The notes under the pieces were generated by a model, which worked only from the letters and a program-made list of their open reading frames with translations, made no database searches and had not been told where the DNA came from. DNA of 54,835 bases. Source: Acidobacteriota bacterium. Its GTDB lineage: Bacteria > Acidobacteriota > Terriglobia > Acidiferrales > UBA7541. The stretch is taken from contig QHZD01000036.1 in the NCBI GenBank assembly GCA_003225315.1, positions 1 to 54,835 of the forward strand, read 5' to 3'. The translations under genes were made by a program, and so were the position numbers. Below are positions 1 through 54,835 of this stretch, in pieces; position 1 is the first letter of the stretch, and each line of letters begins with the position of its first letter.

Positions 1-69
1 TGAGGGGGCTTTTTGGCGGCCCTAAATCCCGTAAGTGACGCCAGGTCGATGGCTTAGGGATTTTTAGAT

Positions 70-133
70 ACTGGTTCGGGACCAGGAGGTCGGTGGTTCA
101 AACATTCGCGCGTTTGTTTCCACCTGCGCCGCT
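70..133 (+). pseudogene. decayed tRNA-Pro(CGG) 3' half
   Basis: The anticodon arm is intact: stem CTGG/CCAG closing the loop TTCGGGA, which gives anticodon CGG (Pro). It is followed by a normal variable region and the start of a T arm (CGGTGGTTCAAA). About 16 extra bases then interrupt the T loop before TCCACC and TGCGCCG, which looks like the far side of the T stem and the usual tRNA-Pro acceptor strand. I find no pairing 5' half upstream and no CCA. It is therefore a relic rather than a working tRNA. This is read by eye; a covariance-model scan would settle it. Confidence 0.4.
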
Positions 134-190
134 AAATCAGTCAGCAGAATCAGCAATTGGATTTTGCGGGCGGCTGCAACGCCTTCATTC

Positions 191-242
191 CACGGGACTT
201 TGTAGTTTGGGGGTCGTGTTCGATCCCCACCGCCCCTATCAA
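191..242 (+). pseudogene. decayed tRNA 3' end
   Basis: The stretch ends in a T-loop-like TTCGATC followed by CCCACCGCCCCTATCA, which resembles the T stem, acceptor strand and an altered CCA of a tRNA. The 5' side of the T stem is about two bases short of pairing. A possible anticodon loop TTTGTA (Thr-like) lies just upstream, but its stem is poor. No 5' half is visible. I regard it as a second tRNA relic beside the Pro-like one. Confidence 0.3.
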
Positions 243-817
243 GACCTCCACAAACGAAAAGGGTTAGCCTCGACTCGTTGTAGTAATCACTATTTGTAGT
301 GATTGGACCTGTGCCAGCGTTTGGCGCTGAACGTCAGCATCCGCGTGCTACCCAGCCCAACATGCGTACGCCCTGTGGCCGCTCAGGTTCCCGCGCTGCC
401 CTGGTCAACGAAGCCCCGTAAGGTTGGTCATTGAGGCCCTTACTTACAGTGGTCTAGAAATGAAAAAGGTAAAACGCCAGAGTAGGGATTCCCATGGCCC
501 TCAGTCGCCGCTCGGAGATGATAATGTTGAGGAGAAATCCGCTCGCTCAAAATGAGTAATGCGCTTTCCGCTTCGGGAAACCTTGCTTGTTGAACGGCTT
601 CTCTTATTCGGCGGAAGTTTGCTCCGTAGCTTACATGCTAGTTTTTTTTCATCGCTAACTAAGGTATTCACCCGATTGTAACATCCGGCGCCGGTAAGTA
701 TCTATGAAGTGGTCTTTTTTGTTTGTCCTCATATCAGGAACCCAAGCCGCAGTTTGGCTCTGGGCAACGAGTCTTAAGATCACCTAGGGGGAGTGTCATT
801 GTTCACACCCGGTCCCA
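243..817. other. gene-poor leader region
   Basis: I see no convincing coding region here. There is a T-rich run (about 640-650), a GC palindrome CCGGCGCCGG near 688-697 and A/T-rich sequence before the LuxR-type gene, so the promoter of that gene probably lies here. I could not pick a confident -35/-10 pair. Confidence 0.4.
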
Positions 818-1564
818 GTGGAGAGCGTGGCCATCGTGATTGGCGGTGCTGAAATGTTAGCAGCGAGAAAGTCAAATTCATCTGGACCATTCCCCGACAA
901 GCTTCGAAATCCTTCTGTGCGTTTCGGCGGTGTCTCTTCGGACCTCTTTCCTCATGCAATTCATAAGAACTCCGGGAATGGTCACGATTCGAGTCGCGGG
1001 CGTCGAGAGTCGCAGGCTGTGGGGTTTCTTCTTCTGGATGCCACCCTTCGGCCCATTTATGCGAACGAAGATGCCCTGGCGATCCTCTCCTACCCCGGAT
1101 TTCCGTCAAGAATCAAAGGCTCTGACAATTTCTTGCAAAATAAGATCCGTTCGCTACTTTTAGGCAATGGCAATCATAACGGTTTCCCTCCTTCCAAATT
1201 TCTAAATGAGGTCGCCTCAGGGAAGAGGTGCTACCAATTGCGAGCATTCTCGGTGAAGTCGAGTCTCGGAGATGGACGGGGACCAGTAGTAGCTCTCCTG
1301 TTGGAAAGGAATCAACGAGGGGCGCTCAATCTTGAGAGGGTTACGCGTAAGTTCCGATTAACGAAGCGCGAAACGGAAACGGTTGAGCTTCTGCTCCAGG
1401 ATCTGAGTACCAAGCAGATCGCTAGCCGGATGGATATCAGTCCAAACACAGCAAAGGCATTCTTAAGGTCCGTAATGATCAAAGTGGGAGCGGAGAACAG
1501 AACCGGCATCATTGCGAGACTTCTGCAGGCATCGAAGGCAATGAACGGGGAAAGCCTTCTCTAG
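818..1564 (+). CDS. LuxR-type transcriptional regulator with PAS-like N-terminus
   Basis: A 248-residue protein. Residues about 70-110 (AVGFLLLDATLRPIYANEDA) look like the start of a PAS-type sensing domain. Residues about 175-240 form a LuxR/GerE helix-turn-helix, with the family signature LTKRETETVELL followed by STKQIASRMDISPNTAKAFL. There is no receiver aspartate pattern, so it is probably not a classical response regulator. The listed start is GTG; an ATG 12 codons later (854) is equally possible. It lies 500 bp before a promoter element with a 7-5-7 palindrome that recurs at the far end of the saccharide cluster. LuxR-type proteins bind dyad sites as dimers, so this is a candidate regulator of the cluster; that link is inference. 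Confidence 0.85.
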   Translation: MESVAIVIGGAEMLAARKSNSSGPFPDKLRNPSVRFGGVSSDLFPHAIHKNSGNGHDSSRGRRESQAVGFLLLDATLRPIYANEDALAILSYPGFPSRIKGSDNFLQNKIRSLLLGNGNHNGFPPSKFLNEVASGKRCYQLRAFSVKSSLGDGRGPVVALLLERNQRGALNLERVTRKFRLTKRETETVELLLQDLSTKQIASRMDISPNTAKAFLRSVMIKVGAENRTGIIARLLQASKAMNGESLL

Positions 1565-1700
1565 AGGCTGTTTTCAAGACATTCCTTTGACCAGTCCAAG
1601 TTGTTGATTCTAATGGCCTGAAAAAGGATTTTGAAATCACTTCTAGTCTCAAGCTCTGTTCATCCTGTGTTCATTCTCCTGGGTTGGTTGATGTGGAGAG

Positions 1701-2018
1701 TTGGCTACTTTGAGATCAGCATCGCGGAAAAGGCGTGAGAATCCACGGTTCTTGGTGAACGGGCGGTTCCGTGGCAGCCAGCTACCATTGGTTCCCGGCC
1801 ACCGCAAGTCTCGGACCTTTGAAGGAAAAGTGAAAGATATTTCGGACGGCGGATTTTGCCTGATTGCGACACGGGCCCCTGAAACGTCTGGGCTTCTTCA
1901 AGGCCGACTTTTGTTTCCTCGAATGCCCACGCAGATCCCCACGCTCGTTCAAGTTCGTTGGATGGAGCGCGCCCCATCCGGACGGTACTACCGAGTCGGT
2001 TTGCAATACGCTATCTGA
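1701..2018 (+). CDS. PilZ domain protein
   Basis: A 105-residue single-domain protein. It shows the PilZ cyclic-di-GMP-binding pattern: an arginine-rich N-terminal stretch (RKRRENPRF, the RxxxR box) and DISDGGF (the D/NxSxxG box) about 40 residues later, then beta-strand-like sequence to the end. The first possible start is TTG 1701, just after an in-frame stop. A second TTG at 1710 sits at better distance from GGAGAG (1695-1700) and may be the true start. It follows the LuxR-type gene on the same strand. PilZ proteins often tie exopolysaccharide production to c-di-GMP, which fits the saccharide cluster that follows, but no direct link is visible. Confidence 0.8.
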   Translation: MATLRSASRKRRENPRFLVNGRFRGSQLPLVPGHRKSRTFEGKVKDISDGGFCLIATRAPETSGLLQGRLLFPRMPTQIPTLVQVRWMERAPSGRYYRVGLQYAI

Positions 2019-2061
2019 ATTGGCGATTCCTTCGATCCTCTCCCCTACTCTTCTCGCTGTG

Positions 2062-2139
2062 CAGTACTAACCATCCGGGTTAGTCCTTCAGCCAATTGAC
2101 GCAGCCTGCCTAGATTAATACCGTTTGAATGCGTTATGA
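2062..2139 (+). promoter_or_regulatory. cluster-edge promoter element, copy A
   Basis: Contains the perfect 7-bp inverted repeat ACTAACC (2066-2072) / GGTTAGT (2078-2084), then a -35 TTGACG (2096-2101), a 17-bp spacer and a -10-like TACCGT (2119-2124). By hand alignment about 65 of 78 positions match the element at 20904-20981 on the other strand. Conservation covers the palindrome, the -35/-10 and about 15 bp after the -10, while the spacer middle differs. That is the pattern expected of a regulator site plus promoter. It reads into the P450 remnant and the GNAT gene. Confidence 0.75.
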
Positions 2140-2153
2140 GCGGGGGCACCTAA

Positions 2154-2480
2154 GTGGCGCGAAGGGCGCCTCAGATGTGGAGTCGGGACTGCAGAAGGCA
2201 CGGCGATACGCAGCGTTATGCGAGCTCACGCCACGAAGTGCTGGCAAATCCTTATCCGCTCTTGCGTCGACTTCGGACCGAAGACCGCGCTCACTGGGAG
2301 CCCTTCAGCCAAGCCTGCGTCGTCACGCGTTTCACAGACGTAGTTACCTTGTTGCATAAGCTCTTGGCTTATAAGCCGGTGTCTCCGGAAACCCTTACGG
2401 GGATGGGCCTATCCTCTCTTGATCCCGGTGTGTCCCTTTCTCGCGGTCTGGCACTTTTATTAGCATGGAGGCCAGATTGA
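2154..2480 (+). pseudogene. cytochrome P450 N-terminal remnant
   Basis: A 108-codon frame beginning with GTG just after promoter copy A. Residues about 25-75 read like the N-terminus of a bacterial P450: VLANPYPLLRRLRTEDRAHW, then VVTRFTDVVTLL, the usual substrate-access region. Everything after about residue 90 is absent: no I-helix AGxDT, no ExxR and no heme-cysteine loop. A full P450 has about 400 residues, so this cannot be a working enzyme. It overlaps the start of the next gene by 16 bp. It is most likely the stump of a P450 that once opened this operon. Confidence 0.65.
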
Positions 2481-3682
2481 CGGCGACGCCAAACGTAGTG
2501 CAGAGCAAGCCGAGGCATGGTCCAAAGCTGCGGGAGGCACGCTTCGAGGACTATGAGCAGATTGCAGAGCTTGAATCCCGGTTCGGGCTCACGGCCAAGC
2601 CTTACGAGGAGTGGGTCCATCTCTGGCAGGGCAATCCGCTGTACCGCAAGCTAAAAGCCGACTGGCCTATAGGCTGGGTGCTCGAAGACGAGGACGGCAA
2701 AATCGTCGCCTCGATGGGAAACATTCCATTCTTATATGAGCTTGACGGAAGGAAAATCCTGGTTGCCTCGGGACGCTCCTGGGTTGCCGACCTCGCGTAT
2801 CGGAGCGCATCGTTGTCGCTTCTAGATAACCTGATTCGACAGCGCAACGTAGATCTTTATTTGAATAATACGGCTAGTCATAATTCCGTCGCCGCCGTGA
2901 CCGCCCTTGAATGCTCTCGCGTGCCAGTCGGCATCTGGGACGAAGTAGCCTACTGGATCACAAATTACTTGGGGACCTTCCAGGACATTGTGGCGATGAA
3001 GAATTACCATCTGACAAGGCCGTTTGCCTTTCCACAGTCGGGGGGAGCTTGGACACGCTTGAAAAGCATGCGGGCCCGGCTTTCCAAACCCCTGAGCTAT
3101 CCGCTTTCGGCCGCTGCATTTCTGAAGGACAATCTGCTAAAGAAATCATTGCGAGAGAGCGGCGTCGAAGTGCAAGCTTGCCCGGATTTCGACGATCGCT
3201 TCGATGGCTTCTGGGAAGTCCAAAAGAGAAACAACCGCCACTTACTCCTGGCCGTCCGCACGCGCGAAGTCCTGGAATGGCACTTTAAACACGCATTGTT
3301 AGACAACCGGCTCTGGATCGTTACCGTTGTTGATGGTCCTCGAATAGTCGCTTATGCGATCTTCAAAAAAGTAGTCAATCGAAGGTCGGGCTTTAAACAA
3401 GTAATGCTTGTCGACTATCAGTCCTTGGAGGATAGCACGTCTATGCTTGAACCCCTGCTCTCCTGGACTTTGAGAAGGTGCCGGGCCGAAGGTGTCCATG
3501 TGTTGGAACACACGGGTCGCTGGCTGGAGAAGGGGGAGTTTATTGAGAAGGCCGCGCCTTACCGGCGCAAGCTGTCTACGTGGACATACTTCTACCGCGC
3601 AAATAATCCCGAACTGAGAAAGCTCCTGAACGACAGACGAGTTTGGGCTCCGTCCTTATTTGACAGTGACGCGACCCTCTAG
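2465..3682 (+). CDS. large GNAT-fold acyltransferase-like protein
   Basis: A 405-residue soluble protein. The N-terminal part (LREARFEDYEQIAELESRFGL, then GWVLEDEDGKIVASMGNIP) follows the pattern of a GNAT acetyltransferase. The rest, with a second beta-rich half (WIVTVVDGPRIVAYAIF), suggests a duplicated GNAT or FemAB-like fold. The acyl donor and acceptor are unknown. Such proteins are common in bacterial saccharide clusters, where they acylate amino-sugars or lipid-linked glycans. It is the only apparently intact gene behind promoter copy A, and it converges on the long minus-strand operon. No good Shine-Dalgarno precedes ATG 2465, so translation may be coupled to the P450 remnant that overlaps it. 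Confidence 0.7.
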   Translation: MEARLTATPNVVQSKPRHGPKLREARFEDYEQIAELESRFGLTAKPYEEWVHLWQGNPLYRKLKADWPIGWVLEDEDGKIVASMGNIPFLYELDGRKILVASGRSWVADLAYRSASLSLLDNLIRQRNVDLYLNNTASHNSVAAVTALECSRVPVGIWDEVAYWITNYLGTFQDIVAMKNYHLTRPFAFPQSGGAWTRLKSMRARLSKPLSYPLSAAAFLKDNLLKKSLRESGVEVQACPDFDDRFDGFWEVQKRNNRHLLLAVRTREVLEWHFKHALLDNRLWIVTVVDGPRIVAYAIFKKVVNRRSGFKQVMLVDYQSLEDSTSMLEPLLSWTLRRCRAEGVHVLEHTGRWLEKGEFIEKAAPYRRKLSTWTYFYRANNPELRKLLNDRRVWAPSLFDSDATL

Positions 3683-3721
3683 CTGCACTCGACGGAGAGC
3701 CGTTAGACTTTCTATTTTTCA

Positions 3722-3748
3722 TCCGACATTTCCTCTTTCTATGTCGGA
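3722..3748. terminator. hairpin between convergent transcripts
   Basis: TCCGACAT (3722-3729) pairs perfectly with ATGTCGGA (3741-3748) around an 11-base loop. It sits directly after the stop codon of the PQQ dehydrogenase gene and 40 bp after the stop of the GNAT gene. No proper U-tract follows on either strand, so it may only stabilise the 3' ends or act as a weak bidirectional terminator. Confidence 0.5.
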
Positions 3749-5389
3749 CTACTGCCGCAGTGCGAACGTGAATAGGCAATTGCCGGCATTGACTGCCACG
3801 TACTGCTTGCCACCCACCGAGTATGTCATTGGGCCGGAAATGACTGCCGCACCGAGGGATGTCTTCCAGAGCAGCGCGCCGCTGCGAGCATCCAGAGCAT
3901 AGAAGTAGCCCTCGCGTCCCCCGCTGAAAAGCAAATCCGAAGCCGTGGTCAGGATGCCTGCCTCGGTAACGTCGGTCATCTTGAATTCCCATTTCCTTTC
4001 ACCGGTCTGAGGGTCGAGCGCTCGGACCGCGCCGTAGCCCTCTTCCTCTTTCCGCAAATTCGGAGCTGGAGACCAATTAAATGGAACCGACGACCTCGTT
4101 GTTCCCCCGGAATAATCTCGGCCCTCACGATACTCGCTGGGCAGTTTCACAAACACAGACGAGGAGCTAACCCATGCGGGAATATAAAAAAGCCCGGTGC
4201 CCGGACTGTAAGAGGGAGAATACCAGCTAGTCCCACCAGGATTGCCGGGATACACAAGAGTCCCCTCCAGGCTTGGAGCCTGGCCCTCCACTCGCGTTGG
4301 TCTGCCCTTTTCATCGAATCCACTGGCCCATGTGATTTTGACGAACGGCTTACCCAGAAGGAATTTTCCTGTAGCGCGATCAAGCACGTAAAAAAAGCCG
4401 TTCCGGTTGGCCCACAGGATGACCTTGCGCTTCTGACCTTTCCACTCGATGTCGGCCAAGACTGGAACTTGAACCGAATCAAAGTCGAAATCGTCGTGAG
4501 GCGTGAATTGAAAATACCACTTCAGTTTTCCGGTGTCCGGGTCCAGCGCAATCGCGGAATCGCTGTAGAGATTGTCTCCGGGCCGTGCGTCAGAATTCCA
4601 GTCCGGGCTGGGGTTCCCTGTGCCCCAATAGGTTAAGTTGAGATCAGGGTCGTAGGATCCAGTCATCCAGATTGGCGCCCCTCCTCTCTCCCAGGAATTT
4701 CCTCCCCAGGTTTCGTGACCGGACTCGCCCGGTCCCGGAACTGTGTTGAACCGCCAAACCTCCCGTCCTGTCCGGGTATCGTAAGCGGCGATAAAGCCCC
4801 GAATGCCAAATTCGCCACCGGCGACGCCGACAAGCACCTTGTCCTTAATTACCAAGGGAGCGTGCGTAATGACATATGCGGACCTTGCCTTGGCCACCGT
4901 GGTCTCCCATAGAGGGTGGCCATCTTTGGCATCGATCGCGATGAGATGTGCGTCGAGCGTTCCCATGAAGAGCGTATCATCTAGTATGGCCAGCCCTCGG
5001 TTGACTCGACCGCAGCAAGGGCGCCCATGTTCCGGATGATGTGAGTAAGTCCAAAAAACCCGACCCGTGGCGGCATCCAAAGCGATCACGTCATTCGGAG
5101 CCTGGACGGTGTACATGATTCCGTCTACCACTAGAGGCGTGGCCTCGAACTTTTCCAACGACCGAGCCTGGTAGACCCACTGCAACTCGAGGTTCTTGAT
5201 GTTTGCCGTGGTGATCTGGCTAAGCAGGCTATAGCGCTGACTAAAGGTGGTTCCGGAATAGGTAAGCCAGTTTTCCGGCTCCTTGTCGGCCCCAAGAATA
5301 CGTTCGAACGAAATCTGTCTCGGCCAGGCGCTATTCGGGAGGCAACCAAACAGAGTGACCAGAACTATTAAACGTACTCGTTGGCTCAT
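3749..5389 (-). CDS. PQQ-dependent alcohol/sugar dehydrogenase, lanthanide-type motif
   Basis: A 546-residue periplasmic quinoprotein with an N-terminal signal peptide and an eight-bladed propeller pattern (repeated ALDxxTGxxxW). Diagnostic features are the vicinal cysteines of the PQQ pocket (CCGRVNRG), RPGDNLYSDS, and the active-site stretch HDDFDFDS. In this family the first Asp after the aromatic residue is catalytic, and an Asp two positions later is the hallmark of lanthanide-using enzymes (XoxF, PedH). Both are present here; the usual Trp is Phe. It is the last gene of the saccharide operon and overlaps the diheme cytochrome c gene by 4 bases, the likely electron acceptor. The substrate may be a sugar or alcohol group of the cluster product, or an unrelated alcohol. 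Confidence 0.88.
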   Translation of the reverse strand: MSQRVRLIVLVTLFGCLPNSAWPRQISFERILGADKEPENWLTYSGTTFSQRYSLLSQITTANIKNLELQWVYQARSLEKFEATPLVVDGIMYTVQAPNDVIALDAATGRVFWTYSHHPEHGRPCCGRVNRGLAILDDTLFMGTLDAHLIAIDAKDGHPLWETTVAKARSAYVITHAPLVIKDKVLVGVAGGEFGIRGFIAAYDTRTGREVWRFNTVPGPGESGHETWGGNSWERGGAPIWMTGSYDPDLNLTYWGTGNPSPDWNSDARPGDNLYSDSAIALDPDTGKLKWYFQFTPHDDFDFDSVQVPVLADIEWKGQKRKVILWANRNGFFYVLDRATGKFLLGKPFVKITWASGFDEKGRPTRVEGQAPSLEGTLVYPGNPGGTSWYSPSYSPGTGLFYIPAWVSSSSVFVKLPSEYREGRDYSGGTTRSSVPFNWSPAPNLRKEEEGYGAVRALDPQTGERKWEFKMTDVTEAGILTTASDLLFSGGREGYFYALDARSGALLWKTSLGAAVISGPMTYSVGGKQYVAVNAGNCLFTFALRQ

Positions 5390-6165
5390 TGGGCGCCGAT
5401 TCCTTTTAAGGAGGCAAGGTAACTGACGACATCTGCAAGCTGTTGGTTGTTGAGTTTGTCCCTGTAGGAAGGCATTAGAGATTTGTCGATGAAGCCGTAT
5501 TCTTTCAGGTTTGCCTTCTTGAGGGACTGTAGCCGCTCTTTCGAATCGATAAGTTGCACCGTTAAGGTGTCTTGGTTCATAAGCCTTCCAATAATTGTGA
5601 CCCCATCCCGGGTTACTATGCGGATGAAGCGGCTCGAGGGAAGAACTTCGGCGGCAGGATCGAGTAAAGAACGTCGCAGTTCGACTGTCCTCCGAAGAGA
5701 TCCGATCTCAGTGAGGTTGGGACCCACGCGGGAGCCCCTATCCCTGACTCGATGGCAGCTGAGACATTCACCTTTGCCTTCGAAAATGACCCTGCCTTGA
5801 ATTGCATCGCCGGGAGCGAACGTGGCACTGGATGTGGATTTCATATAACGCAAGTAGGCGACAACTGCCCGCATTTCGATCTGCGAAAATTCCTTTGAAA
5901 ACGCGGGCATCGAAGTTCCCGGGACTCCCACATTGAGAATTCGAATGAGATCGTCGTCGGACGACGCTGTCTTGAATTTGCCGCGACCCAAATCCACTCC
6001 GTAGACAGAATCACCATCCGGGCCATGGCAAATCGCGCAATTGGTTAGGAAAATTTGCCGGCCATCCTCGGTCTCACTGAGAACGGATGTTTGCTGTTGG
6101 GCTAGCACTGTGCGGGATGCCAACGCCGTGGCGAAGAGCAAGAGGCAAGCCCTAACCTCTCGCAT
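5386..6165 (-). CDS. diheme c-type cytochrome
   Basis: A 259-residue secreted protein with a signal peptide ending near LAQQ. It has two heme-binding motifs: CAICH (about residue 42) and CLSCH (about residue 117). The second half (GPNLTEIGSLR, then LLDPAAEVLPSSRF) matches the cytochrome domain usually found beside membrane-bound dehydrogenases. The C-terminal MPSYRDKLNNQQLADVVSYL is the usual last helix of such domains. It probably takes electrons from the PQQ dehydrogenase, whose start codon overlaps its stop by 4 bases. The gap of 69 bp to the PIG-L gene keeps it inside the same long operon. Confidence 0.85.
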   Translation of the reverse strand: MREVRACLLLFATALASRTVLAQQQTSVLSETEDGRQIFLTNCAICHGPDGDSVYGVDLGRGKFKTASSDDDLIRILNVGVPGTSMPAFSKEFSQIEMRAVVAYLRYMKSTSSATFAPGDAIQGRVIFEGKGECLSCHRVRDRGSRVGPNLTEIGSLRRTVELRRSLLDPAAEVLPSSRFIRIVTRDGVTIIGRLMNQDTLTVQLIDSKERLQSLKKANLKEYGFIDKSLMPSYRDKLNNQQLADVVSYLASLKGIGAQ

Positions 6166-6234
6166 ATGGTTCCCTCTCTTTCATTCGATTACCTTTACAG
6201 CCTATCCGAACCGTATGCTCCGCAAGCCTGACCT

Positions 6235-7275
6235 TCATGCCGTTAGCCCGATAGAAACCTTCGCTGCCTTTCTCAGATCAAACACTACGATCTGCTCATT
6301 TTCACGAACGCAGGGAAAACGCTCACAGAGGTACTCGCGCAACCCTGCGTAGTATTCAAGCCACCAGAAGGTCGACGAAACGAAAACGATAAAACTGGCG
6401 CCAGATTCTCGCTGTCGTTCGAGTTCTCGAATTGCCGCTGCATCATCGGCGGGTTTCCCCCAGTATCCCCCGCCTTTTTCTAGGAACGGTATGCAGCGCC
6501 GAGGGGCGACCAGGGCGGACACCTCCGAGATCGCTTCGCCCGGCAGAATAAAAGCTGCCTCCGTCGGAATGATCTCTGTGATCTCCTGGGTCGCCGTATA
6601 GAAACGGTGCCAACCTGGGTCCGCCCTGCAAGGCAAAGAGATGCCAGTCATACTTTCTCCTGCCACTCGGAAGACCTCGGCATAACGGCCCGCCCGTGCT
6701 ACGACGCTCCTATATTTGTTCATGGCACGAAACGCCAGATCATAGCGGAACTGTCGTATCTGCGAACGATGCGCCCTTACCGCCATCAATTTGCGTCGCA
6801 TAACCAGGCTGATGTCCTCTACTCGATCAAATTCGGTGAGGGGGGTCAGCACCTCATAGCTCAGCAGAGTTGGCTCTGCGATACCTGCAGCGTGTACCGC
6901 CGCCTGAACTATTGGTACGGTTGCGCGGTGATCCGGATGAAAGTCCCTCTCATGCGTCAGGTAGAGGATCTCCGGCTTTTCCCGTTGGAGGATGGGTTTG
7001 AGGGCGCGCGTAGCATCAATGGTATCCTCCTCAAGGTACTTGTCCGGCCGCCTCAAGAACTCTACGGAGGCAATTCCAAGTATCTCTGCAGCCCTTTCCG
7101 CTTCACGCTCTCTGAGGCGCCAGGCGGCTTCCTTTGATAGTTCAGGCAATCCATATTCTCCAGACGTAAGAAATACCGTCGTCACCCGGTCGCCCCGATC
7201 AGCGTGCAGGCAGATCGCGCCGCCACAGCCGATCGACTCGTCATCAGGATGCGGGGCGATCACCAGGACATTCAT
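6235..7275 (-). CDS. PIG-L/LmbE family deacetylase with extra C-terminal module
   Basis: A 346-residue protein. Residues 1-230 form a zinc-dependent N-acetylglucosaminyl deacetylase domain: PHPDDESIGCGG carries the zinc ligands and catalytic Asp, and HERDFHPDHRA the later His motif. Such enzymes deacetylate GlcNAc residues of small glycosides. Residues from about 235 to the end form a separate module (SGASFIVF, FWWLEYY, FDLRK). Nearly the same module ends the neighbouring GT2 protein. The gene overlaps that GT2 gene by 4 bases. The likely role is to free an amino group on the cluster's saccharide, perhaps for later acylation; the substrate is not visible from sequence. Confidence 0.85.
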   Translation of the reverse strand: MNVLVIAPHPDDESIGCGGAICLHADRGDRVTTVFLTSGEYGLPELSKEAAWRLREREAERAAEILGIASVEFLRRPDKYLEEDTIDATRALKPILQREKPEILYLTHERDFHPDHRATVPIVQAAVHAAGIAEPTLLSYEVLTPLTEFDRVEDISLVMRRKLMAVRAHRSQIRQFRYDLAFRAMNKYRSVVARAGRYAEVFRVAGESMTGISLPCRADPGWHRFYTATQEITEIIPTEAAFILPGEAISEVSALVAPRRCIPFLEKGGGYWGKPADDAAAIRELERQRESGASFIVFVSSTFWWLEYYAGLREYLCERFPCVRENEQIVVFDLRKAAKVSIGLTA

Positions 7276-8453
7276 TCGGGTACGCCCTCCCTCCGCAGGT
7301 CGAACATCACTATGGAGTCATTTTCAAGAACGCAGAGAAACCGTGTGCGCAGGTATTGGCGCAGCCCAACATAGTAGTCAAACCACCAAAAAGTCGACCA
7401 GGCGAATACGATGAATTGCGCGCCCGCTTCCCGCAGCCGTTCGAGTTCCTCAATAGCATTCTCATCGTCACGGGGATTACCCCAATATTTGCCGTCGCGC
7501 TCTAGGAACGGCATACGCTTGCGACCAGACATCGACGGATCTGCCTTCCACTCATCTCCATCAACGAGGATGAACGATCCGCCGAACGGTACAAGCGACA
7601 CGATGTCCCGCGCTGCCCGCTGGACTCGATGGGCCCAGGAGTTGGCTCTCCATAGATCTCGATTTACAGGGATCCCGAGCTTGTGGCAGTGTTCGGCAGC
7701 AGCTTTCGATGCATAATCGAAAAGCGCCAAATCGAACCTGAGCCTCTCTTCAAATTTCAACGATTGGTAGCCATTGTGTTCATGCATCCGGTAGCAAGCC
7801 TGCGGTTCCTCGACCTGCTTCATTCGCCCATGAAGTGCTGCCAAAGTAGCAAGATACAAATCTGGGCCGGGCCTTGCCGCCCAATGTGTTTCACCATTGT
7901 ACGAACCGCAGCCCGCACTGCGCCGCACGTCAGGCAGAGGGAAAACGCCTTGCAAGAACTTACGGGGGTATGCGTTGCCGGATGGCAGGTAACCCGCCAC
8001 CCCCTCCGGACCTGCGCGCAGAACCAAATCACGCATATCGCCATCGGGAAGAGACTTCCACCAAACCTTGCCGGTTGCCCGCGAGGACTCGTCCCATTCC
8101 AGCCATGGCCAATGCACTTTGACAACATCTGGGTCAGAAAAGGCGTCTATGGCCGCTGTCACCGCTGTTGGGCACAGGACATCATCCGAGTCCAAGAACA
8201 AGACCACATCCCCGCGGCTCAATGAGAAACCTGCATTCAGCGCCGAGTTTTGTCCCCCGTTTCCCTTCAGTAGCGGAATGATCCGACGGCCGTAACTCGC
8301 AATGATTTCGAGCGAGCCGTCTGTGGAACCATCGTCCACCACAATGACTTCCGTATTGCAGTAGGTCTGCTTGAGAGCGCTGTCAATGGCTTCTGTCAGG
8401 AAGCGCTGGTAGTTGTAGTTGTTGACGATGATGCTGACTAGGGCGTTGCTCAT
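7272..8453 (-). CDS. GT2 glycosyltransferase with the same C-terminal module
   Basis: A 393-residue protein. The N-terminal 230 residues are a family 2 glycosyltransferase of GT-A fold: ALVSIIVNNYNYQRFL, VDDGSTDGS (nucleotide binding) and FLDSDDVL (DxD metal site). There are no membrane segments, so it acts in the cytoplasm or at the membrane face. Residues about 284-388 repeat the module found at the end of the PIG-L protein: both contain a FLE-x-G-x-YWG motif, an ELER helix, FIVF, STFWW and a terminal FDLR. 4-base overlaps on both sides (GT4 upstream, PIG-L downstream) show tight coupling. The sugar donor is unknown. Confidence 0.85.
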   Translation of the reverse strand: MSNALVSIIVNNYNYQRFLTEAIDSALKQTYCNTEVIVVDDGSTDGSLEIIASYGRRIIPLLKGNGGQNSALNAGFSLSRGDVVLFLDSDDVLCPTAVTAAIDAFSDPDVVKVHWPWLEWDESSRATGKVWWKSLPDGDMRDLVLRAGPEGVAGYLPSGNAYPRKFLQGVFPLPDVRRSAGCGSYNGETHWAARPGPDLYLATLAALHGRMKQVEEPQACYRMHEHNGYQSLKFEERLRFDLALFDYASKAAAEHCHKLGIPVNRDLWRANSWAHRVQRAARDIVSLVPFGGSFILVDGDEWKADPSMSGRKRMPFLERDGKYWGNPRDDENAIEELERLREAGAQFIVFAWSTFWWFDYYVGLRQYLRTRFLCVLENDSIVMFDLRREGVPE

Positions 8454-9559
8454 ACCCGCCCCGCGCGAGTGAATGAGAGTTGCTTGCCCTCGCCCCTGTT
8501 GAGCACAGACTCATACGCCTTAAGGTATCCGTCCACCATTTTGACTTGCCCGAACCGCTGCCGGGCATGATCCCGAACTGTACCCCGGTCAAGAGCCAAA
8601 GCGCGTGGAACTAGGGGGATCAGCGCCCCTATGGAGTCAGCGTAAAAACCCGTTTTTCCGAAGTCGACCACTTCTTTGACAGACCCTCTCTGGAAGGCAA
8701 TTACTGGCGTGCCGCAAGCCATAGCTTCGATCATCACAACGCCGAAAGGCTCATCCCATTGGATGGGGAACAAAAAAGCACCCGCATCTTTCAATAAGGC
8801 CACCTTTTGCTGATGATCCGCCTGCCCGATGTAGATGACATTCTCGCCGTCGATCAGCGGCTCGATTTTCTCCTTGAAGTAGGCTTGTTCCTCCTGATCT
8901 AGCGGCTGGCCCGCTACAACAATAGGCAGGCCAGCTCTCTTCGCGATTTCAATGGCGTCCAGTGGTGACTTCTCCTTGCTTATGCGCCCCAAGAAGGCCA
9001 GATACTTGCCGGGCGACGCGGAGAAATCATAGGATTCAAAATCACAACCGTTATAGATCACACGAATCTTTTGTCGCCGGTTTTCTGGAATTTCAGCAAT
9101 CTGTTGTTGGCTGACAGCCGTGACTGCAGTGTTTGCGTACCGGTTCAATAGCCAAATGGCATCGGGGGTTATGGGATTATGGAGCGTGTGCAGGATTGGC
9201 GTTCGCGAAAAGGCACCAAGGGGAATCGCGTAGCAACCCACGTGAAAGTGGATTAGGTCGAACGAATCGCTTTGTTGGAGAGCTTCGGCGATGTTACATG
9301 TCTCGTAATACTCATATTCCCAGGCCAAGCTTCTTTCCATCGCTTCGATCATGTTCCGTTTACAAACGGCCCTGATTCTCGCGCGCGTGGGGGAATCGCT
9401 TGAGGTAAACACGGTAACTTCATGACCCTGCTTCACAAGCTCTTCGGCAAGCACGTAGACGATGCCCTCTACACCTCCGCTCGTACCTGGCGCTACTTTG
9501 GCCCAAAGCGGTGGAACCAGAGCTATTCTCAACCTCCGGGATGTGTTCTGCAGGTTCAT
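8450..9559 (-). CDS. GT4 family glycosyltransferase
   Basis: A 369-residue GT-B fold glycosyltransferase. The N-terminal domain has the glycine-rich loop GTSGGVEGIVYVLAEEL. The C-terminal donor-binding domain shows YLAFLGRISKEKSPLDAIEIAKRAG and the E-x7-E region EPFGVVMIEAMACGTPVIAF. This layout is typical of retaining enzymes that use nucleotide-diphosphate sugars. It overlaps the deacetylase gene upstream and the GT2 gene downstream by 4 bases each. It is one of four glycosyltransferase units in the operon, so the product is at least an oligosaccharide or a glycosylated core. Confidence 0.88.
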   Translation of the reverse strand: MNLQNTSRRLRIALVPPLWAKVAPGTSGGVEGIVYVLAEELVKQGHEVTVFTSSDSPTRARIRAVCKRNMIEAMERSLAWEYEYYETCNIAEALQQSDSFDLIHFHVGCYAIPLGAFSRTPILHTLHNPITPDAIWLLNRYANTAVTAVSQQQIAEIPENRRQKIRVIYNGCDFESYDFSASPGKYLAFLGRISKEKSPLDAIEIAKRAGLPIVVAGQPLDQEEQAYFKEKIEPLIDGENVIYIGQADHQQKVALLKDAGAFLFPIQWDEPFGVVMIEAMACGTPVIAFQRGSVKEVVDFGKTGFYADSIGALIPLVPRALALDRGTVRDHARQRFGQVKMVDGYLKAYESVLNRGEGKQLSFTRAGRV

Positions 9560-10299
9560 GGCGCTGTACTTGCGATCTCCGCGGATTTAGAAAAGTCCGG
9601 AAGGGCGGTGAAACTACATAGTTCGATTTCCATTCCAATTAGCGCCGACCGGACCTTGGCGTCGCATAATGTCTTCAATTCTCTTGAGCGTTCATCCACA
9701 TACGTCGTATTCGGAACCTGTTCCTCCCCCGGGTGACAGGCAAGCTCCGTGATGCCCGGTGGCAGTTGCGAAAGTATCTCAATTAACGCATCTGAAGTGA
9801 TTCCCTCTGGATAGGGAGAGCCCTCGGTAGATTGGCCGTAAAAACGCCCGCAATAATGTATTTCCGGGTTGCAATCGCGTACGGGGGCTCTCAACTGTAG
9901 AGTAGCCTCGAGCACAACAGATCGCCCCGGCTCTCGCAAATGTGTGTGCTGGTGAGAATCGATGTGGCTGGGGTTTCTGCCCGTCAGGGTTCGGAAGGCG
10001 GCAAGCTGGCGTGATACTTCGTTACGCAACGCCGTTACATCGTCGAGTGATACCATATTGTAGACAGGCACCCAGTTTTCGTTCTCATAAACCCATTCAC
10101 CAAAGTCAAGGTGCAATCCTAGGCTAAGGCCAGGACGGTTTCTAGCGTACTCCGCGGCCTCGACGGCCCCTGGCCTCCGTACCATCAAGCTGGCACTAGT
10201 CACGATGCCGTGCTCATGGGCATGCATGACGCCGCGATTCACCGCGCGGCTGTGGCCAAAATCATCAGCATTCACAATCAGGTATCTCTTAGCGGACAT
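9556..10299 (-). CDS. ChbG/YdjC family carbohydrate deacetylase
   Basis: A 247-residue protein of the ChbG/HpnK (YdjC) family. NADDFGHSRAVNRG near the N-terminus carries the metal-binding Asp, and HIDSHQHTHL supplies the paired His ligands. Family members remove N-acetyl groups from chitobiose-like sugars or act on hopanoid glycolipids (HpnK). This gives the operon two unrelated deacetylases (with PIG-L), which argues for several amino-sugar positions in the product. Only 3 bp separate it from the upstream glycosyltransferase gene. Confidence 0.85.
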   Translation of the reverse strand: MSAKRYLIVNADDFGHSRAVNRGVMHAHEHGIVTSASLMVRRPGAVEAAEYARNRPGLSLGLHLDFGEWVYENENWVPVYNMVSLDDVTALRNEVSRQLAAFRTLTGRNPSHIDSHQHTHLREPGRSVVLEATLQLRAPVRDCNPEIHYCGRFYGQSTEGSPYPEGITSDALIEILSQLPPGITELACHPGEEQVPNTTYVDERSRELKTLCDAKVRSALIGMEIELCSFTALPDFSKSAEIASTAP

Positions 10300-10302
10300 G
10301 TC

Positions 10303-11463
10303 TCACAGTCCCAAATCGTTCAGCAGTCTTGCCAACACGGTCTCAGCTTTGAAATATTCTTCGGCAATATCTCTGGCAGCGCGGCTGTGTCTCTCGTAAT
10401 CGCATTCGATTGCCTCGAACGCAGCTAAGATCTCATCCATCGTATTAAAAGCGAACACTCCTTCACCTGTTGGAAGGATCGTGCTGAAGCCTGTGTCTTG
10501 AGTGATTACTGGTCGGCCAGCCGCGAGGTAGCAGGCACTGCGATCACTGAACCATCCAGTCTTCAGGCGCACGTTCGCATCCTTAGCCACGGTGAATTCG
10601 CCGCGGGACGACTGCAGATAATCCCTATAGGAACATACACTGAGCGTATGAGAGTCCGTCAGATGCCAACCGTTTGACTTCAGCAGGTTGCTGTCGTCGG
10701 TGGACAATCGGACCAAGCCGGTTGCTAGCTCCAACGGCTCTGTCGTGCGTTTCGGCAGATCGATGAACTTCAGATACTCGCGATGCTTGCTCCAGTAATA
10801 CGTGTTCCCCTCGAGTACCGTGTCGCGACCGTCTTGTCTCCAGTTCCCCACTGTCGTGAACTCCCGTTTGGTGGGCGGACCGGTCTGCCACAAGTCAAGC
10901 ACGACAGGCTGACAGGTCTTCGCGCGTAGATGGGGTAAAGGCGGCACCGAACAATCAGAGTTGCCAATGTTCAGTCCAAACGTCACGACATCATCATGCT
11001 CCTCGACCAGTGTACGGATGTCTTCGTCACCCTGGGCAAACCGCGCTTCGTGAACGACGGGGTCGGTGCACACATAGACGAGCCGCCCCACTTCCAGACC
11101 TTCTTCCGCCAGACGCGTGGACCCTGTAATGCTAAAAACAACGTCAGCGTGTGCCAGCAATTCTTCCGCTGACTCTCGGTCCAAACCAAACCACGCTTTG
11201 TCTCCATAGCTTCTCCGGTAAGCCCAACGGTCGCTGAAACCGAACATTTCGGCGACCTGCGCCAAATACGATACGGCATATTCCGAAATATTGACTCTCG
11301 AGTTCCGAATCGGATCATATGGCCACGAAGACGAAGTTTCGAAGTAGTACGCATCGTGGCCCAGCCGTTGAAAACCAACTGCGTACTGCATCGCCTGCCA
11401 CGCAATTCCGGGGTAAGGCTCGCACGCGATATTTCCGAGAACGACGATATGAAGCGGCATCAC
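10303..11463 (-). CDS. CgeB-like glycosyltransferase
   Basis: A 386-residue protein. It begins LHIVVLGNIACEPYPGIAWQAMQYAVGFQRLGHDAYYFET and has a C-terminal donor domain with DRSACYLAAGRPVITQDTGFSTILPTGEGVFAF, as in GT-B enzymes of the CgeB/family-1-like type. The conserved glutamates of GT4 enzymes are not obvious, so it is a divergent member. The gene overlaps the ABC exporter gene by 4 bases. The role is presumably transfer of one sugar during assembly; the substrate is unknown. Confidence 0.7.
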   Translation of the reverse strand: MMPLHIVVLGNIACEPYPGIAWQAMQYAVGFQRLGHDAYYFETSSSWPYDPIRNSRVNISEYAVSYLAQVAEMFGFSDRWAYRRSYGDKAWFGLDRESAEELLAHADVVFSITGSTRLAEEGLEVGRLVYVCTDPVVHEARFAQGDEDIRTLVEEHDDVVTFGLNIGNSDCSVPPLPHLRAKTCQPVVLDLWQTGPPTKREFTTVGNWRQDGRDTVLEGNTYYWSKHREYLKFIDLPKRTTEPLELATGLVRLSTDDSNLLKSNGWHLTDSHTLSVCSYRDYLQSSRGEFTVAKDANVRLKTGWFSDRSACYLAAGRPVITQDTGFSTILPTGEGVFAFNTMDEILAAFEAIECDYERHSRAARDIAEEYFKAETVLARLLNDLGL

Positions 11464-13190
11464 TTATAGCACTCCATCTGCACGAGACGCCCATGCTCCA
11501 GTTCCAACCTGAGGTCGCAGCTTTCCAGCGTGCTAAGGCGGTGAGCGACCATGAAAGTAGTACGGTCCTGCATGAGGCGTTCCGTCGCCTTTAGGATGGC
11601 CGCTTCGGTCTTTGTGTCGACCGAACTAGTTGGCTCATCGAGCAGAAGAATGGGGGCATCTTTGAGGAACGCTCTGGCCAGAGAGATGCGTTGCCGTTCT
11701 CCCCCTGAGAGGCGCACCCCGCGTTCACCAACTACGGTTTGGTAACCGTGGGGTAATGCCAAAATGAAATCGTGCGCATCGGCCATCTTCGCCGCCTGGA
11801 CGAGCTCCTCCTCGGCTGCTCCTGGCCGCGCGTAAGCTATGTTCTCGGCGATGCTAGTCGAAAAGAGGACAGGTTCCTGAAGAACCATCGCGAACTGGCT
11901 GCGCAGATCAGCCAACCGGTAGTCGCGTAGATCCACGCCGTCCAGCAGGATCAGCCCACTTGTGGGGTCATAAAAGCGGGTTAATAAGCTGAGCAGAGTC
12001 GTCTTTCCGGCTCCCGTCCGGCCGGCGATGCCAACACGCGCTCCGCGCGGGACCTCGAAGCAAATATCTTGGAGAACCAGATGATCCTCCTCGTAAGCGA
12101 AAGACGCATGTTGGAACGCTATGGACCCGGATGCCCGGACCAGCCGCCGCGCGTTAGGGCGCTCCGGAACATCCGGCAGCTCATCCAGAACGGAGAAAGC
12201 ACGTTCCAGACCAACCCAGTGCGTTTGCAGCGAGGTGGCTTTGCGGCCAATAGTTTTTAAAGGTGCGTAAAGCTGGCCCAGGTAGCTGACTACGAGCAAA
12301 AGACTTCCCAAAGTCAATGTACGCGCCCGGACGTGATTGACGCCAATCCAAAGAACGCATGCGGTCCCCAGAGCTGTCGTCATGCCCACGAGCAAACCGT
12401 ACCAACCGCCGAGCAAATCCAGTTGAATTCGAGCCCACATCCCTGCTTGGGATTTGTGGACATAGCGGTCCTCCTCATGCTTCTCTCTACCGAACGCCTT
12501 AACGACGCGGACGACCGACAGAACCTCCTGCAAGACTGCCATTGAGCTGCTTTCCAGTTGCTTCACCTCTTTCGAACGCTTCCGAAAGCGTGGCCGGTAC
12601 GCCATGGAGAGTGCGAAAAGAACGGGTGAAATGACCATCGCAACCATCGCTAACTGTGCATCGATATGAAACGTGACGTAGAACATAACCAGCAGCGTGA
12701 CTGCCGAAGTGACAAACGGTCCTAGTCCATCGATGACTAGATACTGCATGGACGCAGTGTCGTATTGTATGCGGTATACGGAATCCGTCGTGCCCTTCGC
12801 ATCGTGATAACCCAGCGACAGACGCTGCAAATGAGAGAAAAGGCGAACTCGAAAATCCAAAAGCAGTTTTTCCGCAGTCCACGTGCGGAGGAATGAATTC
12901 ACAAGAGCAAAGAGGTTATCGACAGCGGTGACCCCTAGAAGCAAAACGACCGCGATAGTCAGGACGCCTGTAGGTGATCGAGTAGCGGATATGGGCAACA
13001 TGCGGCTTAGGAACGCTGGCAGAGGGCGCGTACCAATAACATTGTCGACTACAATCTTCACGGGCAGTGGCGTAAGCAAGCCCAGCGGAGTCGCTAGCAG
13101 GCCCAAAAGGAAAATAGCGATGACGTGTACCCAGTAGGGTCTCGCCTGCTGCAGAAGCCTTCGAAAAAGCGCTAGGTCCGGGTGGTGCAT
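11460..13190 (-). CDS. ABC exporter (fused membrane and ATPase domains)
   Basis: A 576-residue half-transporter of the MsbA/lipid-exporter type. The first 310 residues carry six predicted membrane helices (IFLLGLLATPLGLLTPLPVKIVVDNVIG is the usual first loop). The ATPase domain shows Walker A GRTGAGKTTLL, Q-loop MVLQEP, signature LSGGERQR, Walker B ILLLDEPTSSVD and the H-switch MVAHRLST. It works as a homodimer in the inner membrane. Its place in the middle of the operon points to export of the finished saccharide or of a lipid-linked intermediate. A 32-bp gap separates it from the receptor gene upstream. Confidence 0.9.
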   Translation of the reverse strand: MHHPDLALFRRLLQQARPYWVHVIAIFLLGLLATPLGLLTPLPVKIVVDNVIGTRPLPAFLSRMLPISATRSPTGVLTIAVVLLLGVTAVDNLFALVNSFLRTWTAEKLLLDFRVRLFSHLQRLSLGYHDAKGTTDSVYRIQYDTASMQYLVIDGLGPFVTSAVTLLVMFYVTFHIDAQLAMVAMVISPVLFALSMAYRPRFRKRSKEVKQLESSSMAVLQEVLSVVRVVKAFGREKHEEDRYVHKSQAGMWARIQLDLLGGWYGLLVGMTTALGTACVLWIGVNHVRARTLTLGSLLLVVSYLGQLYAPLKTIGRKATSLQTHWVGLERAFSVLDELPDVPERPNARRLVRASGSIAFQHASFAYEEDHLVLQDICFEVPRGARVGIAGRTGAGKTTLLSLLTRFYDPTSGLILLDGVDLRDYRLADLRSQFAMVLQEPVLFSTSIAENIAYARPGAAEEELVQAAKMADAHDFILALPHGYQTVVGERGVRLSGGERQRISLARAFLKDAPILLLDEPTSSVDTKTEAAILKATERLMQDRTTFMVAHRLSTLESCDLRLELEHGRLVQMECYK

Positions 13191-13222
13191 TCTACTGATT
13201 CCTATTTCTCATGCTCGTGCCT

Positions 13223-15886
13223 TTAGAACTGAAAACGTACCAGCATTTGCAGGCGTCGAGGCGGCCCCGCGCCGATAGAATGTCCAAAAAAAGGCGAGCT
13301 CAAATTGCCCACGGGCGCGCCGAGGTTAACGTGATTGAGAACGTTAAACGCATCCACTGCTAGGGTTGCGCTCAGGCCCTTCTTCTCATCTTTCTTACGT
13401 TTCCCGGTTTTGGCTGTGATTAAGCTTAGTTCCTTAGCCAGTCGAAGGTTGAGCGTGGTGGACCCTGGTCCTTCCAGGCTGTTTCGCGGCACGCCTGCCA
13501 GCCGAGCATTGGCAAACGTCGTCCCGTAATCGTCCGTTCCCGTTGTCACCGTGTAGGGTTGCCCGGAACGGACCGACAACGACGCACCGAGGCTGACAGC
13601 CTTGGGGGCGTTAAAGGTACCGTAGAAGTAAAAAAAGTGCAGAGAATCGGAATTAGACCGAGACCACTCGCCGGTCAGATCGTACTGATTCGCGGGAAAC
13701 GCGCCGATTCCGGCAGTATCATCATAGGATCGGCTTAGCGTGTATTGCGCCATTCCGTTGAAAAAACGGCTGATTTTTGTACGCACAGCCAGCTTCAGAG
13801 CACCGCTCATCAGGTTCCCGTCCGATTCGATCTCTCGGAGAGTAGCGATCTCAGGATTGGGGCGCTGCACGTTGAGTGGAGGAACGGGCAACGGAGGAAG
13901 GGGAGCGTTGAGGTCGCGCGACCGAAACAAATCGAAGCCGCGGATGCCAGAATAGGTGGCCGTGAATATCGTTGATTTGTGCAGCTGCGTTTCCACACCA
14001 AAGCTGTAGTGCAGGTCGTACGGCAAACGAAACTCAGGTGCAAAGCGGACAATGCTGCTTGGAAGGGTCAGAGCCACGCCACCGACCATGAATGGGTTTG
14101 GATAACTCGGATCGGAGAACACGACCTGGCGTAGGGTCTGACCATTGAAGCGAAGCATGTCAGCGATAGCCGCCTGGCCGGTGGTCTCGTAGAAGATTCC
14201 TGCCCCGCCGCGAAATACGATCTTCCTAAATCTGCCGGGAGCTAAGGCAAAAGAGACTCGGGGAGCAAAGTTCCTGGGATTGGAAACATAGTTCTGCCAG
14301 TCATATCGGAGGCCGAGCGCTATCGATAGTCCCGGGCGTATGCGCATTTCATCCTGCGCAAAAAGACCCACCTCCTTCAGCCAGTACACCAGCTGGCTGG
14401 TCCCCTGCTGCTGCACGAAGGAGAAAGGTTTGCCCTGGATGTAGTCTTGGAGAGAAGAGAACTGGAATGTGCCATCGAAATTCGAGCGGTCATTAAGACT
14501 GTACCGGCCGAGCTCCGGGAGATTGGCCCCGGCCTTGATCAAGTGTTTGCCGTGGGACCAGGATAGCGTTTCGTTAAGCTGCAGGTAGTTGTGTAACTCA
14601 TTGTAGTTAGTCTGGCCGCTACCACCCACGAACCCGTCGAGCACCACAATACGGGGCTGTCCCTGGAGTACACTCGCGGTTAAGCTTTCCGATGTGGTCG
14701 CTCGAACGGAGAATTCGTTGATCAGTTTCGGAGTGATCACGGTTCTGTCGCTGACATAGAGGTAGTGTCTGGTGGCGGATTCATTCGAGGCTGCTTCCGG
14801 GAGATTCACTCCTCCGACTCCATTGCCCTTGTCCGACCAGTCGAAGAAGCTGTATCGGATTGCCAGGTTGTTGCCTTTGCTTATCTGTCGATTTATCCCC
14901 CCAAAAAAGTAGGTACTGCGTTGTGGATTGGCAAAATTTTGGATGAACGTTCCAGAACGCACCTCGGCGTATACGATCGCTTGCCGGTCATCCTGCTTCT
15001 GGCTGGCGCTGACCTGGAATGTGGTCTTCTTGCTCTTTCCTAGGGGTCCGCTCAAATAGCCATCGAAGAGTAAGAGACGTTCAGGCGGACGGGTGTCTGC
15101 GAAGGCATTTCGCGCGTCAAGCCTGTAGTCGCGGAATGATGTTTCCAGAGAGCCGTGGAAGTCGGAAGATCCATTCTTAGTGGTGATCTCGATCCGGTTC
15201 TTTCCGGGGACTGAGTACTCTGCGGAATAAGGATTCTGATTGATTCTGACTTCCTGAATGGCTGAAGCCGGCACTCCGGCCTCAGAAGCCATTACCCCGT
15301 CGACGATTAGGACCGCACCGCCCGAGCCCCCCGGCCCCAGCATCTCGGTGACGGCCCGCACGACATCGTTGTCTATTGTCGGTAATGAATCTAGTGTCAG
15401 ACTGTCCAGCGTGATAACGTCTGCATTCTCGCTAGCGTCACGACTCAGTTGGCCTTGCGAATTCGTCGCGGTGACCTCCTCGTGCAGTTCGGCGAGTGGC
15501 AACACGATGTGCAGAGGAGCCGAAGAGTGCGACGCGACTTTCACACGGCTTATCAATGTCTTGAAACCCTCCCGCTGCACTTCCACCTCATAGCTGCCAG
15601 GCGGTACACCCGAGAACTGGAAGTGCCCCGTCAGATCGGTCGCCGTGGACGGCTCGTTCTCAAAGTTTCCTCCGTGGAGAGTCACTCTCGCACCCACGAT
15701 AGCCGCATTGCTCGGATCAAGCACTACACCGGAAATGCTTAGGATCTCAGTCGGCGTCGTAGACCCTTGCTCGAGACGGCCCGGAGAGTTCCGCTGATTG
15801 GCCGCAACCGAACCCACCCATAAAATGAACAATCCCGTGACGCATGCGGCTTTGAACGCCGAGGTACCATTTCGCTCCTTCCTCAT
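13223..15886 (-). CDS. TonB-dependent receptor with N-terminal regulatory-like domain
   Basis: An 887-residue outer-membrane protein. Order of parts: signal peptide (first about 30 residues); a carboxypeptidase-regulatory-like Ig domain (ISGVVLDPSNAAIVGARVTL ... FSGVPPGSYEVEV); a plug domain (DVITLDSLTLDSLPTIDNDVVRAV); then a long beta-barrel ending in aromatic LVRFQF, the usual assembly signal. No clear TonB box is seen, as is common for this Acidobacteria-type group. Its place between an ABC exporter and two kinases suggests a role in moving the product, or a precursor, across the outer membrane. It overlaps the next upstream kinase gene by 4 bases. Confidence 0.85.
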   Translation of the reverse strand: MRKERNGTSAFKAACVTGLFILWVGSVAANQRNSPGRLEQGSTTPTEILSISGVVLDPSNAAIVGARVTLHGGNFENEPSTATDLTGHFQFSGVPPGSYEVEVQREGFKTLISRVKVASHSSAPLHIVLPLAELHEEVTATNSQGQLSRDASENADVITLDSLTLDSLPTIDNDVVRAVTEMLGPGGSGGAVLIVDGVMASEAGVPASAIQEVRINQNPYSAEYSVPGKNRIEITTKNGSSDFHGSLETSFRDYRLDARNAFADTRPPERLLLFDGYLSGPLGKSKKTTFQVSASQKQDDRQAIVYAEVRSGTFIQNFANPQRSTYFFGGINRQISKGNNLAIRYSFFDWSDKGNGVGGVNLPEAASNESATRHYLYVSDRTVITPKLINEFSVRATTSESLTASVLQGQPRIVVLDGFVGGSGQTNYNELHNYLQLNETLSWSHGKHLIKAGANLPELGRYSLNDRSNFDGTFQFSSLQDYIQGKPFSFVQQQGTSQLVYWLKEVGLFAQDEMRIRPGLSIALGLRYDWQNYVSNPRNFAPRVSFALAPGRFRKIVFRGGAGIFYETTGQAAIADMLRFNGQTLRQVVFSDPSYPNPFMVGGVALTLPSSIVRFAPEFRLPYDLHYSFGVETQLHKSTIFTATYSGIRGFDLFRSRDLNAPLPPLPVPPLNVQRPNPEIATLREIESDGNLMSGALKLAVRTKISRFFNGMAQYTLSRSYDDTAGIGAFPANQYDLTGEWSRSNSDSLHFFYFYGTFNAPKAVSLGASLSVRSGQPYTVTTGTDDYGTTFANARLAGVPRNSLEGPGSTTLNLRLAKELSLITAKTGKRKKDEKKGLSATLAVDAFNVLNHVNLGAPVGNLSSPFFGHSIGAGPPRRLQMLVRFQF

Positions 15887-16857
15887 TTTTGCTCCAATTC
15901 TGTCAGCAGGTTACGCAACCGCATCCAATGCCCACGGGCGCCAGTGCTTCGGGTAAAGTCGGGGTCGTCGCCCAACCATCGGACAGTCATATACAATCGG
16001 GCAGCCTTGAGGACTTTCTCGAATCCGGCGGGCGCTCCTTCGGGCCAGCGAGTCCGGACGTAGGTTGTCGTGCATCCTTCAGCGATCTTGCGTTCCCATC
16101 CATCCGTTAGACAGGCCAGATCAATCAACCCCTCGCCAACGGCAGCCGATTCCCAGTCAATCGGACATACCCGCCCCTGGTGATACAAGATGTTGTGTTG
16201 GTAGTACTCACCATGGATGATTGTCGGCGCTGAGTCCAATAACGGAGACAGAAACTCCTCAGCGCAGGCATGGAGATGGCGAAGCCACGATAATTTCCTG
16301 TAGTTCGGGCCCGCGAAATTGACCGTGCGACTAACCCATCCGAGGTAGTATTCCTTGTCGTATCTCTTCAGGAAGCGGACGTGCTCGTTGCCCAGCAGGC
16401 GCTGACTGGTCACATGGAACCGCGCAATCCATCGGGCAGTTTTGCCCATCGCCACAGGATCATTCAGCTTTCCGACCCGCAGACCGCCATCCAGATACTC
16501 CAGAAAGAGCCAATATTGACCCGTTTCCGAATCTGCGTAACCACCGTAGAACTTTGGACGGAACTTGTTTGACTGCGCCAGGATGTGCCGGTACGTTGCG
16601 ATCTCATGCCCCACGCCACCTCGATGCCCGTGGCCTGTATAGTCGACCCCTGCCGTATACTTGCAGAAGAGTCGGCGCGGCTTCCCAAATCCAATTCGGC
16701 AAGTGACGATCTCGCACGGAAATGTCGTCGCGTAGGGTGTGGGTTCACGGGCCAAAAGTGCCAGGGAGCGTGCGCTCAGATCTTCACACTGCAGGGCTGA
16801 CGCGAGTCCCTTCTCTAATGCATCAGTCTTGGGGAGTCCCGAGATGAAATCCCGCAT
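15883..16857 (-). CDS. APH-fold phosphotransferase (Glu at catalytic Asp position)
   Basis: A 324-residue kinase-like protein of the aminoglycoside phosphotransferase/choline kinase fold. The catalytic loop reads HGEYYQHNIL, where classical members have HGD; the metal-binding part is PIDWESAAVGEGLIDLACL. Glu for Asp at this position is known to me from a group of APH-like proteins in saccharide clusters, so it may be a subfamily trait and not inactivation. The phosphoryl acceptor is probably a hydroxyl of a sugar or small molecule made by the operon; self-resistance by phosphorylation is another possibility. It is 4 bp after a second APH-fold gene. Confidence 0.75.
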   Translation of the reverse strand: MRDFISGLPKTDALEKGLASALQCEDLSARSLALLAREPTPYATTFPCEIVTCRIGFGKPRRLFCKYTAGVDYTGHGHRGGVGHEIATYRHILAQSNKFRPKFYGGYADSETGQYWLFLEYLDGGLRVGKLNDPVAMGKTARWIARFHVTSQRLLGNEHVRFLKRYDKEYYLGWVSRTVNFAGPNYRKLSWLRHLHACAEEFLSPLLDSAPTIIHGEYYQHNILYHQGRVCPIDWESAAVGEGLIDLACLTDGWERKIAEGCTTTYVRTRWPEGAPAGFEKVLKAARLYMTVRWLGDDPDFTRSTGARGHWMRLRNLLTELEQK

Positions 16858-16861
16858 TCGG

Positions 16862-17833
16862 CTAGACCTCCAAACCCAGAGCCTGTGCGGAGGCAGTCAG
16901 CCGGGGGGCATAGATGCGGAGGCGTCTCATCGCCTTTCCCTCCGACCCTGCCGCGAGCCGTATCGTCTCCCAGCCCACGGCTGAGAGGATTTGGAACAGG
17001 GCTCCACAACACACCTGCTCCTCAACTTGCCGGAGCTCTAAGCTTGCCCATGTTCTTCGCGCAGTAGACCAGTAGCTCACGGCATCAATCCTGGCCAGGT
17101 CGGTCGCAGGAGCTCCCCAGCCAGCGTCCTCCCAGTCCAAAGGCAAGAACGCAATTCCAGAGTCAGTGTGTCGAATGAGGACGTTCTTAGGTTGGAGATC
17201 GCAGTGGACCAAAGTCCACGGAAGACTTTCACAACGCTCTTCGACGACGTGCCAGTTTCGTTCCAAGACTTCGAAACAAACCAGCGTCCTTTCGAGAGCC
17301 GACCGATCTAAATCGCCCCAATTTCGTTCAGGTAGGCTTTGGCAAAGTCCTAGTCGAGTCGCCCGCAGAGTCTCCAGATACCACGCCGGACCGCGTTCCG
17401 GTAGGCGGGCACGTATCGGCAGATTTGAGGCCCAGCCGTGCAAGAGCGCCAACCAGTTTGCAAAGGCTATTGGAAAATTCTCACGCTTATCTGCAATCTG
17501 CGTAGTCCCGCAGTCTTCGAGAAATAACCAGCCGTGCTCTCCAGAGCCCTCGTCGATAAAGCCATAACAACGAACTGACTCCATCGAAAGCCGCTCCAGA
17601 ACTTCACTGTATATGAACGCTTCGAACTCACCGTCCGCTCGCCGGCACCGCTTGGCAACAATACCGGAGCCTCCTGGACCCACGCCTTCGATCCTGCACA
17701 CGGTCGATCTCAACGTGTCCTTAAGAAGTGTTATTCCGCCGGGCTCGGAAGAGCCGGGCCGAAGCCGCGACCAGGCTTGAACGGCCGGACGCGTCCTTTC
17801 AACAATCCGCTCTGAGCTGACTTGTTGAAACAA
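16862..17833 (-). CDS. APH-fold phosphotransferase
   Basis: A 323-residue member of the aminoglycoside phosphotransferase fold. It has the classical catalytic loop HCDLQPKNVL and the metal-binding LDWEDAGWGAPATDLARID. The N-lobe is divergent; a glycine-rich turn (GPGGSGIVAKR) may be the nucleotide loop. It starts with TTG at 17833, about 11 bp after AAAGG. It forms a pair with the downstream kinase, yet the two share little sequence outside the fold, so they probably act on different acceptors or positions. Upstream, 77 bp separate it from the hydrolase-transferase fusion. Confidence 0.75.
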   Translation of the reverse strand: MFQQVSSERIVERTRPAVQAWSRLRPGSSEPGGITLLKDTLRSTVCRIEGVGPGGSGIVAKRCRRADGEFEAFIYSEVLERLSMESVRCYGFIDEGSGEHGWLFLEDCGTTQIADKRENFPIAFANWLALLHGWASNLPIRARLPERGPAWYLETLRATRLGLCQSLPERNWGDLDRSALERTLVCFEVLERNWHVVEERCESLPWTLVHCDLQPKNVLIRHTDSGIAFLPLDWEDAGWGAPATDLARIDAVSYWSTARRTWASLELRQVEEQVCCGALFQILSAVGWETIRLAAGSEGKAMRRLRIYAPRLTASAQALGLEV

Positions 17834-17910
17834 TGGTACTCAACCTTTCTGTTTCTCCTTCAGGGGGCATTTCCCGGTATAGTCTTCAACCTCACCCTGA
17901 TAGGAGCCAG

Positions 17911-20538
17911 TCAATCCTTGCCTTCCACGATGGGCTGGTTGACCGGGACGCGGCCCTCCATCGATTGGCGTACCGCGTGCGTGGCACGCTTAAAGTGCCC
18001 GGAGACGAGTTGCGCCGATGATTTCTCAACTTTTCTGTCCGGAATTGCGCGGAGTGCCAATGCCATGGCGGTTTCACACTCCTGTAGGACAGACAGGCCA
18101 AGCAGTAGGCCCATCGTCGCCACCGCCGCGCAGGCAGTCCATGCGCGGGCGGTGCCCGCTCCAACTGAAATCGCAATCAATGTGGATAACACTACAAGGC
18201 CGATCTCCGAGCATTTCGGTGACACTCTCCACCGCACAAGTTGTCGTCCCTGCCCGTGCTCTTCAGCAACCATCCCTAAACGCGCTGATCCCAGAAGTCC
18301 GCTGCGGATCTCTAAATCCCAGTTATCGAAGTCTCCGCCCCTGCGGACGACAACGCCAAGTTGCTTCAGAGCAGATTCAACTTCTTCAAGCCGATCTTGT
18401 GCTGCGTGCCAGACCTCGCTCCAAAGAACAATGGAATTCGCTCGCGGCAAAGAAGGACTCTCTGCTTTCACCCAGCGCCAGGGAGTAAGCCCCCAACGTA
18501 TTCTTCCCAAGAGACGAGCAAGTGGCTGCAGTAAATGGAGAAACGTGGTAACGCCTATTACACGAACCTTCTCCAAGAAGTTCCAAATCCGTCTTGAGGG
18601 ACATGCGCGGATGCCGCTGGCGACAGCATGAGCGACGGGTGCACCAAGTGCGAAGAGCGAGAGCGGCGCCGCTAGAAACAACGGCTTCCAGCTGTAACCA
18701 AGTCCGGTTAGCAAGGCGAGAAGCCCCACAATGAGAAACCACTCAGGCATTAAAATCAGACATGACAGCCATCCTGGTGTGGGCCCGTAGAGGCGCTGGA
18801 AGGGGGCAGTCCCCCAAATTCCTTGGTAGATTCGGCCTGCACGCGGAAGAATTGTAAAGAAACCGTTGCCATACACTCTTCCTGCCCAGGACACATGACC
18901 TGCCGAGTTGTATTTCTCGGGCCACTTTTTCTCCAGCAGAGCTTCGGCTCGGCCATACCCCCTCTGTTGATTCAAATACGTTCGAACCGAATTGCGACGG
19001 TGGTGCCATACGACAGCCGCTGGGCTGAATCCCAACTTCCAGTTTCGTTTCTGGAAGCTCCAGCAGACGTCCACATCATCGCCCGCCACGCGAAAACGTT
19101 CGTCGAAGCCACCAATTTCAAGCAGCGCGGACTTCCGATACGCCATATTGCAGCCCGGAATGTGCTCTGCCTCGCGATCTGTCAACATCACGTGGATGGG
19201 CCCGCCCGGTGAATTTGCTACGCAATCTGCGACCCAGCCATCGCCGCAAGGAGGAAGATTCGGACCGCCGACACCAACAAAGTCACTGTGAAGAAATACA
19301 GCCGCGAGGTACTTCAGCCAATCTGGGTCAGGATAGGCGTCATCGTCGATATAGGCCACGATTTCGCCAGTCGCTGCGAAAAGCCCCGTATTGCGCGCGT
19401 TGCCGAGGCCTGAATTCGGAGTGCGAATTAAGCGGAACCCGAAATCTCGCGCACAATCGGTGAATCGATCGGTCGAGCCATCATCGACCACAATGACTTC
19501 GTAGTTCGGATAGTCGATCTTCTCCAAGTGGCGGAAGCACTCTAGAAGCCATTTGCGGTTTCCGTTGTACGTACACATGATCACGGAGATCCGCGGCCAA
19601 TTCGTCTTGGGGGGAAAGGGAACCTGGGCGAAGACACGTCGCATGACGTCTAGAGCTAACTTTGGGCTTCGGTCACGGCGCGTCAGCCCAAAATCCCAGT
19701 CTTCGATTTCGTATCCGCCTCGATGCCATTCATCCGTCCAGGAAAAGACAAATGCTCCAGCGCAGCCGCCGACGAAAGCACTCCGAACTTGCCATTCAAG
19801 CGAATCAGCTTGCGCCTTTTCACCGTTTCGTCGGCTGTCTAGACCGATCTCCGCCAACAGCAATGGGCGGTCCCCAGCAAGCGTTTGTAAGCGTGCAAGG
19901 TAGGCCTCGAATGCATCTCGCGATTCGAGATACACGTTGAAACAAAAAAAATCGAGAAAAGGGAGTTCCAGGAATTCGGTTGTCGGAAAATTTACATAAG
20001 TGACGAGCCCCTCGGGGTCTTCAGCCTTTACCACCCGATAGAGCTTTTCTATAAATCTCTCGACTCGCCTGCCCCCAAGCCAGCGCACAATTCCAGCAGG
20101 AATTTCATTGGCCACCGCATAGCACATTACGGCCGGATGACCAGCACACTTCCTTACAGCCTCGCGGACCCGCGCTTCAATTGCTCGCACAGTGCGCGAA
20201 TCATCCAGGAATGTGACGTGTTGTTCCCAAGGCAGTCCGACCATGACTCGCAGGTTGGCGCGTTGCGCCGCATCCAAGAACCAACGAGGCGGGACATTGT
20301 AGGTCCGGATGGCGTTGATTCCTGCCGCAACCATGGCTTCGAAGTCCTGGGCTACCCGTGCTGGGTTAGGATATTCGGCGCCGTCTTGGCTGGGGCGAAA
20401 GGGGCCATACGTAACACCCCGGACATAAAGCTTTTCTTCGCCAATGAAGAGGAATTTTCCCCGCACTTGGGGACGCGGCAAAGTCCGAAGACTGGGAGCG
20501 GGCCTGCCCTCTAGGGCTGGAGCTGCTGGGCTGCTCAA
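17911..20538 (-). CDS. glycoside hydrolase-GT2 glycosyltransferase fusion
   Basis: About 875 residues from a TTG at 20538 (GAGAGG lies about 11 bp upstream). Residues about 25-310 form a TIM-barrel glycoside hydrolase-like domain (GH2/GH5 clan): AVANEIPAG holds the acid/base Glu and LLLAEIGLDS the nucleophile Glu, and a barrel-end FVFSWTDEWHRGGYEIEDWDFGL follows. Residues about 325-580 are a GT2 domain: ISVIMCTYN, VDDGSTD, AYIDDDAYPDPDW and a GFDERFRVAGDDVDVCW acceptor site. Hydrophobic segments follow (MPEWFLIVGLLALLTGLGY and others), then a small soluble C-terminal part and a last hydrophobic hairpin. It is the first large gene of the operon. Joining a hydrolase-like barrel to a polymerising-type transferase suggests combined synthesis and trimming or transglycosylation. 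Confidence 0.82.
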   Translation of the reverse strand: MSSPAAPALEGRPAPSLRTLPRPQVRGKFLFIGEEKLYVRGVTYGPFRPSQDGAEYPNPARVAQDFEAMVAAGINAIRTYNVPPRWFLDAAQRANLRVMVGLPWEQHVTFLDDSRTVRAIEARVREAVRKCAGHPAVMCYAVANEIPAGIVRWLGGRRVERFIEKLYRVVKAEDPEGLVTYVNFPTTEFLELPFLDFFCFNVYLESRDAFEAYLARLQTLAGDRPLLLAEIGLDSRRNGEKAQADSLEWQVRSAFVGGCAGAFVFSWTDEWHRGGYEIEDWDFGLTRRDRSPKLALDVMRRVFAQVPFPPKTNWPRISVIMCTYNGNRKWLLECFRHLEKIDYPNYEVIVVDDGSTDRFTDCARDFGFRLIRTPNSGLGNARNTGLFAATGEIVAYIDDDAYPDPDWLKYLAAVFLHSDFVGVGGPNLPPCGDGWVADCVANSPGGPIHVMLTDREAEHIPGCNMAYRKSALLEIGGFDERFRVAGDDVDVCWSFQKRNWKLGFSPAAVVWHHRRNSVRTYLNQQRGYGRAEALLEKKWPEKYNSAGHVSWAGRVYGNGFFTILPRAGRIYQGIWGTAPFQRLYGPTPGWLSCLILMPEWFLIVGLLALLTGLGYSWKPLFLAAPLSLFALGAPVAHAVASGIRACPSRRIWNFLEKVRVIGVTTFLHLLQPLARLLGRIRWGLTPWRWVKAESPSLPRANSIVLWSEVWHAAQDRLEEVESALKQLGVVVRRGGDFDNWDLEIRSGLLGSARLGMVAEEHGQGRQLVRWRVSPKCSEIGLVVLSTLIAISVGAGTARAWTACAAVATMGLLLGLSVLQECETAMALALRAIPDRKVEKSSAQLVSGHFKRATHAVRQSMEGRVPVNQPIVEGKD

Positions 20539-20588
20539 AGGAGTTCTCGCCTCTCGTGAATTGTTCCTACAGCAAATTAGCCGGTAGC

Positions 20589-20804
20589 TTAAATCGCACT
20601 CGCCGCCGCCCGTTGGGTGGGAAAATAATCCGGGGACTGGCGAGCTATCTGCTCGGTCGACGGAATGAATGCATCCCAACTCACGCCGTATGTGTGCCCG
20701 CGACTCAGGTCATCTAAAAACGACCGAGGGGAAGCCGGCGGCAACAAGCGCTCTGGCTGCATGACTGCTGATGTATCAGGCTCCGCCAGTCTAGCTACGC
20801 TCAT
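20589..20804 (-). CDS. 71-residue protein opening the operon
   Basis: I do not recognise this protein. It begins at ATG 20804 behind a strong Shine-Dalgarno (GGAGAAAGG), and is the first frame after promoter copy B (predicted start of transcription near 20910). It has no signal peptide or membrane segment; the middle, with SFLDDLSRGHTYGVSWDAFIPS, looks folded or conserved rather than random. It ends 50 bp before the TTG start of the hydrolase-transferase fusion. It could be a precursor peptide, a small regulatory or leader protein, or the remnant of a larger gene. Confidence 0.5.
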   Translation of the reverse strand: MSVARLAEPDTSAVMQPERLLPPASPRSFLDDLSRGHTYGVSWDAFIPSTEQIARQSPDYFPTQRAAASAI

Positions 20805-20903
20805 CCTTTCTCCGTTAGAAGAGAACCTGCGCCGTGTCCTTATCTGTGGCGCAAGTCGCCATGACCTTTAATGCCAAAATCGAGTCACTCACCGTGTCGC
20901 GGT

Positions 20904-20981
20904 TCATACCGCATTCACACGGTATTAATGCACAAGGGCTGCGTCAATTAGCTGACGGACTAACCGGGACGGTTAGTACTA
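20904..20981 (-). promoter_or_regulatory. cluster-edge promoter element, copy B
   Basis: On the minus strand: palindrome ACTAACC-N5-GGTTAGT (20959-20977), -35 TTGACG (20947-20942), 17-bp spacer, -10-like TACCGT (20924-20919). It is the inverted copy of the element at 2062-2139, with about 65 of 78 positions identical by hand alignment. It reads into the 71-residue protein and the 17-kb minus-strand operon. The leader between the predicted start and ATG 20804 is about 100 nt. Confidence 0.75.
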
Positions 20982-21095
20982 CGCCACGAGGAGAGTCGGG
21001 AGAAGATCGCAGGAATCGTCAATTCAGACAAGGTATTGCAAACCGGCCGGGTAAGGCGTGCTGCATCCAACAGATCGTCGATTTGGAGGAGAATC

Positions 21096-21320
21096 GTCGA
21101 TCTGCGGCTGCTGCTTTGGCATCGGCATCAGCTCCCGAGCACAGTTAGAGGGGCTGGTCGTGGTCCTAGGCTAGGCGGCCGGAAAGAGTTATTGGAGCTG
21201 CCGGACCAACTGGATCCAAAGATTGCGGAGTTAACTACAGTAGTCGAGCAAGAAGCCAATCAACGGTCCGAAGCGGTGCGGTCGAGATGCTGGTCGCATC
21301 AAACCGCACTCTCTGTTGTA
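21096..21320 (+). pseudogene. IS110-family transposase remnant
   Basis: In one frame the sequence reads VDLRLLLWHRHQL, then after a short gap RKELLELPDQLDPKIAELTTVVEQEANQRSEAV and HQTALSVV. This follows the order of the central and C-terminal part of IS110/IS116-type transposases (DLRxLLWHRHKL, then RxELLxLLDxLxPxIAELDxxVEQEAxxRPEVxRLMTHPGVGPxTAL). About 35-40 residues between the two blocks are missing, and both the N-terminal DEDD part and the C-terminal end are gone. No terminal repeats are visible. It lies between promoter copy B and the NicO transporter gene. Confidence 0.5.
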
Positions 21321-21324
21321 GAAT

Positions 21325-22134
21325 TTGATGATGCAGATCACGCTGTTTTCCATCATCGCGCTCGGCTTTTTTCTTGGGATGCGCCATGCGACGGACCCGG
21401 ACCACGTTATTGCCGTAACGACGATTGTGAGCCGCCAGCGAAACGTCCGCTATGCGGCTTTGATTGGGTTATTGTGGGGTCTTGGTCACACGATCACGAT
21501 TTTCGTCGTGGGCTCGGCCATCATCTTATTCGGTCTCGTGATTCCGCCAAGACTTGGTCTCACCATGGAATTGTCCGTTGGCCTCATGTTAATTCTTCTC
21601 GGAATTCTGAGTCTTTCCGGCATCACGCGCTGGATTACAGAAACATTCACGCCCTTGCGGTCGGGACAGGACACCCACTCTCACGGACACGGGGACTACA
21701 TTCACAGTCATGCGCGCGGCCACACGACAGGGAAACACGGTTATTCTGAGGATGCAACACCCGTAGGCTGGATGGACCGTACTCTTGGCAGTATGGATTT
21801 CTACCAGGTCCTGCGTCCTTTGGTCGTGGGCGTCGTTCATGGTCTTGCTGGATCGGCAGCCATTGCCTTGTTGGTGCTCACAACCATTCGCGTTCCCGGA
21901 TGGGCAGTCTTATATCTCCTTGTATTCGGGATTGGCACGCTGGGGGGAATGATGCTAATCACGGCGGCGATTGCCGTCCCCTTCACGTTTTCCGAAAATC
22001 GTTTTGCTCGCCTCCATCGTGGCCTCGGACTGGCCTCCGGACTGGTAAGCCTGATCTTTGGTCTGTTCATTGTCTATCAAATGGGCTTCGTAAACGGGCT
22101 CTTCGCCCAAACTCCCAAGTGGGTCCCCCGTTGA
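21325..22134 (+). CDS. NicO/NiCoT-like nickel-cobalt transporter
   Basis: A 269-residue membrane protein with about six helices. Near the N-terminus is GMRHATDPDHVIAV, which contains the HxxxxDH metal-transport motif of this superfamily. A histidine-rich loop (THSHGHGDYIHSHARGHTTGKHG) in the middle is typical of RcnA/NicO-type Ni/Co transporters. A second family box, GVVHGLAGSAAIALL, follows. Import and export members look alike, so direction is not decided here. It stands alone between the transposase remnant and a secreted protein. No cobalamin riboswitch was recognised upstream. Confidence 0.82.
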   Translation: MMMQITLFSIIALGFFLGMRHATDPDHVIAVTTIVSRQRNVRYAALIGLLWGLGHTITIFVVGSAIILFGLVIPPRLGLTMELSVGLMLILLGILSLSGITRWITETFTPLRSGQDTHSHGHGDYIHSHARGHTTGKHGYSEDATPVGWMDRTLGSMDFYQVLRPLVVGVVHGLAGSAAIALLVLTTIRVPGWAVLYLLVFGIGTLGGMMLITAAIAVPFTFSENRFARLHRGLGLASGLVSLIFGLFIVYQMGFVNGLFAQTPKWVPR

Positions 22135-22225
22135 ACCTCTGAGCGCACAGACCACGAAACCTTTGTTTGATGCATCGAATCTTCTAGTACTGTAGAGACT
22201 GTATGAGAGTGAGGAGCCCCAGAGA

Positions 22226-23143
22226 ATGATTGGCGCCGCCATAGCAGGGTTGAAGCGCATGAAAATGGGAGTGAAAGCGCTTTTGATGGTTGCATGTGCC
22301 TTGCTCGCGGTGCCTTTGGCTGCCCAGCAACGAGGGCCGTTGCCGCCACCGCCTCCGGGGACTGTCGTTCCTTCGAGTGTGTCTTCGGATTCAGCCAAGA
22401 CGAATGCTTCCCGCCAGGAGACGTCTTCGCACATCACTAACGAGCCGCCAGCGATTCCTGTCGAACAAATCATCCAGAAATTTACGCAACACGAAGAGGA
22501 CTTTCGCAAGGAGCGCGATAACTATACGTATACGCAAATCTTCGTATTTCAAACGATCGATGAGGATGGCCGCCCGGACGGGGAGTACCGCTTGAGCAGC
22601 GACATTCTATTTACGCCTGCAGGGAAGCGCTACGAAAGAGTTGTCGATGCTCCGGCCCCTACTTTGAGCCGCATTTCTATGTCGCAGCAGGACTTCGACG
22701 ATATCGAGAAAGTGTGGCCGCTCGTTCTAACGCCGGACGAATTGCCCAAATACGATGTCAAATATGTGGGCCGGGAGCAGGTCGATGAGGTTGGCACGTA
22801 TGTTTTCGACATAGCGCCAAAAAAACTGGAGAAGAGCCTGCGGTATCTTCAAGGTCGCATCTGGGTAGAGGACAGGGATTTTCAGATTGTCAAGACTAGG
22901 GGAAAAGCGACGGGCTTGCTGAAGAAAAAGGAAGACCAGGCTTTTCCGACGTTTGAGACCTTTCGGGAAAATATCGAAGGTCACTACTGGTTTCCCACCT
23001 ATACGCGGGCCGACGACGTCCTGCGCTTCAAGTCCGGCCAGGATGTGCATATCCGTTTGTCGGTTCGATACCAGAACTACAAGCGGTTCGGCTCCACCAT
23101 CAAAATCGGGAAGGCCACGCAGGTGGACCCGGAGAAGCCGTAA
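22226..23143 (+). CDS. secreted protein of unknown function
   Basis: A 305-residue protein. GAGGAG lies 9-14 bp before ATG 22226; an internal ATG (22259, MKMGVKALLMVACALL) would give a cleaner signal peptide, with cleavage after AAQQ. A proline-rich linker (LPPPPPGTVVP) follows. The mature part is beta-rich, with pairs such as GTYVFDIAPKKLEKSLRYLQGRIWVEDRDFQIVK, which resembles outer-membrane lipoprotein-sorting (LolA/LolB-like) folds. I do not recognise a specific family. A periplasmic or outer-membrane role is likely from the signal peptide only. Confidence 0.7.
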   Translation: MIGAAIAGLKRMKMGVKALLMVACALLAVPLAAQQRGPLPPPPPGTVVPSSVSSDSAKTNASRQETSSHITNEPPAIPVEQIIQKFTQHEEDFRKERDNYTYTQIFVFQTIDEDGRPDGEYRLSSDILFTPAGKRYERVVDAPAPTLSRISMSQQDFDDIEKVWPLVLTPDELPKYDVKYVGREQVDEVGTYVFDIAPKKLEKSLRYLQGRIWVEDRDFQIVKTRGKATGLLKKKEDQAFPTFETFRENIEGHYWFPTYTRADDVLRFKSGQDVHIRLSVRYQNYKRFGSTIKIGKATQVDPEKP

Positions 23144-23165
23144 CAAGCTCAGGTTCAGCTTCGCG

Positions 23166-23540
23166 TTAGCGCCTGCTAAGCCAGACCAGCGCGACACCCA
23201 CGCAAACAATCAGGACCCCGACCCAGCGCTGCATACTGATGCGTTCGTGCAAGAACAACATTGCGCCCACAGCGCCAGCCGCGTAGCTCAGGGCCGTCAC
23301 GGGAACGACGAAGCTCACGTTTTCGATCGAGAGCATCGCCAGAAGAGAGAAGAAAGCCAGAGTCATCATCGAAATACCAACCCACATCCAGCCCACGCGC
23401 ATCGCGCGAAAAACAAAACAGACCAGCGCAGTTGGCCGGAAGTCGTGAACTTCGCCGATTACTTTCATGGCCCGCGAGACACATAGCTCACCGCCCGTTC
23501 CTGCCACAACAATCACAAAAAGGAAAGTGAACTCAAGCAA
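23166..23540 (-). CDS. half-size EamA/DMT-family transporter, subunit 2
   Basis: About 124 residues with four hydrophobic helices and the ending FLHERISMQRWVGVLIVCVGVALVW, typical of EamA/SMR-like proteins. The likely start is TTG 23540, two bases after the stop of the upstream partner; the longer upstream reading would run through the partner in another frame. The pair of 4-helix proteins resembles ArnE/ArnF, which together flip aminoarabinosyl-lipid carriers. Because an HpnI-type lipid glycosyltransferase is divergent to it, a sugar-lipid flippase is a reasonable guess. Confidence 0.72.
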   Translation of the reverse strand: MLEFTFLFVIVVAGTGGELCVSRAMKVIGEVHDFRPTALVCFVFRAMRVGWMWVGISMMTLAFFSLLAMLSIENVSFVVPVTALSYAAGAVGAMLFLHERISMQRWVGVLIVCVGVALVWLSRR

Positions 23541-23542
23541 GT

Positions 23543-23959
23543 TTACAGTTTCTCCGTCGTTCGCGGATGCGTGTGCCCCACAATAAAGACGCCCACGCAG
23601 ATCACAAATATACCCATCCATCGCAGCGGAGGAACGGCTTCTCCGAGAAGAAAATAACCCAGCATTGCGACGACCGCGTACGAAAACGAAGAAGCTGGCT
23701 GAACGTAGCTGTAGTCCGCCCAGGTGAGAACAAGCATGTAGGCCACAAAAAAGGTGAGCAAGCAGCCGATCCCCAGCCAAATGTACCCTGATGTCATTAT
23801 GCTACCCAGGACATGAAGAATCTCGCCCGGCGCCCAGTTTTTGGCGGAACCGACTCCCTTCATGCCCTTGCTGAGCAAAACATTGCCCAGGGGAGCAAAC
23901 AGGACCATGAAGAAAATGAAAATGTAAGTTTTCAAGTGCAGGCCCGGGGAATCTTTCAT
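23543..23959 (-). CDS. half-size EamA/DMT-family transporter, subunit 1
   Basis: 138 residues, four predicted helices (TYIFIFFMVLFAPLGNVLLSKGM; IWLGIGCLLTFFVAYMLVLTWAD; SFSYAVVAMLGYFLLGE; WMGIFVICVGVFIVG). The pattern LLGEAVPPLRWMGIFVI is the EamA end box. Length and topology fit a heterodimeric small transporter such as ArnE/ArnF and not a 10-helix single-chain EamA. It is the first gene of a two-gene unit, divergent from the HpnI-type gene with a 227-bp gap between the starts. Confidence 0.75.
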   Translation of the reverse strand: MKDSPGLHLKTYIFIFFMVLFAPLGNVLLSKGMKGVGSAKNWAPGEILHVLGSIMTSGYIWLGIGCLLTFFVAYMLVLTWADYSYVQPASSFSYAVVAMLGYFLLGEAVPPLRWMGIFVICVGVFIVGHTHPRTTEKL

Positions 23960-24090
23960 ACGCTCCTTGCTTCGGCTTTTGCGTTACGGTCGATCGCGCG
24001 GCCCGCTGTCGGCGCCAAGAATCCACCAATCGCTCGAAAATTATCTTACAGGATGTCTCGCCGGGGCCAAAGCTGTGGGCAGCGAAATAT

Positions 24091-24119
24091 TTCACATTTT
24101 GATATGCTTTTCATATAGA
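24091..24119 (+). promoter_or_regulatory. sigma70-type promoter of the HpnI-like gene
   Basis: TTCACA (24091-24096), a 17-bp spacer and TATAGA (24114-24119) lie about 68 bp before ATG 24187. A small inverted repeat ATATG/CATAT overlaps the spacer and -10. The gene start itself has GAGG 5-8 bp upstream. Confidence 0.55.
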
Positions 24120-24186
24120 AGCAGTCAGTGTTGGTGCGCCTTACCATCGAGGACCAGCGTGGCACAATCCTAGCTCGCGAGGTGCA

Positions 24187-25362
24187 ATGATTTCGAAAGT
24201 TGCCGATTACCTGTTTCTTACGTTAGCCGCCGCGCCCTTCATCTACTACGTGCTCGTCCTGTACAGTTCTTGGCTCTTCTTTCGGCGTTCGAGGAATGGT
24301 ACGTCGAAGAACCTGGACTTTACTCCACCCGTGAGCAACTTGAAGCCTGTCCGCGGCCTCGATCCGGAAGCTTACGAAAATTTCGCCAGCTATTGCCGCC
24401 AGGATTACCCGGATTACGAACTGATTTTCTGCGTCGGGGATGAAAACGACGCTTCCGTTCCCCTTCTCCAGAAGCTTATGCGCGACTTTCCCCAGCGCCA
24501 GATTCGAATCCTCTATGGCTCGGGGCGCAACGCCATCAACGATAAAGTGGCCAAACTGGTGCGCATGGTGAACGAAGCTCGCAACGAAGTGCTGGTTATC
24601 AACGACAGCGACGTTCGCGTCGAGCCGGATTATTTGCGAACCGTGGTAGCCCCGCTCCGCAACGCAAAAGTGGGCGGCGTGACCTGCCTGTATGTTTCCA
24701 CTCAGGACAAAACATTCACGCAGCATCTTCAGTCTATCGGTATGATATCCGACTTCTATCCTGGGATTCTGGTGGCCCGCCAGCTCGATGGAATCAAATT
24801 CGCTCTCGGACAGACAATCGTCACGACTCGTTCCCATCTCGCAGGATTCGGCGGCTACGAAGCCATCGAGAATCGTCCCGCCGATGATCTTCTCGTTGGC
24901 CGGTTGATTGCGGAGCAGGGCTTTGAAGTCGAGCTGCTTCCTTACGCCGTCAAGACCGTCCCAGATTACGATTCGATGAAAGCTCTCTTCATCAAGCGGC
25001 TTCGCTGGATGACCGTAATGCGCCACATGCGTCCCTGGGGACACTTGGGTCTGGCTTTTACTCAAGGATTGCCGTGGTCTCTGGCTGTCGCGCTGACTTA
25101 TCCGGCAACAATTGGCTTCGCGTATGTGGGCGCTTATGTTTTTTCCCGCGTTTTGATCACCTGGCTGATCGGCGCTTGGGGGCTCAGGCAGAGGGGACTG
25201 TGGAAGAAGCTGCCGCTCATCGTCGTCTGGGACGCCACGGCATTCATGATTTGGCTCTTGACCTTTGGACGCAAGAGCATTCGTTGGCGCAATGTGGATT
25301 ACCGCATTCGCGAAGGGATGCTCGTGCCGGTCGTCCAGGCTCCTGTTCAAAATTCGCAATGA
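24187..25362 (+). CDS. hpnI: HpnI/ceramide-glucosyltransferase-like GT
   Basis: A 391-residue membrane glycosyltransferase (GT21/GT2 type). An N-terminal helix (YLFLTLAAAPFIYYVLVLYSSWLFF) is followed by the catalytic domain: VSNLKPVRGLDPEAYENFASYCRQDYPDYELIFCV, VINDSDVRV (DxD), RPADDLLVGRL and FIKRLRWM (the RxxRW motif). C-terminal helices complete it. In hopanoid producers HpnI adds N-acetylglucosamine to bacteriohopanetetrol. HpnK-type deacetylases then act; one ChbG/HpnK-fold enzyme is present elsewhere in the window but in another operon. A role with a different lipid acceptor is possible. Confidence 0.75.
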   Translation: MISKVADYLFLTLAAAPFIYYVLVLYSSWLFFRRSRNGTSKNLDFTPPVSNLKPVRGLDPEAYENFASYCRQDYPDYELIFCVGDENDASVPLLQKLMRDFPQRQIRILYGSGRNAINDKVAKLVRMVNEARNEVLVINDSDVRVEPDYLRTVVAPLRNAKVGGVTCLYVSTQDKTFTQHLQSIGMISDFYPGILVARQLDGIKFALGQTIVTTRSHLAGFGGYEAIENRPADDLLVGRLIAEQGFEVELLPYAVKTVPDYDSMKALFIKRLRWMTVMRHMRPWGHLGLAFTQGLPWSLAVALTYPATIGFAYVGAYVFSRVLITWLIGAWGLRQRGLWKKLPLIVVWDATAFMIWLLTFGRKSIRWRNVDYRIREGMLVPVVQAPVQNSQ

Positions 25363-25452
25363 GAAGTGGCCCGCGGTCGTGTCCGTCGTGATGGCGCAGC
25401 ATACGCGGCCGCCAGAATTGTGCGAGACTGCGGCGCATTTCCAAAGGAGCTT

Positions 25453-26490
25453 ATGCGGGCAAGAATTGCTGTTGCGGGAGCAGGAATTTACGGCGCGACG
25501 GCGGCAATCCGGCTTGCCGAACAAGGCCATGACGTTCATCTCTTCGATCCTCTCGGTATTATGCGCGCCGCATCTGCCATCAATCAGTATCGTGTTCATG
25601 CCGGCTACCATTATCCGCGCAGCTCGGAAACCATCCGGGAAACGATGGAAGCTCGCGCTGAGTTCATCCAGGCCTTCAAACCGGCCATCGTCCGAAACTG
25701 CAAGCACTACTACGCCATCCCCAAAGAAGGTTCCCGGACACCTCCTGACCTATACGAAAAGGCGATGAGAGATCACGGGCTTCCTCTAAAGCCCTGCCTG
25801 CCCGATTGGATGAATTTCGATTTCATCGGTCGTTGTTACCAGGTCGACGAACACATCTACGACCCGGACGTCCTGCGAAAACTCGTTGAAAAGCGCATAG
25901 CGTCGCTCCGAATTCCCTTCGAAGACAAATCATTCACGACTGAGATGCGTCCCAAGTATGATTTCGTCGTGTGGGCTACCTACGGCTTGGACGCGAGCCG
26001 GCGCGTGTTCAAAATCGCGAAGTTCCAGGTCGCAGAGAAAATGCTGATCGAGCTTCCGCCGCCGCTGCGAGGCATCGCCTTGGTCGTCGTTGATGGCCCC
26101 TTCACCGCGTTCGATCCGTATGGCAGGTCCGGCGCAGCGCTCTTTGGCTCGGCAAAGCACACGAATCACTGGACAACCACCAATCCGGACGAACCTGTTC
26201 CGGAGCCGTACGTCGGCATTCTGAACGAGCCGGAGTTCCGGCCCGTGCCATTCACGCGGTTTGAGGCTATGCGTAAGGATTGTTGCGATACGGTTCCAGC
26301 CGCCAGGGACGCCGCGTATTTGGGGTCGCGGTTTACCCTCCGCGTCGTCGAAGACAATCCCGAGCACGACCGCAGGATCCTCTATGTCCGGGACGGAGCG
26401 CCTGGCGAAATTCACATCTTTTCAGGAAAGGTTGTGAGCGCGATCAAGGCCGCGCGCCTGGTGTGCGAAAGGATTGCCCGCGATGCCTGA
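25453..26490 (+). CDS. FAD-dependent oxidoreductase (DAO family)
   Basis: 345 residues starting at ATG 25453, chosen because AAAGGAG lies 5 bp upstream; longer readings begin without such a site. The N-terminal Rossmann motif VAGAGIYGATAAIRLAEQGHDVHLFD binds FAD, and the C-terminal part HIFSGKVVSAIKAARLV resembles the closing FAD site of D-amino-acid-oxidase-type enzymes. The substrate is unknown. The end overlaps the Gfo/Idh/MocA gene by 8 bases, so the two probably act on the same compound, perhaps an amino-sugar or sugar acid for surface glycans. Confidence 0.78.
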   Translation: MRARIAVAGAGIYGATAAIRLAEQGHDVHLFDPLGIMRAASAINQYRVHAGYHYPRSSETIRETMEARAEFIQAFKPAIVRNCKHYYAIPKEGSRTPPDLYEKAMRDHGLPLKPCLPDWMNFDFIGRCYQVDEHIYDPDVLRKLVEKRIASLRIPFEDKSFTTEMRPKYDFVVWATYGLDASRRVFKIAKFQVAEKMLIELPPPLRGIALVVVDGPFTAFDPYGRSGAALFGSAKHTNHWTTTNPDEPVPEPYVGILNEPEFRPVPFTRFEAMRKDCCDTVPAARDAAYLGSRFTLRVVEDNPEHDRRILYVRDGAPGEIHIFSGKVVSAIKAARLVCERIARDA

Positions 26491-27247
26491 AGCTACAGGG
26501 TACGTCATCCTGGGCCGGGGGCGCTGGGCTCGCAAGCTGCACCCGATCATTTCCGGTGCAGGGAGAAGCGTCGTAGCAATCGAAGAAACTAGGCAACTTC
26601 CTTCCGAAACAGAATCAGATTACATTGGCCGCCTCGCGGCAGCCATGAAATCCAGCGGGGCGCAAATCGCGTGGCTCTGCGTGGCGCCGGGTCGCCATGT
26701 GTCCTTGATGATCCGGTCGGCGATCGATGCAGGCATACACGTTATCGTCGAAAAACCCTGGTACGGTTCGAATGAGGACACGCAGAAACTACAATCGTTG
26801 GCTCGCGGACACGACCGCGTTATTGCTGTCCACTTTGAATACCTCTTCCTCGAGCAGGCGGAACAATGGAGAACGGAATTTCATCCCGGAACGGGATGCC
26901 GCTTCGGCGGACGGTTTCTCTTGAGCCGTTCCGATCGATCAGGAATTCCGGCCATCGACAACCTCGGCTCTCACTTGCTGGCGATCCGGGAATACGCGGT
27001 CCCTTCTTCCATTATTTCTGAGATTCGTTGCAGCTACGAACTCCCGGACGAGCGCCTGGTATGGATTGACAAGGGCAATCAGCGGGTCGCTTCGATCGAT
27101 CTGCTGGCGCATGGCCAGCCGATTATCCAACGCTTCATCCAAAAAGTAGAGGCCGCGCTGGATGGCGAGGCCTTTCCATTCGATCTGGAATTTGCGTTGC
27201 GTGTCGCCCGCGAGCTTCATGCGGTTCAGGGCCGGGGCGCGTCCTGA
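26483..27247 (+). CDS. Gfo/Idh/MocA-type oxidoreductase
   Basis: About 254 residues from ATG 26483 (AAAGGA about 9 bp upstream). The Rossmann part starts YVILGRGRWARKLHPII. IDAGIHVIVEKPW holds the EKP motif that places the nicotinamide and catalytic Lys in this family. At about 254 residues it is shorter than the usual 330-400, with a reduced C-terminal sheet domain. Family members oxidise or reduce sugars and cyclitols with NAD(P). It follows the FAD oxidoreductase with overlap and converges on the SqdB-like gene (5-bp gap between the two ends). Confidence 0.75.
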   Translation: MPEATGYVILGRGRWARKLHPIISGAGRSVVAIEETRQLPSETESDYIGRLAAAMKSSGAQIAWLCVAPGRHVSLMIRSAIDAGIHVIVEKPWYGSNEDTQKLQSLARGHDRVIAVHFEYLFLEQAEQWRTEFHPGTGCRFGGRFLLSRSDRSGIPAIDNLGSHLLAIREYAVPSSIISEIRCSYELPDERLVWIDKGNQRVASIDLLAHGQPIIQRFIQKVEAALDGEAFPFDLEFALRVARELHAVQGRGAS

Positions 27248-27252
27248 CGTTT

Positions 27253-28518
<1,266 letters not shown>

Positions 28519-28605
28519 TCAGGGCAAACCTATATCCGAGTATCTACGGCGATCCGAACCCCGACCCACGCTCCTTAGATGCACAACCGGGCAAGCAGGG
28601 GTACG

Positions 28606-30549
28606 CTAAAAAACTGCTGTGGACTGGACTTCCTTTTTTTTACCTGTACACCAAGGGCTTTGCAAGCTGGTTTTTGAAGCCCCTGATAAATGCGGTATCC
28701 CCTCTGCCGGACTGGTGTGTCCCAGCGCATGGTTGGTCAGTAGGACTTTGCCGCCGCTCGCCGTGACGATATGCAGATGATCTCGGCCTATCAATTCTTC
28801 GAAATGCTTAAGCTCGGATTGGTAAGCGACAAGATAATAGCGGTGCGGCTCGTACCAGAGACTTTTGAATCGCGCATCGTCGATGAAAACGTCCGGGGCG
28901 CCGGGAGCATACGATCCGTATTCAAGATTGAAGTAGCGCCCGTTCAGATTGAGGGCGTCGCGATTGGAATAGAACGTGACCGAAGAAAAAGTCCAGTAGT
29001 TATGGTTTACGATCAATTTTCCATCTGGAGACTTGAGAAGCGTTTCTACCAGTGGCCGCGACGATAGAAATGGGTCGAATACTACCAGGGCGAGACGCGC
29101 CGCATGATAAAAAAGAACCATCATCAGCGCTGCCGCCAGGAAAGAACGCAAACCAATCCATCGCGAAGTCGCAAGCGCGCCTCCGGCCAACGCGATTGCC
29201 GCGACTGCCAGTGGTAAGCGCAGATAGGCGAAGGAATCGAACGTAAGGTCCATCATGTGGCCTAGGGAGAGTGTGTAAACGCTCGGATGATGGCCGAGTG
29301 CGGAGGAGATGTCGCCCGGCGCGGGAAGATTTCGCACCAGAAAGAAAATCGTGATGCAGGCAAGCGCCGCGCAGCCGGTGATCGCCGAAAGAACGTGAGT
29401 TCCGCGCCGGATCCAATTACCGTCCTCCGCCATCGCGGAGCCGAGCAACAAGGCCATCGCCGGGTAGCAAGGCATCGAATAATATTCCTGCGTCGTGGAG
29501 AGTGTGAAAAACACCAGGATGAATCCGATCCAGCAAATCGCCAGCAGCCGCGCGCGGCCCGCCCGGTCGATAGGTTTGAACGAAAGTTTGGCGATGGCGG
29601 GAAAGTAGACGCTCCATGGAAAGAGCCACAGAAAGTGGAACAGCCAGAACCAAACCCGGGGGACGGTATTGTAATCGCGTGGATAACGCAAATTGAGAAA
29701 GCGAAGAACCTGCTCGTTGATGAAGTAAAACCAGAGGAATCCGTGGTATTCCCCCGGACCGCCGTGAAACCCAAAATAGAAATAAGGTGGATTACGGCGC
29801 GCCGCTAGAACATGCCATGGCGCTGCGACGAGAAGAGCAATGAAAAAACCGCTGATAGGCCGCAACCGCTTCCAGGTTCGCGCGACAAACGCCTGCTTGG
29901 TCAGAAAAAGATAGAGCAATCCGATGGCGATCGGAAAAATGGCGCCAATCAAACTCTTCAGCAGAACCCCAACTCCCAGGCTGGCGGCGAGAACGAAGGC
30001 CCAGAACTGCGGGTGCGGCTCTTCTTCATCGAGCGCGCGCAGAAATGCCCACATCGCCAGCATGATCGTCAAGGTAAGCATCACATCGGGAATAACGATC
30101 CGCGTAAATAAAAAAAGTCCTACACACGTGGCCATGCACAATCCCGCGCCCAAGCCTGCTCTCCGGCCGAACGCCCAGGTGCCAAACGCGCATGTCAGGC
30201 ACGCCAGTCCAATGGCGGAAAGTGCGAAGGGGATGCGCGCCGCCCAGTCATGAATGCCAAAAATCTTGAACGAGACGGCTATCGGCCAGTAAAACATGGC
30301 GGGTTTTTCGAGGAAGGCGATGCCATCGGCGCGCGGCGTCACCCAATCGCTGGACGTGACCATGTTTCTTGCGATTTGTGCCACGGCCCCGTCGACGTCG
30401 TCCATCAGCGACGGCGGCGAAACGCTGCAACCCAGGTAGATCGCTCCGGCGACCAGAGCAACGATTAGGTAAATGAGCCAGCTTTTACTTGTAAGAACGC
30501 TTGCGTCGTCGAGCTTGACGTCGCTTGTATTCGCCATCTTTTCATCCAT
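28606..30549 (-). CDS. GT39/ArnT-like membrane glycosyltransferase
   Basis: About 647 residues from ATG 30549 (ATG 30537 is an alternative). The first helix is followed by SLMDDVDGAVAQIARNMVTSSDWVTPRADGIAFLEKPAMFYW; the acidic pair is the catalytic loop of PMT/ArnT-type enzymes, and the rest of this box is their usual first periplasmic loop. About a dozen further helices and a periplasmic C-terminal domain follow. Such enzymes take a sugar from a polyprenyl-phosphate carrier and attach it to lipid A or protein on the periplasmic side. The start lies inside the end of asnB (about 85-bp overlap), which couples the genes. Confidence 0.82.
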   Translation of the reverse strand: MDEKMANTSDVKLDDASVLTSKSWLIYLIVALVAGAIYLGCSVSPPSLMDDVDGAVAQIARNMVTSSDWVTPRADGIAFLEKPAMFYWPIAVSFKIFGIHDWAARIPFALSAIGLACLTCAFGTWAFGRRAGLGAGLCMATCVGLFLFTRIVIPDVMLTLTIMLAMWAFLRALDEEEPHPQFWAFVLAASLGVGVLLKSLIGAIFPIAIGLLYLFLTKQAFVARTWKRLRPISGFFIALLVAAPWHVLAARRNPPYFYFGFHGGPGEYHGFLWFYFINEQVLRFLNLRYPRDYNTVPRVWFWLFHFLWLFPWSVYFPAIAKLSFKPIDRAGRARLLAICWIGFILVFFTLSTTQEYYSMPCYPAMALLLGSAMAEDGNWIRRGTHVLSAITGCAALACITIFFLVRNLPAPGDISSALGHHPSVYTLSLGHMMDLTFDSFAYLRLPLAVAAIALAGGALATSRWIGLRSFLAAALMMVLFYHAARLALVVFDPFLSSRPLVETLLKSPDGKLIVNHNYWTFSSVTFYSNRDALNLNGRYFNLEYGSYAPGAPDVFIDDARFKSLWYEPHRYYLVAYQSELKHFEELIGRDHLHIVTASGGKVLLTNHALGHTSPAEGIPHLSGASKTSLQSPWCTGKKKEVQSTAVF

Positions 30550-32390
30550 TGAAAGAGGATCATCAAGCCCCAAAGGTGATATCCGACATTGGCTTTTCTT
30601 TCCAGGTGCTTGGCCAAGAAGTTTTCGACGGCGCCCTCCCGGAAAAGCTGGCCATAATCCGCCATCCCTTCTCGCAAGGAATCGACCAGCATCGAGCGCA
30701 GCGGCCCGCGAAGCCATTCGTGAGCGGGAATGTCAAACCCGGTTTTCTTCCCGGCCTGAATGGAGGCTGGCAGCTTGTCTTTACGCATTTCACTCAAAAC
30801 AAGCTTTTGTTGTGAGCCACGCATCTTCAGGTGCGCGGGCAGCTTGGCCGCGAACTCCACGATGCGATGATCGAGGAACGGCGGACGAACCTCGACGGAA
30901 TGAGCCATGCTCATGCGGTCGCTCTTCACCAGGATGTCGTCGGCCAGATAATACTTCTGATCGAACCACAGAAACTTCGCCAGAGCATCCCGAGTCTTTG
31001 GCAACTCGTCGACTTCATCCAGAAGACTGTGAAACGCGGAGGGAAGAGGCTCTCGAAGCAGCGAGTGCTTTTCGTCGTCGGAGAAAGCCCCGTTCCAATA
31101 TACGTGAGCCTGTTTTGGCTCAAGCAGGCTGCCCGCGAGGAATCTCTTCAATTTGTATTCAAAGCTGATTTTCTCATCCGAAACCGGCCAGTGACGCACT
31201 CCGGCCAGCGCCGCATGCAGGAGCGCTCGCGGGACTCGCCTGGCCCACTTTGCAAGCATGTCAGCGCGGCAGGTGATGTACCCGCCGAAAAGTTCGTCGG
31301 CGCCCTCACCGCTCAGCGCGACCGTGGTCTTGGATTTGCACAATTTCGAGAGAAACCAGACCGGCAACGAACCCGCATCCGCGCTTGGCTCGTCTGAATA
31401 ATAGCCAAATTCCTCGATGGCGCCGCATAGATCTTGTGCGGGAGTTAAATCCAGTTCCTGATGGTCCGTGCCGTACTGTCGCACGGCGCGGTCGATGAAC
31501 GTTGTCTCGTCAAAACTTCTTCCGCGAAATGAAATCGAAAATGTTTTCAGTTGGGCGGTCGTGGCTTTCGACGCGTAGTGCAGAATGGTCGTCGAATCCA
31601 TCCCCCCGCTGAGCCAAATCCCCAGCGGAACATCCGAAATCATGTGCTCGCGCACGGATTGCTGCAGCAGGCTGTCGAGTTCTTCTTTTGCCGACTCCAT
31701 CGTGTAATTGGATGCGTCCGTGAAAGGAAGCTTCCAATAAGCGTCCGAAGTTATTTCTCCGTCGGTCCACTCTAGCCAGTATCCAGGCGGAAGTTTTTCG
31801 ATTCCTTCCACGAGAGTCCACGGACACGGGACATAGTTTAGTGAGAGGTAACAATCGAGGCCATGCAGGCTGAGCCGCCGTTCGATTTCCGGATGCACAA
31901 AAATGGCTTTTAGCTCCGAGCCAAAAAACAGGTCTTCCCCTTGCCGCATGATGTAAAGCGGTTTGATTCCCATGCGGTCGCGCGCCAGAACCAGGCGTCT
32001 CGTGGATTTTTTCCATAGTGCGACCGCAAACATTCCCCGCAATTTCGAAAAGCATTCCTTGTCCCACTGCATGAACGCGCGAAGAACAGTTTCCGTGTCG
32101 CAATGTGACTCGAAGCGATGTCCGAGTATTTCCAGCGCGTTTCGTATTTCGACGTAGTTGTAGATTTCGCCGTTAAATACAATTCCGAAATCGCCATCCT
32201 CGGAAAAAATCGGCTGGTTTCCGGAATCCAAGTCGATAATTTTCAGGCGCGCCGCGCCCGCCGAGAAAAGACTGGATTGAAAGACGCCTTGCTGATCCGG
32301 CCCCCGGTGAATCAGCGTCGCGGTTGCCTGGCGTATTCGCTCCGGCGGCGCACTCCAATTTTTAGTAGTGAATCCAACAATCCCGCACAA
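30465..32390 (-). CDS. asnB: asparagine synthase (glutamine-hydrolysing) type amidotransferase
   Basis: A 641-residue class II glutamine amidotransferase. The start is TTG 32390 directly followed by the catalytic Cys codon (MCGIVGF), with GAGG about 10 bp upstream. The N-terminal glutaminase domain shows RGPDQQG and FNGEIYNY. The synthetase domain has the ATP pyrophosphatase loop LSGGMDST and ALSGEGADELFGGY. Length is typical of AsnB-1 (about 600-650). Beside a methyltransferase and a GT39 gene it may serve amide formation on a surface glycan instead of free asparagine synthesis, as AsnB copies in polysaccharide loci do; this is inference. Confidence 0.88.
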   Translation of the reverse strand: MCGIVGFTTKNWSAPPERIRQATATLIHRGPDQQGVFQSSLFSAGAARLKIIDLDSGNQPIFSEDGDFGIVFNGEIYNYVEIRNALEILGHRFESHCDTETVLRAFMQWDKECFSKLRGMFAVALWKKSTRRLVLARDRMGIKPLYIMRQGEDLFFGSELKAIFVHPEIERRLSLHGLDCYLSLNYVPCPWTLVEGIEKLPPGYWLEWTDGEITSDAYWKLPFTDASNYTMESAKEELDSLLQQSVREHMISDVPLGIWLSGGMDSTTILHYASKATTAQLKTFSISFRGRSFDETTFIDRAVRQYGTDHQELDLTPAQDLCGAIEEFGYYSDEPSADAGSLPVWFLSKLCKSKTTVALSGEGADELFGGYITCRADMLAKWARRVPRALLHAALAGVRHWPVSDEKISFEYKLKRFLAGSLLEPKQAHVYWNGAFSDDEKHSLLREPLPSAFHSLLDEVDELPKTRDALAKFLWFDQKYYLADDILVKSDRMSMAHSVEVRPPFLDHRIVEFAAKLPAHLKMRGSQQKLVLSEMRKDKLPASIQAGKKTGFDIPAHEWLRGPLRSMLVDSLREGMADYGQLFREGAVENFLAKHLERKANVGYHLWGLMILFQWMKRWRIQATSSSTTQAFLQVKAGSFT

Positions 32391-32659
32391 CTCGTTGTAC
32401 CTCGCGGAGCGCCGTTCGTTCGCTAGAGCGCTCTTCAGTCATCATGATGAGCTTCGGGAGAATTGCTTTCCGCCGACTGCCACGTTCTGCAATGCACGGC
32501 TGGAAAGTGTTGCGGCGCACGAACCGGCAAAATCTGGTGGATTGCGCGCGATCCAGTCGAGCGAAATGGAAGTATGCAAAAAGTTTCGAACTCCGATTGT
32601 AGCTGTTGCCCTCGCGGAGGCGCAATGCTGATGTCCCTAGAATTTTGATTTTTTGCATG

Positions 32660-33670
32660 CTAGTCGGCAACAGCTGCTTTGCTTCGGCAGACGGTTGCAA
32701 GCCCCGTCCAACTGTATCCGCGATGCGAGCGCAGCAAGGCATCGCGGAATCCCGATGCCAGCCAGGGCCGGACTTCGTCTTCGCGCAAGTAGTAAGCCAC
32801 CGGTGTGACCAGTTGATCGAAAACGTTGGCATGTATTTCGTCGAACGGATAGTGATACAGAGCGGCAAAATAATCCCCGTACGGAAGTTTCGATGGCCCT
32901 TTTCCGTTGGCGCGCGGGCGATAGAAAAGTTTTATGACGGCCCAGAGCGCGGCAGCAGGCGGAATTGCGGCGATCCGCAGAAATGGCGCCGGCAATTTCG
33001 AAGTGATCGTTTTGCGCACCGGATCAACGTATCGCGTAATCCATTCGTTTCCTTCATGGCCGTAAACCCAGAAGGCGACACGCCCGCCTTCCCGCACTCT
33101 GGAAGCTAGACTCGCAAAACCGGCCGCAGGATCGGGCAAATGGTGCAAAACGCCGACTGAAAATGCCAAATCAAATACTGCGCGCACGGCCGGCTTAAGC
33201 AAATCGCCAATAATTACATGGGCGTTCGGGTATCGGCGCGTGTGTGCAAAAGCCACGAAGGCGCTTTCACCCAAATCCAATGACACAACCGCTCTTGCAC
33301 CATGCGAGGAGACGATTGCGGTATGGCGTCCTTTCCCGCAGCCTCCCTCGAAAACAATTTGGTCCGTGAAATCCGCAGCCGTCAGCGGGGCAACCCAGTC
33401 GAAGAATTCCTGTTCGTAGTAATCGCGAAGATCGCTCCAGCGCGTCCACTCCTCGGCAAAACGCGAAGCCGTCTTGAGTTTGACGCTGGCGAGATTTGCA
33501 GGAAGCAGAATCGGAACGCCGTTGCGAATCGCAAATTGTGAAGCGCAAGCGCGGCAAGCGACGCAGCCGCTCATGATGTGACCGTCGTCGGCGCGCGGTG
33601 AGTCGCTGCTCAAGGTTAATTCGCCCGCGCAATTGGGGCACAGGATGAAATTCAGTGCTTCGGGTCTCAT
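32660..33670 (-). CDS. class I SAM methyltransferase with zinc-ribbon N-terminus
   Basis: 336 residues. The N-terminal 55 residues hold two Cys pairs (CPNC and CRAC) like a Trm112-type zinc ribbon. The methyltransferase core starts with VFEGGCGKGRHTAIVSSHGARAVVSLDLG (SAM-binding motif I and acidic end of strand 2) and has FDLAFSVGVLHHLPDP as motif IV/post-II. The substrate is unknown; in this setting a sugar or lipid-linked glycan is plausible. It precedes asnB by 269 bp, a gap in which I see no gene. Confidence 0.8.
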   Translation of the reverse strand: MRPEALNFILCPNCAGELTLSSDSPRADDGHIMSGCVACRACASQFAIRNGVPILLPANLASVKLKTASRFAEEWTRWSDLRDYYEQEFFDWVAPLTAADFTDQIVFEGGCGKGRHTAIVSSHGARAVVSLDLGESAFVAFAHTRRYPNAHVIIGDLLKPAVRAVFDLAFSVGVLHHLPDPAAGFASLASRVREGGRVAFWVYGHEGNEWITRYVDPVRKTITSKLPAPFLRIAAIPPAAALWAVIKLFYRPRANGKGPSKLPYGDYFAALYHYPFDEIHANVFDQLVTPVAYYLREDEVRPWLASGFRDALLRSHRGYSWTGLATVCRSKAAVAD

Positions 33671-33715
33671 CTCGTTGGTGAATTTCCATGATACACCAAG
33701 CCCGACGGAGCAGTC

Positions 33716-34381
33716 TCACCGTCCGGCTGCAGGCAAGGAACGAAGCAAGGCACTCGCGCCGTTCCAAAAGATCTGGACGCCGATGCAAACAAGAAGGAAG
33801 GAAGAGAGCCGAAGGATGATGCTCATGCCGCTTTCGCCGATGATCGCGGCGAGACGATCGGCGAAAGCGTAGCAAATGTAAATGCTCACCGCGACTAGCG
33901 CGGAACCAATCACGGCGGCGAGAATCGCGAGAAAGTTGGGGCCAAGATGATGAGGCTCGTTGGCGCCGAGGGTGATGGCCATGGAAATGGAACCCGGTCC
34001 AACCGTGAGGGGAAGGGTGAGCGGGTAAAAGGCGCTGCGGAAAACATCGTCGAGATTCACTTTTTTCTGGACCTCCGCGCCGCGATCGACTTGCTCTTTG
34101 CTTTTCAGCATGGTCCAGCCATTGGAAATGACGATCAGACCGCCGCCGACCTGCACAACGGGGATGGAGATTCCAAAGAAATGCAAAATGTGGGTGCCGA
34201 TGAGGAACGAGGCGATCAGCAGAATAAAACTGTTCAGGGCGACTTGCCGCGCAAGGATGCGGCGCATCGGACAAGGATAGTCTCGCGTCAAGGCGAGAAA
34301 GACGGGGCTGCCGCCGAGGGGATTCACGATGGGAAATAGCGCGGTGAGGATGAGCAGAATACTTTTGGCGGCTTCGAGCAA
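33716..34381 (-). CDS. MarC family membrane protein
   Basis: About 221 residues from TTG 34381, chosen because a strong GGAGGA lies 6 bp upstream; the longer reading from 34468 adds 29 residues with no Shine-Dalgarno. Six predicted helices. Family boxes: LFPIVNPLGGSPVFLALT near the N-terminus and LPLTVGPGSISMAITLGA in the middle, the latter matching the second PxxxGPG-type repeat of MarC. Once linked to antibiotic resistance, MarC proteins have no settled transport function. It stands alone on the minus strand, divergent from thrC. Confidence 0.85.
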   Translation of the reverse strand: MLEAAKSILLILTALFPIVNPLGGSPVFLALTRDYPCPMRRILARQVALNSFILLIASFLIGTHILHFFGISIPVVQVGGGLIVISNGWTMLKSKEQVDRGAEVQKKVNLDDVFRSAFYPLTLPLTVGPGSISMAITLGANEPHHLGPNFLAILAAVIGSALVAVSIYICYAFADRLAAIIGESGMSIILRLSSFLLVCIGVQIFWNGASALLRSLPAAGR

Positions 34382-34528
34382 GGGGATTCCTCCGGAGGGG
34401 AGAGTATAGCCGAGGCGAAGGTCTGCCGGACCAAAAGGGTGGGAGATGTTGAATCGCCTTGGCGACATATCCTGCTCCCAACGAGGAGAAAGGAGGACAG
34501 CCAGGAATGACGGTTCCAGGAAAACGTG

Positions 34529-34553
34529 TTGACAAAAAGGCGTGTGCTAGACT
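34529..34553 (+). promoter_or_regulatory. possible thrC promoter
   Basis: A perfect -35-like TTGACA (34529-34534) is followed by TAGACT (34548-34553). The spacer is only 13 bp, which is too short for a normal sigma70 site, so one of the two may be fortuitous. If TAGACT is the -10, transcription would start almost at the GTG/ATG of thrC, giving a leaderless message. Confidence 0.3.
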
Positions 34554-34559
34554 TTCACG

Positions 34560-35762
34560 GTGATGACGAAACCGTTGAATGTTATTGAACTGGAATGTTC
34601 GGCGTGTGGGAAGAAATATGATCCGGCGACCGAGCAGCACCTTTGCACGTGCGGGAGGCCGCTCCTAGCACGCTACGACTTGATGGGAGCGAAGGCTACG
34701 CTGACGCCCGAGAATCTGAAGACGCGGCCGCGCACGCTGTGGCGCTACGCTGAGGTGCTGCCGAACGATCCGCCGGTTTCGCTGGGCGAAGGGATGACAC
34801 CCCTGGTCCATGCGAAACGCTTGTGCGCATCGATATCCATTCGTTGTCCATCGGGAGGCCTGGAGAACCTCTACGTGAAAGATGAAGGGCTGAACCCGAC
34901 GGGTTCGTTCAAAGCGCGCGGGATGACGACGGCTGTATCGCGCGCGAAACAGCTTGGAGCAAAGGCGCTGGCAGCTCCCACAGCGGGCAATGCGGGCGGG
35001 GCGCTGGCGGCTTATGCCGCGGCGGCCGGGCTCCCTGCGGTGATCGTAATGCCCGCGGATACGCCTTCGGCCAACGTGATGGAATGCCAAGCGTTCGGCG
35101 CGAAAGTGGTGAAGCTGAACGGGTTGATCTCCGATTGCGGCAAATATGTTGCCGAACACAAGGATCGCGAAGGTTGGTACGACGTGTCTACCCTCAAGGA
35201 GCCCTACCGCATCGAAGGCAAGAAGACCATGGGGTACGAGCTGTGGGAGCAGTTCGGAGGAAAACTGCCCGATGTAATTATTTATCCCACGGGAGGGGGC
35301 GTCGGGCTGATCGGCATGTGCAAAGCGTTCGACGAAATGCAGGAGATGGGCTGGATCGGAACGGAGCGGCCACGCATGGTTGCGGTCCAAGCGAAAGGTT
35401 GTGCGCCTATTGTGAGGGCGTGGGAGGCGCACGAGGATTCAGCGCAATTTTTCCAAAACGCCACGACCATTGCATCCGGACTGCGGGTCCCCGGTCCTCT
35501 CGGAGATCTTCTGATGCTCAGTATGCTTCGCCGGACAAATGGAACCGCCATAGCTGTGGCCGACAATGAGATGTTGCGCGCTGGAAGGGAACTCGCTTCG
35601 CTGGAAGGAATTTTCGGGGCTCCAGAAGGAGCCGCGACCGTGGCCGCTGCCCGCTTACTTGCCATGGCCGGGTGGATCCAACGCAGCGACAGCGTGGTGC
35701 TTTTCAACACCGGCACGGGGTACAAGTATTCGGAGGCTTGGCAGCGCGCGCTGCAAGTCTGA
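34560..35762 (+). CDS. thrC: threonine synthase
   Basis: A 400-residue PLP enzyme (GTG 34560 directly followed by ATG 34563; either may start). It converts O-phosphohomoserine to threonine. The N-terminus has a small Cys4-like zinc-ribbon (CSACGKKY ... CTCGRPL), seen in many bacterial and archaeal threonine synthases. The PLP lysine is in NPTGSFKARGM; the phosphate-binding loop is PTAGNAGGALAAYAAAAG. HFQ-like later boxes such as YPTGGGVGLIGMCKAF complete the fold. The gene is monocistronic or leads into the alanyl-tRNA editing gene 74 bp downstream. Confidence 0.92.
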   Translation: MMTKPLNVIELECSACGKKYDPATEQHLCTCGRPLLARYDLMGAKATLTPENLKTRPRTLWRYAEVLPNDPPVSLGEGMTPLVHAKRLCASISIRCPSGGLENLYVKDEGLNPTGSFKARGMTTAVSRAKQLGAKALAAPTAGNAGGALAAYAAAAGLPAVIVMPADTPSANVMECQAFGAKVVKLNGLISDCGKYVAEHKDREGWYDVSTLKEPYRIEGKKTMGYELWEQFGGKLPDVIIYPTGGGVGLIGMCKAFDEMQEMGWIGTERPRMVAVQAKGCAPIVRAWEAHEDSAQFFQNATTIASGLRVPGPLGDLLMLSMLRRTNGTAIAVADNEMLRAGRELASLEGIFGAPEGAATVAAARLLAMAGWIQRSDSVVLFNTGTGYKYSEAWQRALQV

Positions 35763-35836
35763 GCGACGGCAACGTCCCGGCTTTGCGGGGATGACGTCGC
35801 GGCCACAAAGGGGAATCCTAACGGGGAGCAAACACA

Positions 35837-37051
35837 GTGACCACCCGCAGGCTCTATTACGACGACGCTTTTGAAAAAGAATTCACCGCGCGGGTCGTAC
35901 ACTGCGAAGTGCTGCCGCCGGATGTGAGCGCGGGGATCACAGGAACGGTCTGGGGGCTGCTGCTGGATCGCACGGCGTTCTACCCTACGTCGGGTGGACA
36001 GCCGAACGATTTGGGTAAAATCGGCGATGCAAATGTTCTCGACGTGTGCGATGAAGGCGACGAGATTCTGCACGTAGTCGATCGCAAGCCATCGAGTCCG
36101 GACGTAAACGGCTGCATCCATTGGCCGCGGCGCTTCGATCACATGCAACAACACACTGGGCAGCATCTGCTGTCGGCCATGTTTCAGGAGCGCTTCGGCT
36201 TGCCCACGGTTTCCTTCCATCTCGGCACGGAAATGTGCACGATTGACCTGCGTGGCCCCGAACCTACCGAGGAAATCCTGGAAGGCGCCGAACGCGCCGC
36301 GAATAGAATTATTTTTAAAGATCGCCCCGTCAATGTCCGTTACGGAACTGCGGACCAACTGGCGCAGCAGGGCGTTCGCAAAGAAGTGGACCGCGAAGGC
36401 ATCCTGCGTGCCATCGAAATCGAAGGCGCCGATTTGCAGCCGTGCGGCGGAACGCACGTGAAAAGCACAGGCCAGATTGGCGTCGTATTGGTACGCCGCT
36501 GCACTAAGGTGCGCCAGGATTGGCGCGTGGAATTTGTGTGCGGCGGCCGGGCGGAGCGCGTCGCGCGGCATGATTTCGAGTCGCTGCGGCAGACCGCCGA
36601 AAAACTGAGCAGCGCTCCCGAAGACGCGGTGTCCGCGGCCTCGCGGGTGGTGGCGGAACGCGACGCCAACTTCAAACTGGTCCGAGCTCTGCAAGAACGA
36701 CTAGCGCAAGCCGAGGCTACGCTTGCGTTGCAGACAGTGTCGCACGGCGCCAATAGCTCTCTTGTTTTCTCTCGAATCTTCGAGGGTGTTTCAGCGGATT
36801 ACCTGGGCTTTTTTGCGACCGCATTCGCAAAATCCGAGAAGGCGATTGCGCTCTTGGGCACAGTTGAGGGTGGCCACTTGCTCTTTGCGCAGCATCCTTC
36901 CGCCGGAAAGGACATGAACTCCCTCCTCAAACAAGTCCTGGAAAAGGCTGGCGGGAAGGGCGGCGGAACGCGCGACTTTGCCCGCGGCCGCTTGAATGAG
37001 GGAGCTTCCCCGGAGCGAGCGCTCTCGGTTGCCAAAGAAATGCTGGGCTAG
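35837..37051 (+). CDS. AlaX-type alanyl-tRNA editing protein with DHHA1 domain
   Basis: A 404-residue protein related to the editing half of alanyl-tRNA synthetase. It has AFYPTSGGQPND (second-domain box), the zinc motif HTGQH and the later zinc motif CGGTH, then a coiled segment (about residues 250-300) and a DHHA1-type C-terminal domain (GGKGGGTRDFARG). No synthetase domain is present, so it acts in trans, removing Ser or Gly from mischarged tRNA-Ala (AlaX-L type). The start is GTG 35837. The stop overlaps the end of the convergent OlsB-like gene by 4 bases. Confidence 0.9.
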   Translation: MTTRRLYYDDAFEKEFTARVVHCEVLPPDVSAGITGTVWGLLLDRTAFYPTSGGQPNDLGKIGDANVLDVCDEGDEILHVVDRKPSSPDVNGCIHWPRRFDHMQQHTGQHLLSAMFQERFGLPTVSFHLGTEMCTIDLRGPEPTEEILEGAERAANRIIFKDRPVNVRYGTADQLAQQGVRKEVDREGILRAIEIEGADLQPCGGTHVKSTGQIGVVLVRRCTKVRQDWRVEFVCGGRAERVARHDFESLRQTAEKLSSAPEDAVSAASRVVAERDANFKLVRALQERLAQAEATLALQTVSHGANSSLVFSRIFEGVSADYLGFFATAFAKSEKAIALLGTVEGGHLLFAQHPSAGKDMNSLLKQVLEKAGGKGGGTRDFARGRLNEGASPERALSVAKEMLG

Positions 37052-37776
37052 AAGAATCGCTTGCGCACGCGATCCGGCAGCGCTTGGAGATCCACTAACG
37101 TCAAGAAGTCGATGGTCTTGAATTCCCGGTCAATCGCAAGTGGCCCGCAAACTCGCGCGGAAATATCCAGATAGGCTTGGAACAGCCGCGGCGGACGCGG
37201 AGGCTGCGCCTGGGCTCCGCTTGGCTTGCAGCGGCGGCCTTCGACTGGAAGGGTTCTCAGCGATGGCGCCACGAAATATTTTTCCCGCAACGACTCGTAG
37301 AGCGCGATTCCCTCATTTTCATCCTGAGACGACAGGGAACTGCACCCAATCAGGTAGCGGGCCCCGCAACTCCGCGCGTACCTTACGATTCCTTTCCAAA
37401 GCATGTGCAGAACGCTGGTGTTGCGATACTGCTCATGGACGCAGGCCCTTCCCAGCTCCAGGACTTCGCTGCGCATCGGTTCGAAAGGGCTGAAATCGAA
37501 GAATTGCTCGCCGTAGTAGCCCAGGTTGCCCTTGGCGCGATACCCGGTTTGCATGCGGTAGGTCAAGTGGTCGCAGACAAAATCGAAGCGGTCGCGGTCG
37601 AGGCCCCATAGGGAAGAGCCGTCGAGCCCTTCCCCAAGCTCGCAATTGAAAACCAAATAGCGCAGACGCTGGCATTCGATGACGTCTTCGAGTGTTTGCG
37701 CCATCCGCACATGGAAGTGGCCGGTGGCGGCCAGTGGATTTCCGCAGTCGTGCACCAGGACAGCGGTCGTTGGCAT
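37048..37776 (-). CDS. OlsB-like GNAT acyltransferase
   Basis: 242 residues. VRMAQTLEDVIECQRLRYLVFNCELGEGLDGSSLWGLDRDRFDFVCDHL and ANLGYY-like NLGYYGEQFFDFSPFEP, ELGRACVHEQYRN and YLIGCSSLSSQD follow the pattern of L-ornithine N-alpha-acyltransferase (hemolysin-like GNAT), the first enzyme of ornithine lipid synthesis. It uses acyl-ACP. Between CDHL and YRMQTG about a dozen residues usual in the family (a strand and turn of the GNAT core) seem missing, so activity is uncertain. No OlsA partner is adjacent. Confidence 0.72.
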   Translation of the reverse strand: MPTTAVLVHDCGNPLAATGHFHVRMAQTLEDVIECQRLRYLVFNCELGEGLDGSSLWGLDRDRFDFVCDHLTYRMQTGYRAKGNLGYYGEQFFDFSPFEPMRSEVLELGRACVHEQYRNTSVLHMLWKGIVRYARSCGARYLIGCSSLSSQDENEGIALYESLREKYFVAPSLRTLPVEGRRCKPSGAQAQPPRPPRLFQAYLDISARVCGPLAIDREFKTIDFLTLVDLQALPDRVRKRFF

Positions 37777-37868
37777 GCTTGAAGTTTCGAACGAGCTACG
37801 TTACGGCCATGTTTCAGGAGTGTGATTTGGATGTTTCCGGGGGTAACCGATGAGATACACAAAGGGGC

Positions 37869-40800
37869 TCAGCGTGCCGCGGCCATCGAGAGGATTCCTG
37901 GCCTTTCCTCCGGCGGCAAGGCAACGCCGTCGCGAAAAGCGACAAATCTTCCGGAAGTGGCCGACACGCGCTCGCCTGGAACCAGAATGCCCACCAGGTT
38001 AAGCGGGTCGGCGGCAGAAACTGTGATGGTTTCGCCCGAGGGCGGAAGGTCGTGCAGCGCGCGGAGCGATTCCACCGCCACAGGCAGAGCGAATTGTTCC
38101 CCAAGAAAGCCGCTGACAAATCTTCCGCCGCGGACTTCGCCGCGATCCTCCAGGCGCCGCAAAGTGATCAGCAGTTCACGCCAAGAGGGAAGCAAGGTCT
38201 CCCGCACGAGCACGTCGCGGAAGAACAGGCCATAACGACGCAACAGCATCCAGCAGGTAGCCTCCACAGCACGCGGGCGATCGACGGCGTCGTCGGAATA
38301 CAGCAGCGACCAACGCCCCGCGCAATGCCGGGGACGCGCGCTTCGGCCCCTTCCGTGTCCGGCGCGACGCTTGGGATCGATGAGGGCGCGCAGATTGTCG
38401 AAGCCATCCGCGGTCAGGAGGCCTGCGGCGACAAGCTCCCAAAGCGCGGTTTCCACTTCGGTTTTTAGCTTGCCAGTGCCGCGCACGATATCTGTGAAAA
38501 ACGACGCGCCATGGCGGTGCAGAAACTGGGCGACGTCCTGCGCATCGGGACTCAAGCCACGGGTTGCTTCCTCGCCTGCCTCGCGCCGCGGGGTCACCCA
38601 GTCGGCATCTTCGCGCACGAAGAATGTGATGGGTACAACGCTGGTGGGCACGACGCGCCGTTTGCCTGGAACCGCTAGATCGAGGATCGCCGGATGAGGA
38701 GAGAGCCTGCCCCAGCCGACAGCGCCCGTGAGGCTAAGCTGGTCGAGCGTCTTTGGGTCATATGCACTGATGCGGCGCGCCAGGAGGCTTCGCTCCCAGG
38801 CATTCGCGGGCGCTTCGAAACCTTGGAGCTGCTGCAGCGCCTCCAGCGTTCCGCGTTCGCCTAGAAGTTGCGTGCCCGGAGCTACATGCTGCCAGCGCAA
38901 AAGCCACCGCATGAACTCCGCCGGGGTCACAGGTTCAATCTGTTTTCGCAGCGAGCCTAGTGTCAGTCGATGGATACGCGCCAAGAGCCGCCTATCGCAC
39001 CATTCGGTTTCACTGTTGTCAGGTTGCGCGAAGCGACCCCGTAGAACAGCCCCGCTCGCCTCCATTCTTAAAAAAGTTTTCTCGATATCAGCGGCGGGAA
39101 CTTGCAGAGTCTCGCCTAACTCGCCGGCCGTCACCGGACCGCAGTGCGCCATCCAACCTGCGGCCAGAGCCAACAGGGCATCTTCGCGGGAAGCGGTGTT
39201 CGAACCGATCTCCGGCAGGGGAGACGCAAAGCGCGCGTCAGGGAAAATCAACGCGAAATCCCTGGCCCGTTCCGCGCTCACCCAATACTTCAATTCACCC
39301 ACGTGAGCGAGTGTGGCGCGACGCGCGGAGGCAATCTGCACATGAAATTCGGCCCACGCCGGGAAGGACTCCTGCAGCTTCCGGCGCAAGTGACCATTTT
39401 CTGACCGCCCCGAATCTGTCGGCTCAGGCAGCGCGACCAGAGTTAGCAGGGCATCGTGCAGTTCCTCCGCATCCCGAACATCAGGCCAGGCTTCGTCACA
39501 GACCTCGGCGATTGCCGCAGGGTCCAGACGGCCAACTTCAGACAAGACTGCATCGGGGAGGGCGCGGCGCATTTCCACGGCGCGGGCGCGACGCTCTTCG
39601 AGTGGAGCATCGTCGAGATAGGCGTACGGATTGGCGTTGAGAATCTCGTGTGAAAACGCTGAGGGCACGGGCGTGTCCACGGCAAGGCAGCGAATTCGGC
39701 CTTCGACAATATCGCCCAACACTCTCTGAAAACCGTCAAAGTCCATCGCTTCGGTCAGAACGTCTTTCATCACCTCCCGGATCAACGGATGGTCCGGGAT
39801 GGTAATGGGGCCCGAAATATTCTCCTGGCAGGCTTGCGCTTCCGGAAAAACCGCCGCGAGCAAATCATCCGAGCGCATACGTTGAATGGGCGGCGGAACT
39901 TTTCTCCCGTTTCGAAAACGCACCAAAGCCAGCGCGCGTCCCGCGTCCCAACGCCAGCGCGATGTGAATAATGGAGACGCGAGCGCCGCCTGCTCCAGGA
40001 CTTCCCGTGACGATGCTGGACGGAGAAAATGAAAAACGTCAGCCAGAGGGAAACTGTGCTGCTCGGTCAGCGAAATATTCAGCCCATTGTCAGTGGCGGC
40101 GGCCTGCAGTTCGAAATTAAACGAACGACAGAAGCGCTTTCGCAGCGCCAGTCCCCAAGCCTTGTTGATTCGAGCGCCGAACGGGGCATGAATGATGAGC
40201 TGCATGCCGCCGCTTTCATCGAAGAAACGTTCAGCGATCACGGTGGTCTGCGTGGGCACGGCGCTCAGAACGGCGCGCCCAGCCACAACATATTCGACCG
40301 CTTGCTTGGCCCCAGCATCGTCAAGTCCACATTCGCTCTTGAGCCATTTCACCGCCGCGGAAACCTCCGCCGACTGCTGTGGCGTGTCTCCCGGCATGGC
40401 AGCCGACGTGAGCGAGCTGATTCTTTCGCGCAACTCAGCAAGGTGTGCGGAGAGCTCGGACGTGCGCCCCGGCGCCTCGCCGCGCCAGAACGGAACATTG
40501 GGCGGAGCGCCCTGCGCGTCTTCGACCAAGATACGGCCGGACTCCACGCGCCTGATCCGCCAGGAGGAGTTGCCGAGCAGGATGATATCGCCCGCGAGGC
40601 TTTCCACTGCAAAGTCTTCGTCGACGGTGCCAACCAAAGCGCCTTCCGGTTGAGCAAGAACAGCGTAGAGCGCATTGTCCGGGATTGCGCCACCGCTGGT
40701 GATGGCGGTCAGCCGGCTGCCTCTGCGTCCGCGGACACGCCCATTCACGCGGTCTCGGTGCAAGTAGGCGGCGTAACGCCCCCGGCTACCGGCGATGCCC

Positions 40801-42203
40801 TCGGAAAGCATTTCGACGATAGCGTCGAAAGCGGCGCGCGCCAGGTTTTTATAGGGATAAGCGCGGCGAACGATTTGAAAGAGGTGATCCTCGCCCCAGT
40901 CCTCAGCGGCGCACATGGCTACAACCTGCTGGGCCAATATGTCCATCGGCGCATCGGGAATCTCGATATGATCCAACTCACCCTGGCGAATCGCTCTGAC
41001 GAGTGCTGCGCTTTCGAGCAATTCGTCGCGAGTCGTGGCGAAGATGCGGCCCTTGGGAACGGCGCCGCGCCAGTGGCCAGCCCGTCCGATGCGCTGCAGC
41101 GCAACACTTATGGACCGTGGAGAGCCAATCTGGCAGACGAGGTCAATCGAGCCAATGTCGATCCCTAGTTCAAGGGACGCAGTGGCAACCAGGGCGCACA
41201 CTTTCCCCGCCTTCAGTCTCTTTTCCGCCGCCAGCCGCAGCCCGCGCGACAGGCTTCCGTGGTGCGTGCCTACGGCCTCTTTTCCCAGACGCTCTCCCAA
41301 ATGAAGCGCCACGCGTTCCGCCAGGCGACGCGTGTTCACAAAGACCAGCGTGGAGCGATGCTGCGTTGCCAGTTCCGCGATGCGGTTGTAGATTTCGTCC
41401 CACATCTCGTTTGTAGTAATGGGTCCGAGCTCGCTGCGAGGCACCTCGATGGCCAGGTCCATCTCTCGCCGGAGACCTATCTGCACGATCTGCGGATCGG
41501 GACGATCGGCGCCAGACAAGAAGCGCGCCACAACTTCGATGGGTTTCTGAGTAGCGGAAAGACCGATGCGCACAGGGCGGCTGCCGGTCAGAAATTCCAA
41601 ACGCTCCAGGGAAAGCGCCAGGTGCGCGCCGCGCTTGTCGTCGGCAACGGCGTGGATTTCGTCGACGATAACCGTCTTAACGTCGCGTAGGATTTCGCGG
41701 CTCTTCTCGGCAGTCAGCAGGATGTAGAGAGATTCGGGCGTAGTGACCAGAATATGCGGGGGGCGAGCCAGCATGGCGCGACGCTCGTGAGCCGGGGTAT
41801 CGCCGGTGCGTACTGCCGTGCGAATTTCCGGCATGAGTATCCCGCGATTTCCAGCCAGCGCCCTGATTTCACCAAGGGGAATCTCCAAGTTGGTGCGAAT
41901 GTCGTTGCCGAGAGCCTTCAGGGGAGAAACGTACAGAACTTCCATGCGATCCACTAGCTCGCCGTTCAGCGCTTTGCGCACCAAGCCATCGATGCAAGCC
42001 AGGAATGCTGCCAGAGTTTTCCCGGAACCCGTGGGGGCAGAGATAAGCGTAGTCCTGCCAGCAAGAATATGCGGCCAACCTTGCTCTTGCGGTTCCGTGG
42101 GCGTGCCGAACCGGCCGATGAACCAATCGCGAACGAGAGGGTGGGCCCATGCGACCCCAAGACAAGCGCTGTGTGAATTGGTGGCGTTCACGGCGAGGTT
42201 CAA
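37869..42203 (-). CDS. lhr: Lhr-type ATP-dependent helicase
   Basis: 1444 residues, the size of full bacterial Lhr. The N-terminal core (about residues 1-880) has Walker A APTGSGKTLAAFL, the DEIH box (VDEIHAVADDKRG), GLSATQKPIEVVARFL, VNTRRLAERVALHLGE, LELGIDIGSIDLVCQIGSPRSI and QRIGRAGH. A winged-helix and Lhr-specific domain (YAVLAQPEGALVGTVDEDFAVE) follow. The long C-terminal part (WTPRREAGEEATRGLS, RYGLFFRDVLVRE, WRELLITLRRLEDRGEVRGGRFV) forms the tetramerising extension. The enzyme unwinds DNA-RNA hybrids from the 3' side and is linked to DNA crosslink repair. It stands alone, reading away from the tRNA-like sequences. Confidence 0.93.
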   Translation of the reverse strand: MNLAVNATNSHSACLGVAWAHPLVRDWFIGRFGTPTEPQEQGWPHILAGRTTLISAPTGSGKTLAAFLACIDGLVRKALNGELVDRMEVLYVSPLKALGNDIRTNLEIPLGEIRALAGNRGILMPEIRTAVRTGDTPAHERRAMLARPPHILVTTPESLYILLTAEKSREILRDVKTVIVDEIHAVADDKRGAHLALSLERLEFLTGSRPVRIGLSATQKPIEVVARFLSGADRPDPQIVQIGLRREMDLAIEVPRSELGPITTNEMWDEIYNRIAELATQHRSTLVFVNTRRLAERVALHLGERLGKEAVGTHHGSLSRGLRLAAEKRLKAGKVCALVATASLELGIDIGSIDLVCQIGSPRSISVALQRIGRAGHWRGAVPKGRIFATTRDELLESAALVRAIRQGELDHIEIPDAPMDILAQQVVAMCAAEDWGEDHLFQIVRRAYPYKNLARAAFDAIVEMLSEGIAGSRGRYAAYLHRDRVNGRVRGRRGSRLTAITSGGAIPDNALYAVLAQPEGALVGTVDEDFAVESLAGDIILLGNSSWRIRRVESGRILVEDAQGAPPNVPFWRGEAPGRTSELSAHLAELRERISSLTSAAMPGDTPQQSAEVSAAVKWLKSECGLDDAGAKQAVEYVVAGRAVLSAVPTQTTVIAERFFDESGGMQLIIHAPFGARINKAWGLALRKRFCRSFNFELQAAATDNGLNISLTEQHSFPLADVFHFLRPASSREVLEQAALASPLFTSRWRWDAGRALALVRFRNGRKVPPPIQRMRSDDLLAAVFPEAQACQENISGPITIPDHPLIREVMKDVLTEAMDFDGFQRVLGDIVEGRIRCLAVDTPVPSAFSHEILNANPYAYLDDAPLEERRARAVEMRRALPDAVLSEVGRLDPAAIAEVCDEAWPDVRDAEELHDALLTLVALPEPTDSGRSENGHLRRKLQESFPAWAEFHVQIASARRATLAHVGELKYWVSAERARDFALIFPDARFASPLPEIGSNTASREDALLALAAGWMAHCGPVTAGELGETLQVPAADIEKTFLRMEASGAVLRGRFAQPDNSETEWCDRRLLARIHRLTLGSLRKQIEPVTPAEFMRWLLRWQHVAPGTQLLGERGTLEALQQLQGFEAPANAWERSLLARRISAYDPKTLDQLSLTGAVGWGRLSPHPAILDLAVPGKRRVVPTSVVPITFFVREDADWVTPRREAGEEATRGLSPDAQDVAQFLHRHGASFFTDIVRGTGKLKTEVETALWELVAAGLLTADGFDNLRALIDPKRRAGHGRGRSARPRHCAGRWSLLYSDDAVDRPRAVEATCWMLLRRYGLFFRDVLVRETLLPSWRELLITLRRLEDRGEVRGGRFVSGFLGEQFALPVAVESLRALHDLPPSGETITVSAADPLNLVGILVPGERVSATSGRFVAFRDGVALPPEERPGILSMAAAR

Positions 42204-42243
42204 ATTATAAGCGAATTAGACAGGTGGTTACAAAAGGGGGCGT

Positions 42244-42335
42244 AAGTCAAGGAATAATGGTGGACGAGAAGGGATTCGGAACCGTCGGCCTGTCCGTAGC
42301 ACCGGACCGCTCTTGCGCCTCAGGAGCGCGCGGGT
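42244..42335 (-). pseudogene. decayed tRNA-like sequence
   Basis: On the minus strand the 3' end reads CTCGTCCACCA, identical to the end of the tRNA-like sequence 100 bp away. A T arm with one extra base (GGTTCCGAAT), a hairpin GTCCG/CGGAC that could be an anticodon arm or a class II variable arm, and a CTGAGGC loop (Leu-GAG-like) lie upstream. No cloverleaf can be closed. I regard it as a relic. Confidence 0.35.
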
Positions 42336-42348
42336 TGTGAGTGGAATT

Positions 42349-42424
42349 TGGTGGACGAGAGGGGATTCGAACCCCCGGCCTCCTCGTTGCGAACGAGGTC
42401 TATCCTAAGCTAAGGCGCGGTGCC
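42349..42424 (-). tRNA. tRNA-Ala(CGC)-like, 5' half degenerate
   Basis: The 3' half is sound: anticodon arm CCTCG-TTCGCAA-CGAGG (anticodon CGC), T arm GGGGG-TTCGAAT-CCCCT, acceptor strand CTCGTCC, discriminator A and an encoded CCA. The 5' half is not: the expected GGACGAG acceptor strand is absent (GGCACCG instead) and the D arm is short (AGCTTAGGATAGAC). It may be a pseudogene or a tRNA damaged at its 5' side. Its loop matches tRNA-Ala(CGC) of other bacteria. Confidence 0.45.
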
Positions 42425-42626
42425 ACAATCACTTAGCTTTCGCGGCGAGGTCGTTAGATGGGCGACTTGGGCTACCGTGCAAATGGTGGGTCCGACTGCT
42501 CTACGGCTTGCGAATTCAGCAGGGGTAATCACGCTCGCTCCTGCTCGCGAGGCAGGCGCCGTCGGGGCCGGCGGTATGAGACTCTCGGTGATGGATGGGG
42601 GACACGATTTCCGGATTCTGCGGGGA

Positions 42627-42911
42627 CCGGAGCGAGCCCGCCTGCGCGCAGTAGCAACACTCGGAGATCAAAGCCACCGGACGGCAAAAGCGATTGCATG
42701 GGTCACGGCGAACTACGCCAAGCCTTTGCTCGTGGAAGAACTCGCACAGCTTGCCGGCATGGGCGTATCCACCCTGCATCATCATTTCCGAATGCCCACT
42801 TCGATAAGTCCGCTTCAGTATCAGAAACAACTCCGGCTTCAATGCGCACGGAGCCTGATGCTGAACAATGGTCTTGATGCCGCCAGCGCGGCTTTTGAAA
42901 GCGCCGCCTGA
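42627..42911 (+). pseudogene. AraC-family regulator remnant
   Basis: Within an open frame that starts at 42420, residues from about 65 on read RILRGPERARLRAVATLGDQSHRTAKAIAWVTANYAKPLLVEELAQLAGMGVSTLHHHFR, followed by SPLQYQKQLRLQCARSLML and GLDAASAAF. This is the first helix-turn-helix and the linker of an AraC regulator whose N-terminal domain is of the AraC_N type. Upstream residues do not resemble that domain. The frame stops where the second helix-turn-helix (usually GYESPSQFSREY) should follow. It is a fragment truncated on both sides, next to a damaged tRNA. Confidence 0.65.
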
Positions 42912-42954
42912 GTTTTTTTGAGCCTCGTTTGCTAAAACTGCGATCACGTGCGCG

Positions 42955-43580
42955 TCATTGCGAAGAATCAGCAGTTGTTTGATCCGCGGAACGCCTCTCC
43001 CAGGGCGGAGGAACCTTCACCGAGGCCATGCCCGCCGCCCTTGCCGCCGCAATTCCCATCTCGCCGTCCTCGAAGACTAAGCAAGACTGGGGTTTAACTC
43101 CTAGTCGTGCAGCCGCGAGTAGAAAGGGCTCGGGATCGGGCTTTCCTTTTTTGTAGTCTCCGGCACAAATCAAAATCTCAAATTTCTCGGCCAGTCCCAA
43201 TGATCTTAGTGAGGCTGTCACCGAGTCCCGCGTGCTTCCGGAGACCACAGCAAAAGGAATGAGGCCATAATTAGTATTGATGTGCTCCAGCACTTCCGGC
43301 ACAGCCTTCAGGTCCGGAAGGGACTGGAAATAGATCTCTTCTTTCCTTGCACCACGTCTTCAACCGGCATTTTCAGACCGTGTTTTTCGTTCAGCATTCT
43401 TACTATTTCGGTGACCGAGAATCCTGCCCACTCGTAAAAGAGGCTTTCCGTAAAATCACAATTCCATGGTGCTAGGGCGTTTCTCCAAGCGATATAGTGT
43501 AAGGGCATAGAATCTGCAATGGTGCCGTCGCAGTCGAAAATATAGGCCTGGAATTTCCCTTCTGGCAGGGAGAAAGTCAA
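42955..43580 (-). pseudogene. HAD-IA phosphatase, frameshifted
   Basis: Two adjacent frames make one protein of about 208 residues. The first (43580-43308) has the HAD nucleophile motif FDCDGTIADSM and the cap start WRNALAPW. The second (ending 42955) has VVSGSTRDSV (motif II), KGKPDPEPF (motif III Lys) and VFEDGEMGIAAARAAGM (motif IV). Around 43335-43346, a purine-rich AAGAAGAG on the minus strand, dropping to another frame restores KEIYFQSLPDLKAVPEVL. A one-base indel, real or a sequencing error, therefore breaks a beta-phosphoglucomutase-like HAD. It follows the GH78 gene by 47 bp. Confidence 0.8.
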
Positions 43581-43627
43581 TTTGTTTGGGCTCCTTGAGT
43601 TGGTGAACGCTACAGGGACGGCTGGTC

Positions 43628-46018
43628 TCAGGGCAAAAGGAATTGTTGATGACCAGGATGCAGGTTAAGAGTCTTTCCCTTCCAGACCAATTCCCCCGGC
43701 ACATTCGGGGGAAGATTAATTTCAGCGCTCACTCCTGAGCTCTTGGAAATGTAATTCACCTCGACCATCCCCTTAGGGGTTGGAACGGCGGAGACCACGT
43801 TGCGTAAAAGGCCCAGATGAGGTTGGATACTGACGCTTGAGAATCCAGGCGCTTTCGGCCGAATTCCGGCGACGATAGTGAGAAAGTCAAAATTAGGATG
43901 AGCACTCCAGGCATGGGAATCTGACCTTGTTGGCTCGGGTTGCTCAGCCCATGTGGTAAGTCCTAAAGCAACCATGTCCCGCCACGGCTTAAGCAGACTC
44001 AGATATTGATCTCCCATTCCTGCGTGCTCGAGCGCGCGGGCCAGATAGAATCGAAAGTAGTAGGTGGCCTTCGTCATCTCCGGAACGGGTCCGGTTGAAG
44101 TAAAACCTGGGTCGCTTACCGAGAGGATCTTGGTGAGAACATCCTCCTGTTGTTCACGCGGAATCACGTCGAGCCATACACCGAGAATATTCGAATGCTG
44201 GCTGTAATGTTTCTGTGCTGGGGTATCGGCGATCAAGCCATAGGTATTGTTCCAGCACAATTTGCGGATCGCATTTACCGCGCGACTTTCGGCTTCCCGA
44301 TAGCGTTGCGCGCGACTCGAATCTCCGAAGGTTGATTCCATCTCCGCGCCGTAACGAAGCGCCTCAATATATTGAAGCGTGATGGGAGAAGAACCGCCGC
44401 CTGCATCTTCGGGCGGCATACCGAAGGCGAAGTCTTTTCCCCAATCGACGAAGGGCCACCAGTCCAAGTGTCCGACGAGTCCGTCTGGTCTCTGCCTGTC
44501 GAGGAACCAGTCCAGCACGCTCCTTGTGCCGGGAATTTGTGCCTTAACAAATCCCTCGTCTCCGCGATATCGCCAGAAGTCATGCACCATTCCGATCCAC
44601 AACAACGAGAACGTGGGAATGATCTGCGTAACCGATGACGGATAGCGACTGCGCGTGATGCCTTCCGAGATTCGGGAATCATCAAAAGCTTGAATTGCTT
44701 GGCGAGCAAGCCGATCGTCACCGGCAACGCTATATGAGATCAAAGCCTGGATACGCGTGTCGCCGATATACTGCATTCGCTCCCAATAGGGCGTATCCAT
44801 ATAGGTGTCATGCGCGTCGAGCCGAGCAGTCCGCCAGCCGATTTGCCAAATCTGACTTAGAACCGGGTCATCCGATTGGAAGCGGGCACGCTCTTCAAAT
44901 GGGAAGGCCGTGAACCAGGAGCGGAGGTTTTCAATGCGCAGCGGCTGGTCAGCGGTGTTGACGTCGAGCTGCAGATAGCGCCAGGTGCGCCAAGCCAGGG
45001 GCACAAACGGGCGCTTTTCGGAGCCGTCCGGCAGAAATTCATCGAAGATGCCCATGATGTGTTTGCCCGCGATTTCATTGCGATTGCCCTTCACTCCCTG
45101 GCTGTCAACGAGCGCTTCTGCGTAGGTGAGACGAATCGTACTCTTGGCGCCTCCGCTCACCGTCAGCTCCGGGTACGCGGTAGTCAAATGGGACTGATCC
45201 AGCAGTAGGCTGACAGTGGCGTGGGCCGGAATTTCGAATCCGGCGCCCGGGAAGTTCGCCGAAGGCTCAACTCCAGAGGCGCGTACCACGCGTCCAACTG
45301 GTGTAAGTTCCATTTGCATGGCGGGCAGCGAATTCGGCATCAATTGCCAGTTGTTGTTCTGGAGCATCGCTCCTCGCTCGGAGGCATTTCCAATCGGAGC
45401 AGCCTTCTCCCATTTGCCGCGCGAAGCTGTGTCGTTCCAGGACCAATCGAATAATGCGCCATCTATGCGCTCCGCCGGCTCCGCTACGTAGTAGAACCGC
45501 CGAACGTCCGGCGGGGTTGGCAGAGTTTGAACGCCCTTATCCTCTTCGACTTCCCAACTAGTATCAGTGTCAGCGACACTTTCCTCCGATGAATCACCCC
45601 GGAGCACAAATGCAGTTCGATCGCTGACCTGAGCCCCGGTTGAAACGCCTAAGCTCCATACTGTCGCAGCGATCTCATTACGACCCGGGCGCAGAAATGG
45701 CGACAGGTCGTATGTTTCATACTTCCAGTGTGCAAGATCGCTTCGTGCAGGACCGCGCCCTACCTCGCGCTGGTTCACGCAGAGAATGAATTGGCTGTCG
45801 GCGCTGACGTGGACGACAAAATGCTCCGGAGTCCGCGGAATCTCGATCACTTTTCTGAAATGCAAAACGACAATATCCCGTTGGGGCGCGCTCGGCGAAG
45901 TGATCCATTGCGCCTTCCAAAGTCCCGCCCGAGCTTCGGGAGGGAGCTGAGCCAATGCGCTGGTCGCGTAATTCAACGTCACGGTGAGAAAAGTGAACAG
46001 CAGTAGTTTGGTTTTCAT
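43628..46018 (-). CDS. GH78-like alpha-L-rhamnosidase
   Basis: About 796 residues from ATG 46018, where a signal peptide (KTKLLLFTFLTVTLNYATSALAQ) begins; the longer reading adds 11 residues that spoil it. An N-terminal beta-sandwich (WKAQWITSPSAPQRD, FRKVIEIP) precedes the (alpha/alpha)6 barrel. The barrel holds YMDTPYWERMQYIGDTRIQ, a variant of the DxPxRxERxGWxGD box of bacterial rhamnosidases, then WWPFVDW and ADTPAQKHYSQHSN. It would remove terminal alpha-L-rhamnose from plant or microbial glycans in the periplasm or outside. The downstream window codes for rhamnose uptake and breakdown, which supports the call. Confidence 0.85.
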   Translation of the reverse strand: MKTKLLLFTFLTVTLNYATSALAQLPPEARAGLWKAQWITSPSAPQRDIVVLHFRKVIEIPRTPEHFVVHVSADSQFILCVNQREVGRGPARSDLAHWKYETYDLSPFLRPGRNEIAATVWSLGVSTGAQVSDRTAFVLRGDSSEESVADTDTSWEVEEDKGVQTLPTPPDVRRFYYVAEPAERIDGALFDWSWNDTASRGKWEKAAPIGNASERGAMLQNNNWQLMPNSLPAMQMELTPVGRVVRASGVEPSANFPGAGFEIPAHATVSLLLDQSHLTTAYPELTVSGGAKSTIRLTYAEALVDSQGVKGNRNEIAGKHIMGIFDEFLPDGSEKRPFVPLAWRTWRYLQLDVNTADQPLRIENLRSWFTAFPFEERARFQSDDPVLSQIWQIGWRTARLDAHDTYMDTPYWERMQYIGDTRIQALISYSVAGDDRLARQAIQAFDDSRISEGITRSRYPSSVTQIIPTFSLLWIGMVHDFWRYRGDEGFVKAQIPGTRSVLDWFLDRQRPDGLVGHLDWWPFVDWGKDFAFGMPPEDAGGGSSPITLQYIEALRYGAEMESTFGDSSRAQRYREAESRAVNAIRKLCWNNTYGLIADTPAQKHYSQHSNILGVWLDVIPREQQEDVLTKILSVSDPGFTSTGPVPEMTKATYYFRFYLARALEHAGMGDQYLSLLKPWRDMVALGLTTWAEQPEPTRSDSHAWSAHPNFDFLTIVAGIRPKAPGFSSVSIQPHLGLLRNVVSAVPTPKGMVEVNYISKSSGVSAEINLPPNVPGELVWKGKTLNLHPGHQQFLLP

Positions 46019-46146
46019 AAGGTGATTTGTCCGTGCACCGTCATTCTGCACAAAAGATTTTCAAGCCCCTTACGGTCTCTTGCGCAATGCTTTCTTTGTT
46101 ATATCTCCGCGAACGGAGAAAGCCGGTGTAAGACATGGACCTTCTG

Positions 46147-47892
46147 CTATGAGGTCAGACCGTCCCACAATGCCCGTTCTTGCCCGAAGGGATCCTCTTC
46201 AACTTTGCATTGCGCATCGATCATCATCGTGGCGCGTTTTTGCATGGTGTAGGCCGGCCAAGAGGGTTGCCCCTTGGCGCCCGGGTGACCGGTCCTAGCG
46301 AACGTGGCCCACATTTCGCTCATGTTCAACGCGGTTTTTTTGCGATCCGGGTCCGTCCCGATAAGCGACGGGCGCGTGGGATCTTTCGGCCCCTCTACAT
46401 CGACGTTGTTAAACTTGTACCAAATCTCAGTTGCGTGAGCGGCGCCAAGCCGATGGTTCGTATCGGGAACAATTAGATTCGATTCGTGGGTGAACATGTA
46501 CATATACACAGGAGCCGATTTCTGTTCGAATTTCTTCTCGGCAATTTCAATAGAGCCGAGCCACATGGCCCGTGCGGTTGTAATCGCAATGTAGAGATCC
46601 GCCGGCGAAGCGCCGGGCCGGCTCTTGCGATAAGTTGATAGAATTTTCTCCGTATTCGCACCGAATTCTTTGTCTAGGCGCGATTTCAACCCATCATCGG
46701 TCAGTGAAAATATGTCGGTTGCCTTGCGTTCAAAGAAAAAGAAGGCCATTTCGTCTCTGTTAGTTCCGACCATGAGTGGTTTATCTGTAGAAATTGCCGG
46801 CGCGCTAGGGTCAAAAGGATGATTCGGGAGGTAGGTTCCATCCACCACCGGACCAAATCCACCGGGGCGCGAGACTACCATACCCTTTCTTCCGCCGCTG
46901 AGCGTCAGATTTCCGGGGGCCTTCTTCGCCACTGCGGCTTGAACTTCCACCAGTTTTTCGGCGGGAACCTCTTTGAGCTTGGGAACTTCCTTGTCTGACA
47001 AGCCGAGTTCACTCAGAACCATCTTGGCGGTTTCTGTGGCCATGTCACGAGGCGTCATGCGAACGCCAGGCCCACTCTCAATCGAGGCCTTGTTGAAATA
47101 ATCTCTTGCCAGCGGTAGCGCGTAGATGCAAGAAGTTTTTGCACCACCCCCAGATTCGCCAAAGACCATTACATTATGCGGATCACCGCCAAACGCCTCG
47201 ATATTCTCGCGTACCCACTTAAGCGCCGCAGCGATGTCCAGTATTCCTTGATTGCCGGAAGTGGCATATTCTTCGCCCGCAAGGTCAGCTAGGAATAGAT
47301 ATCCCAAGAGTCCCAGACGGTGGTTACTTGCCACGACGACAACATCGTATTGCCGGGCGATGTTGCTGCCATCCTGGTACCAGGTGCTCCCCGACCCCAC
47401 GACAAAGCCACCGCCGTGGTTATAGAACATGACAGGGCGCCGACGCTGATCAGCGGCGGGCGTCCAAATGTTAAGTACAAGGCAATTCTCGGAGGGAACT
47501 GGTTCGTCGACTCCGAAGGATGGCCGATTCGGCTGGAATGACGGTGGGCCAGGAGTTAACGCGTCACGAACTCCAGTCCAGGGGACAAGTGGCGGCGGGG
47601 CTTTGAAACGATTCTCTCCCGAGACGGAACCAGCGTACGGAACGCCTTTGAACGTAATCAGGTCTCCCTTACGCGTACCACGCAGCCGTCCGTAGGCGGT
47701 CTTCACCTCGACAGTCTCTGCGGTTGCCGGCAGCCCCCCAGCAAGGCCACTGGCGCTACCTAACGAACTACTCGCGATGGCGGCTAGGGCCATTGAGCCC
47801 TTACTGAGAAACTTGCGACGATCGAGGAGCAATCTGTTTTCGTCACATGGCATTCGAAGGTCCTTATGCACGTCCGGGAAATTTTGTGTCAT
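46147..47892 (-). CDS. Tat-exported type B carboxylesterase
   Basis: 581 residues. The N-terminus has a twin-arginine signal (RRKFLSKGSMALAAIASSS). The esterase domain shows FKGVPYA, SENCLVLNIWTP, the oxyanion loop NHGGGFVVGS and the nucleophile elbow GESGGG (usual form GESAGG). GTNRDEMAFF should be near the acidic residue and GAAHATEIWY holds the His. Members hydrolyse esters such as p-nitrobenzyl, acyl or feruloyl groups. Between a rhamnosidase and a YceI gene it may remove acyl groups from rhamnosides; this is inference from neighbours. A gap of 128 bp separates it from GH78. Confidence 0.85.
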   Translation of the reverse strand: MTQNFPDVHKDLRMPCDENRLLLDRRKFLSKGSMALAAIASSSLGSASGLAGGLPATAETVEVKTAYGRLRGTRKGDLITFKGVPYAGSVSGENRFKAPPPLVPWTGVRDALTPGPPSFQPNRPSFGVDEPVPSENCLVLNIWTPAADQRRRPVMFYNHGGGFVVGSGSTWYQDGSNIARQYDVVVVASNHRLGLLGYLFLADLAGEEYATSGNQGILDIAAALKWVRENIEAFGGDPHNVMVFGESGGGAKTSCIYALPLARDYFNKASIESGPGVRMTPRDMATETAKMVLSELGLSDKEVPKLKEVPAEKLVEVQAAVAKKAPGNLTLSGGRKGMVVSRPGGFGPVVDGTYLPNHPFDPSAPAISTDKPLMVGTNRDEMAFFFFERKATDIFSLTDDGLKSRLDKEFGANTEKILSTYRKSRPGASPADLYIAITTARAMWLGSIEIAEKKFEQKSAPVYMYMFTHESNLIVPDTNHRLGAAHATEIWYKFNNVDVEGPKDPTRPSLIGTDPDRKKTALNMSEMWATFARTGHPGAKGQPSWPAYTMQKRATMMIDAQCKVEEDPFGQERALWDGLTS

Positions 47893-48001
47893 GTCCTCCG
47901 TCCTTTGTGGTTAGAAGGTCTTCGATCGCAGAAATCGTCGGAGCGATTGCCCAGGGCATGAAACCCACTGCTGAGGATGCCTCCACACGGCCCTAGCTCC
48001 G

Positions 48002-48589
48002 CTATTTCGAATTGGTGGGCGTCTGCACAAGTTCCGCATCAATGGTTAACGTGACTTCATTACCGGCGATGCCCTGATAGCCGGTCATACCGAAATCGGT
48101 CCGGTTCACGGTTGCCATAGCGGACACACCCATGTGTAGCCGGCCTTGCCCATCTTTGACAGGCTTCGAGGGGCCGTCGACATCGAGGGTCACAGGCTTT
48201 GTAATACCGCGGATCGTCAGGTCACCAGTGATCTTCAACTTGTCAGCCCCCGCCGACTCAACTTTCGTCGATCGAAACGTGATGGTCGGGTACTTCTGAA
48301 CATCAAAGAAGTGATCGCTGCGCAAGTCGTTATCGCGCATCTCGACTCGGGAATCCACGGAAGCAACTTCGATCGTCACCTCGACGGAGTCGTTCTTGAA
48401 GTCTGCCGGGTCATATCGGGCAGTACCGCTTAACTTTGTGAACGTACCGCGAACATTCGAGATTCCCATGTGTCTAACGGCAAACTGTGCGGATGAATGG
48501 GCCGGATCCAATTGCCACTGAGATGTCTGGGCTGCGGCTGGTGCAGCAACCATGAGTGCGCTTACTGCCAATAGGAAGCTGGTTTTCAA
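48002..48589 (-). CDS. YceI family periplasmic protein
   Basis: 195 residues. Signal peptide cleaved after APAAAQ. The mature part begins WQLDPAHSSAQFAVRHMGISNVRGTF and continues with VDSRVEMRDNDLRSDHFFDVQKYPTITFRST, both hallmark YceI boxes. The fold is a lipocalin-like barrel that binds isoprenoid-type lipids such as polyprenyl chains. It lies 16 bp after the GntR regulator, so the two are probably co-transcribed, and 109 bp before the esterase. Confidence 0.9.
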   Translation of the reverse strand: MKTSFLLAVSALMVAAPAAAQTSQWQLDPAHSSAQFAVRHMGISNVRGTFTKLSGTARYDPADFKNDSVEVTIEVASVDSRVEMRDNDLRSDHFFDVQKYPTITFRSTKVESAGADKLKITGDLTIRGITKPVTLDVDGPSKPVKDGQGRLHMGVSAMATVNRTDFGMTGYQGIAGNEVTLTIDAELVQTPTNSK

Positions 48590-48605
48590 GCTGGCTCCTT
48601 ATCTG

Positions 48606-49337
48606 TCACTGATTGCTAATTAGCGTCAATCCCGGCAAGCGGTTGCTCAACTCCTTGCTCCGCAAGGCGAATTCGAGATTACGCCTCGAAATCCTTGAAT
48701 GCTCGCGCGCGAGCGCTTCCGCTCGCGCACCTTCGCGATTCTCAATAGCCTCCACAATCGCGCGATGTTGCTCGGCTGCAATAAAGGCCGTGCTCTGTTC
48801 GAGGTCCGCAACTCCGAACACTAAAGCTTCAGGCGCTGCGAACGGGATCTTGCAAGCATGTTCTAGCTCCCGAAAGAGAGATGCACTCTTCGCAAGCCGC
48901 CACAATTCCCGGTGAAATCTCTTATTCGTCTCTAAATACCGCGCGAATCCTTCAAGGGTGATCGGAATTTCCATAGTCGCTTCCAAGGTGAGTCTCTTGA
49001 CCTGCGCTAGCTCCTCGGCCGATTCAAGCCGTTCAGCTGCGAACCTGACGGCAGTGCCTTCCAAAACGCCGCGAATTTCAATTGCGTCCCGAATGTCAGC
49101 CAGGCCGAACGAACGCAGGCGGAATCCCCCGGACGGAATCACATCAAGCAAGCCCTCATTTGCCAACCGTTCGAGTGCGAGCCGAATGGGCGTGCGAGAG
49201 GCCTGAAGCAGTGAAACAAGTCCTAATTCGGTAAGCCGCTCGCCGGGCGAGAACTCACCGTTCAAGATCCGCTTTCGCAAGGCTAGGACTAGGCGTTCGG
49301 TCTGCTTGTCCGAGTTTGAGGCAACTGTAGCCAACAT
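48606..49337 (-). CDS. GntR/FadR-type regulator (FCD domain)
   Basis: About 243 residues from ATG 49337; an in-frame TTG three codons earlier is less likely. The N-terminal winged helix reads LRKRILNGEFSPGERLTELGLVSLLQASRTPIRLALERLANEGLL. The C-terminal alpha-helical FCD domain (DIRDAIEIRGVLEGTAVRFAAERL, then HRELWRLAKSASL and HRAIVEAIENREGARAEALAREH) has the Asp/His pattern that binds a metal and small organic acid in FadR/GntR relatives. The palindrome on its start codon suggests autoregulation. Likely ligands are sugar acids or lactate, given the operon nearby. Confidence 0.88.
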   Translation of the reverse strand: MLATVASNSDKQTERLVLALRKRILNGEFSPGERLTELGLVSLLQASRTPIRLALERLANEGLLDVIPSGGFRLRSFGLADIRDAIEIRGVLEGTAVRFAAERLESAEELAQVKRLTLEATMEIPITLEGFARYLETNKRFHRELWRLAKSASLFRELEHACKIPFAAPEALVFGVADLEQSTAFIAAEQHRAIVEAIENREGARAEALAREHSRISRRNLEFALRSKELSNRLPGLTLISNQ

Positions 49338-49348
49338 TGCATGCAATG
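49335..49348. promoter_or_regulatory. palindromic operator on the GntR start codon
   Basis: CATTGCATGCAATG is a perfect 14-bp palindrome that includes the ATG of the GntR gene. The core TTGCATGCA recurs at 49412-49420 and a half-site ATTGCAT at about 49463-49469. Repeated copies of a short palindrome around the start of a GntR gene fit autorepression. An A/T-rich TATATG (minus strand, about 49364-49373) between them could be its -10. Confidence 0.5.
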
Positions 49349-49442
49349 CTACAGTGAGTGTCGCATATAATCAATGGGTTGCGAAGTACGCTCTGCTAGA
49401 TGTAATAGGAATTGCATGCAGTATGGGCTCCATTCGCCAGAG

Positions 49443-50123
49443 TTACAGGGGTATTACCGGGAATTGCATCGCTATTAGATTTGAGGCGAGCCGAGGCACA
49501 GATTCGTACTTCATTGCGCAGATTCCCAATGAGATTGCTGCCTCGACATTCGCATCGTGATCGTCGATGAAAAGACTTTGCTCTGGCTTCACGCGCAGAG
49601 CCTGCAGGCACTTAAGAAAAATTGCGGGATCGGGCTTGATGAGACGTACTTCCGAGGAAAAGATCAGGTGATCAAACAACTGCAACCATTCTGAACTCGA
49701 GCGGATATGAGCGGAAAACCTCAGATGCAAGTTGGAGAGTAGAGCCGTCTGAAAACCGGCTACTCGCAGCGACCGTGTCCAGGAGAGCAAAGGTTCTTCA
49801 AGATTGCTCCATATCTCGATGTCCCACCGCAGCAACTGTTCGAGCGCATCGTCATCGAGATGAGTCTTGGTGTCACGGGCAAAACGGCCCCAGTATTCCT
49901 TGCCACTAATGTCGTTCTTGTCGTAAGCGCCGCGGTGCTGTTCGTAGAGCTGCCAAAAGGTGGTGTGATCAACCTCGAAAAGTTGAACGATTCGATCAAT
50001 CTCTCCTACCGAAGGCTTGCGGCATAGAACCATGCCATAGTCGAGAATGACGGCGCGAAGATCATACGGTATTGGATGCATCGGTCGACGCAGTCTAGAT
50101 AAGAATTTTAACTGGAGTCGCAC
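49443..50123 (-). CDS. HAD-IA hydrolase
   Basis: 226 residues from GTG 50123, the base after the stop of the oxidase gene; ATG 50081 (MHPIPYDL) is an alternative start. Motif I is ILDYGMVL, where the second Asp of DxD is Gly, a known variant in HAD-IA/haloacid and FMN phosphatase-like members. Motif II is LLSNLHL, motif III RLIKPDPAIF and motif IV FIDDHDANVEAA. The substrate is unknown, probably a phosphorylated sugar or sugar-acid in the rhamnose operon. It is coupled to the FMN oxidase gene upstream. Confidence 0.8.
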   Translation of the reverse strand: MRLQLKFLSRLRRPMHPIPYDLRAVILDYGMVLCRKPSVGEIDRIVQLFEVDHTTFWQLYEQHRGAYDKNDISGKEYWGRFARDTKTHLDDDALEQLLRWDIEIWSNLEEPLLSWTRSLRVAGFQTALLSNLHLRFSAHIRSSSEWLQLFDHLIFSSEVRLIKPDPAIFLKCLQALRVKPEQSLFIDDHDANVEAAISLGICAMKYESVPRLASNLIAMQFPVIPL

Positions 50124-51332
50124 TCACCAATCCTTAGGAGTATTTATGTAGGAGGAATTCAGCGCGGAGACGGACGGACAGCCAAGGAGGCGCAGAGTAC
50201 GTTCCACATCATCACGCAAAATCTCGAGTGCGCGCGTGACACCCAGCCTACCGGCAGCGGCGAGGCCGAAAGCATAAGCACGGCCGAGGAGAACGGCTCG
50301 TGCGCCAAGACAAATCGCTTTCACGATATCGCTGCCTCTGCGAACCCCGCCATCCATAAGGACTTCGGCTTGGCCGTTGACAGCGGCAACCACCTCTGGG
50401 AGCACCCTCAAGGTGGCTGGAGCACCGTCCAGTTGACGCCCGCCGTGATTGGAGACAACAATCGCGGCTGCCCCTTCGTCGATGGCACGTTTGGCATCGT
50501 CGGCCGTAAGCACCCCTTTGACGACAATCGGACCGGTCCAGATGCGCTTGAGCCAGCGAACGTCTTCCCAGGTGACGACAGCCCGGGCAAGAGCAGCCGT
50601 GACGTCGATGAGGGACATTGGTCCTTTACCCGGAATAACGATGTTCTCTAGTTTTGGAACTCCGCCATCGAGAAGAAACGACACGAGCCATCGAGGGTGT
50701 GTAAACATCTGTGGCAGGAAAGGAACCTTGGAGAATATTGAACTGCCCAAGAGCTCCTTCATTCCGTTGCGGGGATCACGTTCGCGCATTCCCGCCACAG
50801 GAGTGTCGATAGTCACGACCAGCGCCGAGAATCCAGCGCGACGAGCGCGATCAATGGCCCCTTCGGCAACCTCGCGTCCCCCTACGAGATAGAGTTGATA
50901 CCAGACGGGTCCTCTTGAAGCGCCGCGGACATCTTCCAGTTTGTAACCAGAAATCGTGGATAGAGTATAGGCAAGGCCAGCCTCCTCCGCTGCGGTCGCC
51001 GCGGCGACTTCTCCGCCCGGATGCATCAATCTACTGTAACCAATGGGAGCTAGAATCGCGGGGAAGGCTAAATCGGCGGAGAGAACCCGAGTGCGGAGGT
51101 CGCATTCGAGAATCGCAACTGCTTGCCGAGGGCGAAAAGTGACGTCATCGAACACCCGGCAGTTTTCGCGCAAAGTGACTTCGCTCTCGGCGCCGCCATC
51201 AAGATAGTCGAAGACAACTTTAGGGAGGCGGCCATGCGCCAGGCGGCGGAGGTCGTGGATATTAATGACCCGCGGAGAGGCCAATGAACGTGGTGTGCTA
51301 CGCACGGTGCCCCGGATTTCTTGTCGCGACAC
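50124..51332 (-). CDS. lldD: FMN-dependent 2-hydroxyacid oxidase/dehydrogenase (LldD-like)
   Basis: 402 residues from GTG 51332. FDYLDGGAESEVTLREN, the FMN-binding APIGYSRLMHPGGEVAAATAAEEAG, VVKGVLTADDAKRAIDEGAAAIVVSNHGGRQLD (catalytic His) and VLMDGGVRRGSDIVKAICLGARAVLLGR follow the L-lactate dehydrogenase/glycolate oxidase family. In this operon the obvious substrate is L-lactate made from L-lactaldehyde, the C3 product of rhamnulose-1-phosphate cleavage. It would give pyruvate. It lies 21 bp after rhaT. Glycolate or mandelate are other family substrates. Confidence 0.85.
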   Translation of the reverse strand: MSRQEIRGTVRSTPRSLASPRVINIHDLRRLAHGRLPKVVFDYLDGGAESEVTLRENCRVFDDVTFRPRQAVAILECDLRTRVLSADLAFPAILAPIGYSRLMHPGGEVAAATAAEEAGLAYTLSTISGYKLEDVRGASRGPVWYQLYLVGGREVAEGAIDRARRAGFSALVVTIDTPVAGMRERDPRNGMKELLGSSIFSKVPFLPQMFTHPRWLVSFLLDGGVPKLENIVIPGKGPMSLIDVTAALARAVVTWEDVRWLKRIWTGPIVVKGVLTADDAKRAIDEGAAAIVVSNHGGRQLDGAPATLRVLPEVVAAVNGQAEVLMDGGVRRGSDIVKAICLGARAVLLGRAYAFGLAAAGRLGVTRALEILRDDVERTLRLLGCPSVSALNSSYINTPKDW

Positions 51333-51353
51333 GGAGTTTCATGGGGACCTAGT

Positions 51354-52556
51354 TCAGTCTGAAGATGCTGATTGCGTTGCCGTAGCGGCTTTGCCCATGT
51401 AATTGCCATACCCCACAATCATCGTGGAGCCCACCAGCACCAAGAGACTCAGGGCAACGAGTAATTTCGTGCGCGTGCCAGCGCCTTTCCATTCTTTAAG
51501 GGCAATTCCCCACAAAGTGCTGAAAATAATGATGCTGGCCATATGCAGAGTCCAGCTAGAAAACTTGAAACGGCCCATCTGAGTCTCACCCATCGTGTAG
51601 AAGAAGAACTGAAAGTACCAGGTTGTTCCCGCCAGAGCTGAAAAGAAGTAGTTCGGGAGCATCGGCGCTCTCGCTAGCGTGGTTTTGTCGGCAGAAATCG
51701 CGGCGGCTACTGCCATTTCCTCACCGGGAGCATCCGTGACCGATTCGAGGATGGGCTCGTTCCTTCGATCGGGCCCGCCCTCGCGGATTTTAGAGGAGAA
51801 ATACTGATAACCAGTGCGGTTTCTGACATTGAGGATCAGACACCAAGTAAAGTTTGTGGTGAATCCGCCGAGTAGTACGACGATTAGTGCCGGAAGCCCC
51901 TGCCAAATTGGCGAGGTGCCGTACTTCACAGAAAGAGCTTTGATGGGATCGCCTGCCGCAAGGCCGTAAGCGAAGCAGGCACTCATGATTCCGGAGAAGG
52001 TTGCGACCAAGAGGCCGCGTCTCAAATCAAACTCCTTGATGGAGGCACGCTTCTGCTCTGCGGACATCTCCTTTTCCTTTGACATCCCTGCCGCTCCAGC
52101 AAAAATGATGCCGAGGAGACAGACGACGACGCCCACCAGTATGATCCGCCCCGAGGAGGTACCTAATACCTCGGACCTGAACTCGCCGCGAAAAATGGGT
52201 GGTATCAAGGTCCCGAAAACGGCGGTGTAACCGAGCGCGACCGCCATTCCGAGAGACATGCCGAGATAACGCATGGTGAGACCGAACGTGAGGCCGCCCA
52301 GGCCCCAAAGAGCCCCGAATGCGTAAGTCCAGAAGAGGCTGCTGGCTGGTGTCTCATGAAGGACTTGAGCCACACTGCGCGTCATCACGAATGCCAAGAA
52401 CCAAGGCGCAATTATCCAGCTGAAGAAACCACCGACTAACCAATAAGTTTCCCAAGACCAGGCTTTTACCTGACGGTAAGGAACGTAAAAGCTTGCGGAC
52501 GCTAAGCCACCAAGCCAGTGTAAGAACACGCCCAAGGGGGGATTTGGTGCGAGCAA
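51354..52556 (-). CDS. rhaT: L-rhamnose/proton symporter
   Basis: About 400 residues from TTG 52556, chosen for an AGAGAGGG 4 bp upstream; longer readings start in non-membrane sequence. The N-terminus LGVFLHWLGGLASASFYVPYRQVKAWSWETYWLVGG matches the start of RhaT very closely. Later boxes: FGALWGLGGLTFGLTMRYLGMSLGMAVALG and TWYFQFFFYTMGE. Ten helices are predicted. A longer cytoplasmic loop (REGGPDRRNEPILESV) near residue 290 is not in the E. coli protein. It is the first gene of the operon rhaT-lldD-HAD and is divergent from the IclR-type regulator. Confidence 0.9.
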   Translation of the reverse strand: MLAPNPPLGVFLHWLGGLASASFYVPYRQVKAWSWETYWLVGGFFSWIIAPWFLAFVMTRSVAQVLHETPASSLFWTYAFGALWGLGGLTFGLTMRYLGMSLGMAVALGYTAVFGTLIPPIFRGEFRSEVLGTSSGRIILVGVVVCLLGIIFAGAAGMSKEKEMSAEQKRASIKEFDLRRGLLVATFSGIMSACFAYGLAAGDPIKALSVKYGTSPIWQGLPALIVVLLGGFTTNFTWCLILNVRNRTGYQYFSSKIREGGPDRRNEPILESVTDAPGEEMAVAAAISADKTTLARAPMLPNYFFSALAGTTWYFQFFFYTMGETQMGRFKFSSWTLHMASIIIFSTLWGIALKEWKGAGTRTKLLVALSLLVLVGSTMIVGYGNYMGKAATATQSASSD

Positions 52557-52644
52557 ACGGCCCTCTCTGTTCTTGAGTCCAGCGGAGTAGATCCGTGCCT
52601 TCCCAGAAAACCAAGCATCGAAGACGGAGGCACGGCGACTCGGG

Positions 52645-52673
52645 ACTGTAGAGCCTGAATGAAGGCCTGTCAA
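52645..52673 (-). promoter_or_regulatory. rhaT promoter
   Basis: Minus-strand -35 TTGACA (52673-52668), 17-bp spacer and -10 TACAGT (52650-52645). The predicted start of transcription is near 52637, about 80 nt before the TTG of rhaT. Strong agreement with the sigma70 consensus. Confidence 0.7.
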
Positions 52674-52696
52674 TACAAAACGAATGTCCGTATTGA
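52670..52696. promoter_or_regulatory. inverted repeat in the rhaT-regulator gap
   Basis: TCAATAC (52670-52676) and GTATTGA (52690-52696) form a perfect 7-bp inverted repeat with a 13-bp spacer. The left arm covers part of the rhaT -35, so a bound protein would block or touch polymerase. It lies between the two divergent genes and is the natural candidate site for the IclR-type fusion regulator. A TATACT at 52712-52717 may be the -10 of that gene. Confidence 0.55.
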
Positions 52697-52750
52697 AATC
52701 TGCCCCTAGGGTATACTTCCAGAGAACAGCTCGCGTTAAGGCGAAACAAT

Positions 52751-53857
52751 ATGACCAATGCGTTCCGCAGCCGATTGTACGTGATTCCCGTCTTGTCCAA
52801 GGCGCTCGACGTTCTGGAACTGATGCAGAAGGATAATACTCCGAGGACGCTCGAAGAAATCTATCAACGAACAAACATTTCCAAGACGACCGTCTATCGC
52901 ATTCTAAAGACGCTTGTTCATCGCGGCTATCTGGCGCACTCCGAGAATGGGCTATATCGAGTCGTGTCCAGGCCGAGGAAAGTCCGGTTTGGCTTCGGAG
53001 GTGAATCATCCGAGATGCCTTTCTCGGAAGGAGTGAGAGAAAGCCTGCAAGCAGCGGCGAATTCGGCAGGAGTAGATTTGTTAGTTCTGGACAACCATTA
53101 TGATGCGCAGACAGCAGTGCGAAATGCCGAGGAATTTGTCCAACAGCAGGTTGACCTGGTTATAGAATTTCAGATCGATCAAAGAATCGCGCCGGCCATC
53201 GCCGACAAAATCAGTGCGGCAGGGATTCCATTGATCGCTGTAGACATTCCCCATCCACACGCCACTTACTTTGGCGTAGATAATTACCGAGTCGGATTTG
53301 AGGCCGGTCAGTATTTGGCCCATTTTGCCAAGAGCCGCTGGGGCGGGGAGGTGAGCCGAGTACTTGGACTGGGGATCGAGGAAGCGGGACCGCTGGTGCA
53401 AAGCCGGATCACCGGCGCATTCGCGGGTGTGCGCTCGCGGCTTCCCGGGATAAGGCAGGACGCTTACGTCTTGATGGACGGAGAAGGCTTGCGCGAGAAA
53501 AGCTGCCGACAAGTGCAAGACTTCCTTCGTAAGCATTCGAAAGAACGAGGGTTGTTGATCGCAGCAGCCACCGACACCAGCGGGCTTGGAGCGCTGCAGG
53601 CGGTGCGAGAAATGAAGAGAGAAAAGGACGTTGCCATTGTGGGCCAGGATTGCATCAATGAGGCGCTCGAAGAGATGAAGACTCCCGGCACACCCTACAT
53701 TGCTTCCGTATCACATGAAGCGGGAAGCTATGGTCCGCGGTTGATTCAATTGGGACTGGGAATCCTAAACGGGCAAACCGTGCCGCCTTACAACTACATT
53801 GCCCACAAGCTGGTCACGGCGACGTCCATGTCAAAAAGAGCGCGGGCGGCAAGCTGA
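52751..53857 (+). CDS. IclR-type HTH fused to sugar-binding-protein domain
   Basis: 368 residues. Residues about 10-75 (VLSKALDVLELMQKDNTPRTLEEIYQRTNISKTTVYRILKTLVHRGYL) are an IclR-type winged helix. In place of the usual IclR ligand domain, residues about 90-355 form a periplasmic-binding-protein fold as in LacI regulators and ribose-binding proteins (VRNAEEFVQQQVDLVIEFQ, YFGVDNYRVGFEAGQYLA, VAIVGQDCINEALEE). No signal peptide, so it acts in the cytoplasm. It is divergent from rhaT and upstream of the aldolase gene; the likely ligand is L-rhamnose or an intermediate, and the likely targets are these two units. Confidence 0.85.
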   Translation: MTNAFRSRLYVIPVLSKALDVLELMQKDNTPRTLEEIYQRTNISKTTVYRILKTLVHRGYLAHSENGLYRVVSRPRKVRFGFGGESSEMPFSEGVRESLQAAANSAGVDLLVLDNHYDAQTAVRNAEEFVQQQVDLVIEFQIDQRIAPAIADKISAAGIPLIAVDIPHPHATYFGVDNYRVGFEAGQYLAHFAKSRWGGEVSRVLGLGIEEAGPLVQSRITGAFAGVRSRLPGIRQDAYVLMDGEGLREKSCRQVQDFLRKHSKERGLLIAAATDTSGLGALQAVREMKREKDVAIVGQDCINEALEEMKTPGTPYIASVSHEAGSYGPRLIQLGLGILNGQTVPPYNYIAHKLVTATSMSKRARAAS

Positions 53858-54061
53858 GCGTGGCTGGCGAAGTGGCACAAGGCGCAGGAGAATCCGGTCC
53901 GCCTGATACCACAGCCTCTGCGAAAGCGGACATCGTCAAGCCTTGTGTGATTCCTCTATTGAAAGAATTAACCTATTGCAGTCTTTCTTCCTGGAGCGTA
54001 TCGTCGAGACCGCTCCTGGTGGTCGAATTAATCGGGCAACTTGCTCGCATGGAAGCCGACG
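53858..54061. other. gap before the aldolase gene
   Basis: About 200 bp with no gene I can support. A short frame that runs through it has no family resemblance. It could hold a promoter or only a leader for the aldolase gene. Confidence 0.35.
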
Positions 54062-54073
54062 ATGGTTTTTCCC

Positions 54074-54835
54074 ATGAAATCCAAAGAGAAACTACGATAC
54101 CTGGAAGATCGCTGGGATGATCAGATTGCGAAGGGCTTGGACGCCGCCGAATTGTTGCGGTATCGGTCAAATCTTTTGGGTTCGGACTTGCGAATTACGA
54201 ATTTCGGAGGGGGGAACACTAGCTCCAAAATCGAGGAGACGGACCCGCTCGATGGGAGGAAAGCAACCGTCTTATGGATTAAGGGGAGCGGCGGAGATAT
54301 TGGAAGCATTCAAAGGAAAGGTTTCGCGACCTTATATCTCGATAAACTGCATGCTGCGAAGAAGCGCTATCGCGGCGTGGAATTCGAAGACGAGATGGTG
54401 GAGATGTACCCGCTATGCGCGTTCGGTAATAATACGGTCGCAGCTTCGATTGATACGCCTTTGCACGGCTTTCTTCCGTTTGCCCATGTCGACCATCTGC
54501 ACCCAGACTGGGGAATTGCGCTGGCCGCGGCGGCAAACGGGCGCGCGAAAATGGAGGAATTTAATCGGCGGTTTGAGCACCGCTTGATCTGGCTGCCCTG
54601 GCAACGGCCGGGATTCGAACTCGCTATGATGCTGCACGAAGCGGTTAGTGCCAGTCCGGGTTGTGACGGAGTTGTTTTGGGTGGACATGGGCTATTTACG
54701 TGGGGAGAGACACAGCGGGAGTGCTATTCGAACACTCTGACGGTAATCGATCAATTGGGCCAATTCATTGCACAGCACGTGGAAGAAAAGGGAAATGCTC
54801 TCTTCGGTGGCACGCTTTCAGCGACGCTTGAGAAC
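54074..54835 (+). CDS. rhaD: rhamnulose-1-phosphate aldolase/dehydrogenase fusion, 5' part
   Basis: The gene is cut by the window end; 254 codons are visible. ATG 54074 (MKSKEKL) is the likely start, and ATG 54062 in the same frame is possible. The part seen is a class II aldolase/adducin-type domain: LRYRSNLLGSDLRITNFGGGNTSSKI, LWIKGSGGDIG, TPLHGFLPFAHVDHLHPD (zinc His pair) and GGHGLFTWGE. This N-terminus is the one found on bifunctional proteins whose C-terminal half is a short-chain dehydrogenase. They split L-rhamnulose-1-phosphate to DHAP and L-lactaldehyde and then oxidise the aldehyde. The dehydrogenase half must lie beyond the window. Confidence 0.85.
   Translation, partial: MKSKEKLRYLEDRWDDQIAKGLDAAELLRYRSNLLGSDLRITNFGGGNTSSKIEETDPLDGRKATVLWIKGSGGDIGSIQRKGFATLYLDKLHAAKKRYRGVEFEDEMVEMYPLCAFGNNTVAASIDTPLHGFLPFAHVDHLHPDWGIALAAAANGRAKMEEFNRRFEHRLIWLPWQRPGFELAMMLHEAVSASPGCDGVVLGGHGLFTWGETQRECYSNTLTVIDQLGQFIAQHVEEKGNALFGGTLSATLEN

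Follow-up and report, generated by a model that had tools for sequence, protein, structure and literature searches.

How are the L-rhamnose genes of this Acidobacteriota bacterium controlled, and by what kind of protein? Plant pectin and bacterial polysaccharide commonly contain rhamnose, and the window (the whole 54,835-nucleotide stretch of DNA analyzed here) carries a regulator gene between a divergent rhaT and a rhaD-type gene, in the following order:

50124 to 51332, minus strand: FMN-dependent dehydrogenase, behind rhaT (PF01070)
51354 to 52556, minus strand: rhaT, L-rhamnose/proton symporter, start approximate (NF010024, 539.8 bits against a cut-off of 468)
52751 to 53857, plus strand: chimeric regulator of 368 amino acids, IclR-type winged helix plus type I sugar-binding-protein sensor (open reading frame, PF09339, PF13407)
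54041 to 54835, plus strand: rhaD-type bifunctional aldolase/dehydrogenase, start approximate, truncated by the contig end (NF006189)

The initial annotation had described the regulator as divergent from rhaT, which the NF010024 match on the opposite strand bears out; the span that it gave, 52556–53857, covers the regulator and takes in gap and gene together. NF006189 matches 54080–54835 with 380.8 bits (model positions 5–248 of 701), under the whole-protein cut-off of 634, and a complete rhaD-type homologue in a related locus (L053) has 739 amino acids. The dehydrogenase behind rhaT is probably of the L-lactate dehydrogenase type, and it adjoins rhaT in L041, L046, L049, L053, L054, and L055 as well. 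Regulators of the clade to which this one belongs (clade A) stand at rhamnose genes in two Acidobacteriota families, the window's own and f11, and of the 39 clade A copies retrieved with flanking DNA, 36 have rha genes as neighbors. Near three copies (L114, L115, and L116:5507), rha genes and the operator described below are both absent.

What is the architecture of the regulator, and is it shared by its relatives? Two domains were located:

52793 to 52936, plus strand: HTH_IclR domain, residues 15–62 (profile match)
53003 to 53776, plus strand: Peripla_BP_4 sensor, residues 85–342 (profile match, structure match, family layout)

As had been proposed from the sequence, an IclR-type head is joined to a sugar-binding sensor, both domains lying over their cut-offs (HTH_IclR, E = 2.9e-13, 49.8 bits, cut-off 22; Peripla_BP_4, E = 7.5e-29, 101.5 bits, cut-off 35.1). 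The AlphaFold2 model has a mean pLDDT of 90.3 and a pTM of 0.77, and its top Foldseek match is the ribose-binding protein 2ioy (TM 0.87 by target length). Domains, model, and structural match all describe the fusion of a winged-helix head with a sugar-binding-protein sensor, the combination that marks AraR-like chimeras. The HTH_IclR plus Peripla_BP_4 layout is common to all aligned relatives (PF09339 in 42/42 and PF13407 in 42/42), 39 of which also match PF00532, while the 22 families matched by these 42 members at E ≤ 0.001 include neither the IclR effector model nor the LacI HTH model (PF00356). The presumed recognition helix of clade A reads [SA]KT[TS]VYR: this pattern is present in 24 of the clade's 26 rows in the alignment and in none of the 16 rows outside it.

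Among sensor models, Peripla_BP_4 matches best and the LacI-family Peripla_BP_1 second, and the nearest plasmid-borne relatives of the sensor are ABC-type sugar-binding proteins with 30–32% identity over parts of residues 72–364. None of the 19 plasmid records aligned the HTH part of the regulator (query start at least 72). Because the best models and matches are sugar-binding proteins of the ABC-transporter type, the initial wording that the winged helix "replaces" a LacI-type HTH goes beyond what is shown, and descent of the sensor from a LacI regulator is unsupported. A scan of genome contigs returned three close relatives, and the look at spread beyond the phylum covered the plasmid collection.

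Does the gap between the regulator and rhaT contain an operator? Two overlapping features lie there:

52670 to 52696, no strand: predicted operator 1, TCAATAC-N13-GTATTGA (sequence, genus conservation, first rank under the matrix described below)
52645 to 52673, minus strand: promoter-like site of rhaT, TTGACA-17-TACAGT, under operator 1 (pattern search)

The 7-13-7 repeat thus does overlap the rhaT -35-like element, as first reported; TTGACA-17-TACAGT was found once in the region, with about one expected by chance. The 194-bp gap holds three perfect 7-bp inverted repeats (spacer 0–30) vs. a mean of 0.295 in dinucleotide shuffles, and 1.9% of 1,000 shuffles reach that count. The inverted repeat by itself is weak evidence; it gains weight because it is conserved in genus gaps and comes out on top for a matrix from another family. 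Loss of the repeat from orthologous gaps had been named as one observation that would refute the proposal, and we found the repeat kept in 6/6 genus regulator/rhaT gaps, the window counted, with perfect arms in four, one mismatch in one, and two mismatches in one. Lone 7-bp inverted repeats are common, as would suit a chance repeat beside an ordinary IclR or LacI regulator; a reading of that kind is scarcely credible given conservation across the genus, the match to the other family's matrix, and a protein with both domains over cut-off whose family matched neither the IclR effector nor the LacI HTH at E ≤ 0.001. As a search key, the bare repeat was rejected: with up to two mismatches it occurs at 8 places in this genome vs. 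4 for a reversed control and is matched in 36 of 37 genomes, and a 7-base search of this genome was uninformative. What recurs at rha genes is a 27-bp box.

Is this box shared beyond the genus? A de novo search of 97 upstream regions from f11 yielded a single motif. Refinement gave 38 distinct sites, and no exact copy of any of them is present in the window or in seven genus loci. The resulting matrix was trained solely on rha promoters of a family other than the window's, and among the 54,809 positions of the window it placed operator 1 at rank 1 and operator 2 at rank 2:

53953 to 53979, no strand: predicted operator 2, between the regulator and the rhaD-type gene (matrix rank 2 of 54,809, conservation island, search model R1)

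Of 500 column-permuted matrices, none ranked both gaps of the window among its first four positions (31/500 did so for the gaps of L040 and 7/500 for those of L041). The 27-bp width and register were chosen with the 24-bp motif, and its resemblance to the annotated repeat, already known; therefore the exact register is not blind, while rank and place are. At a score of at least 14 there were two matches in the window, both in the two rha gaps, and 19 in 114,627 positions of seven other genus loci, 13 of them before rha or beta-barrel genes. Altogether, the clade A loci gave 84 matches in 36 loci (including the 29 f11 training loci). The same threshold returned no match in nine clade B loci (136,853 positions; this paralogous clade is treated below) or in 11 further ones (157,772 positions). 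A site scored as upstream was absent at this threshold from five of the 36 clade A loci (L042, L043, L055, L094, and L109); in L043 and L094 a site scoring at least 14 stands directly before the aligned RhaI start, and the best scores in L055 are 13.5 and 12.0. Thus, a predicted operator shared before rha genes was found in the window, genus, and f11 loci, with the clade A consensus TCAATA-S-RGnAA-NNN-TTTC-Y-nATnTGA, a 27-bp near-palindrome.

Operator 2, which the initial annotation had overlooked while finding the site at 52670–52696, is a conservation island in 6/6 regulator/rhaD gaps and contains an R1 match at 53956–53978. Strictly fixed 7-13-7 arms are ruled out as the operator by two kinds of sites: one before a beta-barrel gene in L053, with arms 18 apart, and the genus rhaD sites, where two CTATTG copies form direct repeats. 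On these comparisons, a 27-bp box describes the predicted operator better. The conserved 7-bp arms first taken as the site are its outer part; the inner part looks like an IclR box in the clade consensus and is degenerate in the window. The symmetry of the window's arms is atypical; f11 sites pair at 82% at ±12, 74% at ±5, 68% at ±3, 66% at ±2, and 18–42% at the remaining nine positions. Compared by eye, the consensus core RGnAA-NNN-TTTC resembles the E. coli IclR box given as TGGAAATNATTTCCA in Table 1 of PMC8222616, and the window's own core, GGACATTCGTTTT, matches TGGAAATNATTTCCA only in part.

Where else do such sites occur? Model R1 was trained on a set that included the rhaT site of the window and many sites from relatives. 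In this genome, with 150 of the 718 first-look candidates scored, it gave two matches at E ≤ 5, both within the window. Five relatives gave 19 R1 matches, 15 on the regulator's contig and four off it. Two of those four represent one orthologous site shared by two close relatives, G019 and G011, where it precedes an alpha-L-rhamnosidase gene; a model from f11 alone (R2) recovers this site. R2 missed both sites of the window at E ≤ 3, with 150 of its 498 candidates scored. The other two off-cluster R1 matches, at G019:C94 (MacB-like genes) and G029:C188, have no rhamnose link and were taken as chance. R2 matches were also seen at G007:C108 and G026:C494.

Conserved DNA does not identify its binding protein, and operator 1 contains the rhaT -35-like element; the boxes might thus be promoter elements or sites of another regulator, with the chimera binding elsewhere. 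We regard this as very unlikely: the motif stands at rhaT, rhaI, rhaD, beta-barrel, and rhamnosidase genes with varying placement relative to TTGACA, its core is IclR-box-like, and it has no match of at least 14 in any of the 18 loci that carry a clade B copy, eight of which carry a different box.

That absence leaves use of the clade A operator by clade B unsupported. Clade B is a paralogous clade with a copy also in this genome, and its IclR-type box, TTTCGC-N3-GCGAAA, was seen by eye and then scanned for, giving 12 matches at 11 places in the eight loci and none in 18 other sequences scanned. The box, which fits the group 1 IclR consensus GKTYCRYW3-4RYGRAMC set out in PMC8222616, is absent from L051 and L116–L124, including L120 and L124, which adjoin rhaD and rhaB; therefore it is a feature of one clade B branch only. 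We would put even odds on a broader proposition, namely that these proteins form an undescribed Acidobacteriota family with two paralogous rhamnose-locus clades in one genome, using IclR-kind half-sites in opposite orders (GnAA..TTTC within TCAATA/TATTGA arms in clade A, and TTTCGC-N3-GCGAAA in one clade B branch).

How might the regulator act? Our main reading, to which we give a probability of roughly 0.8, is that it is the local repressor of the L-rhamnose regulon, that its operators lie over or just after promoters, and that L-rhamnose, or a close intermediate, releases it. Architecture, gene context, and a conserved site confined to loci of clade A come directly from the computation; we infer binding of the site by the regulator, and with it sign, ligand, and release. 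A dimer (or tetramer) would grip the 27-bp near-palindrome through its IclR-type winged helices, at predicted sites before rhaT/regulator and before rhaD here, and before rhaI, rhaD, rhaT, outer-membrane beta-barrel, and rhamnosidase genes in relatives. Binding of L-rhamnose, or of a closely related intermediate (rhamnulose, for example), would close the sugar-binding-protein domain and so free the DNA. Repression is the most likely sign, since promoter-like sequences lie under the sites or just upstream of them. IclR-family proteins include activators, and the same regulator and operator could serve a rhamnose-requiring activator or a dual regulator; f11 loci have a further site 75–126 bp before the aligned rhaD start, within the cluster, with no clear promoter in evidence there. 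Against this, operator 1 overlaps the rhaT -35-like element, and in 15 of the 24 f11 rhaI regions having a site (29 examined) the site starts 36–40 bp after the start of an exact TTGACA, a position typical of repression, so activation seems improbable.

Less improbable, though still doubtful, is an effector other than L-rhamnose itself, such as another deoxy sugar, an oligosaccharide, or a breakdown product like L-lactaldehyde, rhamnulose, or rhamnulose-1-phosphate. The plasmid-encoded proteins nearest to the sensor, at the 30–32% identity given above, are found in varied settings: beside an arabinose isomerase gene in a Rhizobium record, without sugar genes nearby in a Bradyrhizobium record, and, among these three records, next to rhmD only in Acidisoma, where the protein lies in an L-rhamnonate dehydratase cluster. 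A clade B relative, moreover, adjoins GH127 and fucosidase genes. Yet both the gene context of clade A and the off-cluster target point to rhamnose, and the sensor fold is that of proteins that bind free sugars.

How does a predicted rhamnose repressor of this kind compare with known systems? According to a passage in PMC4052901, which cites Franco et al. 2006, AraR of Bacillus subtilis joins a GntR-type winged helix to a LacI-type sugar-binding domain, the same pairing of winged helix and periplasmic-binding-protein sugar sensor in one chimera. The heads differ, GntR-type in AraR and IclR-type here, as do the operators. The sugar of AraR also differs from rhamnose. Members of the IclR family carry a C-terminal IclR effector (GAF-like) domain. 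The regulator shares the HTH_IclR domain with that family (COG1414; IclR, KdgR, AllR, and PcaU), whereas the 42 aligned members have Peripla_BP_4 in place of an IclR effector match (E ≤ 0.001). LacI proteins likewise have a sugar-binding-protein sensor behind a DNA-binding head, but no LacI HTH matched here (E ≤ 0.001) and the best sensor model is Peripla_BP_4. The Rhizobium and Acidisoma plasmid proteins resemble the sensor only, not the HTH part.

PMC3870299 distinguishes twelve groups of rhamnose regulators from the AraC, DeoR, and LacI families (RhaR/RhaS of AraC type; RhaR of DeoR type; RhaR, RhmR, and RhiR of LacI type), which likewise control rhamnose transport, catabolism, and rhamnosidase genes locally; its main text mentions neither IclR nor Acidobacteria. 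The main text of PMC8222616, a study of COG1414 proteins, mentions neither rhamnose nor Acidobacteria. The literature searched, with subscription papers, preprints, supplements, and RegPrecise outside its scope, gave no description of this regulator. The design is known (a winged helix with a periplasmic-binding-protein sensor, as in AraR), and the variant with an IclR-type head, predicted to serve rhamnose, is new.

The view that rhamnose is regulated here by a protein distinct from the AraC, DeoR, and LacI types, advanced in the initial annotation, fits the domains, gene context, conserved operator, and rhamnosidase target. It provides a predicted regulator, operator, and regulon for Acidobacteria, a group missing from the main text of the PMC3870299 survey, and would add another, unrelated answer to a task for which those three types are known. 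If the proposed family is real, one domain scaffold has changed its operator geometry while keeping its sugar, so that two rhamnose regulons could coexist without crosstalk, and clades A and B would be a natural pair with different operators in which to study how winged-helix specificity changes.

How is this regulator built, and how is it placed in its locus? The initial annotation joined an IclR-type DNA-binding head to a sugar-binding sensor; both parts score above the Pfam cut-offs, with HTH_IclR at residues 15-62 (2.9e-13) and Peripla_BP_4 at residues 85-342 (7.5e-29). Both domains are matched in all 42 aligned relatives, and among the 22 families matched by these relatives (E<=0.001) neither the IclR effector nor the LacI helix-turn-helix model occurs. 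A PDB search at E<=0.1 gave 55 sequences, whose best stretches span head or sensor, none both. An AlphaFold2 model (42 relatives; mean pLDDT 90.3, pTM 0.77) has as its top Foldseek hits among solved structures ribose-, galactofuranose/arabinofuranose- and glucose-binding proteins and further ABC-type sugar-binding proteins. XylR of E. coli is another chimera with a periplasmic-binding-protein (PBP) sensor. The nearest plasmid-borne sensor relatives (19 records, 30-32% identity) align from residue 72 on only; of the three viewed, one lies in an L-rhamnonate dehydratase cluster, one lies beside an arabinose isomerase gene and one has no sugar genes listed. The relevant features of the window are:

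43628-46051, minus strand: rhamnosidase-type gene, lying some 5 kb behind rhaT
51354-52556: rhaT, divergent from the regulator gene, as originally described
52670-52696: operator 1 (predicted), in the regulator/rhaT gap
52751-53857, plus strand: ORF of the chimeric regulator, 368 aa
53953-53979: operator 2 (predicted), before rhaD
downstream of the regulator, truncated at the contig end (the window spans the entire contig): bifunctional rhamnulose-1-phosphate aldolase gene

Five genus relatives share the window's divergent arrangement of regulator and rhaT. In the relatives' loci L053 and L054 the regulator is followed by rhaD, rhaB, rhaI and an outer-membrane beta-barrel gene; RhaI (500.8 bits, cut-off 531.35) and RhaB (343.9, cut-off 527.95) of L053 fall below the NCBIfam cut-offs and are named from best model and context. 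The order is regulator-rhaI-rhaD-rhaB in L042 and L043, and mostly rhaI-regulator-rhaD-rhaB in family f11, which we guess to be Acidobacteriaceae. A GntR/FCD regulator gene (48606-49346, minus strand) lies in the same minus-strand gene run behind rhaT in the window. LUD-domain and LutB-like L-lactate oxidation genes adjoin the regulator in L042 (10802-13636), a place taken in the window by an FMN-dependent dehydrogenase gene.

How widespread is the chimera? Near relatives that carry a name come from metagenome-assembled genomes of Acidobacteria gp2 (98, 95 and 91% identity). Counting the query's clade (A) and a paralogous clade (B) together, matches were found in 134 of 399 sampled genomes at class level (E<=1e-50) and in 44 of 396 at phylum level (E<=1e-30). 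Aligned clade A sequences are 47-98% identical to the query and clade B sequences 32-38%; the split has 100/100 tree support, with a long-branch warning and with clade A and L116:5507 unseparated. Clades A and B also have different presumed recognition helices. Among copies with fetched flanks, a subset of those existing, rhaI, rhaD, rhaB or rhaT adjoins 36 of 39 in clade A. Three extra clade A copies (L114, L115 and L116:5507-6607) have neither rha genes nor predicted sites nearby and may have switched to another sugar. Clade B copies have adjacent rha genes at eight of nine loci (L044-L052; at L045 by a RhaI fragment match only), with none at L051, where the related regulator lies near GH127, alpha-L-fucosidase and RuBisCO-like genes (1-19000). 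The window's own genome carries a second rhamnose locus (G000:C27; L044, 9513-14081) with a clade B regulator, rhaI, rhaT and a different box, TTTCGC-N3-GCAAAA. L046 has an 80% identical counterpart of the window's rhamnosidase-type gene within its clade B rha cluster.

A 2013 survey of rhamnose regulons describes twelve regulator groups of the AraC, DeoR and LacI families, and its main text contains neither "iclr" nor "acidobacteri" (PMC3870299). Within the scope of that main text, the HTH_IclR head fits the proposal of a solution distinct from AraC (RhaS/RhaR), DeoR and LacI rhamnose regulators. A 2021 motif survey of the IclR family works on COG1414, with no occurrence of "rhamnose" or "acidobacteri" in its main text (PMC8222616). 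The winged-helix/PBP combination has already been noted (PMC4052901); among the papers listed in literature searches, no title or abstract opening describes this protein.

Is the predicted operator conserved? Genus alignments of the two gaps (six sequences each) show two conserved islands amid diverged sequence: GTCAATACAAAA...TATTGAAA between regulator and rhaT, which retains the repeat TCAATAC-N13-GTATTGA noticed at the outset, and CTATTGAAA..ATTA..CTATTGCA before rhaD. Because three of the six sequences are >90% identical to the window, these alignments represent about three independent lineages. The half-site was noticed by inspection of genus and f11 loci ahead of an EM search, which used 24-mer seeds from three f11 loci (2,040 seeds, 2,020 with a result) on 97 f11 upstream regions. 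Its top-ranked output (15 best seeds displayed) consists of variants of a single motif; at 27 bp, a width and register set by hand with the repeat already known, this reads tCAATAgaGcAAcTATTTCccatttGa, with 38 distinct sites and self-complementarity peaking at the centre (r 0.54). The resulting f11-only matrix was trained without any genus sequence, and neither the window nor the seven genus loci contain any of its 38 sites. It places the two rha gaps first and second of 54,809 window positions (52670, 15.7 bits; 53953, 14.3 bits; next, unrelated, 10.8); column permutation never brought both into the top 4 (0 of 500 matrices). In L053 the gaps come in at ranks 1 and 3, in L040 at 2 and 1, and in L041 at 4 and 1, with 1, 31 (short contig) and 7 of 500 permuted matrices, respectively, placing both in the top 4. 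The window site has perfect outer arms and a degenerate core (GGACATTCGTTTT).

How specific is the site? At >=14 bits with this matrix, the window has two predicted sites, both within rha gaps, and none upstream of the rhamnosidase-type gene at 43628-46051. Seven other genus loci hold 19 in 114,627 positions: 13 precede rha or beta-barrel genes, and of the six elsewhere L041:4287 precedes a GH106 rhamnosidase gene, L042:13862 and L043:6871 precede sugar permease genes, and three are unexplained. These operator-like sites suggest that GH106 rhamnosidase and sugar permease genes probably belong to the regulon. Across 36 clade A loci, f11 training loci included, 84 sites comprise 52 upstream of rha/beta-barrel genes, 20 scored as within RhaI and 12 elsewhere; the 20 fall just ahead of the aligned RhaI start, the reference RhaI having a longer N terminus. 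The clean comparison, as opposed to this training-inclusive total, is with nine clade B loci (0 sites in 136,853 positions) and 11 further loci, eight with clade B copies only (0 in 157,772).

Compared by eye, the clade A core RGnAA-NNN-TTTC is spaced like the E. coli IclR box TGGAAATNATTTCCA given in Table 1 of PMC8222616, and the clade B box TTTCGC-N3-GCRAAA fits the IclR group 1 consensus GKTYCRYW3-4RYGRAMC from the same paper. The clade B box occurs at eight loci, 32-443 bp ahead of the regulator or rhaI (12 matches, 11 places), with no further match in 26 sequences scanned, including the window and genus clade A loci; it is missing from 10 other clade B-bearing loci, including L120 and L124 beside rhaD and rhaB.

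A genome-scan model built on 26 sites drawn from the two families, the window's rhaT site among them, gave two matches in the window's own genome at E<=5 (0.38 and 0.89; 150 of 718 candidates scored), both in the window. Five relatives gave 19, of which 15 lie on the regulator's contig (many being training sites) and four elsewhere. Two of these four (G019 and G011) are one site by sequence, ahead of a Rha78A-type rhamnosidase-domain gene at 145 and 323 bp, respectively; a mechanically called, putative ORF covers the site in G011, and an FG-GAP gene start flanks it on the other side in G019. An f11-only model, run on 17 genomes (eight with a clade A copy, nine without) at E<=3, found six places: four in rha clusters or at the rhamnosidase gene (G034 permease, G011, G019, G026 rhaD), plus G026:C494 and, in a genome that lacks clade A, G007:C108. 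Neither window site was recovered by this model at that threshold (150 of 498 candidates scored).

How might the regulator act? Operator 1 does cover a -35-like element of rhaT, as first proposed, and the rhamnosidase site has the same layout, its arm running into TTGACA. Of 29 f11 rhaI regions examined, 24 have a site, and in 15 of these 24 an exact TTGACA starts 36-40 bp ahead of it; the genomes are related and hence non-independent. Because predicted sites over a -35-like element or 36-40 bp after a TTGACA start suit repression, we infer a repressor role: the putative repressor would sit on the predicted operators, over or just after promoter-like elements. Judging from the closed-cleft sensor fold and the gene context, its likeliest signal is L-rhamnose or a near intermediate.
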